Shown here: one piece after another, positions 1 through 64,000 of the stretch
Layout of the letters: each line of letters begins with the position of its first letter
Position numbering within the stretch: the first letter of the stretch is position 1
IMG/VR virus record: IMGVR_UViG_3300010354_000060
Span: 18,540-82,539 of that record
DNA from: a virus
Reading direction: 5' to 3' (one strand)
Length of the DNA: 64,000 nucleotides
Translations under genes and position numbers: made by a program
Notes under the pieces: model-generated
The model's database searches: none
Seen by the model: only the letters and a program-made list of their open reading frames with translations
Told to the model about the DNA's origin: nothing

Positions 1-777
1 ACTGTTATTAAACAAGTTTACTGACCCAAGATCTCCACCACCAGAACCAGTTTCACTTGCATATTCATAGTTAACAATTTGCCTCGCATTTACAACCGTA
101 AATGTGGCATTATCGGAATAGACTGGGGAATTGCAAGCTGTTGGATGAGTTAGTTTTGCTCTAACATTATATGTTCCAACATCAGATGAAGATATTGCCA
201 GTGATGAGGTTCTTGATCCAGAGACGTTTCCACCATCACTCAAATCTGATCCATTTAGTTGCCATTGATAAATTACATCTGATGGTGTTGCGCCAACTGT
301 AAAGTATGCAGTCCTTGTCTGTGCAGCCGTCGCAGAAGCTGGTTGTCCGACAATAATGATTGATGGATAAACTGTAAGAATTACAGTATCTGTGGTTAGT
401 GGTTCATTGATTGCATTTGCAGTTGCTCCAACATTATATGCTGATGGAACATAATCAATTAACGCATAGAACTGCCTATCATTATCATTAGCATTTGTCA
501 GGTTACTTAGTGTAAGTGTGGAAGTGGAAGATCCAGATACATTTGCACCATCTGTTAATGCACCTTTACCGACCTCATACCAGCGATAACTGATTGTACC
601 ATTATTAATAGCTGGGTTTGCTGGATCTTGTGTTGGAAATGTTGCAGTTGCAGATGTAGTAAAGGTAGCAGTCCCATTATCACAAGCACCGTAATTATTT
701 GGTTGCTGTGTGATTGATAAAATGGGACCGTTAAGTTCTACTTTTGTGGGTATGTTTCTGAAGAAAGAATTTTCCAT
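1..777 (-). CDS. Ig-like domain virion protein, C-terminus beyond window
   Basis: An open frame runs from an ATG at 777 to the first base of the window with no stop, so at least 259 codons are present and the C-terminus is missing. The translation starts MENSFFRNIPTKVELNGPIL. It has two successive Ig-like beta-sandwich modules of about 90 residues, each with the pattern ISxRWYE or VIYQWQL followed by LTDGANVSGS or LSDGGNVSGS and a run such as TSSLAISSSDVGTYNV. Such modules occur in tail, fibre and Hoc-like head decoration proteins of tailed phages and are thought to bind carbohydrate weakly. The gene starts 1 base after the stop of the 1939-residue structural gene, so the two are probably co-transcribed and co-translated. 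Which virion part it belongs to is inferred from its neighbour only. Confidence 0.8.
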   Translation of the reverse strand, partial: MENSFFRNIPTKVELNGPILSITQQPNNYGACDNGTATFTTSATATFPTQDPANPAINNGTISYRWYEVGKGALTDGANVSGSSTSTLTLSNLTNANDNDRQFYALIDYVPSAYNVGATANAINEPLTTDTVILTVYPSIIIVGQPASATAAQTRTAYFTVGATPSDVIYQWQLNGSDLSDGGNVSGSRTSSLAISSSDVGTYNVRAKLTHPTACNSPVYSDNATFTVVNARQIVNYEYASETGSGGGDLGSVNLFNNS

Positions 778-778
778 A

Positions 779-3700
779 TCATCCGAAGTTTTGACCGCCG
801 ACTACGCCGTATAGTGTTGCACCATTATCAAATGTTTTGAATGAATACATATCAGTTCTATTTGGAATTGTTGTTACCTGAGGAACAACACCACCACCAG
901 GCCAATAAACAGGAATTGTTGATCCTCCAGATGTTCTGAATGTATCAATTCCAACTCCATATCCAGTGCTATTTTGAGTAATCTTAAGAGTAAATGATGT
1001 GGATCCTGAAGGTGGATTAATCAATATAAACTGATTGATAGCACTCGTAACGTCAAGAGTGAATGTTTGTGCCTTTGTGAGGTCAATGGTGACAACATTG
1101 GATGAAATTGTGAGAGGTTCTACATTTTCCGAATATGTTTTCAGTCTTGTATGCCCTTCAATATCAAGTTTTGCTCTTGGTGATAAGGTTCCAATACCGA
1201 CAGAAGTTGAAGTTGTGCGAATAACCGTAGCACCTGCACCAACAGAAAGAAGAGATGATGTAATAATACCAGCAGTTACTCTTCCAGATGCTGATTGTAA
1301 ATCAAAGTTTGATGCTGTGATAATTCCGATTACATTTACAAGATTTGCGTCAACTCTATTTGCAAATTGAGCGATGTTTCTAACATAAAGATCAATATTT
1401 CCAGTGCCTGTTACACCAAGATCAAGATTATATTGTGGTTGTGAATTGCCAATACCAACACTATTCAATGCGGTATTGTAAATTCCACCAGCAACGTTAG
1501 TCCATCCAGTTGAAGAGGCATTCAGATTTGTTAAGTTGCTACCATCTCCATAGAAGTATGATGCAGTAACTGCTCCTGATACATTGGTATTGCCAGATAC
1601 AAATAACTTATATCCATTATTAGTAGTTGTTCCAATGCCAACTCCATTAGAATCTACATTAAGAACATTGCTGATTCTTAAGAAGCTACTATTTGGACTT
1701 GTTGTTCCAATACCAATCTGATCAAACAGATTAATGTTAGCATCCTTAGATAGGCTGACATTTCCTACACGATACCAACCATTTTCTACTGTGTATACCC
1801 AACCAAGATATGCACCTTTCTTTGGATTTTCATAATAAACTACATCACCTGGGTTTCCTGCAAGAGTTGGAGTTCCAACACCAACAGTATATTTTCTTGA
1901 AATTGTTGCATCACCTTGAAGGTAAAGCGAATTTGATTCAAATCCCTTAGATGAAGTTGATGTTACTTTATTGTTGAAAACAACAGGACCATTAAATTCA
2001 GATGCTACCTTACCAGTATCTCCACCATCAACTTTAATTAATCTTGAAACATATGACTCAAGGGACTGTATGACATTAACTGAAGATGAATTGCCAATAT
2101 CTTCTCCAGTAATAGTTTGAACTGGGGTATCAAAAATTTCTTCATTTCCAGTGATTGTACTCAGTCTCTTATTTCCACTATATGAAATGCCCTTATCATT
2201 CATTCCAGTGTAGAAATTAATTCCACCAGATTTTCTTGTAGACTGTGAAAGAAGTTCTTCTTCTGGAGTAATCAGACGATCTTGTTTGTCTGGGAAACCA
2301 GTTGAATAGTTACCTGGTCCAAATCCAAGATATTCAAATGTGTGTGCCGAAGCACGAATAATTGAATGTCTTCTTAATTCAACTGGTCTAACACTTACTT
2401 TCCTTACTACAGAGTTAATATCATGGAAGGATGCCTTTGTTCCTGCAACACCACGGAAAACATAAATTGGATTTGCTGCTGGATTTGTTACTGTTGTTTT
2501 TACTCTAACAATCTCATCATCAATTTGTAGATAATCGCCAATATTAATGTCAAGATTTTGAATGTTTAGAACATTAACTTCATCAGTTGTTGTGTTTGAA
2601 ACAATTGCAGAGAGAGTAGTAGTAATTCCTGCATAGGTGGTTACCATTCTTCCACCAACATTTTCATTGTCGTTGGTGATTGAACCATTTTGTGATGTTA
2701 CACCTTCACGATAAGCATAGAGAGTTCCTGTTGCTGCTGGTGCTGTGGTTCCAACGCCAACATTTAATGTGAAGGTTGTTACGTCTCTATTTTCATCAAC
2801 TATAAAACTATTATTGTAAATGCTTTGATTTGCACCAACAATTCTAATCTTATTGTCAACTCTAAATCCATGACTACCTACAGTTGTAACTGTTGCAATT
2901 CCAGTTACGTTATTGTAGTTGAATGATGCAATTCTAACTGATTTGCCAGTTAGATACGTTACTGCGCCTAAAGTAGCCGTGTATCCAATACCGATTGATT
3001 GTCCAGTAGTGATTGAACTTGCCGAAGAAACAACGAAACTATTGGCAGCACCAACTTGAACATCAGTAATTCTATACAGAGTATTGAACGGTTTTAATGT
3101 TTCCGAAGTAATTCCAGTAATGCTAACTACTTCATCAACACTATTGTATATTTGAGATACTGTAACTACTGCTTGAGAATATCCAGAAGTAGTTGCAACC
3201 CCAACCACTGCAAGATTGTTACCAATCCCATAAGAACTACCACCATCAAGAATTTTAACTGATGTGATGTTTCCAGAAGCATTGACAGTTAATTTTGCTG
3301 TCGCATGTTTACCAGTTACTGATGCTCCAATGGCAACTAAACGTGCATTATAGATATCACCAGCAGCACCACTTCCGTATCCAGCACCACTATTTGCAAT
3401 ACTTACATTAACAATTCTATTAAATCCGTGGTCAATATTTGTATGGATAATATGTGAAGATGAAGATGTAGATTGAATATCAGTAATACCGACTCCAACA
3501 TCAATATCATTCAGCAGTTTTGTAGTGGTTTCTTTTGTAATACTCTTGCGGACATCATTAACAGATACTTGACCAATTAATGATGAAGATGCAAATGATC
3601 TTGCTTCTTCTGGATCAGATTCTGGATTATCTCTATTGAGTTGTGGATACAGTTCCTTAATTGGTTGAGAATATTTTTCTTCAGTGAATGGTGCAACAGT

Positions 3701-6598
3701 TGGAGAGTTTGATGCATTTAATACTGTTAAGTAATAGATACCATCTTGTTGACCTGTTACATATCTCTGAACTTCTTGAGTTCTAAAGACATAATAGATA
3801 TCTTTAAATTTCTTTCTCTTGAAGTATGGTAGATCAATATTTCTTGCACTGGTATCATTTGTAAAAGTTCCTGGATCAGTCCCTATACCAACAGTAAATT
3901 GTTTGGCACTACTAATTCCAACGACTGAGTAACTTCCATTATAACCAGAATTTGGAACTCCACTTGTGTTTGAAGTACTTCTAATATTGATAAGTTCTAC
4001 TTCAGATCCTACAGAAAGATTATGTGGTAGTTCTGTTGAAATTTTTGCAAAATTTGAATTCCACTCAGCACCAGAAATGAACCTAAAGTTTCTCTGTTGA
4101 TTTACGTGATTGAGTGATCCACTTCCAAAATAAGTGAGAATCTCTGAAGAAGTTGATCCAATAGAAGTATTTGATTCCTGGATAATATATCCCTCAGTTG
4201 GTGGTCTTCCATATGAACCACCAGTTGATGCTGGAATTACATATCTAAACCTATAGATCTTATCTGAAGCACTTCTATTGTCAGATCTTCTTGTAATAAA
4301 CGTTCTTGGAGTAGCTTCACCAAGATTTGAAGTTCCAAGAGAAGTAATTGCAGAATAAATTGTATTCTCAGTTGCTGTGGTGGAAACCTTTACATACCAT
4401 TGAGAGTTTGTTTCATCATATTGAATTGGGTGACCAATATCGCCAGAATTTTTATCTGAAACTCTTGAAACAACTTTTAATACTCCACCTTTGCTATTGA
4501 TTGAAATTGCATTTGCAGTAAATGCATCATTTTCAGTCTTTGCAAGTTTAATTTGGGTTGTTGTTGTAAGTCCACTATTTCCATTGTCACTTGTAATGAC
4601 ATAATAAACAGTATTTGTTTCTAAACCATCTGGAATTTGACCACTATCACTATAAACACGAACAGACTCTGCATTAATAAAAGTATGTGACTGAGTTAAT
4701 GTGAGCGTATTGCTTGTGATGCTGTTAATGCCAGCAGATCTCCCAACAGTAAATGATTTTTCTGAGGAAGATTGTGATCCTGGCATCACAATTCTTGATT
4801 TGTATTCAGTTACGGTTCCACCAACAGAAAGAAGAACTTTTAACTCATCATTTTCCTTTGCACCAAAACGATATCCTTCCAAAACGTTTTCTGGTGGAAT
4901 ATCTGAATTTGAAGCATTATAAATGTATAGATTTCCAGTAGAAGCAATTCCAACTGTTTTTGTGACATCAAGAGAAGTGAACTCAATAGATCCATCAAGA
5001 GTTGTGATTTGTTTTGGTGGAATTATATGAGTAATGTATCCAACATCGTCTTGTGGGAAAGCATTAGTTTTAAATCCATCTGCAACAAGTGCTTTGGCGC
5101 CAAAATTGGAGTTGGAGTTATTGATTGATTGATCTCCACCACTTGCGGTAGAGAAGTGTTCTGCATATCCAATCGCAAACACCGATACGTTTTGAACGTA
5201 AGCGTCATTAATTGTCTTAATGTGGAAGCTACGATATGATGGTTTGTATATTGCTCTTGAATTTGTGCTGAGAGTTTCATTCCCAGGAACAGTATTATCC
5301 TGATATGTGCCACTATCGCGATCATAAACTACAAAAGCGTTATCATCTTTTTGCAGTCCAATACCCGTAAATTGGGCAATAACCATTGACTTGAATCCAC
5401 TTGCCTTGGATCCATCTGCTAAAGCACCACACAAACCAAATACTGATCTCAATGAAATATTGAAGATGTATGGAGAAGCAGAACTAACTGTATCAGATCC
5501 AAGAGTTAAGGTTGCACCAGTTACTGAAGGTAGAGCAACTGATGGTGAATTTTGTACTTGATATACAATTTGAGTATCACTGATCTTTTGAGATACTGTA
5601 TATTGCCCATTATATCCCGAAGCAGGAATACCTGAAATTCTGAATGCAGTATCTACATCAAGACCAGGAACAGGAATCGTTGTTGTAACAGTAATTTGAT
5701 TTGTTGATACTACACCATTTCCTGCTTTGATGCTGCTAATTCCTACAACATCACCAGGGGAACCAACAATTCTAAATTCATCAATTTTTGGTTGAATATC
5801 TAAGTTTGGATCTGGGTAATCTGGTTCAATTGGTCTACCAGAAGATTGTCCATATGCAAGACCAACCTTCTCATAATACATTTCAAGGTCAGTTCTATCA
5901 GTAGTATACTGTAAGAAAGGATCAGAAATTTTTACTTCATTAACACCGTCAGCATATTCAAAGCACGTTAATTTGCTGTGAGAGAAATTGGGAACGAACT
6001 GATTGGAAGTATAATCAATATACGATTTGCCGTTTGGATCAGCATCAAATAAAGAAAACTGCCAGAAGTAGCAACCACCAGTTACACGGAAAATCGCAGA
6101 TCTTGGAATATTATCGTTTGTAGGATCTGGAACATAACTTGGACGAATCTTTGTTTTTCTTAGATCAAGTCCAACAATTGAAGTTCCACGAGGAACAATG
6201 ACACCACCGTGAATACTATTAAACTTATGCAAAGCATTATCACTTGTGCTTAAGTCAAAATTAGTTGTAAGGTCAAATGGTGCAAAGTCTGTTGAAGTAG
6301 CACCACTTCTTAATCTGAACGATCCAGATCCATCAGGAATCCAACCTGGACGGTTATCTACTAAGTGATCACCAGGATAAAGTAGAACTGTGGTTTTATT
6401 GAATCTATCGTTGTTTAAACCTTTTTGATATGAAAATCTTGATGCCTCAATCAGTGCCCTTTGAATAGTCTTAAAGGGACGAGTTAGTGAGTTTCCTTGG
6501 TTTTCAATGCTATCTGTAGCATCTAAGTCATTGGGGTTAACGTAGAGGATTGTTCCCCTTGCTGACTTCAAAAAATTATCTAATCTGGAGAGACCCAT
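779..6598 (-). CDS. Very large tail-fibre-like virion structural protein (1939 aa)
   Basis: The N-terminal 60 residues (MGLSRLDNFLKSARGTILYV, then a TRPFKTIQRALIEASRF segment) match, from memory, a large structural protein conserved in T4-like cyanophages. The segment VLLYPGDH followed by GVIVPRGTSIVGLDLRKTKI resembles the opening strands of a pectate-lyase/DUF1565-type beta-helix. The middle is Ser/Thr/Gly-rich with repeated short beta modules. About residues 1630-1810 carry fibre motifs of the type GVGIGTTxPxxxL and a GDGSNLTNL turn. A late promoter octamer lies about 30 bases upstream and an intrinsic terminator separates the gene from the tRNA region. It probably forms part of a tail fibre or the baseplate periphery. 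No enzyme motif was recognised. Confidence 0.85.
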   Translation of the reverse strand: MGLSRLDNFLKSARGTILYVNPNDLDATDSIENQGNSLTRPFKTIQRALIEASRFSYQKGLNNDRFNKTTVLLYPGDHLVDNRPGWIPDGSGSFRLRSGATSTDFAPFDLTTNFDLSTSDNALHKFNSIHGGVIVPRGTSIVGLDLRKTKIRPSYVPDPTNDNIPRSAIFRVTGGCYFWQFSLFDADPNGKSYIDYTSNQFVPNFSHSKLTCFEYADGVNEVKISDPFLQYTTDRTDLEMYYEKVGLAYGQSSGRPIEPDYPDPNLDIQPKIDEFRIVGSPGDVVGISSIKAGNGVVSTNQITVTTTIPVPGLDVDTAFRISGIPASGYNGQYTVSQKISDTQIVYQVQNSPSVALPSVTGATLTLGSDTVSSASPYIFNISLRSVFGLCGALADGSKASGFKSMVIAQFTGIGLQKDDNAFVVYDRDSGTYQDNTVPGNETLSTNSRAIYKPSYRSFHIKTINDAYVQNVSVFAIGYAEHFSTASGGDQSINNSNSNFGAKALVADGFKTNAFPQDDVGYITHIIPPKQITTLDGSIEFTSLDVTKTVGIASTGNLYIYNASNSDIPPENVLEGYRFGAKENDELKVLLSVGGTVTEYKSRIVMPGSQSSSEKSFTVGRSAGINSITSNTLTLTQSHTFINAESVRVYSDSGQIPDGLETNTVYYVITSDNGNSGLTTTTQIKLAKTENDAFTANAISINSKGGVLKVVSRVSDKNSGDIGHPIQYDETNSQWYVKVSTTATENTIYSAITSLGTSNLGEATPRTFITRRSDNRSASDKIYRFRYVIPASTGGSYGRPPTEGYIIQESNTSIGSTSSEILTYFGSGSLNHVNQQRNFRFISGAEWNSNFAKISTELPHNLSVGSEVELINIRSTSNTSGVPNSGYNGSYSVVGISSAKQFTVGIGTDPGTFTNDTSARNIDLPYFKRKKFKDIYYVFRTQEVQRYVTGQQDGIYYLTVLNASNSPTVAPFTEEKYSQPIKELYPQLNRDNPESDPEEARSFASSSLIGQVSVNDVRKSITKETTTKLLNDIDVGVGITDIQSTSSSSHIIHTNIDHGFNRIVNVSIANSGAGYGSGAAGDIYNARLVAIGASVTGKHATAKLTVNASGNITSVKILDGGSSYGIGNNLAVVGVATTSGYSQAVVTVSQIYNSVDEVVSITGITSETLKPFNTLYRITDVQVGAANSFVVSSASSITTGQSIGIGYTATLGAVTYLTGKSVRIASFNYNNVTGIATVTTVGSHGFRVDNKIRIVGANQSIYNNSFIVDENRDVTTFTLNVGVGTTAPAATGTLYAYREGVTSQNGSITNDNENVGGRMVTTYAGITTTLSAIVSNTTTDEVNVLNIQNLDINIGDYLQIDDEIVRVKTTVTNPAANPIYVFRGVAGTKASFHDINSVVRKVSVRPVELRRHSIIRASAHTFEYLGFGPGNYSTGFPDKQDRLITPEEELLSQSTRKSGGINFYTGMNDKGISYSGNKRLSTITGNEEIFDTPVQTITGEDIGNSSSVNVIQSLESYVSRLIKVDGGDTGKVASEFNGPVVFNNKVTSTSSKGFESNSLYLQGDATISRKYTVGVGTPTLAGNPGDVVYYENPKKGAYLGWVYTVENGWYRVGNVSLSKDANINLFDQIGIGTTSPNSSFLRISNVLNVDSNGVGIGTTTNNGYKLFVSGNTNVSGAVTASYFYGDGSNLTNLNASSTGWTNVAGGIYNTALNSVGIGNSQPQYNLDLGVTGTGNIDLYVRNIAQFANRVDANLVNVIGIITASNFDLQSASGRVTAGIITSSLLSVGAGATVIRTTSTSVGIGTLSPRAKLDIEGHTRLKTYSENVEPLTISSNVVTIDLTKAQTFTLDVTSAINQFILINPPSGSTSFTLKITQNSTGYGVGIDTFRTSGGSTIPVYWPGGGVVPQVTTIPNRTDMYSFKTFDNGATLYGVVGGQNFG

Positions 6599-6629
6599 CT
6601 TATTAGTTCTTATAGTTTCCGTTATGGAT

Positions 6630-6637
6630 TATTTATC
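6630..6637 (-). promoter_or_regulatory. T4-type late promoter octamer (GATAAATA)
   Basis: The minus strand reads GATAAATA, fitting the T4/cyanophage late consensus NATAAATA. It lies about 32 bases upstream of the start codon of the 1939-residue gene and just downstream of an intrinsic terminator. Confidence 0.7.
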
Positions 6638-6639
6638 AT

Positions 6640-6664
6640 ACAACAAAACCTCCCGAAGGAGGTT
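6640..6664 (-). terminator. Intrinsic terminator
   Basis: On the minus strand a perfect 7-bp stem (AACCTCC / GGAGGTT) closes a TTCG tetraloop and is followed by TTGTTGT. This is a stable hairpin with a moderate U tract. It closes the transcript coming from the tRNA side, just before the late promoter of the 1939-residue gene. Confidence 0.7.
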
Positions 6665-6700
6665 CTGAAGCACACGGAAGGGGTCTTGGTTAGTATCGCC
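6640..6700 (-). ncRNA. Candidate 60-nt small RNA
   Basis: A consensus sigma70 promoter at 6707-6735 (minus) would start transcription near 6700, and the intrinsic terminator at 6640-6664 would end it. The predicted transcript is about 60 nt and mostly non-coding: I see no ATG with a Shine-Dalgarno in it. The 3' half is the terminator hairpin; the 5' part is single-stranded and contains a CCCCTTCC stretch. It could instead be an attenuated leader for the 1939-residue gene. The call rests only on promoter-terminator spacing. Confidence 0.4.
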
Positions 6701-6706
6701 AAATAT

Positions 6707-6735
6707 AGTATACTTTACTTTTTAATTTTTGTCAA
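6707..6735 (-). promoter_or_regulatory. Consensus sigma70 promoter (TTGACA-17-TATACT)
   Basis: On the minus strand TTGACA (6735-6730) and TATACT (6712-6707) are separated by exactly 17 bases. It overlaps the last codons of the 54-residue gene and points at the candidate small RNA and terminator. It looks like a host-polymerase (early) promoter. Confidence 0.65.
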
Positions 6736-6886
6736 GTATATATTCAACTGTGGTTGCAACGTCATTCATAGCATCTCTAAGGTTTGGACGTTGACCAGAT
6801 TCCATTTTGACAATTGGGCGATGGTCGTCAACAAGAGTCCAACGCCATTGTTCCATACTATTACAATACCAAAGATTAATTTTCAT
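6722..6886 (-). CDS. Small conserved-type phage protein (54 aa)
   Basis: An ATG at 6886 opens a 54-codon frame (begins MKINLWYCNSMEQWRWTLVD, ends EYILDKN). It has a codon pattern like its neighbours and overlaps the 3' end of the preceding 51-residue gene by 11 bases. The composition, rich in Trp, Asp and Arg, looks like a folded small cytosolic protein. No membrane segment or known motif is visible. Small proteins like this are common around tRNA clusters of T4-like phages. Function unknown. Confidence 0.65.
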   Translation of the reverse strand: MKINLWYCNSMEQWRWTLVDDHRPIVKMESGQRPNLRDAMNDVATTVEYILDKN

Positions 6887-7031
6887 ATTTAGTATTCTCT
6901 AATTTAATCCAATTAATAAGAGCATTGACTTCCATTCGTTTTTCTTCAGTAAAATCAAATTGTTTATTGAAGAGATAAAAATCTAATGCCTCAATAGCAA
7001 GGTCTCTATCTTTTTGTGATATCAGAGACAT
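6876..7031 (-). CDS. Small hypothetical protein (51 aa)
   Basis: The start is taken as the ATG at 7031, because a GGAGG Shine-Dalgarno lies 5-6 bases upstream. The longer in-frame extension reads through the tRNA-Leu gene and is artefactual. The product begins MSLISQKDRDLAIEALDFYL and is predicted largely alpha-helical. It ends LINWIKLENTKYEN, overlapping the next gene by 11 bases. The pattern of alternating charged and hydrophobic residues suggests a small helical bundle. Function unknown. Confidence 0.7.
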   Translation of the reverse strand: MSLISQKDRDLAIEALDFYLFNKQFDFTEEKRMEVNALINWIKLENTKYEN

Positions 7032-7045
7032 AATACCTCCTAAAG

Positions 7046-7127
7046 TGCCCAAAAGAGGACTTGAACCTCCACGAATAAATCCACTGGAACCTAAACCCAG
7101 CGCGTCTACCAATTCCGCCATTTGGGC
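7046..7127 (-). tRNA. tRNA-Leu (UAG)
   Basis: Minus-strand cloverleaf: acceptor GCCCAAA / TTTGGGC, anticodon stem CTGGG / TCCAG closing a 7-base loop TTTAGGT (anticodon UAG), a 13-nt class II variable arm, T-loop TTCAAGT and discriminator A. CCA is not encoded. It reads CUN leucine codons. Confidence 0.92.
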
Positions 7128-7131
7128 GAAG

Positions 7132-7203
7132 AGCCCCCGATCTGATTCGAACAGACGACCAATGGTTTACAAAACCATTGCTCTACCACTGAGCTACAAG
7201 GGC
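7132..7203 (-). tRNA. tRNA-Thr (UGU)
   Basis: Minus-strand cloverleaf of 72 nt. The acceptor GCCCTTG pairs with CGGGGGC (two G-U pairs). The anticodon stem ATGGT / ACCAT closes the loop TTTGTAA (anticodon UGU), and the T-loop is TTCGAAT. CCA is not encoded. It lies 4 bases from tRNA-Leu(UAG). Confidence 0.92.
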
Positions 7204-7204
7204 A

Positions 7205-7480
7205 TTAATCGCAAGGTAAGCAATCTGGATTTTCCAGATCAACTTCAAAGAAACAAGGATGACACTCTTCCATTATAAGGTATCCAGATGATTTATACAA
7301 CCTTTGAGGATCGTAACGAAGATTATTATTTGCTTCGTCAATTAAATCTGGATCTTCCTGTGCAATAGAAGGAAGTTCATCAAATGTGAAAGGAACGTCA
7401 TTCATGAAAAACATTTTGACAATTGCCCATTCACCTTCAAAATCATACCAGCAATATCTGTGAGTGATTTTGTGTTTCAT
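7205..7480 (-). CDS. Hypothetical protein (91 aa)
   Basis: ATG at 7480 with a strong GGGGAG Shine-Dalgarno 6 bases upstream. The acidic, cysteine-containing product begins MKHKITHRYCWYDFEGEWAI and ends NPDCLPCD. Two cysteine groups (ECHPC near residue 74 and CLPC at the C-terminus) give a C-x2-C plus C-x2-C spacing that could bind a metal; this is inference. The gene lies between tRNA-Thr and tRNA-Leu(UAA). An inverted repeat containing a late promoter octamer sits directly upstream, suggesting late-restricted translation. Function unknown. Confidence 0.75.
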   Translation of the reverse strand: MKHKITHRYCWYDFEGEWAIVKMFFMNDVPFTFDELPSIAQEDPDLIDEANNNLRYDPQRLYKSSGYLIMEECHPCFFEVDLENPDCLPCD

Positions 7481-7489
7481 TTGTTTCTC

Positions 7490-7512
7490 CCCACATACAA
7501 TATTTATGTGGG
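7490..7512 (-). promoter_or_regulatory. Late promoter octamer inside an RBS-proximal inverted repeat
   Basis: CCCACATA (7490-7497) and TATGTGGG (7505-7512) form a perfect 8-bp inverted repeat with a 7-base loop. On the minus strand the octamer CATAAATA (7508-7501) spans the stem and loop. In a transcript coming from upstream, the 3' arm GGG is part of the GGGGAG ribosome site of the 91-residue gene and would be paired. A transcript starting at the late promoter would lack the 5' arm. T4 genes e, soc and 49 use this arrangement. Confidence 0.6.
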
Positions 7513-7514
7513 AA

Positions 7515-7587
7515 TAGGGATGGTGGGATTCGAACCCACCCTGGACAGATTTTAAGTCTGCTGCCTCTTCCGCTGGGCTACATCCCC
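7515..7587 (-). tRNA. tRNA with UAA anticodon (Leu), class I shape
   Basis: Minus-strand cloverleaf of 73 nt: acceptor GGGGATG / CATCCCT (first pair G-U), D arm, anticodon stem GCAGA / TCTGT with loop CTTAAAA (anticodon UAA), T arm GTGGG-TTCGAAT-CCCAC, discriminator A. The variable region is only 5 nt (CCAGG). Bacterial leucine tRNAs normally have a long variable arm, so the amino acid identity rests on the anticodon and A73. Confidence 0.85.
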
Positions 7588-7593
7588 AAGGAA

Positions 7594-7800
7594 TTAACCT
7601 TTATAGGTTACTGGATGATACTTCAGATATTCAAAGAATGTCAACTTCATTTCTTTTTGTGACATTCCACAGTGTTTTGCTGCGGCAGGCAAATTCATTT
7701 TTGAGTAAAATAATCCCTCGTTTGCTTCCTTCACGTTTTGTGGCGTTGTTTTCACTGGTTCTTCTCTCAGGGTCTTGTGACTAATGTGATAAAGATTCAT
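7594..7800 (-). CDS. Small hypothetical protein, cyanophage-type (68 aa)
   Basis: The frame begins MNLYHISHKTLREEPVKTTP. The C-terminal half (KHCGMSQKEMKLTFFEYLKY, then HPVTYKG) is the part I recall as conserved in T4-like cyanophages. It resembles a short helix-turn-helix-like segment (LPAAAKHCGMSQKEMK), so a nucleic-acid-binding role is possible but unproven. No good Shine-Dalgarno precedes the ATG at 7800, so initiation further downstream is possible. It ends 6 bases before tRNA-Leu(UAA) on the same strand. Confidence 0.7.
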   Translation of the reverse strand: MNLYHISHKTLREEPVKTTPQNVKEANEGLFYSKMNLPAAAKHCGMSQKEMKLTFFEYLKYHPVTYKG

Positions 7801-7873
7801 GAAAAAGTAATAGAAGTAAAATTTTACTGGATTTTTTTTCGGACCAAAATGGAATTTAATTCCGATTTTGGTA

Positions 7874-7944
7874 AGCGGGTGACGAGGATCGAACTCGTGA
7901 TTCCAACTTGGAAGGATGGCGTGTTACCGCTACACTACACCCGC
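7874..7944 (-). tRNA. tRNA-Gly (UCC)
   Basis: Minus-strand cloverleaf of 71 nt: acceptor GCGGGTG / CACCCGC, anticodon loop CTTCCAA (anticodon UCC), T-loop TTCGATC and discriminator U, as usual for bacterial glycine tRNA. The anticodon stem has one U-U mismatch. It starts 3 bases after the predicted transcription start of a consensus promoter. Confidence 0.9.
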
Positions 7945-7953
7945 AATAAAGAC

Positions 7954-7982
7954 ATAGTAGCACAAAAGCATTACCATGTCAA
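7954..7982 (-). promoter_or_regulatory. Consensus sigma70 promoter of the tRNA-Gly transcript
   Basis: On the minus strand TTGACA (7982-7977), a 17-base spacer and TACTAT (7959-7954). The predicted start, about 7 bases downstream, falls at the 5' end of tRNA-Gly. It could drive the run of small genes and tRNAs to about 6.7 kb. Confidence 0.75.
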
Positions 7983-8010
7983 GTACGCAATAACCAAATG
8001 AACTTACAAA

Positions 8011-8214
8011 TCAACTAACTACCAGAGGATCAGAATAACTGAGAACATCATCATCAACAGTGGCACGAACGAAAGAAAGAACATTCATGAATTCGTTAAC
8101 GTTGTCGCAAGTTACAACCTTTTCACCACCAAGATTTGAATACATGTAAACTTTACGAGATGCTGTGTCAATAACGCAACGAGTCAGGAATTCTTCTTCG
8201 TTTTCGTGGGTCAT
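8011..8214 (-). CDS. Small conserved cyanophage-type protein (67 aa)
   Basis: Begins MTHENEEEFLTRCVIDTASR and ends DVLSYSDPLVVS. The central pattern RKVYMYSNLGGEKVVTCDNV followed by EFMNVLSFVRA resembles, from memory, a small protein found in many T4-like cyanophages. It is acidic, with an alternating beta-beta-alpha look and no membrane segment. It is transcribed from a consensus sigma70 promoter whose -10 lies 27 bases upstream of the ATG, so it is probably an early gene. Function unknown. Confidence 0.75.
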   Translation of the reverse strand: MTHENEEEFLTRCVIDTASRKVYMYSNLGGEKVVTCDNVNEFMNVLSFVRATVDDDVLSYSDPLVVS

Positions 8215-8240
8215 GTGAGATCCGTTTCAATTACCTATGT

Positions 8241-8269
8241 ATCATAGGGCATCCCCGCCCCTTTGTCAA
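8241..8269 (-). promoter_or_regulatory. Consensus sigma70 promoter (TTGACA-17-TATGAT)
   Basis: On the minus strand TTGACA (8269-8264), 17 bases, TATGAT (8246-8241). It overlaps the stop codon of the 246-residue structural gene and points into the 67-residue gene. It marks the boundary between the late structural operon and the early tRNA/small-gene operon. Confidence 0.75.
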
Positions 8270-9006
8270 GCGATCCGCCCGTTGATTACGTATTGTGAAT
8301 TGTCACCTGGGTAGTCCGCTGGGGTCTGACCAGCATATTCTGGAATGTTCTTCTCAACATCCTTACGCTCGCCATAAACTATGTATGAGCAATTGATTGC
8401 CCCACCAGCATTGTTTTTGACAATGATCTTTGTTCCCCATTCAATTTTTTCAACAAATAATTCTTGATAAGAACCAATTGGAGTTAATACTACTCCAACA
8501 GATTCTAAATCAACCAATTCTTTCCAATATTCTGGAAGTTCAATCACAGTATTGTTGACAAGTTTTCCTCTATGATATACCTCTGCCTGAGGACCCTCCA
8601 AACAAATATAGCGAAGTCTATGATTTTCTTTTGTTGGGTGTGAAATATCAAAAGACTTTTTGCTGTTTACGTTTGAAATTAAAGCTGACCAAGCAGCCCC
8701 AGCAAATGCGGGTGCTGTAATTGTTCCTGTTGCAATAATATTTCCACTAAAATATGAGTTAGTAGCATTAACTGTAAAAGATGGAATAGGACCATAGCTT
8801 GCTTCAAGGGTCACACTTGCAGTACTCGTCCCTGCAAGGTGCAAATAGACATAATCTGAAGGAGAATCTGTATTAACAAGACACATAGAAACGTCATTCA
8901 GATTAAATCCTCCATCAAAAATATTGGAGAAGTCGTCATTATCTCTGTATGCAAAATTTACACCTGGACCTGTAAATGTTCCATACTTTTGAAAAGTGTA
9001 TGCCAT
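8266..9006 (-). CDS. Virion structural protein with LEGP/VYxRG domain (246 aa)
   Basis: Residues about 1-110 (MAYTFQKYGTFTGPGVNF...) are a Ser/Thr-rich beta segment. From about residue 125 comes a domain starting SFDISHPTKE, then CLEGPQAEVYHRGKL, IELPEYWKELVD, VLTPIGSYQELFV and IVYGERKD. The adjacent gene shares this domain almost motif for motif, and from memory it ends many fibre-type proteins of T4-like cyanophages. The start codon overlaps the upstream stop by 1 base (TAATG), so translational coupling is expected. It is probably a fibre or whisker tip component. The domain's function is not established. Confidence 0.75.
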   Translation of the reverse strand: MAYTFQKYGTFTGPGVNFAYRDNDDFSNIFDGGFNLNDVSMCLVNTDSPSDYVYLHLAGTSTASVTLEASYGPIPSFTVNATNSYFSGNIIATGTITAPAFAGAAWSALISNVNSKKSFDISHPTKENHRLRYICLEGPQAEVYHRGKLVNNTVIELPEYWKELVDLESVGVVLTPIGSYQELFVEKIEWGTKIIVKNNAGGAINCSYIVYGERKDVEKNIPEYAGQTPADYPGDNSQYVINGRIA

Positions 9007-9668
9007 TATGCTCTAACCTCAGGAATCAATGTCGGAATGTCTTTTCTTTCTCCAAAAACATGGAAGTAGCAATTGATTGGAACTCCAGGTTTTGCTTGAA
9101 GATATACTTTATTATCTCCAATTCTCTTTACAATTATATCTTGATGAGCACCTATTGGGGTAATAGAAACTGTAATGCTATCATCGTGAACTAATCCTTC
9201 CCAATAATCGGGAAGTTCAATTTCTGTTCTATTTACCAACCTTCCTCTTACATAAACACCATTCTCTGGACCTTCCAAGCAAGTATGAATTAGTTTCATA
9301 CCTTCTTGCGTTGGATGATTAATTTCAAAATTTTTGACTGAAGCAAGTAATACTCTTGTTCTAACTATATCTGCTTCAATAAATCTTGACTTGAGTAGTT
9401 CATCCACGCGAACAAATTTTTCAAATCTTGAATAAAGTTTGCACCAAAGAGAATAGAGTGGTGATGAACTTACATCACCATTACTAAGTTTTCCTACAAG
9501 GAGAGATGCTTGTGCGGAAGAATAATCACTTGCAGATCCAACTTGAACAGGTCCTTCAATATATGCAGCACCTCTTACCTTACTATCACCAACACCAAGA
9601 ACAGCAGGAGTTCCTGCTCCACACATAAACTGACCACCTACAGCGTGGTCATCTGTCATAAAAGCCAT
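9006..9668 (-). CDS. Virion structural protein, paralogue of the downstream gene (220 aa)
   Basis: Begins MAFMTDDHAVGGQFMCGAGT behind a GGAGG ribosome site. The C-terminal 110 residues (FEINHPTQEG, CLEGPENGVYVRGRLVN, IELPDYWEGLVH, ITPIGAHQDIIVKR, HVFGERKD) match the same domain in the next gene, while the N-terminal halves differ. That is the pattern of tandem duplication followed by replacement of the attachment part. It sits at the downstream end of the baseplate cluster. A structural role is inferred from context and the shared domain. Confidence 0.75.
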   Translation of the reverse strand: MAFMTDDHAVGGQFMCGAGTPAVLGVGDSKVRGAAYIEGPVQVGSASDYSSAQASLLVGKLSNGDVSSSPLYSLWCKLYSRFEKFVRVDELLKSRFIEADIVRTRVLLASVKNFEINHPTQEGMKLIHTCLEGPENGVYVRGRLVNRTEIELPDYWEGLVHDDSITVSITPIGAHQDIIVKRIGDNKVYLQAKPGVPINCYFHVFGERKDIPTLIPEVRA

Positions 9669-9676
9669 ATTACCTC

Positions 9677-10327
9677 CTAAGTTTTAATTTGTTTGCTCTG
9701 GAATTGTTTTGCTCCACCATTCTTGGAGTCTTTACTGTGAACAGCATCAGTAACACCTTGAATCATTGAACTGTAGATTCTCATGGAACTGTTTGCAGTG
9801 ATAATTGCTTGTCCAGTTGTTGCTAATCTATATGATGCAGAACCATCAATGGTAATATTTTTACCTTTTAACAGGATTGACTCGTTTGCTTTGAGTTGTA
9901 TATTCCCCTGAGTATTGTCTGGACCTTTAGCAATTAAATCAATGTCAAGAGCTTCAATGCGAACTCTTCCATTGTCTGCTTTAATAATTATATCACCATT
10001 TAACGCATGATAAAAGAGTGCGTTCTGGTCTTTCTTGATTTCATCACCACATTCTACTTGAAATGCTCCTGGAGCAGTCATAGTAGTCCATCCCTTTCTC
10101 TGACCATCTTTATCCATGGATATTTGATGGCGACCATCAGATCCTTGAAGAATTACATCTGCAGTTACATCTGCTTGTTTATGGATATGTCCAAAAGTTA
10201 TAGATCCGTGATCATTTCCATAAGTAATTGCAGTATAATTCTTTTTGGTCGTATCCTTGCTGGCATTTGGATCATAACCTGCATAGTTTGCAACTCTATT
10301 ATTTTTTATATTCTGTGGTGTTGCCAT
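9677..10327 (-). CDS. Baseplate-associated beta-helix-like structural protein (216 aa)
   Basis: The central part alternates short beta strands (NGDIIIKADNGRVRIEALDI, GNIQLKANESILLKGKNITI, GQAIITANSSMRIYS), the repeat pattern of VgrG/gp5-type triple-stranded beta-helix needles. The N-terminus contains ITYGNDHGSITFGHIH. It lies 2 bases downstream of the 1530-residue gene and in the same cluster as gp5, which in this phage has no obvious C-terminal needle. It could therefore supply a spike or needle part of the hub; this is inference from repeat pattern and position. Confidence 0.6.
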   Translation of the reverse strand: MATPQNIKNNRVANYAGYDPNASKDTTKKNYTAITYGNDHGSITFGHIHKQADVTADVILQGSDGRHQISMDKDGQRKGWTTMTAPGAFQVECGDEIKKDQNALFYHALNGDIIIKADNGRVRIEALDIDLIAKGPDNTQGNIQLKANESILLKGKNITIDGSASYRLATTGQAIITANSSMRIYSSMIQGVTDAVHSKDSKNGGAKQFQSKQIKT

Positions 10328-10329
10328 TG

Positions 10330-13300
10330 TTATTGTTCAGGGTTGGTGATATTTCTAAGAGTTCCTGGAATATTGAGATTTGGATTGTTATTGTTAGTAT
10401 CAGTACCAGATCTTTCAATTGCACTTGGAGCAGTAGTAATTCTTGCGGTGATGCTTTCTTGTAGAGTGTCGTATACTCTTACAGGATCTCCAATCGTCTT
10501 AAAGTATCCAGCATACTTGAGTCCACTTTCATAATAAACTGCACCATAATAAGATCTTCCATCAATGTATCCTGTTTGTTTTAATCCAACAAGATCTGTT
10601 ACTTGAATTAGTTTTTCTTGTGGTAATCCTGCAATTTCTCTAACTGGTGTTAATATTGGTCTTGCCGAAAAATTAATTCCTGTGTCAGTTTCAACTTGAA
10701 TAATTGGAAGTGAAGTATATCCAGATCCTGGTGTTACTACATTGACTTCAGAAATTCTTCCGAAGGAATCGCATTTATACGAAAGAGTAGCACCGTTATC
10801 TGGAACTATCGTAATCTTATCTATACCACAATTATAATTGATTCCTGGATCATCCACAACTACCTTATCTAATACAAGAATAACTGGATAACCATCAGGA
10901 GATTCTGGAAGATCAATATAATTATTCCCTGGGTCATCTACAAGAACTTCATCAACAACACCTTTACCACCAGTGATCTTTGGACAAGGAGGGGCAATCA
11001 GGACTGCAGAAGCACCCATTGGATTTCCTTCAGCCCAAGATGCTGCTGATGTTGATTGTATAACTATATCCTTGGTAACTTCTAAGGCAACACCTGTTGG
11101 ATTTATATCAAAATCATCATTTCTATTTGGAGGTGGAAGAGGAACGTTGACTAATTGAATTTTGACATCATAATTTCCGTTACTAATATTTGCAAGAACA
11201 GGAATGGGTTCTCCACCAGAAAAGTCGGTGGTTTCATAGATTTTATCGTTACCAATATAAACAGTAGCAATATTATCTCCCTGCATTTTTAATAGATATT
11301 GACCACTTTCTGGGAAAGAAACATTTTTCCAGAGTAAAGTTCTCTCTCCATTAACATCACCTTTTTTAAGAATCTTTGATTTCTTTGGTGCTTCTGTCAG
11401 TCTCTTAAAGGTTCCAATATTTGTTGAGATGACAAAATCATCCCAGTCGTCACCTTTTTCCTCACAAACAAGTTGAGTATTTGGTCTGGATCCAGATCCC
11501 CTAACATCTTTTACTTTTTCATCACCAACATATAATTTTGCGCTATTGGCAGTTGGTTTACATGGTCCGTATATTTTCCCCCCAGCAACAGTATATTTTT
11601 TTGATCTTATGTTCTCATTAATGGTGTCTATTCCTGGGATAGTAATTCCATGAAAAATACTTGAATCGTTAGCAACATTTTTTAGTTCTATTTCAACAGA
11701 ACCTTCATAATTACTCAAATCAAGATAGACTCCACCACCATTAAATCCAGAAACATTCTCATCTGTTTCCGTATCTTCAATAATTGGGGATACATTATAC
11801 TCATTCATAAATGTTGACCAAGCTTTATGGCGATAGTTATATAACTTTGGTCCAACATAAGTAATCCCGTCTTTTACATTGTCAGATAACAATCTTGAAT
11901 CTGAGAGATTTTTAGTAGCAACAATCTTTAGTGATGCATTAATATCAGATCCTCCTGCATCTAAGAAATTAAGAGTTTGCCATCCCCCAGTTTTTCCAAT
12001 AACAATCCAAGCATCATCGGCAAAAATTGGTGCTTTTTGATTTCCAATTAACTGAATGGGTCCATATTCTCTATTAACTTTAAAAACAGATTTTGAACTA
12101 ACGTTACCCTTTTCTCTAAAACTTCTCCCACTCTTCTCTCTTTCTAAAATAATTGGAGATCCATCTGGATTAGGGATGACAATTTTTGAAATGGCGATGC
12201 CATTATCATTTGGATTATCATCATATTTTAAAGATATTGAAACTTCTGTGTCAGTATTTCCACCAACAGTCATATAATATCCATCACCTTTGAGATGGAA
12301 ATGCGCTCCAGCAACTTGAGTTTCTTTTGTTAGTTGATTTTGCCAGTCTTTTGTACTGAATATCTTTTTATTGATTACCGAACTTGTTGTAATTGGTTGA
12401 TTGAAAACCTCAACTGTAATTTTGTGAGATCCTTTTCTCAAAAACTTTTTGGTTGTTGTTGGATTTTCTACCTTAAATCCTTGTAGTTTATAAACCTCTT
12501 CGTTATCAATTAATATTCTTCCCTTATTATCTACGCAACCCTTCACGCCATAGTATCCATCATAAGGAATCTCTACGTCCCAGGTATTTGTAAAATTAAT
12601 TCCAGCTCTGTCACTACCTGGGGTATCAAGTGGTGGAACAGGTGAAATTGCATACCTGTTCATGAACCTGCTCCAAGTGTTTGGAACTCTATACTTTACA
12701 GGATACCATTTCTGAGCAGACTTTGGAAATCTTGTAGACCAAATTGGATTAGTAGGACACCTTCCAAGTTGTTGGGTTGGTGGTTCTTGTGGTATTGGTG
12801 GTTCTGGAGCATCAATGGTTAGAGAAACTCCCAATGGATTTTCATACCAAGATTTAGCAGAAACAACTTTTGTTTCAGTATAAGATGATTCAATATTGAT
12901 AGCAAGAGTCATTGGGTTACCCTTTGATAGGGGTGCTCCAGGAATTTGTTCTAACTCAGCACGAATTCTATAACTTCCCGCTTTAAAATAACGAGTTTCA
13001 TTTAGATCTGGAGTTCCAATTGAAGTTCCAGGAAGAAATCCTCTCTTTCTAATAATAACTTCATCTCCACCTTCATTTACATCACGAAGACCAGTTTCAT
13101 TTCCTACGTTTCCACCAGTTTCACGATTTCCAATGTAGATTGTAACGTTGTCGTCAACAGCAACTTGAACTTTATAATATCCATCAATAGGAAAGTTTAC
13201 ATTTTGCCATCTAATGACATGAACCCCCGCAAAAGAATTTGTTTGTGCTTCTTTAGTATTTGAATTGAAAGGAGTAATTCCATAACGATCAGCTAAAGAA

Positions 13301-14922
13301 GACGTTGCAGATGCTGTTGGATTAGTTCTCCACAAAGGTCTATCTGCTTTTCCAATATAATCAACGGTATTAAAAACATTTACATTTTTAATTGGAGTTG
13401 ATGAGAGTGGATTAATTACTCTTGGTGGTGAAAGTTGTCTTGCATTTGTGGCAACTAAACTAACATTTGTAATAGGATCGTTTGGATCATTATCATATAA
13501 TGCAATTTCTTGATTGAATTGTTCTGGTAATGGTCCACTATTTCTAATTACAGTATCTTTAAATCTTGAAGATACTCCTTCAAAAATAATAGGACCATAT
13601 TTCCTATTTGCTTTAAATGTTCCTGTTGCACTAACCGATCCTATGGATCCTGTTAAAGGTCTGGATAAAACTACAGGTTTATTACTTTCAGTTGGAATAA
13701 TAATTTTGGTTGCAGCATATCCAAAATTTGCATCATCCTGCCAATAAAAAGTAAAATCAACTTCAATAATATCATTACCGCTCGTAAGCATATAATATTG
13801 ACCATTCTCTTTAATAAAAAGAGTTCCTACTTTTTGTTCTTCTGTTCTGGGTTGTAATGCTTTAGATTCATAAATTGGTTGATTTAATAAATCAATTCTA
13901 ATTTTATGATTACCTTCTTTTATTGTTTTAATGAATGGTATTGGATTTTCATTAAAATTTTGAAGATCTGAAACGAATTGATTATCTAGATATAATTTTC
14001 CGTTATTATCTCTACATCCTCTAAAGACATATTCTCCAGTATATGGGAAATTTTCTTCCCATTCCATAGAGAAAAGTGTTCCCGCAAAATCACTTCCAGG
14101 CAAATTTGATTGAGGAACTGGAGAGACTGCATAAGAATTCATGAAGTCACTCCAAGTTTTTGAAGTAGATCCTTTTGCTGGATGGGTGACTTGATAAACT
14201 TTTTGATATGATTTATTTCCGCCAGTTACCAATCTTGGTGCTTTTTTTCTGGTAGTCCACCAAGGTCTTTTTAATTTGGAAAGTTGTTTTTGATACTGGT
14301 AAATTTGTGCAGCAATTGGATCTTCTCCTTCACCAGTGAAATCATCTGGGTTCCAAGATCCAAGATCTTGACCATCTTCACCCCAGTCTATTGGATATGT
14401 AACATCCTCAGACTGAATATTGTAGACTTCATAATCATCTTCTTGATCATAAACTTCAATTGCAGTTGTTGTGATTCCAACGTTGGAAGTAAAAACTGCT
14501 CCTGCTCCAATATTACAATCATCTACAACTGATACGAATGGTGGATACTGATATCCATGTCCACCGCGAACAAGGTCCACTGCAAGAATAGATCCATTTA
14601 CGATTACTGGATTTGCTGCAGCACCAATTCCACCGCCTCCCCAGAATTGTATTTTAGGGGGACCACAAGGTTTTGGATCTGTATTACATCCCTCTACAGA
14701 TACCAAATCTTGTGGAGTTAACTTATTAACTTCATTTATATTTAAGTATCTTAGTTGCTTGTTTCCGTCTAAAAATAAAAAGAGTGTTCCTGGGTTTAAT
14801 TTGGCATACTTATTCGCATCATCAATGGAAACTCCATCAATATACCCCTTTTCTGGGTCAATATATCCTACAGTAACAACTGAAGAAGGTGGTGGTCCAA
14901 ATAGCGTGCTTTTCTTCCCCAT
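10330..14922 (-). CDS. Large virion protein with PA14-like repeats (1530 aa)
   Basis: Begins MGKKSTLFGPPPSSVVTVGY. At least three long repeats share the signature W(S)xFMNxYxxSP: WSDFMNSYAVSPVP near residue 257, WSRFMNRYAISPVP near 750 and WSTFMNEYNVSPI near 1035. The first two are followed by PGSDxAG, a Y(D/T)GxY strand with GCxDNxGxxxxDN and a GxHKIxxxxxNQPI segment. This order resembles PA14-type beta-barrels, which often bind glycans; the assignment is from pattern only. Pro/Gly-rich linkers and a tail with PGxGYTSLP elements complete it. It lies between gp5 and the needle-like gene, behind a late promoter octamer, so a baseplate or tail-tip role is likely. Confidence 0.75.
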   Translation of the reverse strand: MGKKSTLFGPPPSSVVTVGYIDPEKGYIDGVSIDDANKYAKLNPGTLFLFLDGNKQLRYLNINEVNKLTPQDLVSVEGCNTDPKPCGPPKIQFWGGGGIGAAANPVIVNGSILAVDLVRGGHGYQYPPFVSVVDDCNIGAGAVFTSNVGITTTAIEVYDQEDDYEVYNIQSEDVTYPIDWGEDGQDLGSWNPDDFTGEGEDPIAAQIYQYQKQLSKLKRPWWTTRKKAPRLVTGGNKSYQKVYQVTHPAKGSTSKTWSDFMNSYAVSPVPQSNLPGSDFAGTLFSMEWEENFPYTGEYVFRGCRDNNGKLYLDNQFVSDLQNFNENPIPFIKTIKEGNHKIRIDLLNQPIYESKALQPRTEEQKVGTLFIKENGQYYMLTSGNDIIEVDFTFYWQDDANFGYAATKIIIPTESNKPVVLSRPLTGSIGSVSATGTFKANRKYGPIIFEGVSSRFKDTVIRNSGPLPEQFNQEIALYDNDPNDPITNVSLVATNARQLSPPRVINPLSSTPIKNVNVFNTVDYIGKADRPLWRTNPTASATSSLADRYGITPFNSNTKEAQTNSFAGVHVIRWQNVNFPIDGYYKVQVAVDDNVTIYIGNRETGGNVGNETGLRDVNEGGDEVIIRKRGFLPGTSIGTPDLNETRYFKAGSYRIRAELEQIPGAPLSKGNPMTLAINIESSYTETKVVSAKSWYENPLGVSLTIDAPEPPIPQEPPTQQLGRCPTNPIWSTRFPKSAQKWYPVKYRVPNTWSRFMNRYAISPVPPLDTPGSDRAGINFTNTWDVEIPYDGYYGVKGCVDNKGRILIDNEEVYKLQGFKVENPTTTKKFLRKGSHKITVEVFNQPITTSSVINKKIFSTKDWQNQLTKETQVAGAHFHLKGDGYYMTVGGNTDTEVSISLKYDDNPNDNGIAISKIVIPNPDGSPIILEREKSGRSFREKGNVSSKSVFKVNREYGPIQLIGNQKAPIFADDAWIVIGKTGGWQTLNFLDAGGSDINASLKIVATKNLSDSRLLSDNVKDGITYVGPKLYNYRHKAWSTFMNEYNVSPIIEDTETDENVSGFNGGGVYLDLSNYEGSVEIELKNVANDSSIFHGITIPGIDTINENIRSKKYTVAGGKIYGPCKPTANSAKLYVGDEKVKDVRGSGSRPNTQLVCEEKGDDWDDFVISTNIGTFKRLTEAPKKSKILKKGDVNGERTLLWKNVSFPESGQYLLKMQGDNIATVYIGNDKIYETTDFSGGEPIPVLANISNGNYDVKIQLVNVPLPPPNRNDDFDINPTGVALEVTKDIVIQSTSAASWAEGNPMGASAVLIAPPCPKITGGKGVVDEVLVDDPGNNYIDLPESPDGYPVILVLDKVVVDDPGINYNCGIDKITIVPDNGATLSYKCDSFGRISEVNVVTPGSGYTSLPIIQVETDTGINFSARPILTPVREIAGLPQEKLIQVTDLVGLKQTGYIDGRSYYGAVYYESGLKYAGYFKTIGDPVRVYDTLQESITARITTAPSAIERSGTDTNNNNPNLNIPGTLRNITNPEQ

Positions 14923-14957
14923 TCCGTATATTAATTACAACTCTAACACGTTTTTAT

Positions 14958-14965
14958 TATTTATG
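14958..14965 (-). promoter_or_regulatory. T4-type late promoter octamer (CATAAATA)
   Basis: Minus-strand CATAAATA, about 36 bases upstream of the ATG of the 1530-residue gene, in the gap after gp5 starting at the gp5 stop region. Confidence 0.6.
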
Positions 14966-14968
14966 ACT

Positions 14969-16801
14969 CTAACCATAATCCCTATAATTCAAATCCTCAA
15001 TACCTTTTAGTGGAGTAGCATATGGTAATTGAGTGGATGGAGTTTCTGGAGTATAGTTTGCTGCTTGATTTTCAACACTCCTTTCGTTTGGTTCCTGTTG
15101 TTGAGTGGTAGAAGCAGCTCCATTATTCAATGTATGTACATCAGCAGATGGGCACTTGGGTTCATCATCGCAAGAGAAGAACTGTAGGATTTGATTTACG
15201 AATCCTAAAGCAGCAGTTACATTGCCAGTCATTCCACCAATCAGAGATGTTGCTTGATCTAAAACTGAAGTTGCAGCAGAGATAGAATTATTAATAGAAC
15301 CTGTAGCAGCGTCTACTTGATTGTTCAGAAGAGAAGTCAAATTGCCAGCAGCACCAGCAGATAAACCAGATAGTTGTGCAGCACCACCCCCAAGAGATTG
15401 GAAATTATTATAGTAAGAAGAAATGTTAGATGAAATTGGAGCAATTGCTTTATCTACGCCATCAGTAATATCATTAATTGTATTCCCCAAAACATTTCCA
15501 ACTAAAGATTCAACGCTACAAATACGAACCTTTGGAGAAGTTCCTGCTGGTGCTACATTTTTTACTGTTCCATCACTATTGTTTAAACTTTTTGAAAGAA
15601 ACTTACTGATAAGATCTTTAAGTTTTCCGATAATTTTATTGAAAAGACACATTAATTTTTGAGTTCCTTTATCCTTTAATTCAAGAACTTTATATCTTGC
15701 ATTGGGAAGAACCTTATCAATAGCAGGTGCTATGGTTTTATTGTATTCTTTGACCACATACGCACGCACCTTTTCAAAAATATTTTTCATAAACTTTGCA
15801 ATCTGTGTTGATGCACTATCAATCAAAGACTGAACATTTACTGATCTCAATTTATTACTAACAGCATCAATGTAACTATTTGCTGCTTGTTGGATTTTAT
15901 TAATGTCGTTGGTTAGATTTTCAATTACAACTTGAATATTCTTTAGATCGGTTTTCTGTTTCTCACATGGACTTGAGAGTGGAGTCTTTCTAATGTATTT
16001 GTCATGACGAGCAACATCAGCCGCTGTTGTTTGATGAACAGAAGCTGAACTTTCTAATGTAGCACCAGGAGAAGGTGGAGTTTGTGGACTTGCTGCAGCA
16101 GATGCTTCCTGACGAGTAGCAGCAACTGTTCTTTCTGCAATCAGTCTTTCTCTTGCTTCTCCTGTCAGTCCAATTTTATCGGCATCTGCTCTTGCAGACT
16201 GTGCTGCAGCAAGTTCTGCTTTTGTTGGAGGTCTTGATGGATCTCTACCATACTTATCAAGAACTACTCCTGGTTTAGAAGAAGATGATGGAGTTCCTGT
16301 TGATGATGGTTTTTCAACTTTCAATCCAAAGTCAGGAGCTTTGATGTTAGGATCTGGAGTTGTTCCTTTTGCATACCCACTGATAGGAACAAATCCCTTT
16401 TCACCAATCTTTGTTCCTAATGCGGTTTGTGCATTGTTACCAAGAACGCCCATGATAACGGGGTTCTGACCATCAGATCCGTCTAAGAAAAATCCAAATA
16501 CAAAATTACCCTGTCTTAGGTTAGGGGTCTGAACACTCTGCCCCTGCCCACCACCAGCGGTGATTGGATACATGACCTGTGCCCAAGGCAGTTGATCATT
16601 TGGAATGCTTTTATTTGCATCCTGATCATGATATCCAATGATCCTAACCTTATAGCGGTATCCCCAACCAGAGATTGCCTTATCAGTTGAATATTTTCCT
16701 GGGACAATATTATCCCTCCAGGTAGAATCGTCAGCAATCTGACCTATCCACCAGTTAAATGTCCCACCAAGAAAACCTGGATTATATAAAGCCCCTTCCA
16801 T
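14969..16801 (-). CDS. gp5: Baseplate hub subunit gp5-like (610 aa)
   Basis: The N-terminal 130 residues (MEGALYNPGFLGGTFNWWIG, WAQVMYPITAGGGQG, RQGNFVFGFFLDGSDGQNPV, IMGVLGNNAQT) are the OB-fold hub domain of gp5 as found in T4-like cyanophages. Residues about 180-270 are low-complexity Ala/Ser/Pro and residues 280-420 are predicted helical. The rest is an Ala/Gly-rich helical region with a short Cys pair (CDDEPKC). T4 gp5 carries a lysozyme domain and a needle after the OB-fold; I see neither here. Lytic functions instead appear in the 927-residue gene upstream. gp5 acts at the centre of the baseplate during cell-envelope penetration. Confidence 0.85.
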   Translation of the reverse strand: MEGALYNPGFLGGTFNWWIGQIADDSTWRDNIVPGKYSTDKAISGWGYRYKVRIIGYHDQDANKSIPNDQLPWAQVMYPITAGGGQGQSVQTPNLRQGNFVFGFFLDGSDGQNPVIMGVLGNNAQTALGTKIGEKGFVPISGYAKGTTPDPNIKAPDFGLKVEKPSSTGTPSSSSKPGVVLDKYGRDPSRPPTKAELAAAQSARADADKIGLTGEARERLIAERTVAATRQEASAAASPQTPPSPGATLESSASVHQTTAADVARHDKYIRKTPLSSPCEKQKTDLKNIQVVIENLTNDINKIQQAANSYIDAVSNKLRSVNVQSLIDSASTQIAKFMKNIFEKVRAYVVKEYNKTIAPAIDKVLPNARYKVLELKDKGTQKLMCLFNKIIGKLKDLISKFLSKSLNNSDGTVKNVAPAGTSPKVRICSVESLVGNVLGNTINDITDGVDKAIAPISSNISSYYNNFQSLGGGAAQLSGLSAGAAGNLTSLLNNQVDAATGSINNSISAATSVLDQATSLIGGMTGNVTAALGFVNQILQFFSCDDEPKCPSADVHTLNNGAASTTQQQEPNERSVENQAANYTPETPSTQLPYATPLKGIEDLNYRDYG

Positions 16802-16807
16802 TAGTTA

Positions 16808-17026
16808 TCAATCTTCATAAATTCTACATTCAACTGCTTCTGGATTTGCGTCACAGTAAAGTTCTAATCCAGTTGGATCATGATCATCTTCTGGATGATT
16901 GCTGCGATAGCTTTCTAAACTTTGTAGTTCGTCTTCTAAATGGCGACGACGTTGAGCACTGAGATTTGAGTCATCTAACTCTGTTTTGTCAGCATCTATG
17001 TGCTGGTGAATTGTGCGGTCGGTCAT
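16808..17026 (-). CDS. Small conserved phage protein between hub genes (72 aa)
   Basis: Begins MTDRTIHQHIDADKTELDDS and ends CDANPEAVECRIYED. It is very acidic and His-rich, with a helical stretch SAQRRRHLEDELQSLESYRS. The start overlaps the stop of the 447-residue hub gene by 4 bases (ATGA-type overlap) and the gene ends 6 bases before gp5, so it is translated within the hub operon. From memory, T4-like cyanophages have a similar small ORF at this position. It may be an assembly factor. Function unknown. Confidence 0.7.
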   Translation of the reverse strand: MTDRTIHQHIDADKTELDDSNLSAQRRRHLEDELQSLESYRSNHPEDDHDPTGLELYCDANPEAVECRIYED

Positions 17027-18366
17027 AGTGGTATCCGTGATGGTGCCTTTCTTCCGTATGAATCTCTAACAAGATTCAGTTTTGTAAATGTTCGGCGGGG
17101 TGTAATGTAATGACAAAGATCTGCTATCATATATATACCACCAAACTCCTTACTTGTTTCTTTTTGATCCTTTTCTGCAACTTCTGGGGTATCAATGAAG
17201 ATAGAATCGCCCGCATGTAAACTAAAATCACCAGGAATTGTAATAGTAATTCTTACAGTAAACAATTGATTATATCTCATTGTTGACTGATTCAAAATAT
17301 TTTTAGGATCAAAATTCTGTTCCTTTGCTTTATTGATTTGTTCCTTTGTACTTCCAACTGGAAGAGTCCCCTTATCAATCAGCATGTAGGTTGTTCTTGA
17401 ATAATCTTGATCACCCTGACCTGCTCTATCAAATTCTTTATTCAGCACTGGTAATTCCTTACCAGCAAGTTTAAGATTTTTTTCAGTAGATGCTGATCTT
17501 GGATTTACAATTTCATAGTAACAATTAAAAGGATCAAACAAAATCACTCTTGTAGAATAAGCTCCAGACTCAAGTTTTCTTTTAACATCACTGGTATTGT
17601 CTAAAGAAAGTTCTACAATCTTACCATCATATCCAGCAGGAATACTATCTCCTCTACTATCTGGAGTCTCATTATAAACTAATTTCTTGACTGGAGGAGT
17701 TGATAGTATTTTTTCTATAGATTTGAAATTAAATCCCTTTGATGTCTCCCAGAAAAAATATCCAGCACTGTTTCCTTTTGCACCAGAAATATTTGGAATT
17801 GATTTCTTAGACAACCAAGTGCAGGCATAGAAAGGTTTTCTATTATTTCCTATAAAATTATAGTTGTTTTCTGTATCTTCAATGTTCAGTGTTTTTTGAC
17901 TATCAAGGAATTTTTTATCAGTGAGAATTCTTTGAATATGATTTGAAATCTTTCCATCAAATCTCACATTCAATCTTGTCTTTTCATTTAAAATATATTC
18001 CTTTGATACCAAAGTAACTCCAATTAGATTCTTTCGTGTATCTTGGAAAACTGGATTGACCTTATCAACATATAGATCCAAGTCTAATTTATTGTCAGAG
18101 TTATCCGTAAGAACTACTCTACTTTTTTCTTGACCAACAAGTGGCAATCCTTCAAGGACAGTTTTACCATCCAATTCTGGAACACCCGTGTCAGCGAGCA
18201 TAATCTCAACCTTTATAGTTTCCTGCAAAACACTTTCATAATAATATAGATCTGATATTCCAGCAGAAATGTCTATCGGTTTTTTTGTTTTATTTGAAAT
18301 AACTGATAATTGATTGATGGTTGAAGAACCACCTTTGTAACCAGTTAATAACTCTTGGTCTGCCAT
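17023..18366 (-). CDS. Baseplate hub protein, gp27-like by position and pattern (447 aa)
   Basis: Begins MADQELLTGYKGGSSTINQL. The segment LYYYESVLQETIKVEIMLAD near residue 40 and NVRFDGKISNHIQRILTD near 155 resemble the first beta-barrel and following helix of gp27/VgrG/gpD-type hub proteins. The sequence FYACTWLSKKSIPN then FFWETSKGFNFKSIEKIL fits the second barrel. The C-terminal part contains DFSLHAGDSIFIDTP, a typical hub barrel strand. Immediate neighbours are gp5 downstream and the tail lysin upstream. T4 gp27 forms the trimeric ring holding gp5. Sequence identity to T4 gp27 is too low to be certain by eye. Confidence 0.65.
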   Translation of the reverse strand: MADQELLTGYKGGSSTINQLSVISNKTKKPIDISAGISDLYYYESVLQETIKVEIMLADTGVPELDGKTVLEGLPLVGQEKSRVVLTDNSDNKLDLDLYVDKVNPVFQDTRKNLIGVTLVSKEYILNEKTRLNVRFDGKISNHIQRILTDKKFLDSQKTLNIEDTENNYNFIGNNRKPFYACTWLSKKSIPNISGAKGNSAGYFFWETSKGFNFKSIEKILSTPPVKKLVYNETPDSRGDSIPAGYDGKIVELSLDNTSDVKRKLESGAYSTRVILFDPFNCYYEIVNPRSASTEKNLKLAGKELPVLNKEFDRAGQGDQDYSRTTYMLIDKGTLPVGSTKEQINKAKEQNFDPKNILNQSTMRYNQLFTVRITITIPGDFSLHAGDSIFIDTPEVAEKDQKETSKEFGGIYMIADLCHYITPRRTFTKLNLVRDSYGRKAPSRIPL

Positions 18367-18394
18367 CTTTTAATTTTCCTATATCTTATTTACA

Positions 18395-21178
18395 CTACTG
18401 ACTCATACTAATGGATTCGTAAGGATCAGAAAATCCTCCAGATCCTCCACCACCAAAAGAATCTCCCATTGGAATTGGAATTGGTTGGACAATTGTATTT
18501 TGGCCAGAATCTTCAACCTCAACTTCTTGAGTTGCTCCAAATTCATACCCAGCATAAGTTGAGAGGATTTGCATTAAACTCTGAGCAGCACTTCTTCTCT
18601 GTGAGATATTCTCAGTATCGTTGAGAATATCCATAAATCTTCTGCCGAAAAGATCAACAGAGTCTTTATCAATTACATATTCTCCTGGGTGAGTAGTAAT
18701 ATTCCCACCTCTACCAACAAAACCACCACCAAAATATGCTACGTGAACATGATCACTGTGTCCAGGATCTCCTGCCTTTAAAAGTTCAACAGGTCTTACT
18801 CCTTTCATTCTATTGAAATCGGAAATTACTTTAAGAATTGGTCCTTGTTCCCAAGAATATGCACCAATATCAATTGCTCTTCCCTCATAATGGAATGATT
18901 TATTTGCGTGGGTTCCTTTTACACCACCAAATTCTGGGTGTTCTTTAACTGCTAAAAACTGCTCAGGAGTCTTTAATCTTTGATATATAAATCTTCCAAG
19001 TTCTCCAGCAATTTTACTTCCTGCAGAACCATATCCCTTTCCAAGTTGAGAAGATCCACCACCTCCAGGAGTGAATGTTCCTTTTTCACCTCTTTGAAGT
19101 GCTGCCAGAATTCTTGCAGATTGTTTCCAACGATCACCTTCTATTCCCCATCCAATATACTTATATGATGCTCTCTTAAGTTGTTCTTCAGTAGACTTTG
19201 GATCCAGGAATTCGTCAAGAAGCCCATACTGCTTCAATTCTTCTTTGATCCATTTAACCTGCTCAGCGTTGCTTGCCTTTTCAAGTGGTTTACCTAAGAA
19301 TTTCTCTGCATTTGTAATTCTTGTACGGTTCCAACTAATAAGTCCTTTGTTAGTTCCTGCGCCATCATTTAAAACCCAAGGAGTTCTTTGACCTTTCCAT
19401 GCAGATTCTGCTTGAACATTTCCAGCAAGAATAGCAGCAGCAAGCATTGGGAATCCTGCTGCCATAAACAATCTTGCACCGCCGACAGCATCAGATGCGT
19501 CACCACCCAAATCTTCTCCAGGAACCATTGGTTGTTGACCAGGGGTTTTTTCTCTTTCTATAGTATATTCCTTCAACCCCAATTGTTTCATCAACTCATT
19601 AATACTTTCATCAATTTTAGCAGAAGAACTTTCTTCAACAGATTTAGAAATTACTTTTGTTAGATCTTCTCCACCCATAAACATAGCAGAGTCAACACTG
19701 CCACCAGAAGCAAAGGCACCACCAGTTCTCATGACATCTGAACTAAATGTTCTCTGCATCCATGCACTTAATGTTGATCCAATGTTGTCATAATCAACAG
19801 TTGATGGTTTTTCTCCAAGCAGAACTTTAGTTGCTATTGCAAAGAATGGTCCAAAGAATGGAATCTCTGATGTTGCATCATGAGATTTTTCCATATATTT
19901 CAATGGACTCATTGTTTGATCGTCTTTTTGTTCTGGGAAAATTTTCTTAATTACTTTTTCTCCACCAACATCAGCACCTGGTTTTACTTTTGTTGGTTTT
20001 GCTGTAACTCTTCTTACTGCTTTGGATTTCTTTACAGTTCTTCTAACTCCACCAGTTAATCTTCCACCTCTAGTTGCTGGACCACCAGTTGCCATTTTAG
20101 CAGATGCTCCAGCAAAGGCATCATACAGTGCTCCACCAGCCCAATCTCCCATCCAACCACCAAGAGCAGATCCAATCACACCACCTAGAAAGGTCCCTGC
20201 AAAGGGAACTACGCTGCCGATAGCACCAGCAACAAGACCACCTAACGCACCTCCAGCGGTGGCACCCGCTGCTCTTGCCGCTGCCCTTCCTGGGTCTTCT
20301 CCAAGCAGTATATTGATTCCAAAGTCAATCAGTCCACCAATAATAGGTATCTTCTGCAATACTTTAGAGAGAGTTCTGGTAACTCCTTGTGCTGCCATTC
20401 CACCTGCTTTACCAGCAATTGATATTCCTAAACGAGTTCCTGCTCTACCAACTCCTCTACCTAAAATTCCAGCAGCACCTTTTTTAGCACCCTCTCCTAT
20501 CAAGGTCTTCCATAATCCTCTGGACTTCAAAATAATCATTGAGAGGATCAAAGCACCATTTACAAAAGTTGCAAATGCACCTGTAAATTTATCAAATAGT
20601 TCTAAAGTCCTATCACCACCAACATTTTTAATAAATCCACGAACAGAATCTACAGCCTTATATCCCCAATCAATAAAAGTCACTAAGGCATTGAATAATG
20701 CTCCACTTATATTCACAATAAAATCAAATGCTGGTGCTATGATTTTTACAAATCCAATAAGTTTTGGAAGTAGAGGTATTAATCTATAGACAACATACCC
20801 AAGAAGAATATTGAATATAAAACTTTTGATCCTATCAAGAAATCCAATCTTAGGTGCTTTTATTAATCCACTTTTCTCTTTCTTCTCATCTGGTTTTTCT
20901 TCTAACTTTTCTTCTCTCTCTTTAAATTTTTTCTTCTCTTTTTGCTTTCTTAAATTTTCAAGTTCTTTTTTCTGAAGTAGAGTTGAATCCTTTAACAGAT
21001 CACTAACATTAATTAATTTTTCTTTAATAGTAAATAGACTACTTGTGGATATGGTAATAGATCCACCATTACCTGTAGATAAAGATTCTGGTTTGATCTT
21101 ATCCGCAGAAGATCCCCCACCAAGAAGTTTAACTGGGTTTATCTTTTTAGATCCTGGAAGTAGTGCTTTAGGTGCCAT
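18395..21178 (-). CDS. Tail-associated lysin with two cell-wall domains (927 aa)
   Basis: Residues 80-115 are highly charged and probably coiled coil. Residues about 120-160 include a hydrophobic FIFNILLGYVVYRLIPLLP segment, and 235-360 are Ala/Gly-rich with further hydrophobic segments. About residues 565-700 resemble the phage tail-lysozyme domain (AAAILAGNVQAESAW, GLISWNRTRI, YKYIGWGIEGDRWKQ). About 720-820 carry an M15-type peptidase signature: HYEGRAID matches HxxGxAxD, and GHSDHVH matches HxDHxH. A C-terminal GEYVIDKDSVDLFG motif resembles tape-measure ends. It probably acts at the tail tip, cutting glycan strands and peptide stems during entry. It could also be the true tape measure; the 828-residue neighbour has similar ends. 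Confidence 0.8.
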   Translation of the reverse strand: MAPKALLPGSKKINPVKLLGGGSSADKIKPESLSTGNGGSITISTSSLFTIKEKLINVSDLLKDSTLLQKKELENLRKQKEKKKFKEREEKLEEKPDEKKEKSGLIKAPKIGFLDRIKSFIFNILLGYVVYRLIPLLPKLIGFVKIIAPAFDFIVNISGALFNALVTFIDWGYKAVDSVRGFIKNVGGDRTLELFDKFTGAFATFVNGALILSMIILKSRGLWKTLIGEGAKKGAAGILGRGVGRAGTRLGISIAGKAGGMAAQGVTRTLSKVLQKIPIIGGLIDFGINILLGEDPGRAAARAAGATAGGALGGLVAGAIGSVVPFAGTFLGGVIGSALGGWMGDWAGGALYDAFAGASAKMATGGPATRGGRLTGGVRRTVKKSKAVRRVTAKPTKVKPGADVGGEKVIKKIFPEQKDDQTMSPLKYMEKSHDATSEIPFFGPFFAIATKVLLGEKPSTVDYDNIGSTLSAWMQRTFSSDVMRTGGAFASGGSVDSAMFMGGEDLTKVISKSVEESSSAKIDESINELMKQLGLKEYTIEREKTPGQQPMVPGEDLGGDASDAVGGARLFMAAGFPMLAAAILAGNVQAESAWKGQRTPWVLNDGAGTNKGLISWNRTRITNAEKFLGKPLEKASNAEQVKWIKEELKQYGLLDEFLDPKSTEEQLKRASYKYIGWGIEGDRWKQSARILAALQRGEKGTFTPGGGGSSQLGKGYGSAGSKIAGELGRFIYQRLKTPEQFLAVKEHPEFGGVKGTHANKSFHYEGRAIDIGAYSWEQGPILKVISDFNRMKGVRPVELLKAGDPGHSDHVHVAYFGGGFVGRGGNITTHPGEYVIDKDSVDLFGRRFMDILNDTENISQRRSAAQSLMQILSTYAGYEFGATQEVEVEDSGQNTIVQPIPIPMGDSFGGGGSGGFSDPYESISMSQ

Positions 21179-21184
21179 ATCTTA

Positions 21185-23671
21185 TTAGAAAATCCCCAAA
21201 ATCTTTGCTGTTCTTGGTCTATCCGATGCCTTACAAGTTGCACCAAATCTTGGAACTTTAGTTCCAGATCTCTTATTAATTCCACCAGAACCAGTTCCAA
21301 TTGTATTTGCTTTTGTTCTTACAACTACTTTTGGTTTTGCTGGTGGTGTTGGTGCCTTTAGTTTTGGTTTGGTTTTTGCCAACTGCACTTGAGTTCTTCC
21401 ACTTGTTGGAGTTGGTGATTGCTTACTGAGAACCTGTTTTCCAGTGTTATCAACTTGACCTACAACTCTCCCACCTCTATCTCTAATCAAATTCTTATCT
21501 TTAGTTCTTTTATCCTTATAAGATAGATCATTCTTTGCTTGAGAAAGATTTAGATTTAATTTCTTGAATTGTTTAGAAATTTCATTATCTGACATTCCAC
21601 TTGCTCTATAATATTGAAGAGAATTCATAGCAGCCGTTCTCATCTTCTCTTTATTTGAGGCATCTTCACGACTCTTAGCACCACTTGGATTAAAGAAATC
21701 TCCAATGTTCTCTAAGAAACCTTTACTTCTTTGCTCAGGTCTCTTATAGAATGGTTTGCCCCTATAGAAAGAAAGATGCCCGACAAATGGTTTTCCATCT
21801 GATCCAGTCATAACCTGAGTTTTTGGTAAACCTCTCTTATCAATCTTATTCAGTCCACCACCACCCATCAATCCACCACCAGCTCCCATATAAGATTTGT
21901 TTGTAGCACCAAATCTGTCAGTCTGACTTGCTAATCCTTTAGCATAATTGGATGTGTAGATTACATCTCCACCTCTTACTTGTCCAAAGTATCTCATTCC
22001 ACCAATGGTAATCTCTGGTTCCCATCCAGTTTTTGCTGCACCAGGAACAACTACAGATTGTCTTCCTTTGTAAGTGGCACCAAATCCTTTTCCAATCTTA
22101 GTGCCAAATGAGGAACCTTTAATATTAATACCCTTTCCAGAAGACAGTGCTCTTTGTGCTTGGATCTGTCTTTCAATTCTCTTAAATCTTTCTTCAAAAT
22201 AATCTTTTCTAAAATCACTTGATCCAGACATTGATGAAGGTTTCACGTCTTTAGTTGGATCTGGTCTTCCTAATCCATAAGACTCTTTTTCTTTCTCAAT
22301 AGTTTTTGGTTCTTTACCAATTAAACCACCACCATAAGCATGTGGAATTCCTTTGGCAATTTTGGGGCGATTGGTTCCACCACCAGCAGCATTCATTGCC
22401 TCAAGAGTATCTACGCCATACTTCTGTACAGCACCACGAGACATGACAAATTCACCATCAGAAAGCATGGCAGGAATTTTATCAACTCCTTTCTCACCAC
22501 TTACAAATCCTTGGATTTGACCTGCTAAATCACCGCCTTTACTGCCTGCTACCGCACCTAATATAGATCCAAGTGGTCCAAGAGCAGACCCCGCAGCAGC
22601 ACCTATTGCAGACGCCAATGCTTTATTTTTGAGTAGTCCTTCTTTTAATCCACCAAGAAGTCTTGCAAGTCCACCACCCGCAAACTTCTGAGTTGGTTGT
22701 GGTGGTTCTTTCTTTGCTTCTTCTGGAGCATCTTCTTGTTGTGGTGTTACTTTAGCAGCGTCATCTTTCTTTTTGTCTGCTAATGTTGCGGCACCACCAA
22801 GTAATCCACCACCAATAATTGCTCCAAGTGCTACTGGATTTCTACTTACTAATGCAGCAATTCCTCTTAGTAGAATGCCAGTAATGTTTGCAACAAATCC
22901 ACCAAGTCCTGTTCCAAAAATTAAAAATGCACCAATAAGAGCAGGCCACCAGTCACCTAAGAATCTAATAATACTTCTTACTTTTTGTTGATTATCTTTA
23001 TCACCAAACCACCCTATTAACTTATAGACCATTCTTCCCATCAGAAGAATTACAAAGAAGTCTATAATTTTTTGAAGAAGATTCTTGACTGGAGCAAGCA
23101 TCTTCTCAGCAACCTTCTGAGCAAACCCAAATTTCTTTTCAAGACCTGCTTCTAATCCAGCCCTTGCTTCACCCTCTTTATTTTTTCTATCTTGTTCTGT
23201 CTTCTTTCTTAAGAGATCATTTTGTAACGAGAGACTGTCAAGAATGTTTGAAAGAATTCCAGAGATTTCTTCCAGGGGATTTGATTCTGCTGCTGGTGGA
23301 AGTGCAAGTGGTTTGATTCCACCCAAAAGTTTTTGGGTATTTAATTTTATTCCAGCAGCAGATCCTTTCTTAAAATTCTCTGCAGATATTTTTTTCTTCT
23401 TTACTTTAAATCTTCCCTTCTTTCCTTTGACTCTTTTCCACTCGTCAGTTAGAAGTTCGGTTTCTGCTGTGGGAATTTTAGACTTTGCCATTCTGGCAGC
23501 AGCCATTCTCTCTCTTAAAAGAGAAGCATACGTATCATAATCAATGTCAAAAATATCCTCAAGTCCTAATAACCTGAGGATTCTTTCATCTATTTTTTCG
23601 TTGACGAGATCAGTCCCTATTTTCCCAGTGTAGGGAACCAATGCATTGGTTTTAGAAGAACTGACCGCCAT
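21185..23671 (-). CDS. Tape-measure-like tail protein (828 aa)
   Basis: Begins MAVSSSKTNALVPYTGKIGT. A basic N-terminal region (KGKKGRFKVKKKK near residue 80) is followed by a helical, charged stretch. A strongly hydrophobic region at about residues 200-290 contains FFVILLMGRMVYKLIGWFG and ALIGAFLIFGTGLGGFVANI. The motif SDGEFVMSRGAVQKYGVDTL near residue 410 is typical of the C-terminal part of tail tape-measure proteins. The C-terminal third is basic and Gly/Pro-rich. The gene starts inside the 3' end of the small chaperone ORF (20-base overlap), the position of a tape-measure gene after a G/GT chaperone pair. It probably sets tail length or plugs the hub. Confidence 0.7.
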   Translation of the reverse strand: MAVSSSKTNALVPYTGKIGTDLVNEKIDERILRLLGLEDIFDIDYDTYASLLRERMAAARMAKSKIPTAETELLTDEWKRVKGKKGRFKVKKKKISAENFKKGSAAGIKLNTQKLLGGIKPLALPPAAESNPLEEISGILSNILDSLSLQNDLLRKKTEQDRKNKEGEARAGLEAGLEKKFGFAQKVAEKMLAPVKNLLQKIIDFFVILLMGRMVYKLIGWFGDKDNQQKVRSIIRFLGDWWPALIGAFLIFGTGLGGFVANITGILLRGIAALVSRNPVALGAIIGGGLLGGAATLADKKKDDAAKVTPQQEDAPEEAKKEPPQPTQKFAGGGLARLLGGLKEGLLKNKALASAIGAAAGSALGPLGSILGAVAGSKGGDLAGQIQGFVSGEKGVDKIPAMLSDGEFVMSRGAVQKYGVDTLEAMNAAGGGTNRPKIAKGIPHAYGGGLIGKEPKTIEKEKESYGLGRPDPTKDVKPSSMSGSSDFRKDYFEERFKRIERQIQAQRALSSGKGINIKGSSFGTKIGKGFGATYKGRQSVVVPGAAKTGWEPEITIGGMRYFGQVRGGDVIYTSNYAKGLASQTDRFGATNKSYMGAGGGLMGGGGLNKIDKRGLPKTQVMTGSDGKPFVGHLSFYRGKPFYKRPEQRSKGFLENIGDFFNPSGAKSREDASNKEKMRTAAMNSLQYYRASGMSDNEISKQFKKLNLNLSQAKNDLSYKDKRTKDKNLIRDRGGRVVGQVDNTGKQVLSKQSPTPTSGRTQVQLAKTKPKLKAPTPPAKPKVVVRTKANTIGTGSGGINKRSGTKVPRFGATCKASDRPRTAKILGIF

Positions 23672-23831
23672 TTGCTTGCTGCTGTTTTAATTTTTCTTCT
23701 TCAAGATGCTCTTTCAGCAACTCAACATATACGTCTCTTTCCCACGGAATCATATTTTCAATCTCCGTTAATGAGTATTTATGGTACTGCATTAAGGCAA
23801 AATTCAAACGAAAGTAGTTCTCAAGGTCCAT
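23652..23831 (-). CDS. Tail-chaperone T-like ORF, probably made as gp26 frameshift fusion (59 codons)
   Basis: The ORF begins MDLENYFRLNFALMQYHKYS and ends KLKQQQANGGQFF. A short helical region with IPWERDVYVELLKEHLEEEK resembles the T part of lambda-type gpGT tail chaperones. It has an ATG but no Shine-Dalgarno, and the ATG lies in a hairpin loop. The frame is -1 relative to gp26 and stays open back to the T TTT TTC heptamer at the end of gp26. A -1 shift would give a 303-residue fusion: 238 residues of gp26, 6 linker residues (RIALVH) and these 59. It overlaps the tape-measure-like gene by 20 bases. Frameshifting is inferred. Confidence 0.75.
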   Translation of the reverse strand: MDLENYFRLNFALMQYHKYSLTEIENMIPWERDVYVELLKEHLEEEKLKQQQANGGQFF

Positions 23832-23855
23832 GTGGACCAGGGCTATGCGAAAAAA
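23825..23855 (-). promoter_or_regulatory. Probable -1 programmed frameshift site: T TTT TTC plus hairpin
   Basis: Minus strand: the heptamer T TTT TTC (23855-23849) is in register with gp26 codons TCT TTT TTC, two codons before its TAG. Ten bases further, GGTCC (23838-23834) and GGACC (23829-23825) form a perfect 5-bp stem with loop ACAT holding the ATG of the -1 ORF. Slippery site, spacer and stem are the usual components of a -1 frameshift signal. Confidence 0.7.
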
Positions 23856-24562
23856 GACGCTAACCCTTCCAGAACCACTTCACTTTCTACGTTAGTTTTT
23901 GGATTCTTTACTGTAATTTTGTGCGAAAGTTTTGGCATCGTCTCAAAGAATGTCTCAATTTCTTTGAATTGTGATGAATTCATTTGCTCCAGGAATTCAA
24001 GAAGTTCCTTTTTGCTTACATCAGCTGCTGCCCAAACTTCATCTTCTGTATAAATCTTATCAATACAAGACGCAATCAAATCAAATGATTGGTCCATAGC
24101 ATTGTCACTCTTAAAGTCAAAATTTGCTTTAATGAATTGATCCAATGATGGATACTTCATCTCCATCATGATTGAACTATCTACTTTGATCTTGTTTGTA
24201 TGCTCTTCGTTCCTTTGAACTTTAATATCATCCAAATCAATTTGGACTGATGTTGGAGTTTCTTCATCATCGGGACAAATGATATTAACTTCAATTTCTT
24301 CACCAACAGACTTGCCACGAATATTAAGGAACAAATATTCAATATCAAAAGTCGGCAGTGATTCTACTTTGATATTTTTTGTAAGAATACAGTTCTTAAT
24401 TACTGTCTTAATCGCATTAGAAATTTGCTTTGTATCTTCGCTTTCTAAAGCAATAACCAATACTTTTTCCTCTCTTACAAGGAAGGGTCTATACTTAACA
24501 GTCTCTCCAGTTGAGGGCAACTCAAGTTCATATGACGGTGTAGATATCTTTGGTAATGGCAT
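23843..24562 (-). CDS. gp26: Baseplate hub/tail assembly protein gp26-like (239 aa)
   Basis: Begins MPLPKISTPSYELELPSTGE, then VKYRPFLVREEKVLVIALES, LPTFDIEYLFLNIRGKSVGE and EVNIICPDDEE. This is the recognisable pattern of the T4 base-plate family that includes gp26 and gp51. Family members act in hub assembly and are considered analogues of tail assembly chaperones. The C-terminus (KEIETFFETMPKLSHKITVK...) ends SFFA on the slippery run described separately, so two products (239 residues, and a 303-residue -1 fusion) are expected. Downstream come the T-like ORF and the tape-measure-like gene. The start has an upstream TATAGGT that could serve as a weak ribosome site. Confidence 0.85.
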   Translation of the reverse strand: MPLPKISTPSYELELPSTGETVKYRPFLVREEKVLVIALESEDTKQISNAIKTVIKNCILTKNIKVESLPTFDIEYLFLNIRGKSVGEEIEVNIICPDDEETPTSVQIDLDDIKVQRNEEHTNKIKVDSSIMMEMKYPSLDQFIKANFDFKSDNAMDQSFDLIASCIDKIYTEDEVWAAADVSKKELLEFLEQMNSSQFKEIETFFETMPKLSHKITVKNPKTNVESEVVLEGLASFFA

Positions 24563-24606
24563 AATGACCTATAGAAAAATTCAGGTATGATTATTTAGAA
24601 TGAAAA

Positions 24607-25431
24607 TTAGAATAGTTTTAAACCCGAAGAATATGCAGTTTTGATATCTATTGCATTTCCAGATGCACCTGCAGCAGTAAATGGAACTCCACCTGTTGTT
24701 GTATAATTTCCAAAATTTAACCCGAGATCAGTCGTATATGCTTTGTTAATTTGTGCCTGAGTTAAAGGATTTACATTACTGAAATTATTGGTAGTAGTAT
24801 TACTCTTAGCTGCTTCTCCTCCACTACCTTGAGGTTCAACATAATATCTTAAATAAGTAAGAGAAACTGAGCATTTCAATAAAGAAGACGAATCATATGA
24901 TATTGGAATAGATGCTACAGAAATTGGGAATGGATCTACAAATACATATTGTAATTCTGACTTATAATCTCGTTCAAATTTTGTAATTTTTAAAGGAGAC
25001 CCTACATATTCTGAATGATATCGCATTGAATATGTGTAAACTGAACTTTTAACACTATTACCACCATTTTCGGATATTTGCTCATTAGATGCAAATTTCA
25101 TCCAAGTTTCAAAAAATCTAATGGGAAGATAATTATCAGCATCAACATAAAATGTTAGATCAATTCTATCATCAAATACTCTCCTGTGAACATGCCTTTC
25201 AGTTACACCATGAAAATCATTATTAATTTCCATGGTTGCTAAACTTGATCCAGGTAAAGAAGCCTCAGAACAAGATAAATGAAGTCTAATTTGATCAAAA
25301 CTTAGATTATAATCACGAAAATCTCTCCATGCACCACTTAGCGGTTGTCCAATAAAAACATCATAATGAGATGTTAAAGCTGGGCGTAAAAGATTTGCTT
25401 TTATGTTTGATATACCCTGTGGCGTAGGCAT
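24607..25431 (-). CDS. Baseplate-tail tube initiator gp54-like (274 aa)
   Basis: Begins MPTPQGISNIKANLLRPALT. The segments SHYDVFIGQPL, LHLSCSEASLPGSSLATMEI, GVTERHVHRRVFDDRIDLTF and VDADNYLPIRFFETWMKF have the tail-tube-like fold pattern shared by gp19, gp48 and gp54 of T4. In marine T4-like phages the protein with this signature is usually annotated gp54, the initiator on which the tube polymerises. It is divergently transcribed from gp4, with a plus-strand late promoter between them. The C-terminus is Gly/Thr-rich (TTTNNFSNV...). gp54 versus another tube-like protein cannot be settled by eye. Confidence 0.7.
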   Translation of the reverse strand: MPTPQGISNIKANLLRPALTSHYDVFIGQPLSGAWRDFRDYNLSFDQIRLHLSCSEASLPGSSLATMEINNDFHGVTERHVHRRVFDDRIDLTFYVDADNYLPIRFFETWMKFASNEQISENGGNSVKSSVYTYSMRYHSEYVGSPLKITKFERDYKSELQYVFVDPFPISVASIPISYDSSSLLKCSVSLTYLRYYVEPQGSGGEAAKSNTTTNNFSNVNPLTQAQINKAYTTDLGLNFGNYTTTGGVPFTAAGASGNAIDIKTAYSSGLKLF

Positions 25432-25432
25432 C

Positions 25433-25440
25433 TATAAATA
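25433..25440 (+). promoter_or_regulatory. T4-type late promoter octamer (TATAAATA)
   Basis: A perfect TATAAATA on the plus strand, 32 bases upstream of the gp4 ATG and just outside the start codon of the divergent gp54-like gene. It probably drives gp4, the 126-residue gene and beyond. Confidence 0.75.
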
Positions 25441-25471
25441 TTTTTAACCTTATATATTATGTAGCATAGAT

Positions 25472-25915
25472 ATGGCAGAAAGTATTAAAAGTAGATACAT
25501 CCCATCTTATCCGCAGAAATACAAAGGAAATCCAAATAATATTATCTGTAGAAGTAGTTGGGAAAGAAAGTTTTGTCGTTGGTGTGACTTGAATGAAAAT
25601 ATTTTGGAGTGGGGAAGTGAAGAATTTTTCATACCATATCGTTCTCCAGTTGATAACAGAGTTCATAGATATTTTCCAGACTTTATAATTAAGATCAGAG
25701 AACAGACTGGAAACATCAAATCATATGTGATTGAAGTGAAACCAAAAAAACAAACCGTTCCACCAAAACAAAAATCAAGAGTTACTAAATCATATCTTTA
25801 TGAAGCAAAAACCTATGCTGTAAACCAAGCAAAATGGAAAGCAGCAGATGAATGGTGTAAGGATAGAATGTTAGAATTCAAAGTTATCACAGAAGAAGAA
25901 CTGGGTATTAACTAA
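25472..25915 (+). CDS. gp4: Head completion nuclease gp4-like (147 aa)
   Basis: Begins MAESIKSRYIPSYPQKYKGN. The core fits a PD-(D/E)xK nuclease: E31 in SWERKF, D70 in HRYFPDF, then E88 and K90 in YVIEVK. This is the TnsA-like pattern of T4 gp4 (also called gp50/gp65), needed to complete packaged heads before tail joining. The length of about 147 residues matches that family. It opens a plus-strand group with the 126-residue gene, gp48 and gp53, and its stop overlaps the next ATG by 1 base (TAATG). All predicted active-site residues are present. Confidence 0.85.
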   Translation: MAESIKSRYIPSYPQKYKGNPNNIICRSSWERKFCRWCDLNENILEWGSEEFFIPYRSPVDNRVHRYFPDFIIKIREQTGNIKSYVIEVKPKKQTVPPKQKSRVTKSYLYEAKTYAVNQAKWKAADEWCKDRMLEFKVITEEELGIN

Positions 25916-26295
25916 TGGCAGAGGGTTTCGGTCAGTATACAAAAACATACAATCGTGTTGAACCTGTAAAGGATAAAATTAGAGAACTTAGAGATCCTGA
26001 AGATATGATGTTGGAAATTATGGATATTCTGAAAGAAAAATCTTGGGTTCCTGAAGTTGGTAAGTTTTATACCTTTGTTTATAATCCAAAGACCCCTGAT
26101 ATTAGATATGACCAGCATCCTCTGATTGCATGTACAGAACTTCAAAGGTGGGGGTTCAAAGGAATCAATTTTCATTTGAGAAAGTCAAGAAATTATACTT
26201 GGGAAGAACTTGCTGGTCAACTTCATTTAGTAAGAGACAATGAACTTGATGATTTGTTGTCTATACCATATGAAAAAATCCGTCTAAATAAATAA
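25915..26295 (+). CDS. Unknown protein in the gp4-gp48-gp53 cluster (126 aa)
   Basis: Begins MAEGFGQYTKTYNRVEPVKD. A charged helical N-terminal half is followed by VGKFYTFVYNPKTPDIRYDQ, then HPLIACTELQRWGFKGINFH and LRKSRNYTWEELAGQLHLV. The pattern suggests a small soluble alpha/beta protein. I recall related ORFs in T4-like marine phages but not a proven role. It is translationally coupled to gp4. Its end overlaps the late promoter octamer for gp48, and it sits among baseplate genes, so a baseplate or head-tail joining role is plausible. Confidence 0.7.
   Translation: MAEGFGQYTKTYNRVEPVKDKIRELRDPEDMMLEIMDILKEKSWVPEVGKFYTFVYNPKTPDIRYDQHPLIACTELQRWGFKGINFHLRKSRNYTWEELAGQLHLVRDNELDDLLSIPYEKIRLNK
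26287..26294 (+). promoter_or_regulatory. T4-type late promoter octamer (AATAAATA)
   Basis: Plus-strand AATAAATA overlapping the stop codon of the 126-residue gene and 30 bases upstream of the GTG start of gp48. Confidence 0.65.
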
Positions 26296-26323
26296 AACCC
26301 CCTTATCGGCGGGAGGAATTATA

Positions 26324-27673
26324 GTGCCAGGATCCGAGTATACTTCATATACAGAAAAAGCTGACGGAGCAAGAACTTCTCAAAGCAGACCTTTTATTCT
26401 GAGTGGGAAAAAGTATGATGTTAAGGTTGAGGCAAATTTAAATAATGGAAACGTAACACAATCTTCTATCACACTAAGAAAAGAAGTTTCTGGAAGAAGT
26501 GGAAAGCAATATACAGAATATGCAACAAGTTATGACGGAGGAAAAACTTGGAGCGAACCAGGATCAAAACCACCGAAGACAATTACTCCTGGAGGTCTGA
26601 CTGAAGATGAAATTAAAAGACTTAAACCTGGTGGAAATTTAAATTCTGAAATCAAAAAAAGTGCTATTAGTGCAGTAAAGACTCAAGGTGCTAACGAAAA
26701 ACAGGCATCACAAGCAACAAGTGGAATAAAACCAAATCAAGCATCCCCGACAACAGATCCTGCTAATGCTGGTATTGGAACTACATCTGCAAATGCTGCT
26801 GCAGCAGAGGTTGCAGCACAAAAGGCACTTGCAGAAGTTGAGCAAAGAAAAGAATATGGAAATTTAACATATCCAAAAACTTTAAATGTAGTTGAACAGG
26901 ATTTTATTAGGTTTTCTATGTTGGAATATGTTGCAAGAGGTCTTGGCAATGAAAAATTAGTTGTAACTTCTGAAGCAAGAACCAAAAATAGAAAAACTAA
27001 AGGAACAGTAACACTTCCAATTCCTGCTGGTATATCAGATTCAAATACTGCTCAGTGGGGAGACTCTGAATTGGGCATTCTTGAATCAGCATTAGCGGGA
27101 TTTGGGGAAGCTACCATCACTGGTGGTCCAGGTGCAGGCGCTGATGCTGCACAAAAAACTGCAGATAATCTTGGTCCAGCTGCTGGAGAAGTTCAAACTC
27201 TTGCTGCTGGAAAGTTTGTTCAAATGGCAACGGGTGTTGATCCATTAACAAGAAAATATGGATTGGTTCAAAATAGCAGTTTAGAACTCCTCTTTAAAGG
27301 ACCTGCACTTAGAAACTTTACATTTTCATTTAAATTATCACCAAGATCTAAACTTGAAGCGGATGAAGTGATGAAAATTATTAGGTTCTTTAAGCAGGGA
27401 ATGGCAGCAAAGAAAACAAAAGAAGGAGTATTCTTAAGATCTCCAGATACTTTTAAATTAGAATATTACCACAAGGGAACTGTTCACCCATATCTGAATA
27501 AATTTAAAGAGTGTGCGTTAACATCATGCAATGTAAACTATACTCCCGATGGTAACTACTCAAGATTCTATGATGGTCCAATGACATCATACGAATTGCA
27601 ATTATCATTCACCGAACTTGAACCAGTCTTTGATAGTGATTATACTAACGAAAGCACAGAAATAGGATACTAA
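26324..27673 (+). CDS. gp48: Baseplate tail tube cap gp48-like (449 aa, GTG start)
   Basis: The start is a GTG at 26324, supported by a GGGAGGA ribosome site 6-7 bases upstream. The N-terminal part is Thr/Lys/Gln-rich and likely flexible, with an Ala-rich stretch near residue 160. The C-terminal part is diagnostic: LELLFKGPALRNFTFSFKLS, PRSKLEADEVMKIIRFFKQG, FLRSPDTFKLEYYHKGTVHP and ALTSCNVNYTPDGNYSRFYD. This is the tube-like domain of T4 gp48, which caps the baseplate and starts tail-tube growth together with gp54. It is followed 2 bases later by gp53. Confidence 0.85.
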   Translation: MPGSEYTSYTEKADGARTSQSRPFILSGKKYDVKVEANLNNGNVTQSSITLRKEVSGRSGKQYTEYATSYDGGKTWSEPGSKPPKTITPGGLTEDEIKRLKPGGNLNSEIKKSAISAVKTQGANEKQASQATSGIKPNQASPTTDPANAGIGTTSANAAAAEVAAQKALAEVEQRKEYGNLTYPKTLNVVEQDFIRFSMLEYVARGLGNEKLVVTSEARTKNRKTKGTVTLPIPAGISDSNTAQWGDSELGILESALAGFGEATITGGPGAGADAAQKTADNLGPAAGEVQTLAAGKFVQMATGVDPLTRKYGLVQNSSLELLFKGPALRNFTFSFKLSPRSKLEADEVMKIIRFFKQGMAAKKTKEGVFLRSPDTFKLEYYHKGTVHPYLNKFKECALTSCNVNYTPDGNYSRFYDGPMTSYELQLSFTELEPVFDSDYTNESTEIGY

Positions 27674-27675
27674 AA

Positions 27676-28347
27676 ATGGCAAAACCTTATTTCAGACAAG
27701 TACCAGATTTAGATTACGTTAGTAGAGTTCCTAACGCAAAAATATCAGACTACGTTCGTGTAAAAAATCTTTTTAGAAAAGGTAAACTACGTGATGATAT
27801 CTTTCAGGATCTGAACTACTTTACTAAGTATCAGATCAATGGCAATGACAGACCAGATAATGTTGCTTTTAAAGTTTATAATGACTCAACTTTGGATTGG
27901 GTAATCCTTATTGCAAATAATATTCAGAATATCCAATCAGAATGGCCAATGTTACAGGAAGAGTTTGATAGATATCTTCTTGATAAGTATGGTGATTATG
28001 AGACTCTTTACAGTGGAATTCATCACTATGAAACAATCTCAGTGAAGAATAGTGCTGGAGTTGAAATTGTTCGTGCTGGATTGGTTGTTCCTGAAGATTT
28101 TAAAATGATCTTCTATGATGATGACAATCAAAGACAGATTACTGCAAACAATATAACAGTTCCAGTCACTAACTACGAATTTGAAGATAGAAAGGAAACT
28201 GATAAGAGAAATATCTATGTTCTAAAACCAGGGTATATTCATTTGGTCTTTGATGATATGGAAGATATTATGCAATACAAAAAAGGTTCCAGTCAATATG
28301 TGACTGAAACCTTGAAGAAAACTGATAATATTAGACTTTATTCTTGA
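27676..28347 (+). CDS. gp53: Baseplate wedge gp53-like (223 aa)
   Basis: Begins MAKPYFRQVPDLDYVSRVPN. The sequence VKNLFRKGKLRDDIFQDLNY, then VYNDSTLDWVILIANNIQNI and QSEWPMLQEEFDRYLLDKYG, is the hallmark of T4 gp53, the wedge protein that joins wedges around the hub. A LysM-like end is not obvious; the C-terminal third is YVLKPGYIHLVFDDMEDI and following. The length is close to T4 gp53. Its stop abuts the stop of convergent gp32 with no intervening base and no visible bidirectional terminator. Confidence 0.9.
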   Translation: MAKPYFRQVPDLDYVSRVPNAKISDYVRVKNLFRKGKLRDDIFQDLNYFTKYQINGNDRPDNVAFKVYNDSTLDWVILIANNIQNIQSEWPMLQEEFDRYLLDKYGDYETLYSGIHHYETISVKNSAGVEIVRAGLVVPEDFKMIFYDDDNQRQITANNITVPVTNYEFEDRKETDKRNIYVLKPGYIHLVFDDMEDIMQYKKGSSQYVTETLKKTDNIRLYS

Positions 28348-29298
28348 TCACTCTTCAGCAAGACGCTGGAAGTATGCGAGAGCATCATCTTCATCTTCAT
28401 CAGATTCTTCCTTAGTCAATTGGGGAAGAGAAGGAGACTTGCTACGAGAATATGACTCTTCAAGTTCTGCAGAAACACGACTCTCAACACTTGGAGATTG
28501 TGCATAAGATTCATACTCATCCTCTTGCTCAACAACAGCACGAGACTGTGTAGGAGCAACTTTCTGACCAAGAACACTCTTGAGACGACGCTCAAGATCC
28601 TCATAGGACTTGAATTGATCGGGAGCGACTACGGCAGCAAGAGAGTATTCTTTCTTCCAGATTGCTTCCATTGCTTCATCATCTTCAAGAAGAGGAGCAA
28701 CACGATCAAACTCAGACTTATCGTAGTTCCAGTAACCATCCTTCTTCACAATCTTCAGTTTGAAGTTTGCACCTTGCCAGAAGTCAAAAGGATTGATAGG
28801 AGTCTCATCTTCAAACTCAGGTTGCATTGCTTCCATGATTTTGTCAAAGATCTTCTTGCCATACTTAAACAGGAAGACTTTACCTTCGTTTGCAGGATTT
28901 ACGGGATCCTTCACCACATAGATGTTGGAGTAGTAAGACAGTTTACGCTTCTGCTTACGAACAGTTTCTTTATTTGCTTCAGAACCAGTGTTCCACAGTT
29001 CACGGTTGTATTCGCCCAGAGGATCTTTACCACCAATAGTGGTCAGAGAGTTCTCAATATACCAACCACCAGGACCTTGGAAGGCGTGAGAATACATTTT
29101 TGCCCAGGGAAGTTCTTCACCTTCAGGGGCAGGAAGGAAACGGATGACTGCAAAACCGTTGCCTGTTTTATCCATCTCTGGTTTCCAGAGACGCTCATCA
29201 GCACCACCAGAAGTAGTGCTCATTTTTTCAACTTCTTTTACCAGTTTGCTGGTAAGAGAACCAAGTTTGGATTGCTTTTTAAGATCAGCAAAAGACAT
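28348..29298 (-). CDS. gp32: Single-stranded DNA-binding protein gp32-like (316 aa)
   Basis: Begins MSFADLKKQSKLGSLTSKLV, the cooperative-binding N-terminus. The OB-fold core contains FAVIRFLPAPEGEELPWAKM, SHAFQGPGGWYIENSLTTIG and SNIYVVKDPVNPANEGKVFL. The C-terminal tail is strongly acidic (EESDEDEDDALAYF), as expected for the partner-binding tail of gp32. The whole protein has no cysteine, so the T4 zinc-binding segment (one His, three Cys) is absent; the equivalent stretch reads TTIGGKDPLGEYN. gp32 coats single-stranded DNA in replication, recombination and repair and recruits gp59. A CGAGGT ribosome site precedes the ATG. Confidence 0.92.
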   Translation of the reverse strand: MSFADLKKQSKLGSLTSKLVKEVEKMSTTSGGADERLWKPEMDKTGNGFAVIRFLPAPEGEELPWAKMYSHAFQGPGGWYIENSLTTIGGKDPLGEYNRELWNTGSEANKETVRKQKRKLSYYSNIYVVKDPVNPANEGKVFLFKYGKKIFDKIMEAMQPEFEDETPINPFDFWQGANFKLKIVKKDGYWNYDKSEFDRVAPLLEDDEAMEAIWKKEYSLAAVVAPDQFKSYEDLERRLKSVLGQKVAPTQSRAVVEQEDEYESYAQSPSVESRVSAELEESYSRSKSPSLPQLTKEESDEDEDDALAYFQRLAEE

Positions 29299-29349
29299 GT
29301 GTATACCTCGGATTAATTGGATTTGGCTTTTGTGTATTCCTTTTGTAGT

Positions 29350-29694
29350 CTACCTGTCGGAACCAGTTTTGTCAATCTGTTCGCGCATAACCACAATCAG
29401 CTTGCTCATGTTTCGGAATATGACTGATATATCAGTTCCAGGAGGAAGTCCCATTGTCACGGCAGAATCTGCGATTCTTTTTTTCATTTTCTTTGCTTCT
29501 GGATCATCAGATAAACTTAAACGAGTATAAAGAACTTGTTGTTTCTCTAACAATCTTTGAAGCAGATCTACGTGAGCAATTTTATCTTCCTTGCTCATGC
29601 TGGGAAAAGTAAATACGTTTTTGTAAATCTCTTCCTGCAATTCTGTAATTTCAGTCATCTCAGCACGGACGACTTCGGAACTAAAAAAACTCAT
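29350..29694 (-). CDS. DUF1825 family protein (114 aa)
   Basis: Begins MSFFSSEVVRAEMTEITELQ and continues YKNVFTFPSMSKEDKIAHVD, LLEKQQVLYTRLSLSDDPEA, then DISVIFRNMSKLIVVMREQI. I recognise this as the DUF1825 family, found mainly in cyanobacteria and their T4-like phages, which supports a cyanobacterial host. It is fully helical, soluble and without known function. The start overlaps the gp59 stop by 4 bases (ATGA). The position between gp32 and gp59 suggests expression with replication genes. Confidence 0.85.
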   Translation of the reverse strand: MSFFSSEVVRAEMTEITELQEEIYKNVFTFPSMSKEDKIAHVDLLQRLLEKQQVLYTRLSLSDDPEAKKMKKRIADSAVTMGLPPGTDISVIFRNMSKLIVVMREQIDKTGSDR

Positions 29695-30290
29695 GTATCT
29701 CCTATAACTATTTCTTTCAGGATTTTTTTATATCGGAATACATCAATATTTAGAAAGGGTGCATACTTTTTAATACGCATGGAAGTTAGATCCCACACAG
29801 GGTCCTGTAGTTTCTTATCAAAGTTATTCCCGTACAGGAATATTCTATCATAAATGACCATTGTTTCCAGGCTAATCTTCCCGCTCAGGAATTTTTTGAG
29901 AATGATTGGATGAGATCCTTTTTTGCAATCAAAGATCTCATCAAATTTATTCTCGGAAAACAATTCATTTGATTCTTCTTTAAAGATATACGAAAGAGAT
30001 TGAATTCTCTTTTGCCAATTTGTATATCGTTTTTCCCCTTCTTTAATCATTTCACCAATCCACAAAGACTGTGGATCATCACATGATACAAAGTTTGCAA
30101 CAAAAAACTCTTCTACTTCTTTATCAGTCTTTTGTCTTGAAATTTTTTCAAACCAATACCGATCTCTCCTTTTATAAAAGGAATTAAGAGATGCTCTACT
30201 CTTACCACAATACTTATGATAGTCGTAAGTATTCTTAGTAAAGTGGTTTTTTAAAGAGAGATAGCATTTATAGGCATCAAAAGGCATCAT
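29691..30290 (-). CDS. gp59: Helicase loader gp59-like (199 aa)
   Basis: Contains MPFDAYKCYLSLKNHFTKNT, YDYHKYCGKSRASLNSFYKR, DRYWFEKISRQKTDKEVEEF and VANFVSCDDPQSLWIGEM, the N-terminal pattern of T4 gp59, which loads the gp41 helicase on forked DNA coated with gp32. The C-terminal domain (HPIILKKFLSGKISLETMVI, VWDLTSMRIKKYAPFLNIDV) also fits. The frame opens with TTG ATG ATG; I chose the first ATG (30290). No clear Shine-Dalgarno is present. It is basic, as expected for a DNA-binding loader. Confidence 0.88.
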   Translation of the reverse strand: MMPFDAYKCYLSLKNHFTKNTYDYHKYCGKSRASLNSFYKRRDRYWFEKISRQKTDKEVEEFFVANFVSCDDPQSLWIGEMIKEGEKRYTNWQKRIQSLSYIFKEESNELFSENKFDEIFDCKKGSHPIILKKFLSGKISLETMVIYDRIFLYGNNFDKKLQDPVWDLTSMRIKKYAPFLNIDVFRYKKILKEIVIGDT

Positions 30291-30345
30291 CAAAAAAGTA
30301 ATATAGGGATTTTTTTCTGGGAAAATTTTTGCCCCCTAAAAGGAA

Positions 30346-30603
30346 TTAAAGGGGCAATTTTGCTCTGGAGCTTCTTTTTAGAAAGTTAAGTTCTGTTGCC
30401 TCGTAACGAATCTTTTCTTTAAGTGGTTTTGAAATTAGTTTCGGAACAGACTCAACATCAATATTGTTCTGTTCGCAGAAATAGACAATCGCATCAATAT
30501 AATTCATATCAATGTTAGTCTGAACTAATTTTTCAATTTCTTGAGCGAAACGTGTTGGACAGAAGAATTTACTTTCTAAAACTTTTTCTAATTCATTCTC
30601 CAT
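30346..30603 (-). CDS. gp33: Late transcription coactivator gp33-like (85 aa)
   Basis: The start is taken at the ATG at 30603 (MENELEKVLESKFFCPTRFA), not the upstream codon, because this limits the overlap with the nuclease gene to 11 bases and matches known gp33 ends. The segment NIDMNYIDAIVYFCEQNNID, VESVPKLISKPLKEKIRYEA and TELNFLKRSSRAKLPL is the gp33 signature. T4 gp33 bridges RNA polymerase to the sliding clamp at late promoters. Its presence fits the many NATAAATA octamers in the window. Confidence 0.85.
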   Translation of the reverse strand: MENELEKVLESKFFCPTRFAQEIEKLVQTNIDMNYIDAIVYFCEQNNIDVESVPKLISKPLKEKIRYEATELNFLKRSSRAKLPL

Positions 30604-31273
30604 CTGACCTAGTATTGTGAGATACAAATTCTTTGATATAGCGAACTAATAATTTAATATAGTCGTTTTTGTTCCGTTTGTCAAATACTTTAACTTCACC
30701 ACTGGGAGTAACCATTAAAGTGATTAATTTGACAGGAGGAATATTAGTGAGTTCATAATACGCAGCAGCATAAAACATTTCTTGGACGAAATAGTTTTCA
30801 ATCCACGCTTCTGGTTTTATTTTTTCTGAAGTCTTAAAGTCAATGACTGCAAGTTCTCCTTCGTATTCTGCAATACAATCAACTCTTCCCGCCAATCCAA
30901 GATACTCTGAGTAGAGTGTTCGTTCAATTGCATGAATATTATTTATCTTATCCAGATAAGGTTTAGCATGAATGAACATAATCTTTGTCATTGGTTGGTA
31001 ATTATTCCAATCCAATTCTTTATTTTCCAAGTAGTCCTGACAGACTTGGTGAAAATCAGTTCCTCTTGCAGTTGCCTTGCGAGTAATATTATTGGCTTTT
31101 TCTTCACCAACACGCTTTCTCCATTCAACAAAGATCTGCCGATTATAAAAAGAAGTTACTGAAGTAATGGAAGGCACCCATTGACCATCAGGTAGATGGT
31201 ATAGACGCATTCCATTTGTCTCTTTCTTTTCTAATTCAAGTTCACCCAAGTAATTATGATGAATAAAACTCAT
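30593..31273 (-). CDS. PD-(D/E)xK superfamily nuclease (226 aa)
   Basis: A RecB/Cas4-like active site can be read: H75 in ARGTDFHQ, E123 in TLYSEYLGLAGRVD, D132 in RVDCIAEYEG, and D145-x-K147 in LAVIDFKTS. T4-like cyanophages commonly carry this nuclease beside gp33 and PhoH. It probably acts in recombination or degradation of DNA ends; the exact substrate is unknown. The start overlaps the PhoH stop by 4 bases. The size and complete motif set indicate an active enzyme. Confidence 0.85.
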   Translation of the reverse strand: MSFIHHNYLGELELEKKETNGMRLYHLPDGQWVPSITSVTSFYNRQIFVEWRKRVGEEKANNITRKATARGTDFHQVCQDYLENKELDWNNYQPMTKIMFIHAKPYLDKINNIHAIERTLYSEYLGLAGRVDCIAEYEGELAVIDFKTSEKIKPEAWIENYFVQEMFYAAAYYELTNIPPVKLITLMVTPSGEVKVFDKRNKNDYIKLLVRYIKEFVSHNTRSDGE

Positions 31274-32022
31274 ATGTTCAGTTCCAGTTTTGCGAGAATA
31301 TATTCTTTAACCAGTCCAGAACGAACAATATCTTCTGCACCAAACTCAATGACATTAAACGACGGCATGATCCGAAGAATTCTCATGAAGTCAATAATAC
31401 CATTCTTTTCATTCGTCTTTACTAAGTCCGACTGAGTAGCATCACCACAGAAAAGAATCTTAGAGTTTTCACCAACACGAGTGATAATAGAATCAAGTTC
31501 GTGGAAATTCAGGTTCTGGAATTCATCTACAATAATGATTGCATTGTCCAGAGTAGTTCCCCTAATAAAAGAAGTACTCCAAAAACTAATAGTTCCTTGA
31601 GTTTTGAGGTTTCCATATAGCATTTCAAATGCAGAATCATCAGGCATTTCAAACATATACTTCACCATATTCTTATAAGGAATCTGATAAAGTGAAGACT
31701 TGTCTTCATGGTCTCCAGGAAGAAATCCAATTTCCCTTGTTGCTACCAGAGAACGGACAATATAAATCTTCTCATAGGGAGACCTTTCATCAAGAACATC
31801 TTTCAATGCATTATAAAGTGCGATGAAAGTTTTACCTGTTCCTGCACAACCATAAGCAACGATGTTTTGATCTTGCTTATAGTCTTTGAAGAACTGTTCT
31901 TGATTATCAGTCAGCGGTTCAATCGTCCGCATGATATCAAGATTGATTGGCTTTTTGCGTTTCATTTGACGGTTACTCATACCAAATGGAACAGGATTTT
32001 TGGGAGTATTTTTTCTTGGCAT
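31270..32022 (-). CDS. phoH: PhoH-like ATPase (250 aa)
   Basis: Walker A GCAGTGKT at residues 58-65, the PhoH motif IYIVRSLVATREIGFLPGDH, Walker B AIIIVDEFQN and sensor-like ILFCGDATQSD are all present. PhoH family P-loop NTPases resemble the helicase domain of RecD-type enzymes and are among the most common auxiliary genes of marine phages; their biochemical role in phages is unsettled. A basic N-terminal tail (RQMKRKKP) may contact nucleic acid. It is the second-last gene upstream of gp33 in this operon, followed directly by the nuclease. Confidence 0.95.
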   Translation of the reverse strand: MPRKNTPKNPVPFGMSNRQMKRKKPINLDIMRTIEPLTDNQEQFFKDYKQDQNIVAYGCAGTGKTFIALYNALKDVLDERSPYEKIYIVRSLVATREIGFLPGDHEDKSSLYQIPYKNMVKYMFEMPDDSAFEMLYGNLKTQGTISFWSTSFIRGTTLDNAIIIVDEFQNLNFHELDSIITRVGENSKILFCGDATQSDLVKTNEKNGIIDFMRILRIMPSFNVIEFGAEDIVRSGLVKEYILAKLELNI

Positions 32023-32031
32023 TATAATTAA

Positions 32032-32280
32032 TCAGATTGGTTTTACTTTTGAACCTGGTGCTTTTGATGCTTGGCGGAGAACATCATTCCATCCTGGGTG
32101 AGACTTCTTAAGTCTATCATAAACTTCACCAACTTCTCCAGAATTAGGACAAGTTGATGGGTCAGACCAGTCTCTATCCCAGTCAGGATTATCTTTTTTC
32201 CATTGATCCCAATCGTGAACACTCATAGTAACTTCTTTTTGATCACCAGTTACTTTATTAATGACGGGGTAAGTTGCCAT
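32032..32280 (-). CDS. Conserved cyanophage-type protein (82 aa)
   Basis: Begins MATYPVINKVTGDQKEVTMS and continues VHDWDQWKKDNPDWDRDWSD, then DRLKKSHPGWNDVLRQASKA. I recall this as a protein conserved across T4-like cyanophages and sometimes labelled FmdB-like. Only one cysteine remains (STCPNS), so a zinc ribbon is not intact here. A late promoter octamer overlaps the end of thyX 23-30 bases upstream. It is a small soluble protein of unknown function. Confidence 0.75.
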   Translation of the reverse strand: MATYPVINKVTGDQKEVTMSVHDWDQWKKDNPDWDRDWSDPSTCPNSGEVGEVYDRLKKSHPGWNDVLRQASKAPGSKVKPI

Positions 32281-32302
32281 AGATTACATTAAAATATAGG
32301 GA

Positions 32303-32310
32303 TATTTATT
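32303..32310 (-). promoter_or_regulatory. T4-type late promoter octamer (AATAAATA)
   Basis: Minus-strand AATAAATA overlapping the thyX stop, 23 bases upstream of the 82-residue gene. A short AAATAT/ATATTT repeat lies around it. Confidence 0.55.
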
Positions 32311-33022
32311 CAATGGTGATGGAAGGAGCATCTACACACTCTGGGCATTCTTCACGAGACCATTCAAGTGCTTTGGATACAGCAGGAAACTGGCAAGTGA
32401 AAATGCAACGAATTGCTTCTGCAATTTCCATGTGTTCCTTCTGAGTACCGTGCGAAGAACGTAGATCAATGTAATGGATCCATGACCTTACAGAGCCTGT
32501 CATATAGAGGCGTGTGGGCGTTGCTAAGGGCAATACGAACCTTGCACACTCCTTTGCCACTCCCTTCTCTAGGAGGCGATCGTAGAGTCTCTGAGCGTGT
32601 TCAAAATGAACTCTGATGTCCTCCAGTAAAGTCAGTTTCAAGTAATCGCCAATATCATCAATTGAGTTCTGGCGATTCTTTGTATCCTGACGACGAAGTT
32701 CGGGAAGAGGAATAGTCTTACTCAGCAGATTTGTATCTGCATATCGTTGTGAAAATTCCTGATATGTGAAGCTCCTATGTCGGAGTATCTGTGCCGCGAT
32801 GCCTCTTGTCGTATTGATCTCTACTGTCATTGTTGCCTGCTCAAAGATGCTCCAATGTTGATGTTGAATACAATACTTCAACAGTCCAGCAAAGTTTTGA
32901 TTGTCTTGATTGTTTGGATTACTCACACGAGCACAATACGCCATATGCTTTTCTGCATCTGGAGTAACGCTAATGAGTTTTACTTCTGGTTTCATAAATT
33001 CAAACTCAGTCAGGATATCCAT
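32306..33022 (-). CDS. thyX: Flavin-dependent thymidylate synthase ThyX (238 aa)
   Basis: The ThyX signature RHRx7S is present as RHRSFTYQEFSQRY, with ILRHRSF preceded by INTTRGIAAQ. The N-terminal HWSIFEQATMTVEI and the C-terminal SVRSWIHYIDLRS, EHMEIAEAI segments also fit. The enzyme makes dTMP from dUMP with methylene-tetrahydrofolate, FAD and NADPH, supplying phage DNA synthesis. I chose the ATG at 33022 because AAGGAG lies 7 bases upstream; the longer frame adds 10 residues and would have no ribosome site. The start overlaps the small upstream gene by 17 bases. Confidence 0.95.
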   Translation of the reverse strand: MDILTEFEFMKPEVKLISVTPDAEKHMAYCARVSNPNNQDNQNFAGLLKYCIQHQHWSIFEQATMTVEINTTRGIAAQILRHRSFTYQEFSQRYADTNLLSKTIPLPELRRQDTKNRQNSIDDIGDYLKLTLLEDIRVHFEHAQRLYDRLLEKGVAKECARFVLPLATPTRLYMTGSVRSWIHYIDLRSSHGTQKEHMEIAEAIRCIFTCQFPAVSKALEWSREECPECVDAPSITIE

Positions 33023-33188
33023 CGTCATCTCCTTCATAAAATACTTCATCATAATCAGTCAGATATTGATCCCCAACATTCCGAGGATCTTGTTTATACA
33101 AATCAACATCTGAATAAACTTCTGACTTAAGACAATCAACAAGAGACTCTAAATTCCTAATAATTAGTTTTAGTTTTTCTTTGTCCAT
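33006..33188 (-). CDS. Small conserved cyanophage-type protein (60 aa)
   Basis: The start is taken at MDKEKLKLIIRNLESLVDCL (33188), preceded by AAGAGA, rather than 6 codons upstream. The C-terminus is very acidic (DYDEVFYEGDDDGYPD). The N-terminal helix looks amphipathic with a coiled-coil-like heptad pattern. From memory the pattern KLxxLIRxLESLVDCLKSEV is conserved in cyanophages next to thyX. It is separated from the upstream 33-residue gene by a strong terminator. Function unknown. Confidence 0.7.
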   Translation of the reverse strand: MDKEKLKLIIRNLESLVDCLKSEVYSDVDLYKQDPRNVGDQYLTDYDEVFYEGDDDGYPD

Positions 33189-33218
33189 ATCTCTTTTATA
33201 CACCAAATAATTCTATAC

Positions 33219-33247
33219 AAAAAAAGAGAGGATGTCAATCCTCTCTT
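33219..33247 (-). terminator. Strong intrinsic terminator
   Basis: Minus strand: a perfect 10-bp stem AAGAGAGGAT / ATCCTCTCTT with TGAC loop, followed by a run of T. It ends the transcript carrying the 52- and 33-residue genes. Confidence 0.9.
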
Positions 33248-33252
33248 AAATA

Positions 33253-33354
33253 TCAAGCAACTTGGGGTTGCTTTGCCATATTCAGTTGTGCGATACGAAG
33301 AAGATGTTCTTTCTTTGCTTTTTTCTTAAGGTAACGAACGAAATAAGTATTCAT
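33253..33354 (-). CDS. Very small basic protein (33 aa)
   Basis: An ATG at 33354 follows a GGAGG ribosome site 7 bases upstream and overlaps the preceding stop (ATGA). The product is MNTYFVRYLKKKAKKEHLLR followed by IAQLNMAKQPQVA: a strongly basic amphipathic helix. A strong terminator follows 6 bases after the stop. The good ribosome site, coupling and terminator make it a convincing gene despite its length. It may bind nucleic acid or a host protein; this is inference. Confidence 0.75.
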   Translation of the reverse strand: MNTYFVRYLKKKAKKEHLLRIAQLNMAKQPQVA

Positions 33355-33509
33355 TTTGCTACCTCCTGATTGTTGCAAGGACGGTATGCTACACCACGAT
33401 ATACGTTTTGTGGATGAGCGGGAGCATGTGTTTTGTTATACCAAGATACATACTCTTTTTTTGCATCTTCAGTGTTGTACTTACAACCTCTATAAGTAAC
33501 TTGTGACAT
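33351..33509 (-). CDS. Small YRG-motif protein (52 aa)
   Basis: ATG at 33509 with GGAG 8-9 bases upstream. The product begins MSQVTYRGCKYNTEDAKKEY and contains a second VYRGVAYRPC motif, so TYRGxxY occurs twice. The motif resembles the short DUF4278-type proteins common in cyanobacteria; this is a resemblance only. It is translationally coupled to the 33-residue gene, and its last codons contain that gene's ribosome site. A long structured leader precedes it. Confidence 0.7.
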   Translation of the reverse strand: MSQVTYRGCKYNTEDAKKEYVSWYNKTHAPAHPQNVYRGVAYRPCNNQEVAK

Positions 33510-33674
33510 TAGGTTTTCTCCTTAGTTTTTTAGGTTAAAGAGCGTTCCTTCAGTCGGCGTTTGCGTTCGCTATTTGCGAATAGCGAATGAACGATCCGTT
33601 CCGCGTCGGCTTACTTCCGTCGCATTAATGCGATGAACGTGTTGGTATTTAGTATAAAACTTTTGTAACATTTG
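33510..33674 (-). other. 165-base structured intergenic leader
   Basis: No gene is seen here. It holds a perfect 9-bp inverted repeat TTCGCTATT/AATAGCGAA with TGCG loop (33566-33587), a palindrome CGCATTAATGCG (33621-33632) and GTAACAAATGTTAC at the speD end. On the minus strand a TATACT lies near 33650 without a good -35. It is noticeably more GC-rich than its neighbours and would form a strongly folded 5' leader for the 52-residue gene. Confidence 0.5.
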
Positions 33675-34001
33675 TTACCGTTCTATGTAACTTAATGTAT
33701 GATCAGTTGCATAGAGTTGTTGGATGATTATATCACATCCAATTTTAGGATTACAATCACCACATGTGTAGACATCAACTGCTGCCTTGCCTTCCTCAGG
33801 CCATGTATGAATACTAATATGACTCTCAGAAAGCAAGCAAATAACAGTGACTCCCTGTGGTTCAAACTTCTTAGAGATAGTCTGAATCACAGTCGCTCCA
33901 CTTGCTGCTGCTGCGTTTTCCAGTAAGTCTATAAGACAACGCTCGTCGTCCAAAAGAACGAACGAGCATCCATAAAGGTTTAGTAGATAATGCTTGCCCA
34001 T
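33675..34001 (-). CDS. speD: S-adenosylmethionine decarboxylase SpeD-like (108 aa)
   Basis: Begins MGKHYLLNLYGCSFVLLDDE. The self-cleavage site is visible as E59-S60 in LLSESHISIHTWPEEG, where the serine becomes the pyruvoyl cofactor. The downstream AAVDVYTCGDCNP completes the bacterial class 1B pattern. The length is normal for the proenzyme of this short class. The enzyme decarboxylates S-adenosylmethionine for spermidine synthesis; phages may use polyamines to neutralise packaged DNA. Its start overlaps the preceding gene's stop by 1 base. It is a recurring cyanophage auxiliary gene. Confidence 0.92.
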   Translation of the reverse strand: MGKHYLLNLYGCSFVLLDDERCLIDLLENAAAASGATVIQTISKKFEPQGVTVICLLSESHISIHTWPEEGKAAVDVYTCGDCNPKIGCDIIIQQLYATDHTLSYIER

Positions 34002-34192
34002 TAGTCTATAGGGTTCTCCTCTGCTTCTTTTACAAGTGAACTAATAACAGTTTCAGTGCCATCAATAGTCTTCACTGTAAACAGAGTAGACCTTTTATAC
34101 TTATTCAATTTTTTATATTTTTTTAGAATTTTAGCAAGTTCATCAACATTTACATTGACCTTTGCTTTCCCATCATTAAAACCTTCACTCAT
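34001..34192 (-). CDS. Small hypothetical protein (63 aa)
   Basis: Begins MSEGFNDGKAKVNVNVDELA and continues KILKKYKKLNKYKRSTLFTV, then KTIDGTETVISSLVKEAEEN. A basic middle (KKYKKLNKYKR) is flanked by acidic ends. It overlaps its neighbours by 4 bases upstream and 1 base downstream (speD), so it is clearly part of the operon. No known motif. Possibly a small nucleic-acid-associated protein. Confidence 0.7.
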   Translation of the reverse strand: MSEGFNDGKAKVNVNVDELAKILKKYKKLNKYKRSTLFTVKTIDGTETVISSLVKEAEENPID

Positions 34193-34446
34193 TTCTTTTT
34201 CTTAGATTCCTTTGCTTTGTATCCCCACAGTTTAGGATTTACTCTCCCCTCTGTCCACTCAATTTTTTTTAGGTTTTCACGATGCTTATCCCAATACATA
34301 TCAAAAACATCTGCTCTTTTATGGCAGATTACAATATCATGTTGAACAATATTGTCTTTTAGATAGGTAACAAGGTAAGAATTTGATGGCAGAGATTTAT
34401 CTTCTGCTACAGATCTATCACAGTTTTCTGCATGAATCATGCACAT
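34189..34446 (-). CDS. Conserved cyanophage-type hypothetical protein (85 aa)
   Basis: The start is taken at MCMIHAENCDRSVAEDKSLP (34446) because GGGAGG lies 9 bases upstream and the ATG overlaps the preceding stop as TAATG; the longer frame adds 6 residues. The middle has SYLVTYLKDNIVQHDIVICH and VFDMYWDKHRENLKKIEWTE. The C-terminus is a run of lysines. I recall the pattern as conserved in T4-like cyanophages without known function. Two early cysteines (MCMIHAENC) are notable. Confidence 0.7.
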   Translation of the reverse strand: MCMIHAENCDRSVAEDKSLPSNSYLVTYLKDNIVQHDIVICHKRADVFDMYWDKHRENLKKIEWTEGRVNPKLWGYKAKESKKKK

Positions 34447-35015
34447 TAAGAACGACCTCCCCAAGTAATCTCAGGATAAGCCTCCTTTACATTTTCATGT
34501 GAGATTTTATATTTAGTCTGAAGTTTTTTATCCTTTACAAGACACAACAGTTCTGCTTCTTTGGGATGAAGACCTTGAAGGAGATTGATAAACATCATCT
34601 CCCTACGAATCGTATTGATGGTATTGTTTCCACCCTGAACATAATGATAAAGATTTTGATATTCCCTACGAAGAGATGTGCGTCCCCTACCTTGTAGATC
34701 TTGTGTTGTTGCAGATTCCCCGCCACCAGCTTCTCTGGAAAGATTTTCAGAAAGAGTTCCAGAGTAAACGTTTTGATCCTTCAAATCACCATAAGGAACT
34801 TCTCCCTCAGGAAGAAGAGAAATTACAGTATCATCAAAATTCCAAATAAAAATAGTCTTTAACGAGTCGTGTTCATAAGTTTTAAGAACTTCAACTTTTT
34901 TTGCATTAGAACGTTGCTTAGATACCAGTTCTAAAATTTCAAAAACAAAAGGGTTTGTTGGAAGAGTTGCTACTGGTGCTTCCTCAGTCTTCTTCCTCGT
35001 CTTCGTAGTCGTCAT
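34446..35015 (-). CDS. DUF6433-type cyanophage protein (189 aa)
   Basis: The start is taken at the ATG at 35015 (MTTTKTRKKTEEAPVATLPT); the upstream TTG is less likely. The conserved core is FVFEILELVSKQRSNAKKVE, SLKTIFIWNFDDTVISLLPE, GEVPYGD, SLRREYQNLYHYVQGGNNTI and LQGLHPKEAELLCLVKDKKL. From memory this is the family labelled DUF6433 in T4-like phages. The GYP-like ending ITWGGR also fits. It is probably a soluble early or middle protein. Function unknown. Confidence 0.75.
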   Translation of the reverse strand: MTTTKTRKKTEEAPVATLPTNPFVFEILELVSKQRSNAKKVEVLKTYEHDSLKTIFIWNFDDTVISLLPEGEVPYGDLKDQNVYSGTLSENLSREAGGGESATTQDLQGRGRTSLRREYQNLYHYVQGGNNTINTIRREMMFINLLQGLHPKEAELLCLVKDKKLQTKYKISHENVKEAYPEITWGGRS

Positions 35016-35208
35016 AATCGTTTTCAAATCGTACTGCTATAATTTCATCTGGGATTACATTCCCATTATTATCAAACATTTCTGGGTGCATTGAAGTGAT
35101 ATAACTTCTCTCATAGAAATGCTGCTTTGCCATCCATCCTAACATACCTCCAACAAAAAAGAACAACACTGAGATTAATGTTGTGATGGTGAGAGTTACT
35201 GCTAACAT
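34984..35208 (-). CDS. Small single-pass membrane protein (74 aa)
   Basis: Residues 1-26 (MLAVTLTITTLISVLFFFVG, then GMLGWM) form one transmembrane segment. The remaining part is a soluble acidic tail containing YITSMHPEMFDNNGNVIPDE and ending in Asp/Glu repeats. The pattern HPEMxDxNGNxxPDExIAxRF is, from memory, conserved in cyanophages. A GGGAG site precedes the ATG. It overlaps the next gene by 32 bases. It may sit in the host inner membrane; function unknown. Confidence 0.75.
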   Translation of the reverse strand: MLAVTLTITTLISVLFFFVGGMLGWMAKQHFYERSYITSMHPEMFDNNGNVIPDEIIAVRFENDYDDYEDEEED

Positions 35209-35355
35209 CTTCTTTCTCCCGAGAGTTACTTTTTACAATATCTCTCAGAACATGAGAGATACAAAAAAACCGTTTAGTTTGCTTGTCTCCCTCCTTTAGT
35301 GGCAAATCAAGGTTTCTTTTGAACCTGATCTATTTAGATGCATCCTACAACAAAA
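35209..35355. other. Divergent intergenic region with hairpin
   Basis: No gene is seen between the membrane protein (minus) and the bilin reductase (plus). It holds an 8-bp inverted repeat ATCTCTCA/TGAGAGAT, a minus-strand AAAGGAGGG ribosome-like site with no usable start codon after it, and a run of T. The plus-strand late octamer lies at its right end. Confidence 0.5.
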
Positions 35356-35363
35356 AATAAATA
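35356..35363 (+). promoter_or_regulatory. T4-type late promoter octamer (AATAAATA) close to start codon
   Basis: Plus-strand AATAAATA ends 6 bases before the first ATG of the bilin reductase frame. Transcription from it would begin close to that ATG, so translation would be leaderless or start at the ATG at 35385. Confidence 0.45.
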
Positions 35364-35369
35364 GTGTCA

Positions 35370-36044
35370 ATGATGACCTGGATTATGAAATTAAAGGATA
35401 AAATTCTTGAATTGTTTCCAGATGCCGAACCATTAGAACTTCCAAGTTGGTTAAATCAAGAAGTCAGTAAAGATAATTCTACCATCAAATCGTATATTTG
35501 GAAGAGTGATAAAATAAGAAAGATTAGATTGTGTGAGTTAGATATACAAAATAAATTTTCTGCCGAAACCTTAGTCATATATCCAGATTTTTGTTACGAC
35601 GTTCCTATTCTTGGGACAGAATACCTAAGAATAAACGATAAAAAGTTTTTTGGTGCAGTTGATCTACATCCATTACGAATGGATATTGATTATATTGAAA
35701 AGTATATACAAAAATATCTTGGAGATTTCCCCAACAGAGATAGGGATACCTCCAAGATATATGACTTAGAAAAATTTTTCTCAAAAAAATTTTGGATCAA
35801 AAAGCAATCCAAAGATTTTTATGATGATTACTCTTTAGTTGTTGAGAAATATTTAAAGAAGTTTCAGTCCTGCTTAGAAGAAGCAGAACCAGTTCAATCT
35901 TCATATGAATACCATAAAGGATACGATACTCATTTGTCAACTACCGATCCAGCATATGGGATTCTAAAGTCTTATTATGATAAAAACTTTGCAGAGAAAT
36001 ATATAAGCACTTTTTTGTTTGATTTAAATCCTCTTGAAGTCTAA
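35370..36044 (+). CDS. Ferredoxin-dependent bilin reductase (PebA/PebS/PcyX family)
   Basis: The family pattern is clear: LVIYPDFCYDVPILGTEYLR, FFGAVDLHPLR with the central catalytic Asp (about residue 98), and YDTHLSTTDPAYGILKSYYD with a second conserved Asp (about 193). The protein ends EKYISTFLFDL as these enzymes do. The 224-226 residue length matches phage PebS and PcyX. Such enzymes reduce biliverdin with ferredoxin electrons to bilin pigments. I cannot tell PebA, PebS or PcyX apart by eye, so the product is unassigned; no heme oxygenase gene is in the window. It lies alone on the plus strand and its end overlaps the convergent small gene by 21 bases. The start could also be 35373 or 35385. 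Confidence 0.85.
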   Translation: MMTWIMKLKDKILELFPDAEPLELPSWLNQEVSKDNSTIKSYIWKSDKIRKIRLCELDIQNKFSAETLVIYPDFCYDVPILGTEYLRINDKKFFGAVDLHPLRMDIDYIEKYIQKYLGDFPNRDRDTSKIYDLEKFFSKKFWIKKQSKDFYDDYSLVVEKYLKKFQSCLEEAEPVQSSYEYHKGYDTHLSTTDPAYGILKSYYDKNFAEKYISTFLFDLNPLEV

Positions 36045-36227
36045 GGAAATATCAAACTCAAAAGAAATTTCTCTTCCAAAGAAAGCAAATAATTTACCGA
36101 ATCTAATTCTAAATTTCTTGGGGCAATCTTCTGCCTTCTTTTTCCGAGAAGAATTTCTTAGCATCAACTCAAAACCTCTATTGATTTCAAGTTGTTGTTT
36201 TTTTTCTTCTGCCTGGTCTTCTGTCAT
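36024..36227 (-). CDS. Small basic hypothetical protein (67 aa)
   Basis: The start is taken at MTEDQAEEKKQQLEINRGFE (36227). The sequence LMLRNSSRKKKAEDCPKKFR, IRFGKLFAFFGREISFEFDI has the composition of a folded small protein with two C-terminal beta strands. It overlaps the upstream 121-residue gene by 41 bases and the convergent bilin reductase end by 21 bases. Similar ORFs exist, from memory, in T4-like cyanophages. Function unknown. Confidence 0.6.
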   Translation of the reverse strand: MTEDQAEEKKQQLEINRGFELMLRNSSRKKKAEDCPKKFRIRFGKLFAFFGREISFEFDISLDFKRI

Positions 36228-36552
36228 GACTATACTTCCAAGCATCTTCTAATATTTTATGCAAATAATTTCTTATTTTCCTTGCATTTGGTTTTGGAAT
36301 ATGTCCATAAGCTTCTCTAAGTTGCTTATGCTCGTTGTCTGCACCACCTTCAAGGTAGCTATCTAAGTCCATCACGACTTCACTGATGTTAGAAGCAGTT
36401 TTACTATTAATAAATTCTTCTACTTCAAATTTTCTTGCACCCTTTACCTTTAAATACTCATAAAAATTAAGAACAAAGTGACCATCAAAGGCAAGGTCAA
36501 TTGCCCTTTCTACATCAAAATAAACTTCATTGAAAGTGCTGATTGAAGCCAT
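36187..36552 (-). CDS. Conserved cyanophage-type hypothetical protein (121 aa)
   Basis: Begins MASISTFNEVYFDVERAIDL and contains GHFVLNFYEYLKVKGARKFE, DLDSYLEGGADNEHKQLREA and YGHIPKPNARKIRNYLHKIL, ending in a basic GRRKKTTT tail. From memory it is conserved among T4-like cyanophages. It is a mostly helical soluble protein, possibly nucleic-acid binding because of the basic tail. Its ATG overlaps the glutaredoxin stop by 1 base, so they are coupled. Confidence 0.75.
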   Translation of the reverse strand: MASISTFNEVYFDVERAIDLAFDGHFVLNFYEYLKVKGARKFEVEEFINSKTASNISEVVMDLDSYLEGGADNEHKQLREAYGHIPKPNARKIRNYLHKILEDAWKYSHDRRPGRRKKTTT

Positions 36553-36791
36553 TAGACTATACTATTCTCCTGTAGATATTTAATAGTATCTGTGCATCCA
36601 CCAATTTTTTCTTGGTCATTTAACATTACTTGAGGAAATGTGGACCCATCCCCGAAAGCGTTATAAAACTCATAACGGGTGTAGTCCTCATCAAGATAAT
36701 AAACTTGGTGTTGCAGATTTGCTAACTCTAACACCTGTTTGATTTTTTCGCAATAGGGGCAACCGTGTTTAGAATAAACTGTAAATCTCAT
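36552..36791 (-). CDS. Glutaredoxin (79 aa)
   Basis: The dithiol active site CPYC is at residues 11-14 (SKHGCPYCEKIKQVLELANL). The cis-Pro and glutathione-binding motifs TFPQVMLNDQEKIGGCTDT are also present. The enzyme reduces disulfides with glutathione and in T4-like phages is thought to support ribonucleotide reductase. Here it may also keep the cysteine-rich tail proteins of this phage reduced during assembly; that link is speculation. No clear Shine-Dalgarno is seen. The upstream inverted repeat with an embedded late promoter suggests translation mainly from late transcripts. Confidence 0.92.
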   Translation of the reverse strand: MRFTVYSKHGCPYCEKIKQVLELANLQHQVYYLDEDYTRYEFYNAFGDGSTFPQVMLNDQEKIGGCTDTIKYLQENSIV

Positions 36792-36800
36792 TTCAAGTAG

Positions 36801-36839
36801 TGACGTACTGTGAGATATTTATTCTAACACAGTACGTCA
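36801..36839 (-). promoter_or_regulatory. Late promoter octamer in the loop of a 12-bp inverted repeat
   Basis: TGACGTACTGTG (36801-36812) and CACAGTACGTCA (36828-36839) form a perfect 12-bp inverted repeat with a 15-base loop. The minus-strand octamer AATAAATA (36823-36816) lies inside the loop. The repeat ends 9-10 bases before the glutaredoxin ATG. Readthrough RNA from the 1673-residue gene would fold over the ribosome-binding region, while RNA from the late promoter would carry only the 3' arm. It could also act as a 3'-end hairpin for the upstream gene. Confidence 0.65.
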
Positions 36840-36843
36840 AGAA

Positions 36844-39800
36844 TCAAGCTTGTGCTTCCGCCCAACGAAGAACAAAGTTACCTGTAATATTTGAACCTGT
36901 TGTAAGGTAAGCATTAATTGCAAGAACATCAGGTCCATTCGGGAATGTGCCTCTACCACCAATTGGGGTATTATTCAATTCCTTCAATTCATTGAGTTCA
37001 ATGTTTGCCTTATCTACAGCAGTACCAACGAAGGAGAAAACAGTTTCTCCAGGTGCAGCAGACAGAGTGTTTGCAGTAAAGGTATAACTAATTGAACCAG
37101 CGGTTCCTGAGTTAACAGAGTTTGAGAACTGAATGTAGTTGTTATTTACATCATATTGGAAGATATTAATAACTCGTGTGCCTCCAGGGACTCCAGTACC
37201 AGAAACAAAGTAACCAATACGGGCATTTGCCGTCGCAGTTTTATCAAAAATTTGATACTGAGTGAAGTAGTTTTGAGTTACTGTAGTTGATGCGCTAAAG
37301 GATGCTGCACCACCAGCCCAAGTAATGTTAGATGCGTTAGCAATTTGTGCGAATGATGGTTGTCCACCTGCACCCTGAGAACTCAAACCAAACCAATTAA
37401 CCGATGATGGGTTTGTTGGATAGTTGGATGGATTCAATACACCTTCAATAACAACTGCCTGAGAAGAAGCACCACCTGTTGGAGTGAATTCCAGAGATTT
37501 AAGAAGTAACTGTGCTCGGTTAATCAATTCTCTTTGTCCAAGATCTCCAACAATAGCATTAGAAACACTTGGAGAAAGACGAATCATAAACAGTGTTGAT
37601 TTTGTGGTTGTAATCGTGTTACCAACCTGCTGATAGTTAAAAATGTATCCACGGTCAGTATCAAATAAACCATCGGTGAGGAATGCAGAACCCCAGTGAC
37701 TGATAACAGGAGTAGCAGTGTTACTTACAAAAACTGCTCCTGTTGTTCTTTGATGCCCTGCTGCACTACCAGCAGAATATGTTCTCTGTGATCCACCAGC
37801 AAAGTTGCTAAAAGTTGATGCTCTTGTTGCACCCGTCAAAGTGTTTCCACTCTTATTTGTATAGGTAATCAATTCATTGTCAAGATAAATTGTACCCGAT
37901 GTTGGATATAGACTTGCATCTACAAGTGGAATTGTATTCTGAGAAGAACTAATCTCTTCAGAAATTTTAGATTTTGGACCCTCATTAATAACTTCATATC
38001 GCACTGGCAGGTTACCAGATCTCATATATGCTTCAGTATTTTTATTATTATTCTTGAGTCTATGAACGAACAGATAATTTCCATCAGGACCACGAAGCAT
38101 CCAGTCAATAAATCCAGCACCATACCAAGTATACTGGAATCCAATCATTTGCATCTTATTAATTTGGATATCATATCCACTTGCACCAGTTCCATCTGCA
38201 CGGTCAAGGTTCCATTGACTTTGTGGAATAATAATATCCTGCACCAAAGATGCTCTTGCACCAGTGATAGACGATACTCCTCTATAATCAGGTGTTACTG
38301 TCATTGAAGTATTATTTGCAACCGCAGTTACAATATGAGTCATACCACGAATAACAATTCGGTCCCCAGCAGTTAACTGATCTAAGAATCTTGTATTGGT
38401 ACCAGTAATTGAGTTGGAATCTGGATCTGCATTAATTGTTCCTGCCAATTGGAAGGTTGCAGATCTTAATCCAACAGCAAGATTGATTCCATCATATTGC
38501 CAGAAGATGCCATTTTGATCGTCAAATGCACCTGCTCTTACAGTAGCACCTTTCCATTTGTATAAAGATACTTGAGGAGGTCTCCCCAATGTTGGTGTAG
38601 TAGATCCAAGAACGCCTCTTGATAATACTGTAAACGTATTTTCATCAGCAATACTATTAACAGTATATGTTCCAGTGTATCCCGAAGTTTCAAGACCACT
38701 CAATTGAACTTCTGCACCTACTTGCAATCCATGTTCAGTATCATCCGTGACACAAGTAATGACGCTACCAGTTGAAATTCCAGAAGAAGTTACATTTCTC
38801 AAATCATAACTTGGAGCAAAAAGACATCCAGTGGTATACATGATACCTTTACCAGATTGATAACGAATATATTTCTTTGATTGGCGAACTGCATGTGCTC
38901 CATGAGCTGGACCACCAGTTCCTAATTGAACTCCACCATCAAATGGTCTATGAACGTAGAAACAATCAGGTCTTGGATAGATTGTTCCAGCAAGTCCAGC
39001 TGATGTAATTGTTCCTGTTGACTTCGCACTGTAAACAATCTGATTTGAATTTGGTACGTTATCAACAATAAATGGACCTGATGCTAAACTATGACCTGAA
39101 CCAACACTGGTGATGGCAGAAAGAACTGTATCGCCAGGAACAAGTCCATGATTACTGGAGAACTGTACCAAAATTCTTGCCAAAGAACTAAATGATATTG
39201 TTGCAGCATCCGCAATCTGACCTGTTGTTGTTTCTGAAATACTGACTGTTGGATAGAATACTGCTGCAGTTCCTGCAACAGGTGTTCCTGATGAAGACAC
39301 AGAAGAAATTGCACCAGGAGTTCCTGACAAATCAATTCCAGTCACAGTCATTGTCAGGTTATTCGTTGGTATCACTCCACCAAGTACAGTTCCTGCAGCA
39401 AATAATTGATATCCAGGGTAATATCCAGATCCACCATTAACTGGTGTGGCAGTGTATACTCCACCCTCTTTAGAGATGGAGAATGTTGCTCCAGATCCAG
39501 AATTTGTTACACGACGATTTGCATAGAATATATTTCCGCTTACAGCAGTTCCTGTATGAGTAAACCCTGTAATTCCACCAACAACGTCAACAGAAGTTAC
39601 TGTAATAGTAATATCATTAGTGACAGAAGATCCGTTGAGTACAGATCCATCAATTGTAATTACGTCAGAAATACTATATGAACTTCCAGTTGATGCTTGC
39701 CCCGCTACAAAGTTTACAGTATATGTTGTTGTAGCACCACCAACTCTAACAATATCAAAAACTGCACCAAAACCAACACTTGTTGAAATACCACTTGTAT

Positions 39801-41865
39801 TATAATATGTTGAAGAACTTGATATAGCAGTTCCATAAGCATTATCTGGAAAATCTACATCCCCAGTATTTCCATTAAATGGCACCAAAGCTTTGGTGTA
39901 AATATCCGTTACATGTGCTGCAGGTACGGCATATGTAGAAGATGTATATCTGGATAATCCTACAGTGAATCTAAAGTCATCAATATAAGCATAGGTTCCA
40001 TTACTACTATCGTATGCAGAACCAATTCTAATTGCCCTTTGGGGATAATTATTTGAGTCTGCATAATTAGTGCTCTCCTGAGTACCATTAAGATAAAGTC
40101 TTGTTACATTAGATGTTCTTGATAGTGCAACATGGTTCCAAGAACCTGCAGTAATAGTATTTGAACTTTCCTTAACATCAACACCATTTAAATGAAGAAC
40201 AAGCGTATTGTTAGTACTAATCTTTAGACAAGGAGAAAATTCTGTCAGCACATTTCTCATGTCAAAAATGGTTTCGGCAGTACCATTTCTGTTTCTATAA
40301 ATCCAAAATTCAATTGTAAAGTCCTGTGTTCCAATTTCAAAATCTAAATTAGAAGCACAGGAGACATAATCAACTCCACCAGAAGTAGGATTCAGAAGAA
40401 GGGATGCATTTCCATACTTATACTGCGTTTGAGATAATGCAGCTTCATTTGCTGGAGCAAAATACTTTGATGTTGTAAAAGTTGTAATGCCACCACCAGC
40501 ATCAATTCCCCTAACGTAAATGATAAGATTATTTGTTGGAGATGTGCCACCCAATGAAGAACCAAGGGCAACGACTCTATCACCAACTACATATCCATAA
40601 CCTGTATTCACAACTGTTGGAGTATATCTTCCATTATATCTGTCAATATTAAAGATAGCGGCTGCACCGTTTCCAAAATTAACATTGGAGGCTGTTATAA
40701 TGCCAACATTTGTAGAGTTACCAATGGCAACAGCATTATAAGGCGATGATAATGTGAGAGTATTTCCATCAATGTTAGTAACAAATGTTGATTTTCCAGT
40801 GCCATCATCAATAGCATTACCAATACTAATGCCTGAATTACTGGCAACTTGGATTAGGTTAGTTGGTGGAACAACATTTTGTGCGAAAACTGTTGTGGCA
40901 GATGATGACGTAATACCAGTTACCTGAGTTCCAGTAAGGAGTCCTGCTGCAGTTAAAGGAGAACCTACAATTGAATTATTAACTCCAGTATATGCAATTC
41001 TTGTTGATCCAGTTTGAGTAATTAATTTAGATGTAAATGTTCCAGTATTACCATTAGACTGAATACTATATGTTGGAGATCCAATTGAAGCTCCAGTATA
41101 GAAACCACCCTTTCTTAATTGAGTGTATGTAGCGAATAAAGAATCGCCTGGGTTTACTCCCACTTTACCCTTAGCAAAATAGGTAAATGTGGTTGAAGAA
41201 ATAACAGTCTCTACAATAAAAGATCCTTCTGCTCTTGAAGATCCTCTTATACTTTCTGCAAGACCAACGATTCTAAATGGACTTCCAGGAGAAAGACCGT
41301 GAGTTTCTGTAGTGGTAACACTAATTAAAGATGCACCAACCCCACCAGCAGGGAAACTTGCGTCCGTAACAACTGCTGAAACTGTAACATCGGATCCAGC
41401 AATCTCATAGATACTTGGATATCCACGGATTAAATCAATAGTTTGCCATTTAGTTGGTTGAATTCCATACTCAAAGTCAGCGTCAATCATAGATTGCGGA
41501 GTTGCAACCCTCATTCTTTCAATAGCATCAGTACCAAAATCATAAGGTCTGAATTTAGTTTCTTCTACTTCAATAAAAATTGAGATAGAATCTGAAGCAC
41601 TTTGATCCGAAGTATCAAACTGAAAATGTATAGTTGTTACACCATTTGATGCTGATGTTGCATATGGGAACGAAGAATCAAAACTATCACTAAATTCAAC
41701 TACGATTTTATTCGTTGGATCAGCAAAATTGTAAAGAACTCTATTATCTGTAGTGTTGGTAATAAGAAGAATCTGATTCAGTTGGATTTTATCCAACACC
41801 TTAATACTACCAGCTCCAGCAATACCAGGAGTAAAAACATAATCTCTAATCTGTCTCTTAGCCAT
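36844..41865 (-). CDS. Large virion structural protein with LamG-like domain (1673 aa)
   Basis: The N-terminal 130 residues (MAKRQIRDYVFTPGIAGAGS, then FRPYDFGTDAIERMRVATPQ) match, from memory, a baseplate-periphery or tail protein of T4-like cyanophages. Residues about 150-480 and 640-1000 contain repeated beta modules of the type GxGYxxGDxVxxxGSxLGGxxPTNNL. At about residues 500-640 lies a concanavalin/LamG-type domain (FEIGTQDFTIEFWIYRNRNG, LHLNGVDVKESSNTITAGSW, NHVALSRTSNVTRLYLNGTQ, IDDFRFTVGLSRY). Such domains usually bind glycans. The C-terminal third resumes the conserved region (FIDWMLRGPDGNYLFVHRLK). It probably contacts the host surface. No promoter octamer lies directly upstream. 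Confidence 0.8.
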   Translation of the reverse strand: MAKRQIRDYVFTPGIAGAGSIKVLDKIQLNQILLITNTTDNRVLYNFADPTNKIVVEFSDSFDSSFPYATSASNGVTTIHFQFDTSDQSASDSISIFIEVEETKFRPYDFGTDAIERMRVATPQSMIDADFEYGIQPTKWQTIDLIRGYPSIYEIAGSDVTVSAVVTDASFPAGGVGASLISVTTTETHGLSPGSPFRIVGLAESIRGSSRAEGSFIVETVISSTTFTYFAKGKVGVNPGDSLFATYTQLRKGGFYTGASIGSPTYSIQSNGNTGTFTSKLITQTGSTRIAYTGVNNSIVGSPLTAAGLLTGTQVTGITSSSATTVFAQNVVPPTNLIQVASNSGISIGNAIDDGTGKSTFVTNIDGNTLTLSSPYNAVAIGNSTNVGIITASNVNFGNGAAAIFNIDRYNGRYTPTVVNTGYGYVVGDRVVALGSSLGGTSPTNNLIIYVRGIDAGGGITTFTTSKYFAPANEAALSQTQYKYGNASLLLNPTSGGVDYVSCASNLDFEIGTQDFTIEFWIYRNRNGTAETIFDMRNVLTEFSPCLKISTNNTLVLHLNGVDVKESSNTITAGSWNHVALSRTSNVTRLYLNGTQESTNYADSNNYPQRAIRIGSAYDSSNGTYAYIDDFRFTVGLSRYTSSTYAVPAAHVTDIYTKALVPFNGNTGDVDFPDNAYGTAISSSSTYYNTSGISTSVGFGAVFDIVRVGGATTTYTVNFVAGQASTGSSYSISDVITIDGSVLNGSSVTNDITITVTSVDVVGGITGFTHTGTAVSGNIFYANRRVTNSGSGATFSISKEGGVYTATPVNGGSGYYPGYQLFAAGTVLGGVIPTNNLTMTVTGIDLSGTPGAISSVSSSGTPVAGTAAVFYPTVSISETTTGQIADAATISFSSLARILVQFSSNHGLVPGDTVLSAITSVGSGHSLASGPFIVDNVPNSNQIVYSAKSTGTITSAGLAGTIYPRPDCFYVHRPFDGGVQLGTGGPAHGAHAVRQSKKYIRYQSGKGIMYTTGCLFAPSYDLRNVTSSGISTGSVITCVTDDTEHGLQVGAEVQLSGLETSGYTGTYTVNSIADENTFTVLSRGVLGSTTPTLGRPPQVSLYKWKGATVRAGAFDDQNGIFWQYDGINLAVGLRSATFQLAGTINADPDSNSITGTNTRFLDQLTAGDRIVIRGMTHIVTAVANNTSMTVTPDYRGVSSITGARASLVQDIIIPQSQWNLDRADGTGASGYDIQINKMQMIGFQYTWYGAGFIDWMLRGPDGNYLFVHRLKNNNKNTEAYMRSGNLPVRYEVINEGPKSKISEEISSSQNTIPLVDASLYPTSGTIYLDNELITYTNKSGNTLTGATRASTFSNFAGGSQRTYSAGSAAGHQRTTGAVFVSNTATPVISHWGSAFLTDGLFDTDRGYIFNYQQVGNTITTTKSTLFMIRLSPSVSNAIVGDLGQRELINRAQLLLKSLEFTPTGGASSQAVVIEGVLNPSNYPTNPSSVNWFGLSSQGAGGQPSFAQIANASNITWAGGAASFSASTTVTQNYFTQYQIFDKTATANARIGYFVSGTGVPGGTRVINIFQYDVNNNYIQFSNSVNSGTAGSISYTFTANTLSAAPGETVFSFVGTAVDKANIELNELKELNNTPIGGRGTFPNGPDVLAINAYLTTGSNITGNFVLRWAEAQA

Positions 41866-41890
41866 TGATAATTATCTCCTAATAGTGCGA

Positions 41891-42973
41891 TTAAGAAAGT
41901 GCGATTGAAAATACAGCAGCTCTAGCATCAACATAATTTTTGTTGGCAGCATCGGTGCCTGTTATTGCTGTTCCTACATTTGTAACCCTATTATTTAGAG
42001 CGTTGATTGTTCCCCCAACACTCAAATTCCCCGATAAAGTTGCTGAGGTAATATTGATATTATTATCTAAGTTTACCGTTGCAACTCTATTATTATTAAC
42101 GACATTCAGGTTACTATTGAAGTTAATCGTAGTTGCAGCTCCGACTGCAACCCCCTTAGATTCAACTGCAACATTTAAACCAGTTACTGATGTAGAAATA
42201 GTGCCAACCAAATTCGCAGCATTCACAGATCCACTAAATGCTGTTGCTGTTAAAACCCCAGTAACAACACCACCATTCTGAACGATTAACTTATTTGCAG
42301 TTAAATCATCAAAAGTTGCATCAAGAATTGGCGTAGATACTGTAGTTTTGACTCCATAAACAACAAAGTTAACATAAGAATAGTCACTTGAAGAACAAAC
42401 TAATGTCTGACCTGGAGATAACTTCAGATCTTTTCTAACATATGTTTGACCTGGTTCAATTGCTGCATCATATTCAAGGAATTGTGATGTAGTAAACCCA
42501 GCAAGAACACCTGTAGTAATTCCAAGTCTTGCTACAGCAGGGACAGAATTAAGATTACAAACAACAACAGTAGCAGTAGCGTTATATCCTTCTGGAGATG
42601 TGTATAAAGTTAACTCAGTTTTTCCTGCAGTCTGAACAGAGGATAAGAATCCAGAGTTTGTAGAGTCGGATGCTGTCTCACCATACAAAACAAAGTTTGT
42701 ATTAGGATCACTTGATCTAACAAGAATACTTTGACCATTTCCAAAATAAATAGTGTCAGTCTCAAAGGTTTCCCCATAATTGATAATCCTGTTATAATGT
42801 AAGTATTCCTGATCAACACCGTTTGTGGAGATCGCAACACGGACCTTAACAGGATTATAATTTTTATGAGATATGGAAATCTTTCCTTCAACTAAATTCC
42901 CAGCAGACGAAGTATACAATGCTGTATCTTTGTTTATAACTGGTATATTTGAAGCGAGTAGGCCAAATGCCAT
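41891..42973 (-). CDS. Fibre-type structural protein (360 aa)
   Basis: The N-terminal 210 residues hold two copies of a roughly 95-residue beta-sandwich module: ISHKNYNPVKVRVAIS...EYLHYNRIINYGETFE...VLYGE, and VVCNLNSVPAVARLGI...FLEYDAAIEPGQTYVRK...FVVYGV. The 105-residue protein at 52.6-53.0 kb is a single copy. The C-terminal part has fibre repeats (GVLTATAFSGSVNAANLVGT) and ends AANKNYVDAR, like many fibre proteins. A late promoter octamer sits about 25 bases upstream. It probably belongs to a fibre or its attachment. Confidence 0.75.
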   Translation of the reverse strand: MAFGLLASNIPVINKDTALYTSSAGNLVEGKISISHKNYNPVKVRVAISTNGVDQEYLHYNRIINYGETFETDTIYFGNGQSILVRSSDPNTNFVLYGETASDSTNSGFLSSVQTAGKTELTLYTSPEGYNATATVVVCNLNSVPAVARLGITTGVLAGFTTSQFLEYDAAIEPGQTYVRKDLKLSPGQTLVCSSSDYSYVNFVVYGVKTTVSTPILDATFDDLTANKLIVQNGGVVTGVLTATAFSGSVNAANLVGTISTSVTGLNVAVESKGVAVGAATTINFNSNLNVVNNNRVATVNLDNNINITSATLSGNLSVGGTINALNNRVTNVGTAITGTDAANKNYVDARAAVFSIALS

Positions 42974-42984
42974 GAACCTATAAT

Positions 42985-42992
42985 TATAAATT
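42985..42992 (+). promoter_or_regulatory. Possible late promoter variant (TATAAATT)
   Basis: Plus-strand TATAAATT, one base off the late consensus, about 21 bases upstream of the epimerase ATG in the divergent gap. No good sigma70 hexamer pair is seen there. Confidence 0.35.
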
Positions 42993-42997
42993 TTAAC

Positions 42998-43005
42998 TAT
43001 TTATC
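42998..43005 (-). promoter_or_regulatory. T4-type late promoter octamer (GATAAATA)
   Basis: Minus-strand GATAAATA, about 25 bases upstream of the 360-residue fibre-type gene, in the gap shared with the divergent epimerase gene. Confidence 0.65.
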
Positions 43006-43012
43006 ATTCCCT

Positions 43013-43807
43013 ATGATTGTATTAACAGGTCACGCTGGATTTATTGGACAGAATTTTCTAAAAAAATTAGAAGATAAAGATGTAATTTTGATTGAAAAAG
43101 ATGATGCCTTTAGATTTATTAGAGAGTTTGATGCATGGGATAAGGTAGAACTGATTTTACATCAAGGTGCTATCTCATCAACAACAGAAAAAAATATTCG
43201 CACAATCTATCATAACAATGTTGCATTTACTCTATTCCTTTTAGAACATGCAATGGGATATGAGATTCCAATGAAGTATGCATCGTCTGCTTCAGTTTAT
43301 GGAAATACTCAGGGAGAAATCAATCCACTAAACCAATACGCAATCTCAAAACTTCAGATTGATTACTGCGTGTTAGATAACCTTGATAAGTTTCCTTTGA
43401 TTCAAGGATTCAGATACTTTAATGTCTATGGTAACGGGGAAGATCATAAGGGTGATCAAGCTAGTCCAGTAAGTAAGTTTACAAAACAGATCAAAGAAAC
43501 TGGAGAACTCAATCTCTTTGAGGGATCTGATAAGTTTCTTCGCGACTTTGTTTGTGTTGATGATGTAGTAGATATCGTTCTAAACAACAATGCCCCAAGT
43601 GGAATCTACGATATTGGTACAGGCGAACCTATCTCATTCCAAAAGGTAGCAGAACTGGTTACAAAAAAAGAGAATGGTAAAATTAATACCATTCCCTTTC
43701 CAGATCATTTAGTTGGTAAATATCAGACTTATACTTGTGCAGACATGAGTTGGTTAGGAGAGTATAATTTCAAAACTGTCGAAGACTATCTCCTGGAACA
43801 ACCCTAA
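43013..43807 (+). CDS. NAD-dependent sugar epimerase, HldD-like (264 aa)
   Basis: A short-chain dehydrogenase of the extended type: the Rossmann motif GHAGFIG at residues 6-12, a Ser-rich SSASVYG at about 91-97, catalytic YxxxK as Y109/K113 (QYAISKLQID), and GFRYFNVYG. HQGAISSTTE at residues 50-59 and FEGSDKFLRDFVCVDDVVD are typical of ADP-L-glycero-D-manno-heptose 6-epimerase (HldD/RfaD). It is shorter than E. coli HldD (about 310 residues). It would convert ADP-D,D-heptose to ADP-L,D-heptose, the last step of the pathway started by the neighbouring kinase and adenylyltransferase genes. It is on the plus strand, convergent with and overlapping the cupin gene by 38 bases. Specificity is inferred. 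Confidence 0.8.
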   Translation: MIVLTGHAGFIGQNFLKKLEDKDVILIEKDDAFRFIREFDAWDKVELILHQGAISSTTEKNIRTIYHNNVAFTLFLLEHAMGYEIPMKYASSASVYGNTQGEINPLNQYAISKLQIDYCVLDNLDKFPLIQGFRYFNVYGNGEDHKGDQASPVSKFTKQIKETGELNLFEGSDKFLRDFVCVDDVVDIVLNNNAPSGIYDIGTGEPISFQKVAELVTKKENGKINTIPFPDHLVGKYQTYTCADMSWLGEYNFKTVEDYLLEQP

Positions 43808-44144
43808 TACTATCAGTTTCAAAGTGCTGAGTTGAGAATTCAAACAACTCAGTATCTTCCAAAGCAATCATCTGATGTCTCAATCCTCTCCTAACGTGAA
43901 ATTTGTCACCTTGGGAGAGGATTATTTCGTTGGCATCATCTAAATCATCAATGTCATTATACTTAAGGATAATCTTTCCACTTTGAACATAGAAAGTTTC
44001 ATCTTTAAGGACATGATAATGGAAGGAACACTTACCACCCTTTACAAAATAAAGTAGTTTGCCACAATACTCTGAGTTGTTGACGATCCATTTCTCAAAT
44101 CCCCAACCCTTAGATACAATTTTAATTGAAGAATCCTTTGACAT
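43770..44144 (-). CDS. Cupin domain protein, phosphomannose-isomerase-II-like (124 aa)
   Basis: A single cupin barrel: motif 1 HYHVLKDETFYVQSG supplies two His and one Glu for metal binding, and motif 2 reads GDKFHVRRGLRHQM. The N-terminal KGWGFEKWIVNNSEYCGKLL is typical of small cupins encoded next to sugar-nucleotide genes. It could be an isomerase or epimerase acting on a sugar phosphate, or only bind one. It overlaps the kinase gene by 23 bases, so both are translated together, and it is the last gene of the sugar operon. Confidence 0.8.
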   Translation of the reverse strand: MSKDSSIKIVSKGWGFEKWIVNNSEYCGKLLYFVKGGKCSFHYHVLKDETFYVQSGKIILKYNDIDDLDDANEIILSQGDKFHVRRGLRHQMIALEDTELFEFSTQHFETDSIRVVPGDSLRQF

Positions 44145-44880
44145 CTTCCTCCGTTAACACATAAGTTCCTTGATTTTGAACTGCGATAGCTGCTGCTTTA
44201 TTCGCCAACAGTATTGCTCTTTCAATACTTTCATAACAAAGATATCCATATACTAAAGCAGCAAGGAAGGTATCGCCAGCACCTGCCACATCATATACCT
44301 TTACTTTTTCTGCAGGATATAAAGTATTATTATATAGACACCCCTCTCCACCTTTGGTAACAATCAAATTATCTATGCGGCAATCTTCATTCAATTTAGA
44401 ATATTCTAAGTCATTGATTTTAATATAACAATTTTCTTTGTTTGGTAAGAGTGTTTTCTTACTATCAATAAAGATGGGAACCTCACAATTACTAACAATT
44501 TCAAATAGTTTTTGAGATGTAATATACCCTTTATTGTAATCTGAAATTACAACAGCATCAAAACTATCCGTTGATACTGGTAGAAGAAGAGGTTTTACAA
44601 TGTCCTCAACATCTACACGAAGAAGTTGTTGATTAGATTTCTCATCAATCATCCTCGTTTTGATAATCTTTTCGGGGTTAGTAAGGAATGTAATGTGCAT
44701 ATCAAATGACTGAAGATTGAGACACACATTACCCGCCATACCAGATTTCACTTCAGTTCTTGAGAACTTCATCACAGGAACAGGAGCCTCTGGACTTAGA
44801 CGCTCACACTTCCCATAGATGTACTCATCCTCACAACTATCCCCGATCAATAATACTTTGTATTGTTTTTGTTGAGGCAT
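44122..44880 (-). CDS. PfkB-family sugar kinase, HldE kinase-domain-like (252 aa)
   Basis: Begins MPQQKQYKVLLIGDSCEDEY. KCERLSPEAPVPV near residue 25 is the RfaE/HldE substrate signature. The PfkB signature GAGDTF at residues 200-205 supplies the catalytic Asp203, and VVISDYNKG near 111 fits. Expected reaction: phosphorylation of D-glycero-D-manno-heptose 7-phosphate at C1. It is about 60 residues shorter than the usual kinase domain. The stretch between ITFLTN (63-68) and IIKTRMI (72-78) lacks the roughly 30 residues that normally form part of the lid. It may therefore have altered dimerisation or specificity. It overlaps the adenylyltransferase by 44 bases. Confidence 0.8.
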   Translation of the reverse strand: MPQQKQYKVLLIGDSCEDEYIYGKCERLSPEAPVPVMKFSRTEVKSGMAGNVCLNLQSFDMHITFLTNPEKIIKTRMIDEKSNQQLLRVDVEDIVKPLLLPVSTDSFDAVVISDYNKGYITSQKLFEIVSNCEVPIFIDSKKTLLPNKENCYIKINDLEYSKLNEDCRIDNLIVTKGGEGCLYNNTLYPAEKVKVYDVAGAGDTFLAALVYGYLCYESIERAILLANKAAAIAVQNQGTYVLTEEDVKGFFN

Positions 44881-45238
44881 ATTCTTCTATACGATCAAAA
44901 AATACTAATTCAGTTGCGTAATGAGATCCGATTACTGTTTTACCTTTCCAGTCAGACCCAACAATCATTATATCAGGTTTTACAATTTTGACAAGACTTT
45001 CTAATTGTTCATCACTTGCAAAAGAAAGAACTACATCTACAGGTTTGAGATTCTGTAGATGAAATATTCTCTCTTGTAGATTATAAACAGGTCTTGATGG
45101 TCCTTTCTTTTCTTTGACTCTTTCATCAGTATCAATTGCCACATACAAAAAGTCTCCTAAACTTTTTGCATAGCTTAGGAGATGTATATGACCCGAATGA
45201 AGTAAATCAAAAGTGCCATTTACAAAAACTTTTTTCAT
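44837..45238 (-). CDS. Nucleotidyltransferase, HldE adenylyltransferase-domain-like (133 aa)
   Basis: A HxGH nucleotidyltransferase: GTFDLLHSGHIHLL (H14, H17), then IDTDERVKEKKGPSRPV, the KPDIMIVGSDW core, and a C-terminal STKTIQSII similar to the ISSTxII nucleotide-binding motif. The order and length fit the C-terminal half of HldE (RfaE2), which joins ADP to heptose 1-phosphate. In E. coli the kinase and transferase are one protein with the kinase first; here they are two genes with the transferase transcribed first. A glycerol-3-phosphate cytidylyltransferase-like activity is the main alternative. Its start overlaps the carbamoyltransferase stop by 4 bases. Confidence 0.82.
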   Translation of the reverse strand: MKKVFVNGTFDLLHSGHIHLLSYAKSLGDFLYVAIDTDERVKEKKGPSRPVYNLQERIFHLQNLKPVDVVLSFASDEQLESLVKIVKPDIMIVGSDWKGKTVIGSHYATELVFFDRIEEYASTKTIQSIIDRG

Positions 45239-46920
45239 TCGTTAGGAATATAAGCAAGTTTCTGAATTTCAGGAAGATACATATACTCAATGTCACACCT
45301 CTTCAAGGTATTAACACCATCCTCAACAGTCTCAACCAGTGGATCGCCACCAAGATTAAAACTTGTATTGAAGAGAATAGGAACTTCACTCAATTTTTCA
45401 AAGGCATCAATCAGATTATAGTAGTGTTCATTCTGTTCTGTAGTTACAGTTTGAATACGGCAAGTTCCATCAACGTGAATGACAGAAGGAATTTTTTCTT
45501 CAACTCCAGGATGACACTTAACAGCATACATCATGTGAGGAGTTTCATCACGCCCAGCAAGATCAAACCAATCATGAACCTTATCTTGCTTAATAGAACA
45601 AGCAAAAGGACGGAACCATTCACGATGCTTCACAGCATTCACAATATCCTTACCATCTTTAATGGTGGGATCAAACAGAATAGAACGGTTACCAAGAGCA
45701 CGAGGACCACCTTCAGAACGACCCTGATACACAGTAACAATATTACCATCACGAATCAGTTTAGCAACTTCATCATAAGAAGTATCAGTTACTTCAAGAC
45801 CTTCCAGAGCATCTTCATAGGTAGAAGAATCATACTGAGGACCATAATAAACTGATGCCTGCTTCTTCACTTCCTTCTTAGCAGAAACATCATGCCAAAT
45901 ATAGTTAGCACCACCGATTGAAGTGCCGCCATCATGAGAGATTGGTTCGCAATAGATATTCAGATCAGGGAATGCTTGAAGATACTTGTAGTTAGCGACA
46001 CAGTTCAGACCATATCCACCACAAACAACAATGTTTGTCTCACCAGTTTCTTCATGAGCCTTACGGATCAGTTCAATCATACGATTCTCAGTTGCCTCCT
46101 GAATCGCATATGCCATATCCTTTTGAATATCAGTGTATTGATTTTCCTGATGATTCTTAACATCCTCAAGGAGAAGAGGATAACGACCTACGTTAATCTT
46201 TGCAGCATTAGGATACGTAGGAATAATCAATTCACGATTACTCCAACCATTACTGAAGAACTTAGGAAGATCTTCATTTGGTTTACCATAAGGAGCAAGA
46301 CCCATCAGTTTGCCTGCTTCAATAGCAGGGAAACCACAATACTCAGTTACTGCTTCATACATCTTGGTATGACCAGGATATTCTGTAACAAATACTCCAG
46401 TATCAACTTGATTGCAACCAATTGCTGCTTTTGTGCCAAGGTGTTTATAAACTACTTCAAAGTTCTTAGGATAAGAAGCTCTAAAGATAGTTTCAAATTC
46501 AAACAGAATATCATCAATGCCTTCATATTGAAGGAAACTTCCAGCACCATCAGCAATCACACATGCAGCGGTTTCAAACCCAGAGTTATAAAAACCACAA
46601 GCAGCGTGCATTTCATGGTGAATTAGATCAATGAAATGAACTTTAAAATCAAACTTTTTCTTGGCAAGTTTCCTCACCCAACCATGATATAGATCTTCGC
46701 CAGTCCAATCCAGTTTAGGACCATGGCGGTGAGTATGACAAACTACAAGATGATCAATGTGGTCCACATACTCAAATACTTTTGCCAGACCAAGAAGAGG
46801 TGATCCATCATACTTCATCTTGGAAAGACGTTCTTCCTCAAGATAAAAGATGATCTCACCATCCTTCATTAAAGTCGTACTCCCGTTGTGTCCACGGGCA
46901 ATTGATGCAATAATTGTCAT
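45235..46920 (-). CDS. NodU/CmcH-family carbamoyltransferase (561 aa)
   Basis: The N-terminal Kae1-like domain shows HHEMHAACGFYNSGFETAAC followed by VIADGAGS, and the motif YEAVTEYCGFPAIEAGKLMG. The C-terminal YrdC-like part has EGGPRALGNRSILFDPT, REWFRPFACSI and ILFNTSFNLGGDP. Family members use carbamoyl phosphate to carbamoylate hydroxyl groups of sugars or antibiotics. The length fits the family and all recognised motifs are intact. From memory, related genes occur in several T4-like cyanophages. Here it is placed between the glycosyltransferase and the heptose genes, suggesting O-carbamoylation of the transferred sugar. Confidence 0.9.
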   Translation of the reverse strand: MTIIASIARGHNGSTTLMKDGEIIFYLEEERLSKMKYDGSPLLGLAKVFEYVDHIDHLVVCHTHRHGPKLDWTGEDLYHGWVRKLAKKKFDFKVHFIDLIHHEMHAACGFYNSGFETAACVIADGAGSFLQYEGIDDILFEFETIFRASYPKNFEVVYKHLGTKAAIGCNQVDTGVFVTEYPGHTKMYEAVTEYCGFPAIEAGKLMGLAPYGKPNEDLPKFFSNGWSNRELIIPTYPNAAKINVGRYPLLLEDVKNHQENQYTDIQKDMAYAIQEATENRMIELIRKAHEETGETNIVVCGGYGLNCVANYKYLQAFPDLNIYCEPISHDGGTSIGGANYIWHDVSAKKEVKKQASVYYGPQYDSSTYEDALEGLEVTDTSYDEVAKLIRDGNIVTVYQGRSEGGPRALGNRSILFDPTIKDGKDIVNAVKHREWFRPFACSIKQDKVHDWFDLAGRDETPHMMYAVKCHPGVEEKIPSVIHVDGTCRIQTVTTEQNEHYYNLIDAFEKLSEVPILFNTSFNLGGDPLVETVEDGVNTLKRCDIEYMYLPEIQKLAYIPNE

Positions 46921-46936
46921 ATAAAATTACCTTTAA

Positions 46937-48100
46937 TTATTTTTGAACCGAATCAAGAAATCCTGATACCTTTTTAGTTCCATTATTTGATTTTAATGCC
47001 TCACCCATCAATTCGTCAACTGCACTTTTCTTTTTTGGTGCTGCTGTTGATACATCAGTTGCCCCAGTAAACTGAGGAGATTGTGTCATCTGAGCTGGGG
47101 GCATACCACAACCCTGATTTTGCTGTTCCATTGAAGGAAGAACAATGTTCTCATTCTTCTTTACAAAATACTTATTCATCAATTTATCAACAGACTGAAC
47201 GATAACATCTTCAATCTTATCATTCATTGCCATGATGCCATCATTCACTCTTTGAGTAACCTCATCCATAGTAATACGAATGGGATCATAAATCCTCATC
47301 CCTTCGCCCATGTCAAGAACTTCAAACTTATCATAGTTAGGATAACTAATATTTTCTTTACATGTAGCACCAACCACAACTACAGCAGGAACTTCAAAAG
47401 AGTATGCCATATGCTGACCGACAGAATCGCATCCTAAGAATAGATCCGATTCACTAATGATACCAGCCCATTGGCGAAGATCAATACCACGAGGAGCAGC
47501 AACAGGATCTTTACATCCTTCTTTTTGGAAATCAAGATCAATTTCGCCCATGTAGATTACAGCATACTTACGCTGAAGTTTCTTGATGATATTAATTACA
47601 TTCATCAATTCAAAACTTCTGCCACTGGAATCAGTAACAAAGTTACCAACTACCTGTGTCCCACGACCAAATGGTTGGAATACAACTACTTTATCTTTCT
47701 TTGTTTTTTGTCTTACGTCTTCAAGGACAAACTTACCATGGATCATTTCCTGTCTGGAAAGTTTAATAGTTGGTTTTGAAAGGTCTCTAATACCCTTACC
47801 ATTGATCTGAATATCAAAAGCCTGAGATAGGTTACACTTTTGATTATAATATTCCCAAATACGATATGGTTCTGTCGTAACAATATCCATATCCTTCAGT
47901 TTATCTCTGAAGAGATTCTTATGCCAGTGGTCGTAAACTCTGGGATAAAGTGATGGATGACCTTTGAAGAAGTCTGTTCCGCCCTCGCAGACAATCAGGA
48001 AATCTTCATCAGGATTTTCTTCTTGATATTTTTCAAATGCTGGAATAGAGCAAACTACACGCCCTGCGCCACCATTCACAAAAAATGCTTTTGGTCTCAT
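46937..48100 (-). CDS. GT-B glycosyltransferase, GT9/heptosyltransferase-like (387 aa)
   Basis: The N-terminus MRPKAFFVNGGAGRVVCSIP and the motif LRQWAGIISESDLFLGCDSV followed by GQHMAYSFEVPAVVVVGAT match the two Rossmann halves of ADP-heptose:LPS heptosyltransferases (family GT9). The N-terminal half also has FLIVCEGGTDFFKG. It is first in a five-gene operon with the carbamoyltransferase and heptose genes, so its donor is plausibly ADP-heptose. About 70 residues at the C-terminus (after MNKYFVKKNENIV) are low-complexity Gln/Pro/Thr and Lys-rich, which is unusual for the family. The acceptor could be host LPS or a virion protein. RBS GAGGCGAG is 2 bases from the ATG region. Confidence 0.78.
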   Translation of the reverse strand: MRPKAFFVNGGAGRVVCSIPAFEKYQEENPDEDFLIVCEGGTDFFKGHPSLYPRVYDHWHKNLFRDKLKDMDIVTTEPYRIWEYYNQKCNLSQAFDIQINGKGIRDLSKPTIKLSRQEMIHGKFVLEDVRQKTKKDKVVVFQPFGRGTQVVGNFVTDSSGRSFELMNVINIIKKLQRKYAVIYMGEIDLDFQKEGCKDPVAAPRGIDLRQWAGIISESDLFLGCDSVGQHMAYSFEVPAVVVVGATCKENISYPNYDKFEVLDMGEGMRIYDPIRITMDEVTQRVNDGIMAMNDKIEDVIVQSVDKLMNKYFVKKNENIVLPSMEQQNQGCGMPPAQMTQSPQFTGATDVSTAAPKKKSAVDELMGEALKSNNGTKKVSGFLDSVQK

Positions 48101-48127
48101 ACTCGCCTCAAAGGGGATAATGTTTTA

Positions 48128-48156
48128 ATTATACGTTGCTATTTAGCAAAAGTAAA
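48128..48156 (-). promoter_or_regulatory. Sigma70-like promoter (TTTACT-17-TATAAT) of the sugar operon
   Basis: Minus strand: TTTACT (48156-48151), a 17-base spacer and a perfect TATAAT (48133-48128), about 28 bases upstream of the glycosyltransferase ATG. The -35 overlaps the U tract of the preceding terminator. No late octamer fits here. Confidence 0.55.
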
Positions 48157-48176
48157 GGGGGTCATTTCTGACCCCC
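48148..48176 (-). terminator. Intrinsic terminator
   Basis: Minus strand: a perfect 8-bp stem GGGGGTCA / TGACCCCC with GAAA loop followed by TTTACTTTT. It ends the transcript of the 290-residue gene and separates the fibre genes from the sugar operon. Confidence 0.88.
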
Positions 48177-48199
48177 TCGGTAGTATTATCTACACTCTA

Positions 48200-49072
48200 T
48201 CAGGTAGTGGCAACACCAACCTTGAATTTTTCTGGTGGCTCTGGAGCAATTTTTTCCTCGTCGGTCAATTCTGCTTCAGCAAGTGCTTCCCAATCATAAC
48301 CAGTCTTAACTGGAGCTGGTTCCTCAGCAGTTACAGCAGATTCAAAGGGGACTGTTGGAGGAAGAATTTCAGTTTCGGGAACCAATCCACCTCTTTCTGC
48401 AGTCCATGCATCATCATATCTTGGGTCAGTTGGAAATGGAACCATCCAAGGAGTATCCATATAGTCTGCAAACTTTGTAGGAACATTTTCAAATTCATTA
48501 ACAAAATCAGACCACTTTTTCTTTTGAGTGGAAGTAAATACTGAAGTATCCACTTCACCCATCAAGTTCGAGAGATTGGTAAATGCAGACTCAAATACCT
48601 CTCTAGTAATATGAGGAGTTTTCCAAGGAAATGGTCTCTTCCAATCATTCGCTTCAAAATCCCACTCACAATCTGCAACTTCAATTGTATGATTTGGTAG
48701 GGTAGGATCTGGTCTACTATAAAAAACTTCTCCGCCAGGAGTTAATCTATACTCTTTTTGTGGCTCATCAGATGCTACTCTGGTCTGAACAATTGCCGAA
48801 AGTAAAATCGGATCCTTAGAGAATTCAATTGGGGCATGATATGCATCAAGACCACTCACAATATCCATATTTGCATCATTTTCTTCCTGAGTTAAGGAAT
48901 CATCATGATCTCTATAACTCCAGGAAGGAATTATCTTACCATCTTTATCAACAAATACATAGACTTTTTCGGGACCTTCATATTCCCATTCACCAATTAA
49001 ACCCAAATCAGTTGTCTGTGCCAGATACTCATCTGGCAAAGGATATGTAAATTTCTGTTTGATGTTAGCCAT
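48200..49072 (-). CDS. Acidic hypothetical protein, late-expressed (290 aa)
   Basis: Begins MANIKQKFTYPLPDEYLAQT. It is rich in Trp, Pro and acidic residues, with GEWEYEGPEKVYVFVDKDGK, a central CEWDFEANDWKRPFPWKTPH and a Pro/Glu-rich C-terminus (PVKTGYDWEALAEAEL...). There is no signal peptide or membrane segment. A late octamer lies about 27 bases upstream and a strong terminator follows, making it a single-gene late unit. It could be a virion component or fibre assembly factor for the neighbouring Cys-rich proteins. I do not recognise the family. Confidence 0.7.
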   Translation of the reverse strand: MANIKQKFTYPLPDEYLAQTTDLGLIGEWEYEGPEKVYVFVDKDGKIIPSWSYRDHDDSLTQEENDANMDIVSGLDAYHAPIEFSKDPILLSAIVQTRVASDEPQKEYRLTPGGEVFYSRPDPTLPNHTIEVADCEWDFEANDWKRPFPWKTPHITREVFESAFTNLSNLMGEVDTSVFTSTQKKKWSDFVNEFENVPTKFADYMDTPWMVPFPTDPRYDDAWTAERGGLVPETEILPPTVPFESAVTAEEPAPVKTGYDWEALAEAELTDEEKIAPEPPEKFKVGVATT

Positions 49073-49098
49073 TTTAAAAAGTAACTCCTAACTTGGAA

Positions 49099-49106
49099 TA
49101 TTTATT
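49099..49106 (-). promoter_or_regulatory. T4-type late promoter octamer (AATAAATA)
   Basis: Minus-strand AATAAATA, about 27 bases upstream of the 290-residue gene, just after the end of the first Cys-rich gene. Confidence 0.65.
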
Positions 49107-49115
49107 AATATGATT

Positions 49116-50072
49116 TTATACGTATCTAACGGTTACACGTACTGCACCCGCCCATCCTTGAGTTCCACAGCAGCAGCTGCCACCACAAACGTGTGCGGAT
49201 ACACCAGCCAACCCAGGAACATAAGAGTTCTGATCGGACTGAGCAGAAAATCCTAATTCTCCAGCAGCAGAGCACTGGGCAAAGTATCCACAACTTGAGT
49301 TTTCACATACGTCTTGAACCAAGTATCCACCTTGCTGATTAACAAGTCCACCAGAATAAGGAATATAATACTTATTCCAGCATCTTCTTTCGTGGCAAGC
49401 AAGTTGATATGCTCCAGGAAGTCCATATGCACCACCATCAGCACCATAATAAAGGGAGCAGCATCCAACACAAGAAGTATTAAATCCTACAATATCTCTG
49501 TTTCCACCAAAACCTTCGGTTGCGCCAATAGCAGTCTTAAAGTGGCAACGCTGCCAGAATTGGCATTGGCAGAAAGAACATCCCTTAACACCACCTTCAG
49601 CACAGAAGTTGGTAAGTCCAATTCCTGTTACATAAGTCTTACAACCATCAATTCCAGTCGGTCCAGGATTTCTACATGTCATAGAACCAATACAGAAGTT
49701 GTAGACAGTTCCTGAAGTAACTCCAATAACAGTCTTATAGGCATAAGCACCAGCGCCAGCAGGAATACCATAAGCACAGCAGCAAGCGCCAGCTCCACCA
49801 CCACCAGAACCCCAAATCTCAAAAGTAACAACAGTTGTCCCTGTTCCAGGATATGAAGGTACTTTCCAGCAACAGTAACTATAGTTATTGTAACCTGAAG
49901 TATAATCTCCAGCAGGAGCCTGGCAGCAAGTTAGTTCTGTGCTATCACAGGTTCCACACATATGTGCGGAAAACCAAGTTACCTGACCGTCCCTAAGTCT
50001 ACCAATACCACCAGAGTGAATACCTGTAAAATTAGTGTCTGAAGATCCCAATAGAGTTCTTAGGTTTGCCAT
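49116..50072 (-). CDS. Cys-rich, Gly-rich virion-type protein, copy 1 (318 aa)
   Basis: Begins MANLRTLLGSSDTNFTGIHS. It has 29 cysteines by my count (about 9%), many as CC or CCC. Core: FEIWGSGGGGAGACCCAYGI, PAGAGAYAYKTVIG, GCKTYVTGIGLTNFCAEGG, a YYGADGG turn and a C-terminal GWAGAVRVTVRY. The Gly-rich core and end resemble Gly-rich fibre and adhesin tips (compare the 312-residue protein at 61.0-62.0 kb) with many cysteines added. Two paralogues follow upstream. A late octamer precedes it, overlapping the stop of copy 2. A host-receptor adhesin or surface decoration role is inferred. Confidence 0.8.
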   Translation of the reverse strand: MANLRTLLGSSDTNFTGIHSGGIGRLRDGQVTWFSAHMCGTCDSTELTCCQAPAGDYTSGYNNYSYCCWKVPSYPGTGTTVVTFEIWGSGGGGAGACCCAYGIPAGAGAYAYKTVIGVTSGTVYNFCIGSMTCRNPGPTGIDGCKTYVTGIGLTNFCAEGGVKGCSFCQCQFWQRCHFKTAIGATEGFGGNRDIVGFNTSCVGCCSLYYGADGGAYGLPGAYQLACHERRCWNKYYIPYSGGLVNQQGGYLVQDVCENSSCGYFAQCSAAGELGFSAQSDQNSYVPGLAGVSAHVCGGSCCCGTQGWAGAVRVTVRYV

Positions 50073-50096
50073 TTCTTAAATATCCCTGTTAATGAT

Positions 50097-50104
50097 TATT
50101 TATC
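50097..50104 (-). promoter_or_regulatory. T4-type late promoter octamer (GATAAATA)
   Basis: Minus-strand GATAAATA overlapping the stop codon of Cys-rich copy 2 and 25 bases upstream of copy 1. Confidence 0.65.
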
Positions 50105-51059
50105 TGTAAGTGATTCTAATAAGACCAGCATTACCACGCGACCCATTGCAACACCCACCAGCACAAGAAGTTGAAGAAGGAACACCAGCACCTCTCATTC
50201 CACCACTACAATCTGGGTTACCAGGCCATTCTCCCTGCACACATTGTGCTCTTTGGTTGAGACAGGCATTACCAGTGTTTCTAGTAATTACATATCTTGT
50301 TTGAGTGTCTCTGAAACCACCTGGTTGAGGAATACCCAATCTTACGAAACACCAGTTATTGCAGATACAATCTACACGGAACCAACCAGGTTTTCCAGGA
50401 ACACCATAATCAGCACCATAATAGCAAGCACAATCACAACGATAGCAACTACCAGAAATTGGATCAAGCGTATAGCAACCACCAGAATTTTGTGCGCTTT
50501 GTCCGCCACCACCAGGTCCCCAAGTACCAGTTAGGTTTGCACCAAACTGATCAGTATAGATATAGCAACAAGTTCTACCAGGCATTCCACCTTCAGCACA
50601 GAAGTTGGTAAGTCCACATCCAGTAATCCATGTCTTACAACCCTGAAGTCCTACGCAACAAGCAGAGCAGCAAGTAGGAGGAGCAATACAAAGAAGGTAG
50701 CACATGCCACCAAGAGTATCAAGACCTAAATCACATGCACAAAGTGTCTTCATTGCATAAGCACCAGCACCACTAGGAGAACCTTGTTGGCAGCAGCAAG
50801 AACCAGCTCCACCACCACCGCCTCCCCAGATTTCAAACTGGACAGTAGTTACTCCAGGATATACACAATATCCCATGCACCATTGACGATAAGTTGTATC
50901 ACAATTATCCATCCAGCAGTGACCTGAATAGAAGTTTGTGTAACCATCTACAAGGGTGTTACCCCATCCACTGCCCCATTGGGTGGATTGATATCCACAA
51001 GTACGTTTCTGGAGTTCAGTTTGAGTTTCAGTATTTAGAAGTTTTCTTAAATCTGACAT
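50100..51059 (-). CDS. Cys-rich, Gly-rich virion-type protein, copy 2 (319 aa)
   Basis: Begins MSDLRKLLNTETQTELQKRT. It has 35 cysteines by my count (about 11%). The shared core reads FEIWGGGGGGAGSCCCQQGS, PSGAGAYAMKTLCAC, then CCSACCVGLQGCKTWITGCG and LTNFCAEGGMPGRTCC. A YYGADYG turn and the end GNAGLIRITYR are also shared. Between the core and the end the paralogues differ in length and sequence, as expected for a variable receptor-contact region. It has no promoter octamer directly upstream and so is probably co-transcribed with copy 3. Confidence 0.8.
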   Translation of the reverse strand: MSDLRKLLNTETQTELQKRTCGYQSTQWGSGWGNTLVDGYTNFYSGHCWMDNCDTTYRQWCMGYCVYPGVTTVQFEIWGGGGGGAGSCCCQQGSPSGAGAYAMKTLCACDLGLDTLGGMCYLLCIAPPTCCSACCVGLQGCKTWITGCGLTNFCAEGGMPGRTCCYIYTDQFGANLTGTWGPGGGGQSAQNSGGCYTLDPISGSCYRCDCACYYGADYGVPGKPGWFRVDCICNNWCFVRLGIPQPGGFRDTQTRYVITRNTGNACLNQRAQCVQGEWPGNPDCSGGMRGAGVPSSTSCAGGCCNGSRGNAGLIRITYR

Positions 51060-51070
51060 TATTCTTCTCC

Positions 51071-52258
51071 TTAACCGTAAGTAATGATAACTTGACCTGG
51101 GTGACCATACCCACCACAGTAGCAGTTTCCACCAGTTGAAGCGGATGTCAACCCTCCCATTCCAGGAATTCCATGATCCCTATTAGAACCATTATACCCA
51201 AAGAAATTATTAGTTCTATTTGGTTGACCAGTAGGGCCACTTTGGTTCATAGATGTAAGTCTATAAGGAATCCAACCACCATTAGTATTAATCAGTCCAC
51301 CAGGGTATGGTGAATACTGAAGAATCATACAGAAGTCACCCATATCCATGTTACATGGAGTACCAACCCATCCAGGAAGTCCAATAGCGCCACCATCTGC
51401 ACCAAAGTAAGGAGCACACATTGGAACACAGCTCTGGCAGAGTCCGCCATAGCAAGGATTAACCGCATGTCCGTATGAAACTCTCTTTCCACATGATCCA
51501 AATGTGTTTCCAATACCAATCAGGTCATAATAACCAGTAATAACACCATCACATGCATAGATGTTACCTGATCCACAATTATTATTCTTTAATTTCTTAA
51601 ATAGATCAAAGCAATCTCTAACTCCCTGACCCCATGGACCAGGAGCAATATCTGAACAACCCCAATAGCAATACCAACACCAAGCAGCTGTCGTATACTG
51701 ACATGATCCATTGAATCTATATCCTTCGGCACATGAAGGTTCATAGCAACACATGCAAGACTGTGGGAAGCTACAATGGCAGGATGTATATCCAGGTGCT
51801 CCACCCTCTGCACAGAAGTTATCTAAACCATGCCCATTAATAAAAGTCTTACATCCACGATATCCATAACTATCTGGACTGACGCAGGATCCACCACCAA
51901 CACAAAATTCATATTGGCATCCACCTAAGTCATATCCAGTACAAATACACTTATATGCATAAGCACCTGCGCCACCAGGTTGACCAAACATACAGCAGCA
52001 TGTTCCTGCACCACTTCCACCACCACCCCAAATTTCAAACTTAATAAAAGTCGTTCCAGTGGGTGGTTTCCATACGTAACATTCAAAATGCCCCTGTGAA
52101 GTGGATTGATAACAACGGTTACGATACTTAATCTGCTTATAGGCAGATCCTGGAAATCCTGGTGGATTTGCAGTCGCAATGCCTACCGCAGCAAGTGTTT
52201 GGGAAGTTTGAATCCCAGATCGATTAGTACTATCAATTAAATCTCTTAGGTTAGCCAT
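51071..52258 (-). CDS. Cys-rich, Gly-rich virion-type protein, copy 3 (395 aa)
   Basis: Begins MANLRDLIDSTNRSGIQTSQ and is the longest copy, with 34 cysteines by my count. The shared core is FEIWGGGGSGAGTCCCMFGQ, PGGAGAYAYKCICTG, GCKTFINGHGLDNFCAEGG. The middle carries an extra 75-residue segment rich in Cys, Trp and Tyr. It shares the FGADGGAIGLPGW turn and the end GHPGQVIITYG. An ATG with GGAG-type upstream sequence is present (AGGAGTAACC). The common MANLR(D/T)L N-terminus of copies 1 and 3 suggests a shared attachment point on the virion. Confidence 0.8.
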   Translation of the reverse strand: MANLRDLIDSTNRSGIQTSQTLAAVGIATANPPGFPGSAYKQIKYRNRCYQSTSQGHFECYVWKPPTGTTFIKFEIWGGGGSGAGTCCCMFGQPGGAGAYAYKCICTGYDLGGCQYEFCVGGGSCVSPDSYGYRGCKTFINGHGLDNFCAEGGAPGYTSCHCSFPQSCMCCYEPSCAEGYRFNGSCQYTTAAWCWYCYWGCSDIAPGPWGQGVRDCFDLFKKLKNNNCGSGNIYACDGVITGYYDLIGIGNTFGSCGKRVSYGHAVNPCYGGLCQSCVPMCAPYFGADGGAIGLPGWVGTPCNMDMGDFCMILQYSPYPGGLINTNGGWIPYRLTSMNQSGPTGQPNRTNNFFGYNGSNRDHGIPGMGGLTSASTGGNCYCGGYGHPGQVIITYG

Positions 52259-52292
52259 AGGTTACTCCTGCGTATATCATTCTTTCCTCTAA

Positions 52293-52631
52293 TTATGAGT
52301 TGAGGAGAACCCATCCAAAAGTAGATCCGCTGTAAAGAAGTTCTACTGAGTTGTTAGGTACGTTAAGAACAAGATTTTCGTTCAAGTTAGCAATCTTTGT
52401 CGTGGCAGTAGTGACTCCAACGGTTACAGGGTTAGTTCCCCAGGTACCAGCAGGATCAACAATTGAAATTCTGTCTCCAACATTTACATCGCCAACTGAA
52501 GGAATGTTCAGTGTGACTGCACCCGATGTAGTGTTTACAAGATAGGTTTTACCAGCGGAAGCGGTGTAAGGCGTAGAAGATACGTTTACAACTTCTGAGG
52601 TAAAAGTAGAAGCGGAAATAAAGCGTCCCAT
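52293..52631 (-). CDS. Small beta-rich virion protein (112 aa)
   Basis: Begins MGRFISASTFTSEVVNVSST. A beta-rich domain with AGKTYLVNTTSGAVTLNIPS, VGDRISIVDPAGTWGTNPVT and NNSVELLYSGSTFGWVLLNS resembles the last beta domain of many tail fibres (the TLP...GDxIxxxDxxG pattern). The 149-residue protein at 57.0-57.4 kb has a comparable VTLPSLVTVGDYIKLIDSES stretch. It is coupled within the late fibre cluster. It is probably a structural cap or fibre piece. Confidence 0.7.
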   Translation of the reverse strand: MGRFISASTFTSEVVNVSSTPYTASAGKTYLVNTTSGAVTLNIPSVGDVNVGDRISIVDPAGTWGTNPVTVGVTTATTKIANLNENLVLNVPNNSVELLYSGSTFGWVLLNS

Positions 52632-52647
52632 TTTCGTTAATTACTCC

Positions 52648-52965
52648 TTATACTGATTGTTCTACACCGTAAACGTTAACGCTTACGTTTGTTGAGTTTG
52701 AATATGCGATGACTCTTCTACCAGCTTCAATAACCAAACCTGTTCTTTCCAATACGCCGTTTGGTGCGATGAAAGAATCATATTCAATATACTCAGCGGT
52801 TGTAGGCGCTGAAGTAGCAGCAAGTGCTACTCGCACTGCAACATCAGATGCGTTTCTATTTGAAACGTTAACATTAACGTATGCAAGAGTGCTGGAAGGC
52901 ACCGTATATACTGTTGTGTTTGTTGTAGATGCAAGAGATACTTGCCCTAATACTCCAGAAGCCAT
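52648..52965 (-). CDS. Small virion protein, single copy of fibre module (105 aa)
   Basis: Begins MASGVLGQVSLASTTNTTVY. It is one copy of the beta module found twice in the 360-residue protein: VNVNVSNRNASDVAVRVALA, EYIEYDSFIAPNGVLERTGL, VIEAGRRVIAYSNSTNVSVN, ending VYGVEQSV. Such modules may be trimeric fibre or neck components. A perfect TATAAATA late octamer lies about 39 bases upstream, so this gene begins a late unit that includes the 112-residue protein and the Cys-rich genes. Confidence 0.72.
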   Translation of the reverse strand: MASGVLGQVSLASTTNTTVYTVPSSTLAYVNVNVSNRNASDVAVRVALAATSAPTTAEYIEYDSFIAPNGVLERTGLVIEAGRRVIAYSNSTNVSVNVYGVEQSV

Positions 52966-53003
52966 TTAACTCCCCCAATTTAAATTGAAATCATTTATAT
53001 GTT

Positions 53004-53011
53004 TATTTATA
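53004..53011 (-). promoter_or_regulatory. T4-type late promoter octamer (TATAAATA)
   Basis: A perfect minus-strand TATAAATA, about 39 bases upstream of the 105-residue gene. Confidence 0.75.
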
Positions 53012-53028
53012 ATCTACTCAAAGTTAGC

Positions 53029-56000
53029 TCAAGAGGATGCTAACCAGTATGCGAATGGTCTTGACTTAAGAATTGAAGTATCAACATAAGTCTTGACTGC
53101 TGCCTGTGTGGCAACCTTTTCATTACTATTCTGAGACAGAGTTCCGTCAACAGAGAATTCATTAATTTGAGCACCTAACTGAGCACCAATGGAACCCAGT
53201 CTCAAGGATGTCAGACCTGACAAGTCAAACGCAGAAGCGTTCAGAGTTGCGCTACCAGTTGCCTGGTTAACACGGAAATACTTACCAACACGGAAGTTAC
53301 CATTCTGGTCTGTGGATACGTAATAAACACGACCAGGATAGGTCTCATTAACTTCCCTTGAAGGAATAGGAGCAGAAAGCGGCGTAGAAGGCCAGTTAGT
53401 ATTTGCCTTATTACCAGTACCAAGTTGTAGGAAGTCGTGACCTGTTAAACGAACCTGAGAATATAGGTATCTAACTTTCAAGGTCTGTTCATCAAATGCA
53501 TAATTTGGTTTTTCATCGGCAAGAACAACAATCAAAATACCAGTAGTATCAGGACGAATTGCAGTTATTCTTACAATTTCATTATCAATTCTTACAAAAT
53601 TAGTAGTCGTGAATCCTGAAGTTGAGGTAACTCTCATTTGTGTGGAGATACCTGTAAAGTCCTTCAGTGTTTCAGGAGCCAATGTATTTGGGAATCCAAT
53701 AGCAGTGATTGCAGCACCAGCAGACACACCAGAAGCAGTTGTTCCTTCGGATGCTCTGGTAACATTAATCTGAGTTCCACCAGTGAAGCTATTGATAAGC
53801 ATCAATTCTCCACTTGGAGAAAGAACATAACCACCTTGTTGGAATCCACCAGTAGAAGATACTGGAATTGCAGTATCACCAGCACCAACTGCACCCGAAA
53901 GTGTTGTCGTGTTTGCAGTAAATGGCAGGTTCTTCATAACCTTAATGCCACCAGTATGACCTGCAGCAACTGTAGTTAATTGACCTCTTTGAATGTCAAT
54001 TGAACCTCTTCCATCTGGACCAGTATAAGAAGTTGACTGAATAACATATGAGAAAGGATCTGCACCAGTAATTGTAGTTCCAATACCAGATAAAGTACCA
54101 CCATATCCATTACCTGTAACGAATTCAACACTACCACCTTCATATACCTGAGATGTAGTAAGTCCCGATGTAATCAGAGTAAATCCTTTCTGACCTCTGT
54201 TTGCATCAGTATTATTCGTTAAGTTAGCAGTTGTTCCACTGGTTAAACCACGAATTTCTTCATTTTGAAGGAATCCAGAGCTGATACCAACGTTTGGACC
54301 CTTAGTAACAAGAGTATAATAGATTACAGCAGATGAAGTTTGAACCGAATTAATAATACCAATAGCCCCTGATGTGGCACCACGAACTCTCTCATACTGA
54401 ACGAATCCAGGTGAAGTTAAAGTCTCAACATTATACTTTAAGACAAGTCCTTCAACTTTACCCGTTGCAGGTACTTCTGCCTGGTTATATCCAGAAGAAA
54501 CGATACCATAGTTACCCCAAGAACTGTTACCAGCAAGAGATCTAATTCTACCACCACGAGTTGAAGTATAAGAAATATGGTTATAATAAGTAAAGCAAGA
54601 AACCATTTCTGCCGCACCATTATTCGTTACCCAGAAGGCAACACCATCATCATTGATATTCGTCCAAGAGTCAAAAACAATAGATTTATTAGATTTTACA
54701 GGACCAGCATCATACTGATCATGAGTTTTACCATCAACAATTGCTCCAACTCCACCAGTGGAGATTATGGAACAGTTTGAAACGTATGGCGATTTCGTGA
54801 TTGGAGAAGAAGGATTCAGTCTTACCGCTACACCTTTAACAGTGGCATTATTCATGTCACTGGAAGGTGCCGTAAAGGTAAGAGGAGTTGATCCAACTGT
54901 CTGAGAAATATCAACTTCTACTTGAGTCGTACTAATAAAGTTAACAACCTTACTTCCAGGAGAAACTCCAGACCCAGAAACAGTTGTTCCAACAAGATCA
55001 GGATATAATCCAGTAGAAGTAAGAATTGTTCCTGAAATAGCACCAGTCTGCGTTAGAACTGCACCTGCAGGAACAAACCCAGTCAGTCCCCCCAGTAGAA
55101 CGTCCTTAAGCATCGTAGAACTGCTTAAGTAGAACATTGTGGTCTGAGCGTTAGTGCGAGTTTCAACTGCACTAATTGTTGAACCATTAGGAGCATAAGT
55201 ATCAGCAGTGGTCCATGCACCACCACTAACCTGCATAATTTCAATCTTATTCTGGAAGTAGTTTGCTTCCATGACACGAGCAACCTTAGTTCCTGCACCA
55301 TTAGCAATAGTACTTCCATATGAAATACTGCCACTAAAAGCAGTATCAATTGTCAGAATTTGGGTTTTTGAATTACCTGCTGCTGGTAGGATTTGCGAAG
55401 TTCTGAGGTTATCGCCAACAAGAGTTACATTTTCAGGAAGGATGATTGGTAATTGCTCTTCATAGGTTCCTGCTTTTACATAAATTGTAGCAGGACCAGT
55501 TGTAGCAACACCAACTGCACGGGCAATAGTAGCAAATGAATTGCTAATATTCTTACCATTATTTAAATCACTACCCTCTTCAGAAACATAGAAGACTGGG
55601 TAAGTAGTATTGTTATTCACCCATTGAGGAATACCAGTGGTTGAAACACCAAGAACCTGACCACTTGTTCCAATTGGGAGAGCAGCAGCGCCAGCACCGC
55701 TCTTATAGATCATATCGCCAGTGGCAGAAAGAACGTTCGTTGCCGAACCTTCTGTCAGTGGGTTCCAATATGTTCCAAGGGAATCTAATTCAGGTGCATG
55801 ATTAAAGTTTGTTGAAGCAACGCTAACATAACTATTACTATTTCTTGAAACAGTATCGCCAAGTTCATAGGTTGTGAGTGAACTCCAAGCACTCTTCCAC
55901 TCAAAACCTTTAACAATCAGATCCCAAGCAGTTCCATATCCTACTGCAACAGGACTGGTTGTTTGTGCAGCACCTGCAACAGGAATATTTTGCTTGGCAA

Positions 56001-56571
56001 CGTATGAATATCCACCAAATCTTACAACGTCACCAGGAATATATGAACGAGTTGTGCTCCATGCACCAACAAACGTAAATCCTGTTGTTAAAGTATCCCA
56101 ATCAGATGCATTTGAACTGGGAGCACTGTTAGTATTGGTAGTTTTTGAGATGTAGTTGTATCCACCATATGAAACAACGTCACCAACTTGATAGCTGGTT
56201 CCAGAATTCCACGCTGATTCAAAGTTAAAACCACCAAAGTAAGGAGTCATATTGGTGGCACTGAAGCTTCCACCAGATGTGAATCCTGTAGTTACTCTAT
56301 ATTGAGTATTACCATACTTAAGAATATCATTAATTTTATAGAAAGTAGCAGAAGTCCAATCTCCTACGTTTCTAATACCTTCTACGTGCAGAGACCATTT
56401 GGAAAGATCTGTTCCATACCAACTTGACTCTGATGATACTGAGGTATGATTTGTGGTACAAACATAAGTATTCGCACCAAATTTAACTATATCATCAATA
56501 ACATAAGCAGTGGTACCTGCCCAGTTACCTCTCCAGTTAAATTTTAATCTGCCTAGTCTAAAATCAGCCAT
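53029..56571 (-). CDS. Large tail-fibre protein with carbohydrate-binding-like repeats and beta-helix (1180 aa)
   Basis: Residues about 10-275 hold five repeats of a chitinase-type carbohydrate-binding pattern, W..(T/S)Y..GD.V..G...Y (for example WNSGTSYQVGDVVSYGGYNY and WSTTRSYIPGDVVRFGGYSY). From about residue 320 a pectate-lyase/DUF1565-like beta-helix begins (YVSEEGSDLNNGKNISNSFA, YVKAGTYEEQLPIILPENVT). The C-terminal part has loops such as GLTSLRLGSIGAQLGAQINE and the fibre ending NEKVATQAAVKTYVDTSILK. This is the architecture of a receptor- or polysaccharide-contacting fibre. No depolymerase residues could be assigned. Confidence 0.82.
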   Translation of the reverse strand: MADFRLGRLKFNWRGNWAGTTAYVIDDIVKFGANTYVCTTNHTSVSSESSWYGTDLSKWSLHVEGIRNVGDWTSATFYKINDILKYGNTQYRVTTGFTSGGSFSATNMTPYFGGFNFESAWNSGTSYQVGDVVSYGGYNYISKTTNTNSAPSSNASDWDTLTTGFTFVGAWSTTRSYIPGDVVRFGGYSYVAKQNIPVAGAAQTTSPVAVGYGTAWDLIVKGFEWKSAWSSLTTYELGDTVSRNSNSYVSVASTNFNHAPELDSLGTYWNPLTEGSATNVLSATGDMIYKSGAGAAALPIGTSGQVLGVSTTGIPQWVNNNTTYPVFYVSEEGSDLNNGKNISNSFATIARAVGVATTGPATIYVKAGTYEEQLPIILPENVTLVGDNLRTSQILPAAGNSKTQILTIDTAFSGSISYGSTIANGAGTKVARVMEANYFQNKIEIMQVSGGAWTTADTYAPNGSTISAVETRTNAQTTMFYLSSSTMLKDVLLGGLTGFVPAGAVLTQTGAISGTILTSTGLYPDLVGTTVSGSGVSPGSKVVNFISTTQVEVDISQTVGSTPLTFTAPSSDMNNATVKGVAVRLNPSSPITKSPYVSNCSIISTGGVGAIVDGKTHDQYDAGPVKSNKSIVFDSWTNINDDGVAFWVTNNGAAEMVSCFTYYNHISYTSTRGGRIRSLAGNSSWGNYGIVSSGYNQAEVPATGKVEGLVLKYNVETLTSPGFVQYERVRGATSGAIGIINSVQTSSAVIYYTLVTKGPNVGISSGFLQNEEIRGLTSGTTANLTNNTDANRGQKGFTLITSGLTTSQVYEGGSVEFVTGNGYGGTLSGIGTTITGADPFSYVIQSTSYTGPDGRGSIDIQRGQLTTVAAGHTGGIKVMKNLPFTANTTTLSGAVGAGDTAIPVSSTGGFQQGGYVLSPSGELMLINSFTGGTQINVTRASEGTTASGVSAGAAITAIGFPNTLAPETLKDFTGISTQMRVTSTSGFTTTNFVRIDNEIVRITAIRPDTTGILIVVLADEKPNYAFDEQTLKVRYLYSQVRLTGHDFLQLGTGNKANTNWPSTPLSAPIPSREVNETYPGRVYYVSTDQNGNFRVGKYFRVNQATGSATLNASAFDLSGLTSLRLGSIGAQLGAQINEFSVDGTLSQNSNEKVATQAAVKTYVDTSILKSRPFAYWLASS

Positions 56572-56585
56572 TTTGTTTTAATTCC

Positions 56586-56990
56586 TTACTTAGGTCCTGC
56601 GGTATTATGATCATAGCTGCTACCAAGGCGAGCAACCAAATATCCATCATCATCAATGAAGTAAGTCAAGTTTCTAAAATCAAATCTATACTGTTGATAT
56701 TTATCTGCTGGGTGATTCTTATAAGTTTTATCTTCCGTCGTCTCATCAACATAGTCAACACCATCAAGAAAACCAGGATATTGGGTTCCGTCAGTTCTAT
56801 GAAAATCAGCAGTTTCAGAGGAATCAGTAGATCTTACCTTAGTATACCAAAGCATTCCATCATCAGAATCAGTGGCAGAGCCACCACCTCTACGTAATGC
56901 ATGAACGAAAAAATCGGTAAGTTGAGATACCATTTTTCCGCTTCCTCCCCCAGAGGAAGAAGCCGCTATACCACTTAAGAACATTGTCAT
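56586..56990 (-). CDS. Small virion-associated protein (134 aa)
   Basis: The start is taken at the ATG at 56990 (MTMFLSGIAASSSGGGSGKM), preceded by GGAGGG at 8-9 bases and overlapping the upstream stop as ATGA; a longer frame adds 10 residues. A Gly/Ser-rich N-terminus is followed by LTDFFVHALRRGGGSATDSD, DGMLWYTKVRSTDS and a C-terminal YRFDFRNLTYFIDDDGYLVA. It is acidic. It is coupled to the Mtd-like gene and followed 15 bases later by the 1180-residue fibre gene, so a fibre-assembly or adaptor role is likely. Function unknown. Confidence 0.7.
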   Translation of the reverse strand: MTMFLSGIAASSSGGGSGKMVSQLTDFFVHALRRGGGSATDSDDGMLWYTKVRSTDSSETADFHRTDGTQYPGFLDGVDYVDETTEDKTYKNHPADKYQQYRFDFRNLTYFIDDDGYLVARLGSSYDHNTAGPK

Positions 56991-57436
56991 GCAAATACCC
57001 TCCAGTAAGAACCTTCCCAAACTAGCTCAACCGAAGCACCAGACACATCACATACTAAAGGGGAATCAACAAGTCCTTCAAAATCCTTAAATTGTTGGCC
57101 AGATTGGGCGTTTACTATAAGATTATTTATACTCCAGTAAGATTCGGAATCAATTAGTTTTATGTAGTCACCAACTGTTACCAATGAAGGTAAAGTAACT
57201 TCAAATGCACCACCACTGGTATCTGCAAGGTATTTTACATTTGAATTTAAGTTTGAAGTTACAGCAATTCCAGTGTATCTTGCTTTAGAAACTTCATATC
57301 CACCAACGGTAGTTCCATCATGAACTCTAATTACTTTTTTAGTAGTATCAACAGTTACCTCAGCTAACGCACCAGTAAAACTGGCATGTTCTACTTCAGT
57401 ACCCTTTCGTAGTTGTACTCTTTTTGTATTTGACAT
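56987..57436 (-). CDS. Fibre protein with Mtd-like N-terminal domain (149 aa)
   Basis: The N-terminal 50 residues (VQLRKGTEVEHASFTGALAE, VTVDTTKKVIRVHDGTTVGG) are the short trimerisation/attachment motif found at the start of phage tropism-determinant and many fibre proteins. The C-terminal 90 residues are one beta domain (AFEVTLPSLVTVGDYIKLID, then SVELVWEGSYWRVFA). It is a compact fibre-like protein, probably attached to the baseplate or another fibre. A late octamer lies about 23 bases upstream. Confidence 0.78.
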   Translation of the reverse strand: MSNTKRVQLRKGTEVEHASFTGALAEVTVDTTKKVIRVHDGTTVGGYEVSKARYTGIAVTSNLNSNVKYLADTSGGAFEVTLPSLVTVGDYIKLIDSESYWSINNLIVNAQSGQQFKDFEGLVDSPLVCDVSGASVELVWEGSYWRVFA

Positions 57437-57458
57437 CGCAGGGGTTTTATTATAATTT

Positions 57459-57466
57459 TATTTATT
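57459..57466 (-). promoter_or_regulatory. T4-type late promoter octamer (AATAAATA)
   Basis: Minus-strand AATAAATA overlapping the stop codon of the 1183-residue repeat gene and about 23 bases upstream of the Mtd-like gene. Confidence 0.65.
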
Positions 57467-60400
57467 ATATGACGTAAATCCTTGTTGGGCGTGGTGGAAC
57501 ATAAACGACATACTTATCGTTAACAACTGCACCGTTAATGTCAATAAGAGTGGATCCGTTGTAAGTTGTTGGTGTGAACGATTCCGTTGCAGCACTGCTG
57601 ATCTGGAATAGAACCTTGGTAAGTTCGTATCTGTAGAGGAATGATAGTGAGGAACCAGAGAGAGTGGAAATTTTTCCTGTTCCCTGGTATGCTTCGGTAT
57701 TCTTCTCGGTTGCAGAACCAGAGAATGTGAAGATTGTTGCTGCCTTTGGTGCTGCAGCAAATGCTTCCGTCTTGCTGACGAACGTGAAGAGAGATCCAGA
57801 TCCAACATAAGTTGGGAATCCACGAGATACATCTGCAGATCCAGAAACTCTGAAGAGTGCCGTCTGTTCTGGTGGGTTGACAACAGATGCTTCTGTTTTG
57901 CTGACAAACGTGAAGAGAGATCCAGTTCCCTGATATGCCTCGGTGTTCTTCTCCGTTGCAGAACCAGCAATCTGGAATAGACCAGATACTGGTGGATTTG
58001 CTCCAGTTGCTTCGGAGGATCCAGTGAAGGAGAAGATGCGACCAGAACCTTCGTATGGTGGGAAAGTGCGGTAAACTCTGACAGCACCAGTAATTCTGAA
58101 GAGACCCTTCGCAGACTCGGCATTGCTGACTGCCTCTGTCTTGCTGACGAATGTGAAGAGAGATCCAGTTCCAGTATAAGATTCGGTATTCTTCTCTGCC
58201 GCAGCACCAGAAATTCTGAAGAGACCCTTTGCAGATTCTGCATTGGTTTCGGATTGAGTTGCACTGACGAATGTAAAGAGTGAACCAGTTCCATTGTAGG
58301 ATTCTGTGTTCTTCTCTGTAGCAGAACCAGTGATCTTGATTCTTCCAAATACTGCAGGATTTGCCCCAGCAGATTCCGTCTTGCTGACGAATGTAAACAG
58401 TGAACCAGAACCAATATGAATATCGGTCTGACTTTCGGCAGCAGAACCAGAGATCTTGAAGAGTCCAGAAGTATCTGCAGATACCTTGAAGATCTGAGAA
58501 GATCCACCGATACCAAATAGAGAACCAGAACCAACGTAAGATTCTGTATTCTTCTCGGTTGCAGAACCAAAGAGTTTTGCCTCCACTGTTGTGGCAGGAA
58601 CTCTTGCTGTTTCTGAAGAAGTGGAAGCACCTTCAATTCTAAAGAGCGCAATTCTTTCTGGTGGATTGGATCCAGTTGCCTCTGCAGATCCAGTAATTGC
58701 AGAGAATTGTCCAGAACCAAAGTGCTTAAGTCTGAATATTGGAACAGCAGCACCAGAGATAGTAGGTCCACCAGAACCAATCTGATAGCGACTGAATTCA
58801 ACTTTGGTCGCTGCGCCAGTAATATTAATAGAACCAAAGGAAGATTCAGTAACGTTATAATTAAAGTTCCTCTGATAAGTAACATTACCAATAATTCTGA
58901 AGAGTTCAATTCCTCTGGTTGGTTTCTTGACAGTTGCTTCACCGCCAACACCATTCTTGAATAGGGATCCAGAACCAAAGTGCTTGAGTCTGAAGATCGT
59001 AACACCGCGAGATCCATCTCCAGTGAGACCTGGGGAACTCTGCCCAAGATTAATACTACCAGATCCAAAGTGAGCAAGAGTTGCCTGAATATTTGTAGCT
59101 TCACCAGTAATCTTGAAGAGTGCCGTAGACTCTGGTGGGTTGGATCCAGTGACTTCGGCACCTGCACCGAAACCAAACATTCTTCCAGATCCAGAAGTGC
59201 GGATCTGGAACTTAGGAACAACAGAACCAGAAACAAGTAGACTACCACTACCAATATGAATTGGTGTGACGTATACTCCAGCCTCACCAGCGACAGTAAG
59301 TTTACCACCAGCAACAACAGATAGAGAAGCTGGGGTTAGTGCCTGACCTTCAATCTGAAGTTGACCGAATGGTAAGCGAGTCTCAAAGTCAGTAATTAAT
59401 CCATAATCTTTCTTCTGCCATGGCAGACGAATATCAAGATCAGTAATTAGACCATAATCTTCTTCTGGATCTGGAACATAATCAGGTGCTGCAGAAACAA
59501 ATCCATAGTCCAGACAATCTGGAGCAACGACAGAGGATTCGTTGTAGGCATAAGATACTCTCTCAACATGTCCACTGATGGTGAAGAGAGATCCAGTACC
59601 ATTATATCCGTATGCTCTCTGCTCATTAGTGGCAGCACCAGTAATCTTAAAGAGTGCTGTAGACTCTGGTGGGTTGGATCCTGTTGCGTATGTTGTTCCA
59701 ACAATACCAAATAGAGTTCCTGTTCCAACATGAGTTGCTGGAACAGTTGCTTCTGCTGCACGACCAGTGACTTTGAAGAGTGCTGTTTCTGTAGCAATCT
59801 GAGGAGCAGTTGCTTCTGCTGCACCAGCGAATCCAAATAGGGATCCTGCACCAATAATTTTTGGAGAGAACGCTGGGACAGTTGCAGTATAAAGTCTGAA
59901 TGCACCAGAACCAATATGAATTGGTAATACATATACCTTCGCTTCCCCAAGAACCCTAATGGTTCCAGAACATAGGGGAGCAGGTGAATTAACAATTCCA
60001 CTTTCAGACTTGATCTGGAATCTTCCAAATGGAAGTCTGGTTTCATTGTCAGTTATGTATCCATAATTAGCAAACTGCCATGGATAATTTAGAGCAGTAT
60101 CACCAATTGTTAAGTAGTCATCTTCAGAAACTGGAGATTCTGTGATGAATCCATAGTCATCACAATCAACAATTACAACGGAAGATTCGTTATAACTGTA
60201 TGCTACAGACTCTGTATGACTAATAAAGGAGAATAGAGATCCTCTACCAACATAAGAGTTGACAGAAGTTTCTTTTGAATTACCACCAGAGAATCTAAAG
60301 AGGGATGTATCCCCCGTTTTCTCTACATTAGATTCTGAATAAGTGGTGCTTGAAAGTCCGAATAGAGAACCAGATCCAACATGTGAAGCTGGTGAGAAGG

Positions 60401-61016
60401 AATGAGAGGTGGTGCTGGTAAGTTTGAAGAGACCACCACCTCCCTGTTCAGGAGCATTAACAATTGTAGTGCTGACAAAAGTAAACAGCGATCCTGTTCC
60501 CACAACTTGTGGGGAGAAGGCAATTGCTGCATCACCTCTAGCCAGGAACGAACCTCTACCAATATGAATTGGTAATACGAAGATTTTGGCAGCGCCAAAC
60601 ATTGCAAAAGTAACACCACCAACGCTGTTTCTTAAGAGAGTTACATCAGCAAACTCTGTGATATTACCAATACTACCAAATGGTTTAATAGTTGTATCTG
60701 GAGTTAAGAAACCATAGTCAATACGTTGATATGCATAATTTGTGGTATCTGTAACTAATCCAAAGTCATCATCAAGTGTATGTAATTCGGAAATGAATCC
60801 ATAATCAGTAGATTCTAATCCAACTACAGCAGAATCATCATATGAATATGCTCTTTGTTCTTCAAGTTCTTCAGAATATGATGAGATTTTAAACTCAGGA
60901 TCTCCTATAAAAGTAAAATCAGACAGCAAAACGGAGGAATAGTCGCTAATCGTTTCATTAGCGTAAAGACTAATCCTACGGCTATCTAACCCAGTTGTAT
61001 AGGAGAATACTGTCAT
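57465..61016 (-). CDS. Long repeat-containing virion protein (1183 aa)
   Basis: Begins MTVFSYTTGLDSRRISLYAN. Two repeat types alternate. A longer unit of about 60-100 residues occurs three times in the N-terminal half (DYGFISE..., DYGFITE..., DYGFVSA..., each with an NYGY/DYGL element and KPFG/LPFG end). A short unit occurs about 17 times, with the consensus GSGSLFTFVSKTEAxxxxxxxxLFRISGSATEKNTESY (written as a consensus). The DNA repeats are close enough to open long frames on other strands and frames. Such arrays can form extended fibres and change length by recombination. No enzyme motif. It probably forms a long fibre or whisker. Confidence 0.75.
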   Translation of the reverse strand: MTVFSYTTGLDSRRISLYANETISDYSSVLLSDFTFIGDPEFKISSYSEELEEQRAYSYDDSAVVGLESTDYGFISELHTLDDDFGLVTDTTNYAYQRIDYGFLTPDTTIKPFGSIGNITEFADVTLLRNSVGGVTFAMFGAAKIFVLPIHIGRGSFLARGDAAIAFSPQVVGTGSLFTFVSTTIVNAPEQGGGGLFKLTSTTSHSFSPASHVGSGSLFGLSSTTYSESNVEKTGDTSLFRFSGGNSKETSVNSYVGRGSLFSFISHTESVAYSYNESSVVIVDCDDYGFITESPVSEDDYLTIGDTALNYPWQFANYGYITDNETRLPFGRFQIKSESGIVNSPAPLCSGTIRVLGEAKVYVLPIHIGSGAFRLYTATVPAFSPKIIGAGSLFGFAGAAEATAPQIATETALFKVTGRAAEATVPATHVGTGTLFGIVGTTYATGSNPPESTALFKITGAATNEQRAYGYNGTGSLFTISGHVERVSYAYNESSVVAPDCLDYGFVSAAPDYVPDPEEDYGLITDLDIRLPWQKKDYGLITDFETRLPFGQLQIEGQALTPASLSVVAGGKLTVAGEAGVYVTPIHIGSGSLLVSGSVVPKFQIRTSGSGRMFGFGAGAEVTGSNPPESTALFKITGEATNIQATLAHFGSGSINLGQSSPGLTGDGSRGVTIFRLKHFGSGSLFKNGVGGEATVKKPTRGIELFRIIGNVTYQRNFNYNVTESSFGSINITGAATKVEFSRYQIGSGGPTISGAAVPIFRLKHFGSGQFSAITGSAEATGSNPPERIALFRIEGASTSSETARVPATTVEAKLFGSATEKNTESYVGSGSLFGIGGSSQIFKVSADTSGLFKISGSAAESQTDIHIGSGSLFTFVSKTESAGANPAVFGRIKITGSATEKNTESYNGTGSLFTFVSATQSETNAESAKGLFRISGAAAEKNTESYTGTGSLFTFVSKTEAVSNAESAKGLFRITGAVRVYRTFPPYEGSGRIFSFTGSSEATGANPPVSGLFQIAGSATEKNTEAYQGTGSLFTFVSKTEASVVNPPEQTALFRVSGSADVSRGFPTYVGSGSLFTFVSKTEAFAAAPKAATIFTFSGSATEKNTEAYQGTGKISTLSGSSLSFLYRYELTKVLFQISSAATESFTPTTYNGSTLIDINGAVVNDKYVVYVPPRPTRIYVI

Positions 61017-61031
61017 AGTTTCTCTCTATGG

Positions 61032-61970
61032 TTATTGTAGATATCTGACAATGACTATTCCCGAACCACCAGTAGACCCGCTGGCATTGGGGGACCTTGA
61101 TCCGCCGCCACCGCCTCCAGTGTTTACAGTTCCAGCAACAGGTCCTGGCGATCCTTTTCCACCACCACCAGCACCACCAGCGCCAGGAGCTGAAGGGTTT
61201 GCTCCACCGCCTCCGCCGCCAGCAAAATATCTTCCTGGTGCTGGTCCAGGAGTTCCATAAGATACGGGAATTCCAGTATCTCCTTGAAATGCTGGCAAAC
61301 CAACACCACCTGCACCACCAGATCCACTAATATTTCCAACTCCCCCAGCTCCGCCAGCACCACCACCGCCGCCGCCAGATGCTTGCGCTGTAGTTGGTGC
61401 AGGACTACCTGCACCACCAGAATTTCCTTGTCCTGAAGTTCCAGCACCAGCACCCCCGAGAGGAGATCCTCCTCCACCACCAGATCCACCAGAAACTCCA
61501 GAACCATTAGGCACACCGCCATATCCACCACCTGTTGCAGTTAAGGTGGTGAATGTGGGGGGTCCAGAGATAGTTGTCGGAGTTCCATTAGAAATTCCAG
61601 TATTGCCTGATCCAGAACCACCAGCTCCCCCACCACCAACAGTAATCGTGTAAGTTCCTGCATTAAAACGCACATTGGTGTTAGATAAGTATCCTCCTGC
61701 TCCTCCACCTCCTGCAGCACCAGTACCAGATCCACCACCACCGCCGCCCCCAGCGACAACAATATAATCAAGAGTTCCACCATTCCCTACACGTAAAGTT
61801 CCTGGTGCGGTAAAAATATGATAACGATATCCATTACCTGGTGTAAAAATAGTTCCTCCATCTGCAGAAACTCTTGTGATATTCTGGGAGTGTTGTGTCT
61901 TACCCTTTCCACTCAAAAGATAATCACTAAGAGCAGTTCTTAATCCAAACTTAGCAGATCTAAAAGGCAT
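61032..61970 (-). CDS. Gly-rich tail-fibre adhesin-like protein (312 aa)
   Basis: After an N-terminal 60 residues (MPFRSAKFGLRTALSDYLLS, ITRVSADGGTIFTPGNGYRY) the sequence YIVVAGGGGGGGSG starts a long polyglycine region with repeated GGGGxGG stretches, ending SGIVIVRYLQ. This is the layout of Gly-rich adhesins such as T-even gp38, where loops between polyglycine helices contact the receptor. The ends (GIVIVRY) and early core match the Cys-rich family at 49-52 kb but without cysteines. It is probably a receptor-binding fibre tip. It ends 15 bases before the repeat gene. Confidence 0.78.
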   Translation of the reverse strand: MPFRSAKFGLRTALSDYLLSGKGKTQHSQNITRVSADGGTIFTPGNGYRYHIFTAPGTLRVGNGGTLDYIVVAGGGGGGGSGTGAAGGGGAGGYLSNTNVRFNAGTYTITVGGGGAGGSGSGNTGISNGTPTTISGPPTFTTLTATGGGYGGVPNGSGVSGGSGGGGGSPLGGAGAGTSGQGNSGGAGSPAPTTAQASGGGGGGAGGAGGVGNISGSGGAGGVGLPAFQGDTGIPVSYGTPGPAPGRYFAGGGGGGANPSAPGAGGAGGGGKGSPGPVAGTVNTGGGGGGSRSPNASGSTGGSGIVIVRYLQ

Positions 61971-61972
61971 TT

Positions 61973-62380
61973 TTATACCTCCTTATCGCCTAATACTACA
62001 ACATTAATTGGATTGGTTGCTGTTGCAATTCCAGAAAGTGTATAAGCATTTGTTCCTTCATTATAAACTTGAATACTATCTCCTGTATTTTGTAGCGTAA
62101 TGGGATATTGCAAATCGTAAAAAAATGTATCATCAGCACTTAAAGAAACTCTACCAATTCTATTTCCTGCTGTTGCTACACCTATAGATCCACCGCTATT
62201 TGGGACCATATAAATTTGAACTGTTTGTGCGATAGTAGAACTAATAGATCCACTAAAAGTATTACAAATCACAATGCTTCTAATATATGCAGTCTTTGCA
62301 GAACCAACACTATAAGCTGTTACTGTGGTTCCTGCACCAACTACAATTGGAAATCCTAAATTTGCCTTTGCAAGTGCCAT
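61973..62380 (-). CDS. Small beta-rich virion protein (135 aa)
   Basis: Begins MALAKANLGFPIVVGAGTTV. A beta-sandwich-like sequence (AYIRSIVICNTFSGSISSTI, VQIYMVPNSGGSIGVATAGN, then ISLQNTGDSIQVYNEGTNAY-like strands) resembles the module repeated in the 360- and 105-residue proteins, though more distant. It starts right after the 497-residue fibre gene and is followed 2 bases later by the Gly-rich adhesin gene. A late octamer is about 18-25 bases upstream. Structural role inferred. Confidence 0.7.
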   Translation of the reverse strand: MALAKANLGFPIVVGAGTTVTAYSVGSAKTAYIRSIVICNTFSGSISSTIAQTVQIYMVPNSGGSIGVATAGNRIGRVSLSADDTFFYDLQYPITLQNTGDSIQVYNEGTNAYTLSGIATATNPINVVVLGDKEV

Positions 62381-62397
62381 TATATTTCCTTTTTAAA

Positions 62398-62405
62398 TAT
62401 TTATG
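62398..62405 (-). promoter_or_regulatory. T4-type late promoter octamer (CATAAATA)
   Basis: Minus-strand CATAAATA overlapping the stop of the 497-residue gene and 18 bases upstream of the 135-residue gene. Confidence 0.65.
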
Positions 62406-63894
62406 AGAATAACATTACTTCTAATAAATCAATTGATGCTGCTTCACCACCAGATGCATTAATTGTAACTTGTCCCGTTGAACCAGAAATTGTTACATTT
62501 GTTCCCGCAACAATAGAAGTTACAATGCCAGTTAAGTTAGTTCCAGAACCACTAAATGATGTTGCCGTTACAACACCAGCAGCATTAAAATTTCCTCCAT
62601 AATATAAAGGACCTGTTCCAGTTCTTCCTAATGCAACAGCATCAGAACTACCAAAAATAACAAACGCTCTGGTGCTATCTTGAGCACCAGAAAAACGTGT
62701 AGTATCTGCTGCATTAACATCGCCCAACCAAAAATCATCACCTATTCTTACATTTTGTCCGTTACCATTGTTTGATGTATAAACTTGATTTGCTGTAAGT
62801 ACGCCACTGATTGAAGGATTATTAGAAAGAGATATAGTTGCGGTTCCAGAAGAAAATGATGCTGTTAGATTTGTACTGAAATTTATAGTGCTAGCAGTTC
62901 CAACATTAGAACCTTGATTTTGTATTACAACACCACTACCTGATGCTATAATACCTGTAAGTAAAGAACCATCACCAGAAAATCTTGTAGCAGATACAGT
63001 ACCAGTGGTGCTGATTCCTAAATATACAACACCATTTGCCGCAGTTGCATCATCTTCTCTGAATATTCTAAAATTATTTGTTGAATCATTATCAATATTC
63101 CAACGATAAGCATTACCTGGTTTTGCTCTAAAAACAAGTCTACTGGTTGAACTAGAATCTTGTTGAATTTGTACTTTACCAAGAACTGTTAAAGCATCTG
63201 ATGGATTTGTGGTTCCAATACCAACATTAGAAAGTGTATTGATACCAACAGATGTTGTAACCCACTGACTTCCGCCACCGCCCCCACCAGTTGCAGTAAT
63301 CGTCACATTACCTGTGCTCTGGCTGATTGAAATCCCAGATCCAGCATCAATAGAAGTTACAATGCCAGTTAGTCTAACGCCAGAACCAGAGAATGAGTTT
63401 GCGGTTACAATACCAGAATAATTTGCATTACCCGTTTCTGTTAATGTAACTCCAGTTCCAACTATAACTTGATTATTCTTACCATCAAGAGTTAATGATC
63501 CAGTACCAATAGTCAAAATACCAGTAATTCTTGCGTCACCATTAACTACCAAATCTTCAGTAAAAGTTGAAGACGTACCTATTCTTGATAAAGTCGCCGT
63601 GATAACGCCAACGGTAATATTTGGAGATCCCGTAAGACCTTGTGCTATTGTTGCAATACCTGCTGTTGTTGCATACCCTGCGGTTATTGCTGTTGTGGAT
63701 ACCCCTGCTGTTGTAGCATAAGTAGAAATACCAGCAGATGTTGAGTAAGTTGATACTCCTGCTGTTGTAGCATAACCAGCAGTGGTAGAATATGAAGGAG
63801 TTACAGCCAATCCAACAACGTCCGTTGCGAGATTGTTAATCTCAACACGTTGTTGTTCAAATGTATAATCTGGACCTACGTAACGCAATACCAT
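62401..63894 (-). CDS. Tail-fibre-type structural protein (497 aa)
   Basis: Begins MVLRYVGPDYTFEQQRVEIN, then an Ala/Thr/Tyr/Ser repeat region (residues about 35-80) of the type YATTAGVSTYSTSAGIS. The body contains fibre motifs VGVITATLSRIG, NVGIGTTNPSDALTVLGKVQ, SATRFSGDGSLLTGI and ATSFSGSGTNLTGIVTS. These GTTNPxxxL and GDGSxLTGI units are common in cyanophage fibres. A GGAG ribosome site is present and the gene lies behind a terminator that ends the upstream unit. It is probably a distal fibre or fibre-shaft protein. No catalytic site is seen. Confidence 0.8.
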   Translation of the reverse strand: MVLRYVGPDYTFEQQRVEINNLATDVVGLAVTPSYSTTAGYATTAGVSTYSTSAGISTYATTAGVSTTAITAGYATTAGIATIAQGLTGSPNITVGVITATLSRIGTSSTFTEDLVVNGDARITGILTIGTGSLTLDGKNNQVIVGTGVTLTETGNANYSGIVTANSFSGSGVRLTGIVTSIDAGSGISISQSTGNVTITATGGGGGGSQWVTTSVGINTLSNVGIGTTNPSDALTVLGKVQIQQDSSSTSRLVFRAKPGNAYRWNIDNDSTNNFRIFREDDATAANGVVYLGISTTGTVSATRFSGDGSLLTGIIASGSGVVIQNQGSNVGTASTINFSTNLTASFSSGTATISLSNNPSISGVLTANQVYTSNNGNGQNVRIGDDFWLGDVNAADTTRFSGAQDSTRAFVIFGSSDAVALGRTGTGPLYYGGNFNAAGVVTATSFSGSGTNLTGIVTSIVAGTNVTISGSTGQVTINASGGEAASIDLLEVMLFS

Positions 63895-63910
63895 ACAAGT
63901 CTCCTACAAT

Positions 63911-63945
63911 AAAAAAATAGGAGGGATCGCTTTGGCAACCCCTCC
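63911..63945 (-). terminator. Intrinsic terminator
   Basis: Minus strand: a 6-bp stem GGAGGG / CCCTCC with a GC-rich inner part, followed by TATTTTTTT. It ends the upstream gene's transcript before the 497-residue fibre gene. Confidence 0.78.
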
Positions 63946-63971
63946 ATAATAAAGATATCGTTTTCAAAAAA

Positions 63972-64000
63972 TCAGTCGAGGCTGATATTCAGAGTAACCT
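63972..64000 (-). CDS. 3' end of an upstream gene (partial)
   Basis: On the minus strand the last nine codons read VTLNISLD then TGA, followed by a terminator 27 bases later. Only the C-terminus is in the window; the frame is chosen because it ends in a plausible beta-strand sequence just before the terminator. Product unknown, probably a structural protein given the neighbours. Confidence 0.35.

Follow-up and report, generated by a model that had tools for sequence, protein, structure and literature searches.

The window, a 64,000-nucleotide stretch of DNA from a T4-like cyanophage (positions 18,540 to 82,539 of IMG/VR record IMGVR_UViG_3300010354_000060), carries a gp26 gene on its minus strand. 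The encoded protein matched PF12322 in a Pfam profile search (E=2.9e-76, 256.4 bits, curated cut-off 24.5) and phrog_150 in a PHROG profile search (E=9.7e-81). Gene order is tail tube, gp26 with an ORF in its −1 frame, and a tape-measure-like gene, the last identified by position and weak matches. The features are as follows.

24607..25431, minus strand: tail tube gene, upstream, in the position of lambda V (phrog_45, E=2e-31; PF23849, E=1.9e-13)
23843..24562, minus strand: gp26, short isoform, 239 residues (PF12322 / phrog_150)
23849..23855, minus strand: slippery heptamer T TTT TTC, in register, read directly from the sequence
23825..23838, minus strand: hairpin GGTCC-ACAT-GGACC, 5 bp, putative stimulator (fold, covariation and a structure peak across lineages)
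23652..23849, stop included, minus strand: −1 frame extension, consisting of the linker RIALVH and the 59-codon 'gp51' C-terminal domain MDLENY... (phrog_634)
23652..24562, minus strand: predicted gp26–gp51 fusion, long isoform, 303 residues, computed with a −1 slip at 23849; its linker-spanning peptide region is LASFFRIALVHMDLENYFR
21185..23671, minus strand: 828-residue tape-measure-like gene, downstream, in the position of lambda H (ORF, position and weak PHROG tape-measure matches)

An initial annotation had proposed that gp26 and the downstream ORF are joined by −1 frameshifting, and its reading of the locus was largely borne out. The gp26 gene does end in TCT TTT TTC GCA TAG with the heptamer in register, base for base on the minus strand, and its stop codon (23845-23843) lies 6 bases after the A-site codon begins. 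The 59-codon ORF (23831..23652) is connected to the heptamer through six open linker codons (R I A L V H); counted from the gp26 stop, the −1 frame is open from −34 to 64 codons beyond. Recomputing the fusion with a slip at 23849 again gave 303 residues, and the expected overlap with the tape-measure-like gene was found to be 20 bases, as the 828-residue ORF starts (23671) within the −1 ORF.

Conservation and specificity of the slip site

We compared 222 loci with a PF12322 ORF. In 207 of these (153 clusters at 90% identity), T TTT TTY was present in register, 3–9 bases before the gp26 stop. The initial annotation had suggested comparing T4-like cyanophages for the heptamer and an open −1 frame; both are conserved there and far beyond. 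In contrast, among 140 Phe-Phe pairs inside the same PF12322 ORFs, a single one was encoded as T TTT TTY. The A-site codon was TTC in 144 of the 153 clusters, whereas elsewhere TTT is the commoner Phe codon (1174 to 517). Within the window, 65 mechanically called ORFs of at least 100 residues contained 115 in-register XXXYYYZ heptamers. Besides that of gp26, only one leads into a −1 extension; it lies in a 100-residue ORF, and the supposed extension is a reading frame of 1429 codons. As the combination is nearly unique among the window's heptamers, it is more than would be expected by chance. The −1 ORF is present but the canonical heptamer is absent in Kuja and K471, which have CTT TTT or CTT TTC instead.

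The −1 frame and the downstream RNA

The −1 frame is the only one in which the linker between the slip site and the ATG evolves as protein. After the gp26 stop, the mean BLOSUM score of the linker was 2.63 in the −1 frame compared to 0.38 and 0.51 in the other two frames, variability was highest at −1 phase 3, and no −1 stop codon was found in the linkers of 106 representatives. In 202 of 207 loci the −1 frame has no start codon upstream of the heptamer, and therefore initiation upstream cannot account for translation of the linker.

Folding placed the start of the GGTCC-ACAT-GGACC hairpin 10 bases after the heptamer. The hairpin and its distance are as first described, but the ATG at 23831 is only partly in the loop, which holds its A and T, and the 3′ arm begins with its G. 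Across 62 relatives, 93.5% of hairpin cells were paired, and 12 cells were altered on both sides compared to 4.2 in shuffles. The excess of folding energy in 150 representatives reached its maximum of about −4 kcal/mol 3–9 bases after the heptamer, compared to +0.9 to −1.5 kcal/mol in distant windows.

Relation to T4 gp26 and gp51

T4 gp26 and gp51 each match PF12322 and phrog_150, and the C-terminus of T4 gp51 matches phrog_634, the family matched by the −1 extension in the window (E=1.1e-26). An independent profile derived from −1 extensions alone matched the C-terminus of every T4-type gp51 tested, and therefore the fusion exists elsewhere as an ordinary in-frame protein. On these profile matches, T4 gp51 is the in-frame equivalent of the predicted fusion, with a gp26-like (PF12322) domain and the −1 domain in the same order.

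The two arrangements differ in how the domains are encoded. In T4 the two genes are separate and divergently transcribed, whereas in the window there is one gene. The T4 genes have no slip site (AAA GAG TTC TTT GAG), unlike the gene of the window, and the heptamer was absent from T4-type gp26 genes in the locus comparison. The 82.5-kb record, which may be incomplete, contains one PF12322 match, and no second PF12322 gene with an in-frame C-terminal domain, as in T4, was found in it; a tblastn search returned one place per record across 714 phage records. With T4 gp51 combining both domains, it follows that the relatives of T4 have two paralogous genes, 26 for the short form (gp26) and 51 for the long form (gp51), and that cyanophages, vibriophages and others apparently make both forms from one gene by frameshifting. 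This would provide a natural comparison, in which one branch produces the same pair of isoforms by frameshifting and the other from two genes.

T4 gp51 is needed for assembly yet is absent from the particle (PMC3004832). T4 gp26 and gp51 have also been described as baseplate hub assembly chaperones.

Proposed mechanism

The sequence directly shows the heptamer, a −1 frame that stays open, a coding linker, structure downstream and homology between the extension and the T4 gp51 C-terminus, and the comparative evidence strongly supports the frameshift interpretation. We consider it very probable that cyanophage 'gp51', rather than being a gene of its own, is the end of gp26 reached by frameshifting, and that a single tail-assembly-chaperone gene gives rise to a short and a long form. 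In infected cells, most ribosomes would terminate at TAG 23845-23843 to produce gp26, and a minority would slip by −1 on T TTT TTC, probably aided by the hairpin, to produce the 303-residue fusion. By analogy with lambda G/GT, many copies of the short form and few of the long form would form a coat on the tape measure protein, with tail tube subunits then recruited by the additional C-terminal helical domain of the long form. The gene order of the window is like that of lambda (tail tube, chaperone, tape measure), the tape measure here being assigned by position and weak matches; the slip site, T TTT TTC, and the gp26-type protein are different, and PHROGs contained no family common to lambda G/T and gp26/gp51.

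We infer the chaperone role of gp26 and the fusion from published work on T4 gp26 and gp51. PMC10885494 and PMC12846349 cite Vladimirov et al. 2022 for the role of these two proteins as tail assembly chaperones, and poly-T slip sites in the chaperone genes of T4-like phages have been attributed to the same study. As relayed by citing papers, both the role and the slip sites are thus already known, although the initial annotation did not know the mechanism as a standard annotation in T4-like phages. In a fold search with a model of pLDDT 86.9, the best PDB match by probability was 2ob9_A, the chaperone of HK97 (probability 0.75, TMt 0.49, 94 columns), but with E=0.70 this match, the single one to a solved tail chaperone, is weak. 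A PDB search with a model of a T4-type in-frame gp51 from viral contigs gave only noise, and the gp26 profile found no useful match among the sequences of solved structures. Scans of viral contigs with gp26 of Vibrio vB_VmeM-32, Acidovorax ACP17 and Ackermannvirus Kuja returned themselves or nothing, and no new relatives.

The weak fold match, the sequences of Kuja and K471 that lack the canonical heptamer, and a discontinuity in Synechococcus phage S-SCSM1 count against the frameshift interpretation. S-SCSM1 is the one case found of an intact ORF without −1 continuity; the heptamer is kept, and an 11-base insertion places the domain in the +1/−2 frame, which is still open across the slip site. 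In this phage the domain would then need another kind of shift, or initiation of its own at the conserved ATG. Production of the long isoform may have changed repeatedly within one phage group, being mostly by frameshifting but by paralogous genes in the relatives of T4, with the canonical heptamer lost from the Kuja/K471 branch and the insertion in S-SCSM1; we propose this only tentatively, and regard it as rather doubtful.

Initiation at the downstream ATG and other alternatives

The ATG at 23831 lies 11 bases past TAG and is conserved in 81 close sequences, as HMDLEN at the hairpin. Among the window's close relatives, initiation or reinitiation at this codon may therefore be added to frameshifting. 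As a special case of the frameshift explanation, this cyanophage clade would make both the fusion and some free gp51 domain from the hairpin ATG, to which the conservation of the ATG, the two of its bases in the loop and the intact ORF of S-SCSM1 lend some weight. However, the ATG is unconserved in other clades, and neither lambda nor T4 is known to rely on a free T-type domain. The ATG also has no Shine-Dalgarno, as the initial annotation had pointed out in arguing that internal initiation is disfavoured, but this is weak evidence, since the 828-residue gene and several other genes in the window also have no clear one. Overall, we think such dual expression unlikely.

That gp26 and gp51 are separate proteins, with termination followed by reinitiation at ATG 23831 and the T-run a by-product of a C-terminal Phe-Phe, is highly improbable. 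It would fit the short distance from stop to ATG, the conservation of this ATG in the close sequences, the overlap of stop and ATG (TAATG or TGATG) in K471, QD01 and Cr30, and annotations that show 'gp51' as a separate gene. Across lineages, however, the start codon is neither constant nor always present: the first ATG is found anywhere between codons 2 and 32 after the slip site, 31 of 153 clusters have no ATG in the 10 codons that follow it, and 22 have no ATG, GTG or TTG in that range, among them S-SCSM1 with its closed frame. Up to the middle of the domain, ATG is missing in many lineages and every start codon in some. Reinitiation would not explain why the region from stop to ATG evolves as −1-frame protein, or why the codon before the terminal Phe-Phe always ends in T and the pair is TTT TTY, unlike internal pairs. 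Transcriptional slippage could in principle occur on the six-T run, but six T is short for such slippage, and the codon register, the strict T TTT TTC in place of a more extended run of T and the RNA structure that follows are as expected for tandem tRNA slippage on the ribosome; we give transcriptional slippage almost no credence.

Consequences for annotation

The proposed frameshifting at gp26 has a parallel in Vandenendeviridae/Andersonviridae, where the tail assembly chaperone of phage Adele is extended by −1 slippage on the poly-T motif GTTTTT and, as in cyanophages, the downstream ORF was mis-annotated as a separate gene (PMC12846349). The phage families are different, as is the motif compared to T TTT TTC.

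The 'gp51' of cyanophages, vibriophages and others would be re-annotated as the frameshifted end of gp26. T4-like cyanophages, which infect ocean cyanobacteria and are among the commonest ocean viruses, would thereby gain a defined, predicted tail-assembly chaperone pair. The initial annotation had held that the ORF is often missed in T4-like phages. In cyanophages it is usually annotated separately, as 'gp51, baseplate hub assembly catalyst', but where there is no suitable ATG it is indeed missed or truncated (S-CAM4, S-RIM2, vB_VmeM-32, avDM6 and ACP17). A 2010 report (PMC3037559) put cyanophage gp51 at about 20% of T4 gp51 in length, with the first ~200 residues lacking; it appears truncated because those residues correspond to gp26.

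A probable -1 frameshift at the end of gp26

On direct reading, the minus strand at 23652-24562 agreed exactly with the initial annotation, in which gp26 and a downstream ORF in the -1 frame were described as a tail-chaperone pair of the lambda G/GT kind. Judged from sequence, it is very probable that the two are joined by -1 frameshifting. The locus contains:

24562..23843, minus strand: gp26, with the 3' end codons TCT TTT TTC GCA TAG
23855..23849, minus strand: heptamer T TTT TTC, in register with the gp26 codons
23838..23825, minus strand: 5-bp hairpin, beginning 10 bases past the heptamer
23831..23652, minus strand: -1 ORF of 59 codons

No stop codon interrupts the -1 frame from the 59-codon ORF back through the heptamer, and the six linker codons read RIALVH. 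The ORF also overlaps an 828-aa gene by 20 bases. This was the only one of 115 in-register heptamers in the window (65 mechanical ORFs of at least 100 aa) that opened into a new -1 ORF; the survey gave one further match, in which a 100-aa ORF 'extends' in the -1 frame into a reading frame of 1429 codons. The 82.5-kb IMG/VR record of the window holds a single gene of the gp26 family, PF12322.

Slip-site conservation

Loci with a PF12322 ORF were collected from IMG/VR scans (several queries) and annotated phages. In 207 of the 222 loci an in-register T TTT TTY precedes the gp26 stop by 3-9 bases, and in 206 of these 207 the -1 frame continued into the gp51 domain, which the -1 ORF encodes, or reached the contig end. 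The conservation anticipated for T4-like cyanophages was thus present there and also far outside them: heptamer loci cover cyanophages, vibriophages (QD01, D479, vB_VmeM-32) and Aeromonas phages PX29 and avDM6, as well as phages of Caulobacter, Pseudomonas, Acidovorax, Variovorax, Stenotrophomonas, Agrobacterium and Desulfovibrio. These 207 loci were chosen for having the heptamer; among the 210 loci outside the T4-type group, which has separate gp26 and full-length gp51 genes, only three lack it (Kuja twice, and K471).

As Phe-Phe is itself a conserved protein motif, codon choice is a fair test of the slip site. At 90% nucleotide identity the 207 loci form 153 clusters, and T TTT TTY encoded all 153 terminal Phe-Phe pairs, compared to 1 of 140 internal pairs in the same ORFs, many of which are mutually homologous and so amount to fewer independent draws than 140. 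The A-site codon was TTC in 144 of 153, although Phe is otherwise encoded more often by TTT than by TTC in these genes (1174 against 517).

A -1 coding signal in the linker

Over the four codons past the 0-frame stop, mean BLOSUM62 was 2.63 in the -1 frame, compared to 0.38 and 0.51 in the other frames (106 representatives). None of the 106 had a -1 stop here, and the most variable position was phase 3 of the -1 frame. In 202 of 207 loci, no -1 start codon precedes the heptamer, so frame-shifting ribosomes that translate the linker are the best explanation for this coding signal. Within ten codons past the slip site, ATG was absent from 31 of 153 clusters, and ATG, GTG and TTG were all absent from 22 (each count includes S-SCSM1, where the -1 frame closes, once). 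The -1 extension of Desulfovibrio phage 7757 lacks any start codon. The want of a suitable start accounts for the gp51 ORF being unannotated in S-CAM4, vB_VmeM-32, avDM6 and ACP17, and annotated from mid-domain in S-RIM2 (loci L132, L134, L084, L088, L086).

Structure downstream of the heptamer

Relative to dinucleotide shuffles (150 representatives), the predicted folding-energy excess peaked in 36-base windows starting 0-9 bases past the heptamer, with means from -3.1 to -4.1 kcal/mol, against +0.9 to -1.5 kcal/mol elsewhere. The stem sequence varies by lineage. Its length is 5 bp in the window, roughly 11 bp in P-SSM2 and 14 bp in S-PM2, and some lineages have weak structure only. In 62 close relatives, 93.5% of cells of the window's hairpin were paired and 12 had changed on both sides, compared to 4.2 in shuffles; slid versions scored much worse. 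Part of this pairing pattern is owed to amino acid constraint, so the hairpin is a likely, rather than proven, stimulator of the frameshift.

Exceptions

An intact gp51 ORF that has lost frame continuity, which the initial annotation had held would count against frameshifting, was found in the one remaining heptamer locus. Synechococcus phage S-SCSM1 (MK867354.2, L092, 2960-3010) has an 11-base insertion past the slip site that breaks -1 continuity and places the gp51 ORF in the +1/-2 frame, open across the slip site. This could reflect a sequencing error, a different shift or independent initiation. In two Vibrio phages the -1 ORF is open after gp26, with CTT TTT CAA TAA (Kuja, of the Ackermannviridae; L087, 3730-3935) or CTT TTC AAG TAA (K471; L089, 3710-3900) in place of the canonical heptamer. 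Their -1 peptides matched the extension profile weakly or not at all, and in K471 the gp26 stop overlaps an ATG (TAATG). All three phages may use another shift or reinitiation.

Relation to T4 gp26 and gp51

Both T4 gp26 and T4 gp51 match PF12322, and phrog_634, the family of the -1 ORF ('baseplate hub assembly catalyst'), matches the C-terminal part of T4 gp51. An HMM built from the -1 extensions alone matched all nine T4-type gp51 proteins tried at their C-terminus, from about residue 200 on (E 1e-13 to 7e-5; best shuffled control 0.085), and did not match T4-type gp26. By these sequence matches, T4 gp51 is the in-frame equivalent of the predicted fusion, and T4 gp26 is the short form. Among the 222 loci, the heptamer is missing from T4-type gp26 genes. 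An unrooted tree of 41 proteins gave T4-type gp26 and T4-type gp51 a well-supported group each, apart from the frameshift type, within which the Kuja/K471 pair fell. This is consistent with one switch, in either direction, between one-gene and two-gene encoding.

In the comparison of Sullivan et al. 2010 (PMC3037559), gp51 of cyanophages and marine vibriophages lacks the first ~200 residues of its T4 counterpart, and Aeh1 has no gp51. Frameshifting would explain the former; the absence of a usable start codon from related Aeromonas phages hints at a reason for the latter. Where PRFect (PMC10885494) cites Vladimirov et al. 2022, some T4-like phages are said to carry the long fusion as a gene of its own, apart from the short gene. 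Tail chaperone frameshifting is already known, and a chaperone role for the gp26/gp51 family is published; citing papers credit that role, and poly-T slip sites in T4-like chaperone genes, to Vladimirov et al. 2022. On the domain evidence here, we take the short and long genes of Vladimirov et al. to be 26 and 51.

Predicted structures and gene neighbours

The gp26 protein belongs to PF12322/phrog_150, and the last 40 positions of phrog_150 are also matched by the -1 ORF. The AlphaFold model of gp26 (pLDDT 86.9) had as its highest-probability PDB match the HK97 tail assembly chaperone 2OB9 (probability 0.75, TMt 0.49, 94 columns), with a weak E of 0.7, so that the likeness in fold is suggestive only. 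Among named BFVD matches, most were other baseplate hub proteins of the gp26 type. In the T4-type gp51 model, four helices follow a gp26-like domain.

Close relatives of the window among annotated records are mostly T4-like phages of Synechococcus and Prochlorococcus. A tail tube gene lies upstream of gp26/-1 ORF and a tape-measure-like gene downstream, which is the V-G/GT-H order of lambda, whose gpG/gpGT have the tape measure and the tail subunit as binding partners (review, PMC5009743). Two large ORFs of 828 and 927 aa, with a similar hydrophobic segment, lie 3' of the chaperone (18395-23671). Both have weak tape-measure matches and either is a candidate tape measure; the 927-aa ORF has an additional sub-threshold match to tail lysozyme.

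Follow-up and report, generated by a model that had tools for sequence, protein, structure and literature searches.

Gene linkage suggests that a T4-like virus of marine cyanobacteria may glycosylate cysteines in its probable fibre tips

Why would a virus fill three neighbouring proteins with cysteine? This question is raised by the window (the whole stretch of 64,000 nucleotides that was analysed), in which a sequence-only reading had noticed a tandem trio with 29, 35 and 34 cysteines, counts that are exact for three genes on the minus strand. By computation alone, it was possible to establish the genes, their paralogy, a fold match, gene assignments and genomic linkage. The trio and two further tail genes are as follows.

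53029..56571, minus strand: long upstream tail fibre (phrog_9851, CBM_5_12 repeats)
51071..52258, minus strand: P0003, paralogue A, probable cysteine-rich, glycine-rich fibre tip (395 residues, 34 Cys; Gly_rich_2; phrog_4205, 4e-52)
50100..51059, minus strand: P0002, paralogue B, probable cysteine-rich fibre tip (319 residues, 35 Cys; modelled, Pam3-fibre fold)
49116..50072, minus strand: P0001, paralogue C, probable cysteine-rich fibre tip (318 residues, 29 Cys; phrog_4205, 6e-63)
61032..61970, minus strand: P0004, glycine-rich tail protein with Gly_rich_2 like P0003 and no cysteine (internal comparison)

Cysteine makes up 9.1% of P0001, 11.0% of P0002 and 8.6% of P0003, against 84 residues in 15,332 (0.55%) across 29 other minus-strand coding sequences of the window, which were chosen by hand from the minus-strand ORFs with the small ORFs of 28.3-36.6 kb excluded. 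Relative to this background, the Poisson probabilities of 29, 35 and 34 cysteines are 2e-25, 5e-33 and 1e-28, respectively. The many CC/CCC runs are real as well, with 1242 CC pairs family-wide vs 583 in shuffled sequences (about twofold), and paralogy is confirmed by best BLASTP E-values of 8e-32 (P0001/P0002), 3e-24 (P0001/P0003) and 5e-20 (P0002/P0003). The motifs FEIWGxGGxGAGxCCC, GCKTxxxGxGLxNFCAEGG and (Y/F)GAD are all present in the translations, but the proposed C-terminal (V/I)xxTY(R/G)-type motif is looser than claimed (the actual ends are VTVRYV, IRITYR and VIITYG). Likeness of the scaffold to the glycine-rich protein at 61.0-62.0 kb holds in part, P0003 (32.1 bits, cut-off 24.3) and P0004 passing the Pfam Gly_rich_2 threshold, whereas P0001 and P0002 have no Pfam match.

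The nature of these proteins is best approached through their fold. All three match the phrog_4205 profile over their full length (E 6e-63 for P0001, 3e-58 for P0002, 4e-52 for P0003), and a PDB sequence search with the family gave no match. The AlphaFold model of P0002 aligns with the Pam3 tail fibre 7ypx_A (Z 16.4, rmsd 2.9, 189 aligned residues) and with the Pam3 structure 7YFW (Z 15.9), unrelated structures scoring below 4, and the distal TNF-like plus glycine-rich fold of Pam3 gp24 is recognisable in it. This model makes it highly probable that the three proteins are tail-fibre tips, which would place them in the virion. The adhesin or receptor-binding role suggested earlier is thus strengthened by the Pam3 match, the adjoining tail-fibre genes and a chaperone-type partner gene.

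In the myocyanophage Pam3 (gp24/gp25), as probably in the window, a chaperone gene directly follows the fibre gene; cysteine goes unmentioned in the text of the fibre paper (PMC9608196). Unlike Pam3, which has a single fibre gene and a homotrimeric fibre (PMC9608196), phrog_4205 loci usually have three paralogues with 8-12% cysteine and a linked glycosyltransferase (GT). The gene order of the window is that of S-CAM1, S-CAM3, S-SSM7 and Sf-FS3, and in part that of P-SSM2; the entries for phrog_4205 and phrog_9740, the families of the three proteins and of the chaperone, give no function, fold or linkage.

The span originally singled out, 49116-52258, does hold the three genes but stops short of the genes linked to them on the downstream side (43.0-49.1 kb), which are listed here.

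48200..49072, minus strand: likely fibre chaperone, Tfa-like by family (phrog_9740)
46937..48100, minus strand: GT of GT9/heptosyltransferase fold (predicted fold and weak Glyco_transf_9 match)
45235..46920, minus strand: NodU-type carbamoyltransferase (Pfam Carbam_trans_N and _C above cut-off; NCBIfam NodU 6e-42, below cut-off)
44837..45238, minus strand: HldE domain II-like nucleotidyltransferase (NCBIfam rfaE_dom_II 4e-32, below cut-off)
44122..44880, minus strand: HldE domain I-like heptose kinase (NCBIfam rfaE_dom_I 2e-45, below cut-off)
43770..44144, minus strand: cupin protein of the sugar cluster (Pfam Cupin_2 above cut-off)
43013..43807, plus strand: HldD-like ADP-heptose epimerase (Pfam Epimerase; NCBIfam heptose_epim 5e-65, below cut-off)

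The GT assignment comes from its predicted fold, which is closest to GT9 enzymes (3tov, Z 23.9; WaaF, 20.9; TibC, 20.2; WaaC, 19.0; other GT-B folds about 12), and from Glyco_transf_9, which is matched by 9/10 GT members and by 3/3 distant ones (best 1e-4 and 1e-5), the members shown scoring 11.2 and 16.8 bits, under the 22-bit cut-off; its PDB sequence search returned chance-looking matches only. The two Carbam_trans domains of the NodU-type protein reach 193.8 and 79.6 bits (cut-offs 27 and 24). As for the chaperone, Pfam Phage_tail_APC is matched by 5/12 family members, the one of the window not among them, and a PDB sequence search found a single weak match (2kz6, E 0.003).

The chaperone-type, GT and NodU genes lie downstream in 70/70 family loci whose flank on that side exceeds 3.5 kb and, conversely, a search starting from the GT found cysteine-rich family genes in 67/76 GT loci, two counts that overlap since many loci are the same contigs. 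The association extends to proteins missed by the family profile (L170, 9.2% cysteine; L171, 9.6 and 10.7%) and, with distant GTs, to cysteine-enriched tail proteins without detectable kinship in AG-345 marine viruses and in Vibrio and Aeromonas phages (a viral-contig search with three distant GTs yielded one locus). In Vibrio, tail proteins adjoining the GT have 2.3-4.4% cysteine vs 0.15-1.2% for homologues in five phages with no GT match in the fetched stretch, a moderate excess in a comparison of few, related phages (the five were picked from 60 of 511 records, and alignments were made without composition correction); the Aeromonas HJ05 protein beside the GT has 4.1%. One seeming exception, the Pelagibacter phage Mosig as a GT carrier with no cysteine-rich neighbour, was discarded, its 1.5e-4 match covering 37 columns of an annotated methylase, which we read as chance.

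We consider it probable that the GT acts on these fibres, although it need not act on every fibre, since the glycine-rich neighbour at 61 kb has no cysteine. A search from that protein led to five loci with glycine-rich ORFs of 0-1.3% cysteine; one of them (L184) belongs to a cassette phage, and the stretches fetched for the other four yielded no GT.

The linked GT, which the sequence-only reading overlooked, suggests another reason for the cysteines, namely that they carry sugar. The fibre genes, the heptosyltransferase-fold GT, NodU and, here, the ADP-heptose-type genes would form one module, in which (i) tip subunits resembling Pam3 gp24 would fold with help from the chaperone encoded next door, (ii) their thiols, free in the reducing cytoplasm, would serve as acceptors, (iii) the GT, presumably with ADP-heptose as donor, would attach heptose to many of them, (iv) NodU might carbamoylate the attached sugar and (v) the released tip would carry numerous S-linked sugars, by which receptor binding would be shaped or protected. 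That cysteine is the acceptor strikes us as close to an even bet, and the complete scheme (Pam3 gp24-like tips, the GT/NodU/ADP-heptose module and S-linked heptose on cysteine) as somewhat less than that. A broader version, in which multiple S-glycosylation of tail-fibre tips occurs across several phage groups (heptose from a GT9-fold enzyme on dozens of cysteines per chain, perhaps carbamoylated in marine phages) and the group of the window has a heteromeric three-chain tip, is rather unlikely.

To our knowledge, no viral adhesion protein has S-linked glycosylation, and we found no report of one in the open-access literature. Sugar on cysteine sulphur, which is proposed for the fibre tips from genes alone, does occur in glycocins such as sublancin, S-glycosylated bacteriocins, but these are short secreted peptides that bear one or two sugars and rely on another family of transferases. 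A parallel in layout is the BAHT family (TibC/AAH), in which an adhesin is encoded together with its heptosyltransferase and receives many sugars, the acceptor of TibC being serine and the enzyme having an iron finger of four cysteines (PMC4358343). TibC and the GT of the window have a GT9-type fold in common but differ in acceptor, serine there vs cysteine as proposed here, and the iron finger is not conserved in the GT family, where only Cys 38 and 224 exceed 90% (17 and 89 reach about 80%).

Several observations argue for cysteine as acceptor: the same GT accompanies cysteine-rich proteins outside the family profile, the Vibrio neighbours of the GT are richer in cysteine than their homologues, and residues replacing cysteine in the family are enriched in Q, H, R, K, Y, E and D. 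Against it stand the conservation of cysteine, which exceeds what would be expected of surface-sugar sites, the failure to find a sequon, the crowding of sugars on CC/CCC runs and the 61-kb protein, whose lack of cysteine indicates that the fold does not require it. For heptose speak the ADP-heptose-type genes of the window and the heptose-free LPS of marine Synechococcus (PMC4515613); against it, 24/41 GT loci with full flanks have no heptose genes nearby.

The most serious alternative, albeit an unlikely one, is that the cysteines are structural, intra- or inter-chain disulfides stapling the tips after lysis in oxic seawater while the GT acts elsewhere or on other residues. Such stapling could benefit exposed glycine-rich tips, and it would fit the very high conservation of cysteine, which changes less than any other residue between close pairs (1.7% vs 3.1 for W and 3.2 for G), with several near-invariant positions in the family. 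However, in a set of 54 distinct triplets and of 58 close pairs picked greedily, cysteine counts are odd in 76/162 proteins and 30/54 triplet sums, cysteine differences are odd in 19/27 changed pairs, and one site has changed in 13 pairs vs two in seven, which argues against full disulfide pairing. The earlier suggestion of post-lysis disulfides is thus mostly contradicted as far as full pairing goes, although part of the cysteines may be structural. Disulfides also leave unexplained why the GT keeps company with cysteine-rich proteins of other families and not with cysteine-poor homologues. A similar difficulty, that unrelated proteins encoded next to the GT also have too much cysteine, faces the improbable reading that the GT glycosylates serine, threonine or another residue while the cysteines serve another purpose. 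This would nonetheless agree with TibC, which modifies adhesin serines (PMC4358343) and shares its fold with the GT (Z 20.2), and with serine accounting for 12% and 11/61 of the residues newly replacing or replaced by cysteine (close pairs or more).

Phages commonly alter the host surface, and the sugar genes could do so here (e.g. on LPS, against superinfection), their position next to fibres being merely inherited, as most loci come from marine phages that are related to each other and agree in gene order. We regard this as quite improbable: in L074-type loci the GT lies on the opposite strand, with genes in between, yet still within about 5 kb; in phages of Vibrio and Aeromonas it is flanked by tail genes, with no sugar genes in the fetched stretch; and marine Synechococcus LPS is free of heptose (PMC4515613). 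Very improbable, finally, is a metal-binding or redox-active role (e.g. in tail-tip clusters of iron, zinc or copper), which the excess of CC/CCC runs and the presence of H among cysteine-replacing residues would suit, but no fixed metal-binding spacing is seen in the alignments and the GT link would go unexplained.

Should the cysteines indeed carry sugar, host recognition by these ocean phages would depend on a sugar of the phage's own making, attached by its own enzyme. The residue that bears it has no known acceptor role in virions, and attempts to map receptors or engineer fibres would go astray if they took no account of the modification. S-glycosylation would also give a use to cyanophage heptose and carbamoyltransferase genes and a testable role to hypothetical or unclear ones (phrog_4205, phrog_9740, GT, NodU, HldE/HldD-like), with a signature to look for in other genomes, a heptosyltransferase-fold gene adjoining a cysteine-rich tail gene.

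The triplication had been said to fit receptor-binding diversification. As a recent event, we reject it for cyanophage-type loci because genes in the same position mostly cluster together on the tree. Built from 105 rows (254 matching ORFs gave 210 distinct ones longer than 200 residues, then 143), this tree needs 17 changes of position label in those loci vs 55.9 in shuffles, so that the triplet there is old and consists of three mostly position-specific lineages; the pattern is not universal, copies being intermixed in L083, L084 and L086. Three-gene arrays are commonest (67/87 loci), two members being found in 12/87 and one in 3/87, some on cut contigs. The three paralogues may assemble heteromerically and an obligate heterotrimer is conceivable, for which speak four loci with six genes ordered X-Y-Z-X'-Y'-Z' (L052, L053, L058 and L066; the profile had missed a Y gene in each of L053 and L058, which was recovered as a cysteine-rich ORF best matching other Y genes). 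Against an obligate heterotrimer speak the two-fibre loci, where each fibre is followed by a partner gene (L062, L065) or a single one lies between the fibres (P-SSM2), and L074-type loci, where the partner gene lies between A and B.

The window belongs to an 82.5-kb virus record, among annotated phages it is closest to T4-like cyanophages (S-CAM1 and S-CAM3 foremost), and the late genes considered here, with the fibre gene upstream of them, are as follows.

49.1-52.3 kb, (-): three Cys-rich paralogues of 318, 319 and 395 aa with 29, 35 and 34 Cys
53029-56571, (-): long tail fibre, upstream of the Cys-rich array, that begins with five CBM_5_12 (carbohydrate-binding) stretches

The background in the window is a mean of 0.55% Cys over 29 other minus-strand CDS. 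Downstream of the array lie genes for a phrog_9740 protein (hereafter the partner), a glycosyltransferase (GT) and a NodU-type carbamoyltransferase, and then sugar genes of heptose type. Just upstream of the array, a 112-aa protein (52293-52631) has a Pfam match (1.6e-8) to the T4 gp9/gp10 N-terminal domain, of which it is a small stand-alone form. A 108-aa ORF with 6 Cys (5.6%) is found far from the cassette, at 33675-34001 (-).

All three paralogues match phrog_4205 (function unknown). A profile built from 11 members and run against IMG/VR and MAG contigs found relatives in 78 distinct IMG/VR loci (among the best 80 of 291 relatives) and on five MAG contigs, and the rebuilt profile matched 254 ORFs across 87 loci, with 5.0-12.6% Cys in the distinct members listed. 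Exactly three family genes are present in 67 of the 87 loci, which include many near-copies and reduce to 54 distinct triplets. Within cyanophage-type loci the family tree groups proteins mainly by array position, and six-gene arrays (loci L052, L053, L058 and L066) are ordered X-Y-Z-X'-Y'-Z'. The triplet is thus an old set that has been maintained, not the product of recent copying. The motif LR occurs among the first ten residues in 165/195 triplet proteins, which would fit a common docking end. The five contigs filed as bacterial/archaeal MAGs (L082-L086) carry the phage cassette and look like wrongly binned viral contigs.

The structure model of the middle paralogue (mean pLDDT 77.8, pTM 0.77; poor at the start and at residues 21-34 and 174-195) is similar to the Pam3 cyanophage fibre (Z 16.4, rmsd 2.9 over 189), to the Bxb1 tail tip (Z 13.0) and to the ALK/LTK Gly-rich domain (Z 8.3-10.1). 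The matching Pam3 domains are described as host-recognising, in a fibre that requires the chaperone gp25 (PMC9608196). A Phage_tail_APC chaperone model matches 5 of 12 partner-family members (best 1.8e-12), the window's own partner not being among these five. A fibre tip is the best prediction for the Cys-rich proteins. Contig L171 encodes, at 4018-6294, a protein of 758 aa and 73 Cys. By eye, its start is similar to the small tail protein at window 52648-52965, and it is a possible fusion of fibre adaptor and Cys-rich tip.

The GT model (mean pLDDT 87) is nearest to GT9 enzymes and heptosyltransferases (Z 23.9 for 3tov, 20.9 for WaaF, 20.2 for TibC and 19.0 for WaaC; about 12 for other GT-B folds); three chloroplast NDH-PSI subunits also score Z 18-19, and GT9 matches are weak at sequence level. 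In all 70 loci whose downstream flank exceeds 3.5 kb, the array is followed by partner, GT and NodU. Conversely, a search from the GT (80 best kept) found the Cys-rich family in 67, NodU in 74 and the partner in 70 of 76 new loci, counts that are not independent of the former because many contigs are common to both sets. The nine GT loci in which no family member was found (L105, L116, L126, L129, L137, L138, L142, L156 and L159) are short or end close to the GT, so the expected place of the family genes was probably cut off by the contig end. Of 25 records with a relative of the window's long fibre, 22 come from phages with a GT by the GT search, counting AG-345-E02, where the two lie on different contigs from one cell. 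The other three (Mosig, S-BM3 and AG-345-D19) gave no GT in that search, and no ORF of at least 150 aa above 4% Cys in the stretch fetched.

The GT also adjoins Cys-rich proteins with no detectable homology to the family. Its neighbours in two single-cell marine viruses, a protein of 9.2% Cys in AG-345-P14 and proteins of 9.6 and 10.7% in AG-345-O18, are not recognised by the family profile. Vibrio podophages and Aeromonas phage HJ05 encode the GT at 26-28% identity, amid tail or unnamed late genes, next to proteins of 2.3-4.4% and 4.1% Cys, respectively (the latter with a weak Gly_rich_2 match), while the homologues in five Vibrio phages with no GT found in the stretch fetched, also tail proteins, have 0.15-1.2%. 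When SBP1 is aligned with phage 1244, ten Cys stand opposite P, D, K, W, K, K, K, S, V and I; across the Vibrio alignments, the GT-less side has no Cys in most cases, one in D63, and two and six in 1.224.A.

What are so many cysteines for? Full disulfide pairing would mean even counts and paired changes, and the evidence is mostly against it: Cys counts are even in 86 proteins and odd in 76, triplet sums are even in 24 and odd in 30, and in a set of 58 close pairs a single Cys site is changed in 13 and two sites in 7, with an odd-number difference in 19 of 27 changed pairs. Where family members have another residue in place of Cys, Q, H, R, K, Y, E and D are over-represented and G, A, W, V, I and L under-represented, as would suit exposed positions. 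Within close pairs, nevertheless, no residue is better conserved than Cys (1.7% changed), and several Cys positions hardly vary at all; part of the Cys may therefore be structural. No strong sequence context was found around family Cys, N at -2 being only 1.8-fold enriched.

Building on the genes, folds and linkage computed here, we infer an acceptor, a donor, an order of steps and a function: (i) the chaperone would assist folding of the fibre chain, (ii) the GT would transfer heptose to free thiols in the reducing cytoplasm, (iii) NodU would carbamoylate the sugar, before or after transfer, and (iv) the tip would leave the cell bearing many S-linked sugars. The nearest working analogue is TibC, a bacterial autotransporter heptosyltransferase (BAHT) that heptosylates serines of an adhesin (PMC4358343). 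TibC is marked by a four-Cys iron finger, which is not conserved in the GT family here, and we suggest that the GT works like TibC, not that it is a BAHT. PHROGs and phage records assign the fibre genes no function, and searches of an open-access library listed no paper that, by title or first lines of the abstract, deals with cyanophage fibres rich in Cys or with S-glycosylation of phage tails.

As for the donor, the window encodes relatives of HldE domains II and I and of HldD (E 4e-32, 2e-45 and 5e-65, all below NCBIfam cut-offs). Since the LPS of Synechococcus WH8102 and CC9311 is described as having neither heptose nor KDO (PMC4515613), a heptose-needing cyanophage would have to bring the pathway. 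Among 41 GT loci with both flanks, all of which have NodU, the heptose-type genes are, within ~9 kb, all present in 17 and all absent in 24, whose hosts may make ADP-heptose or whose genes may lie elsewhere. None of these genes occurs in the Vibrio and Aeromonas stretches fetched, which fits hosts of a type that makes ADP-heptose for its own LPS. The cyanophage counterpart of the gene at window 43770-44144 is annotated 'cysteine dioxygenase', a label that is no evidence for cysteine chemistry because the window gene has only a generic cupin match. The cassettes of S-SSM7 (L090 14369-17977) and Sf-FS3 (L091 11391-16771) add 2OG-Fe/prolyl-hydroxylase-like genes and a second NodU-like gene, and that of S-SSM7 a tryptophan halogenase as well, all of which are perhaps further modification enzymes.
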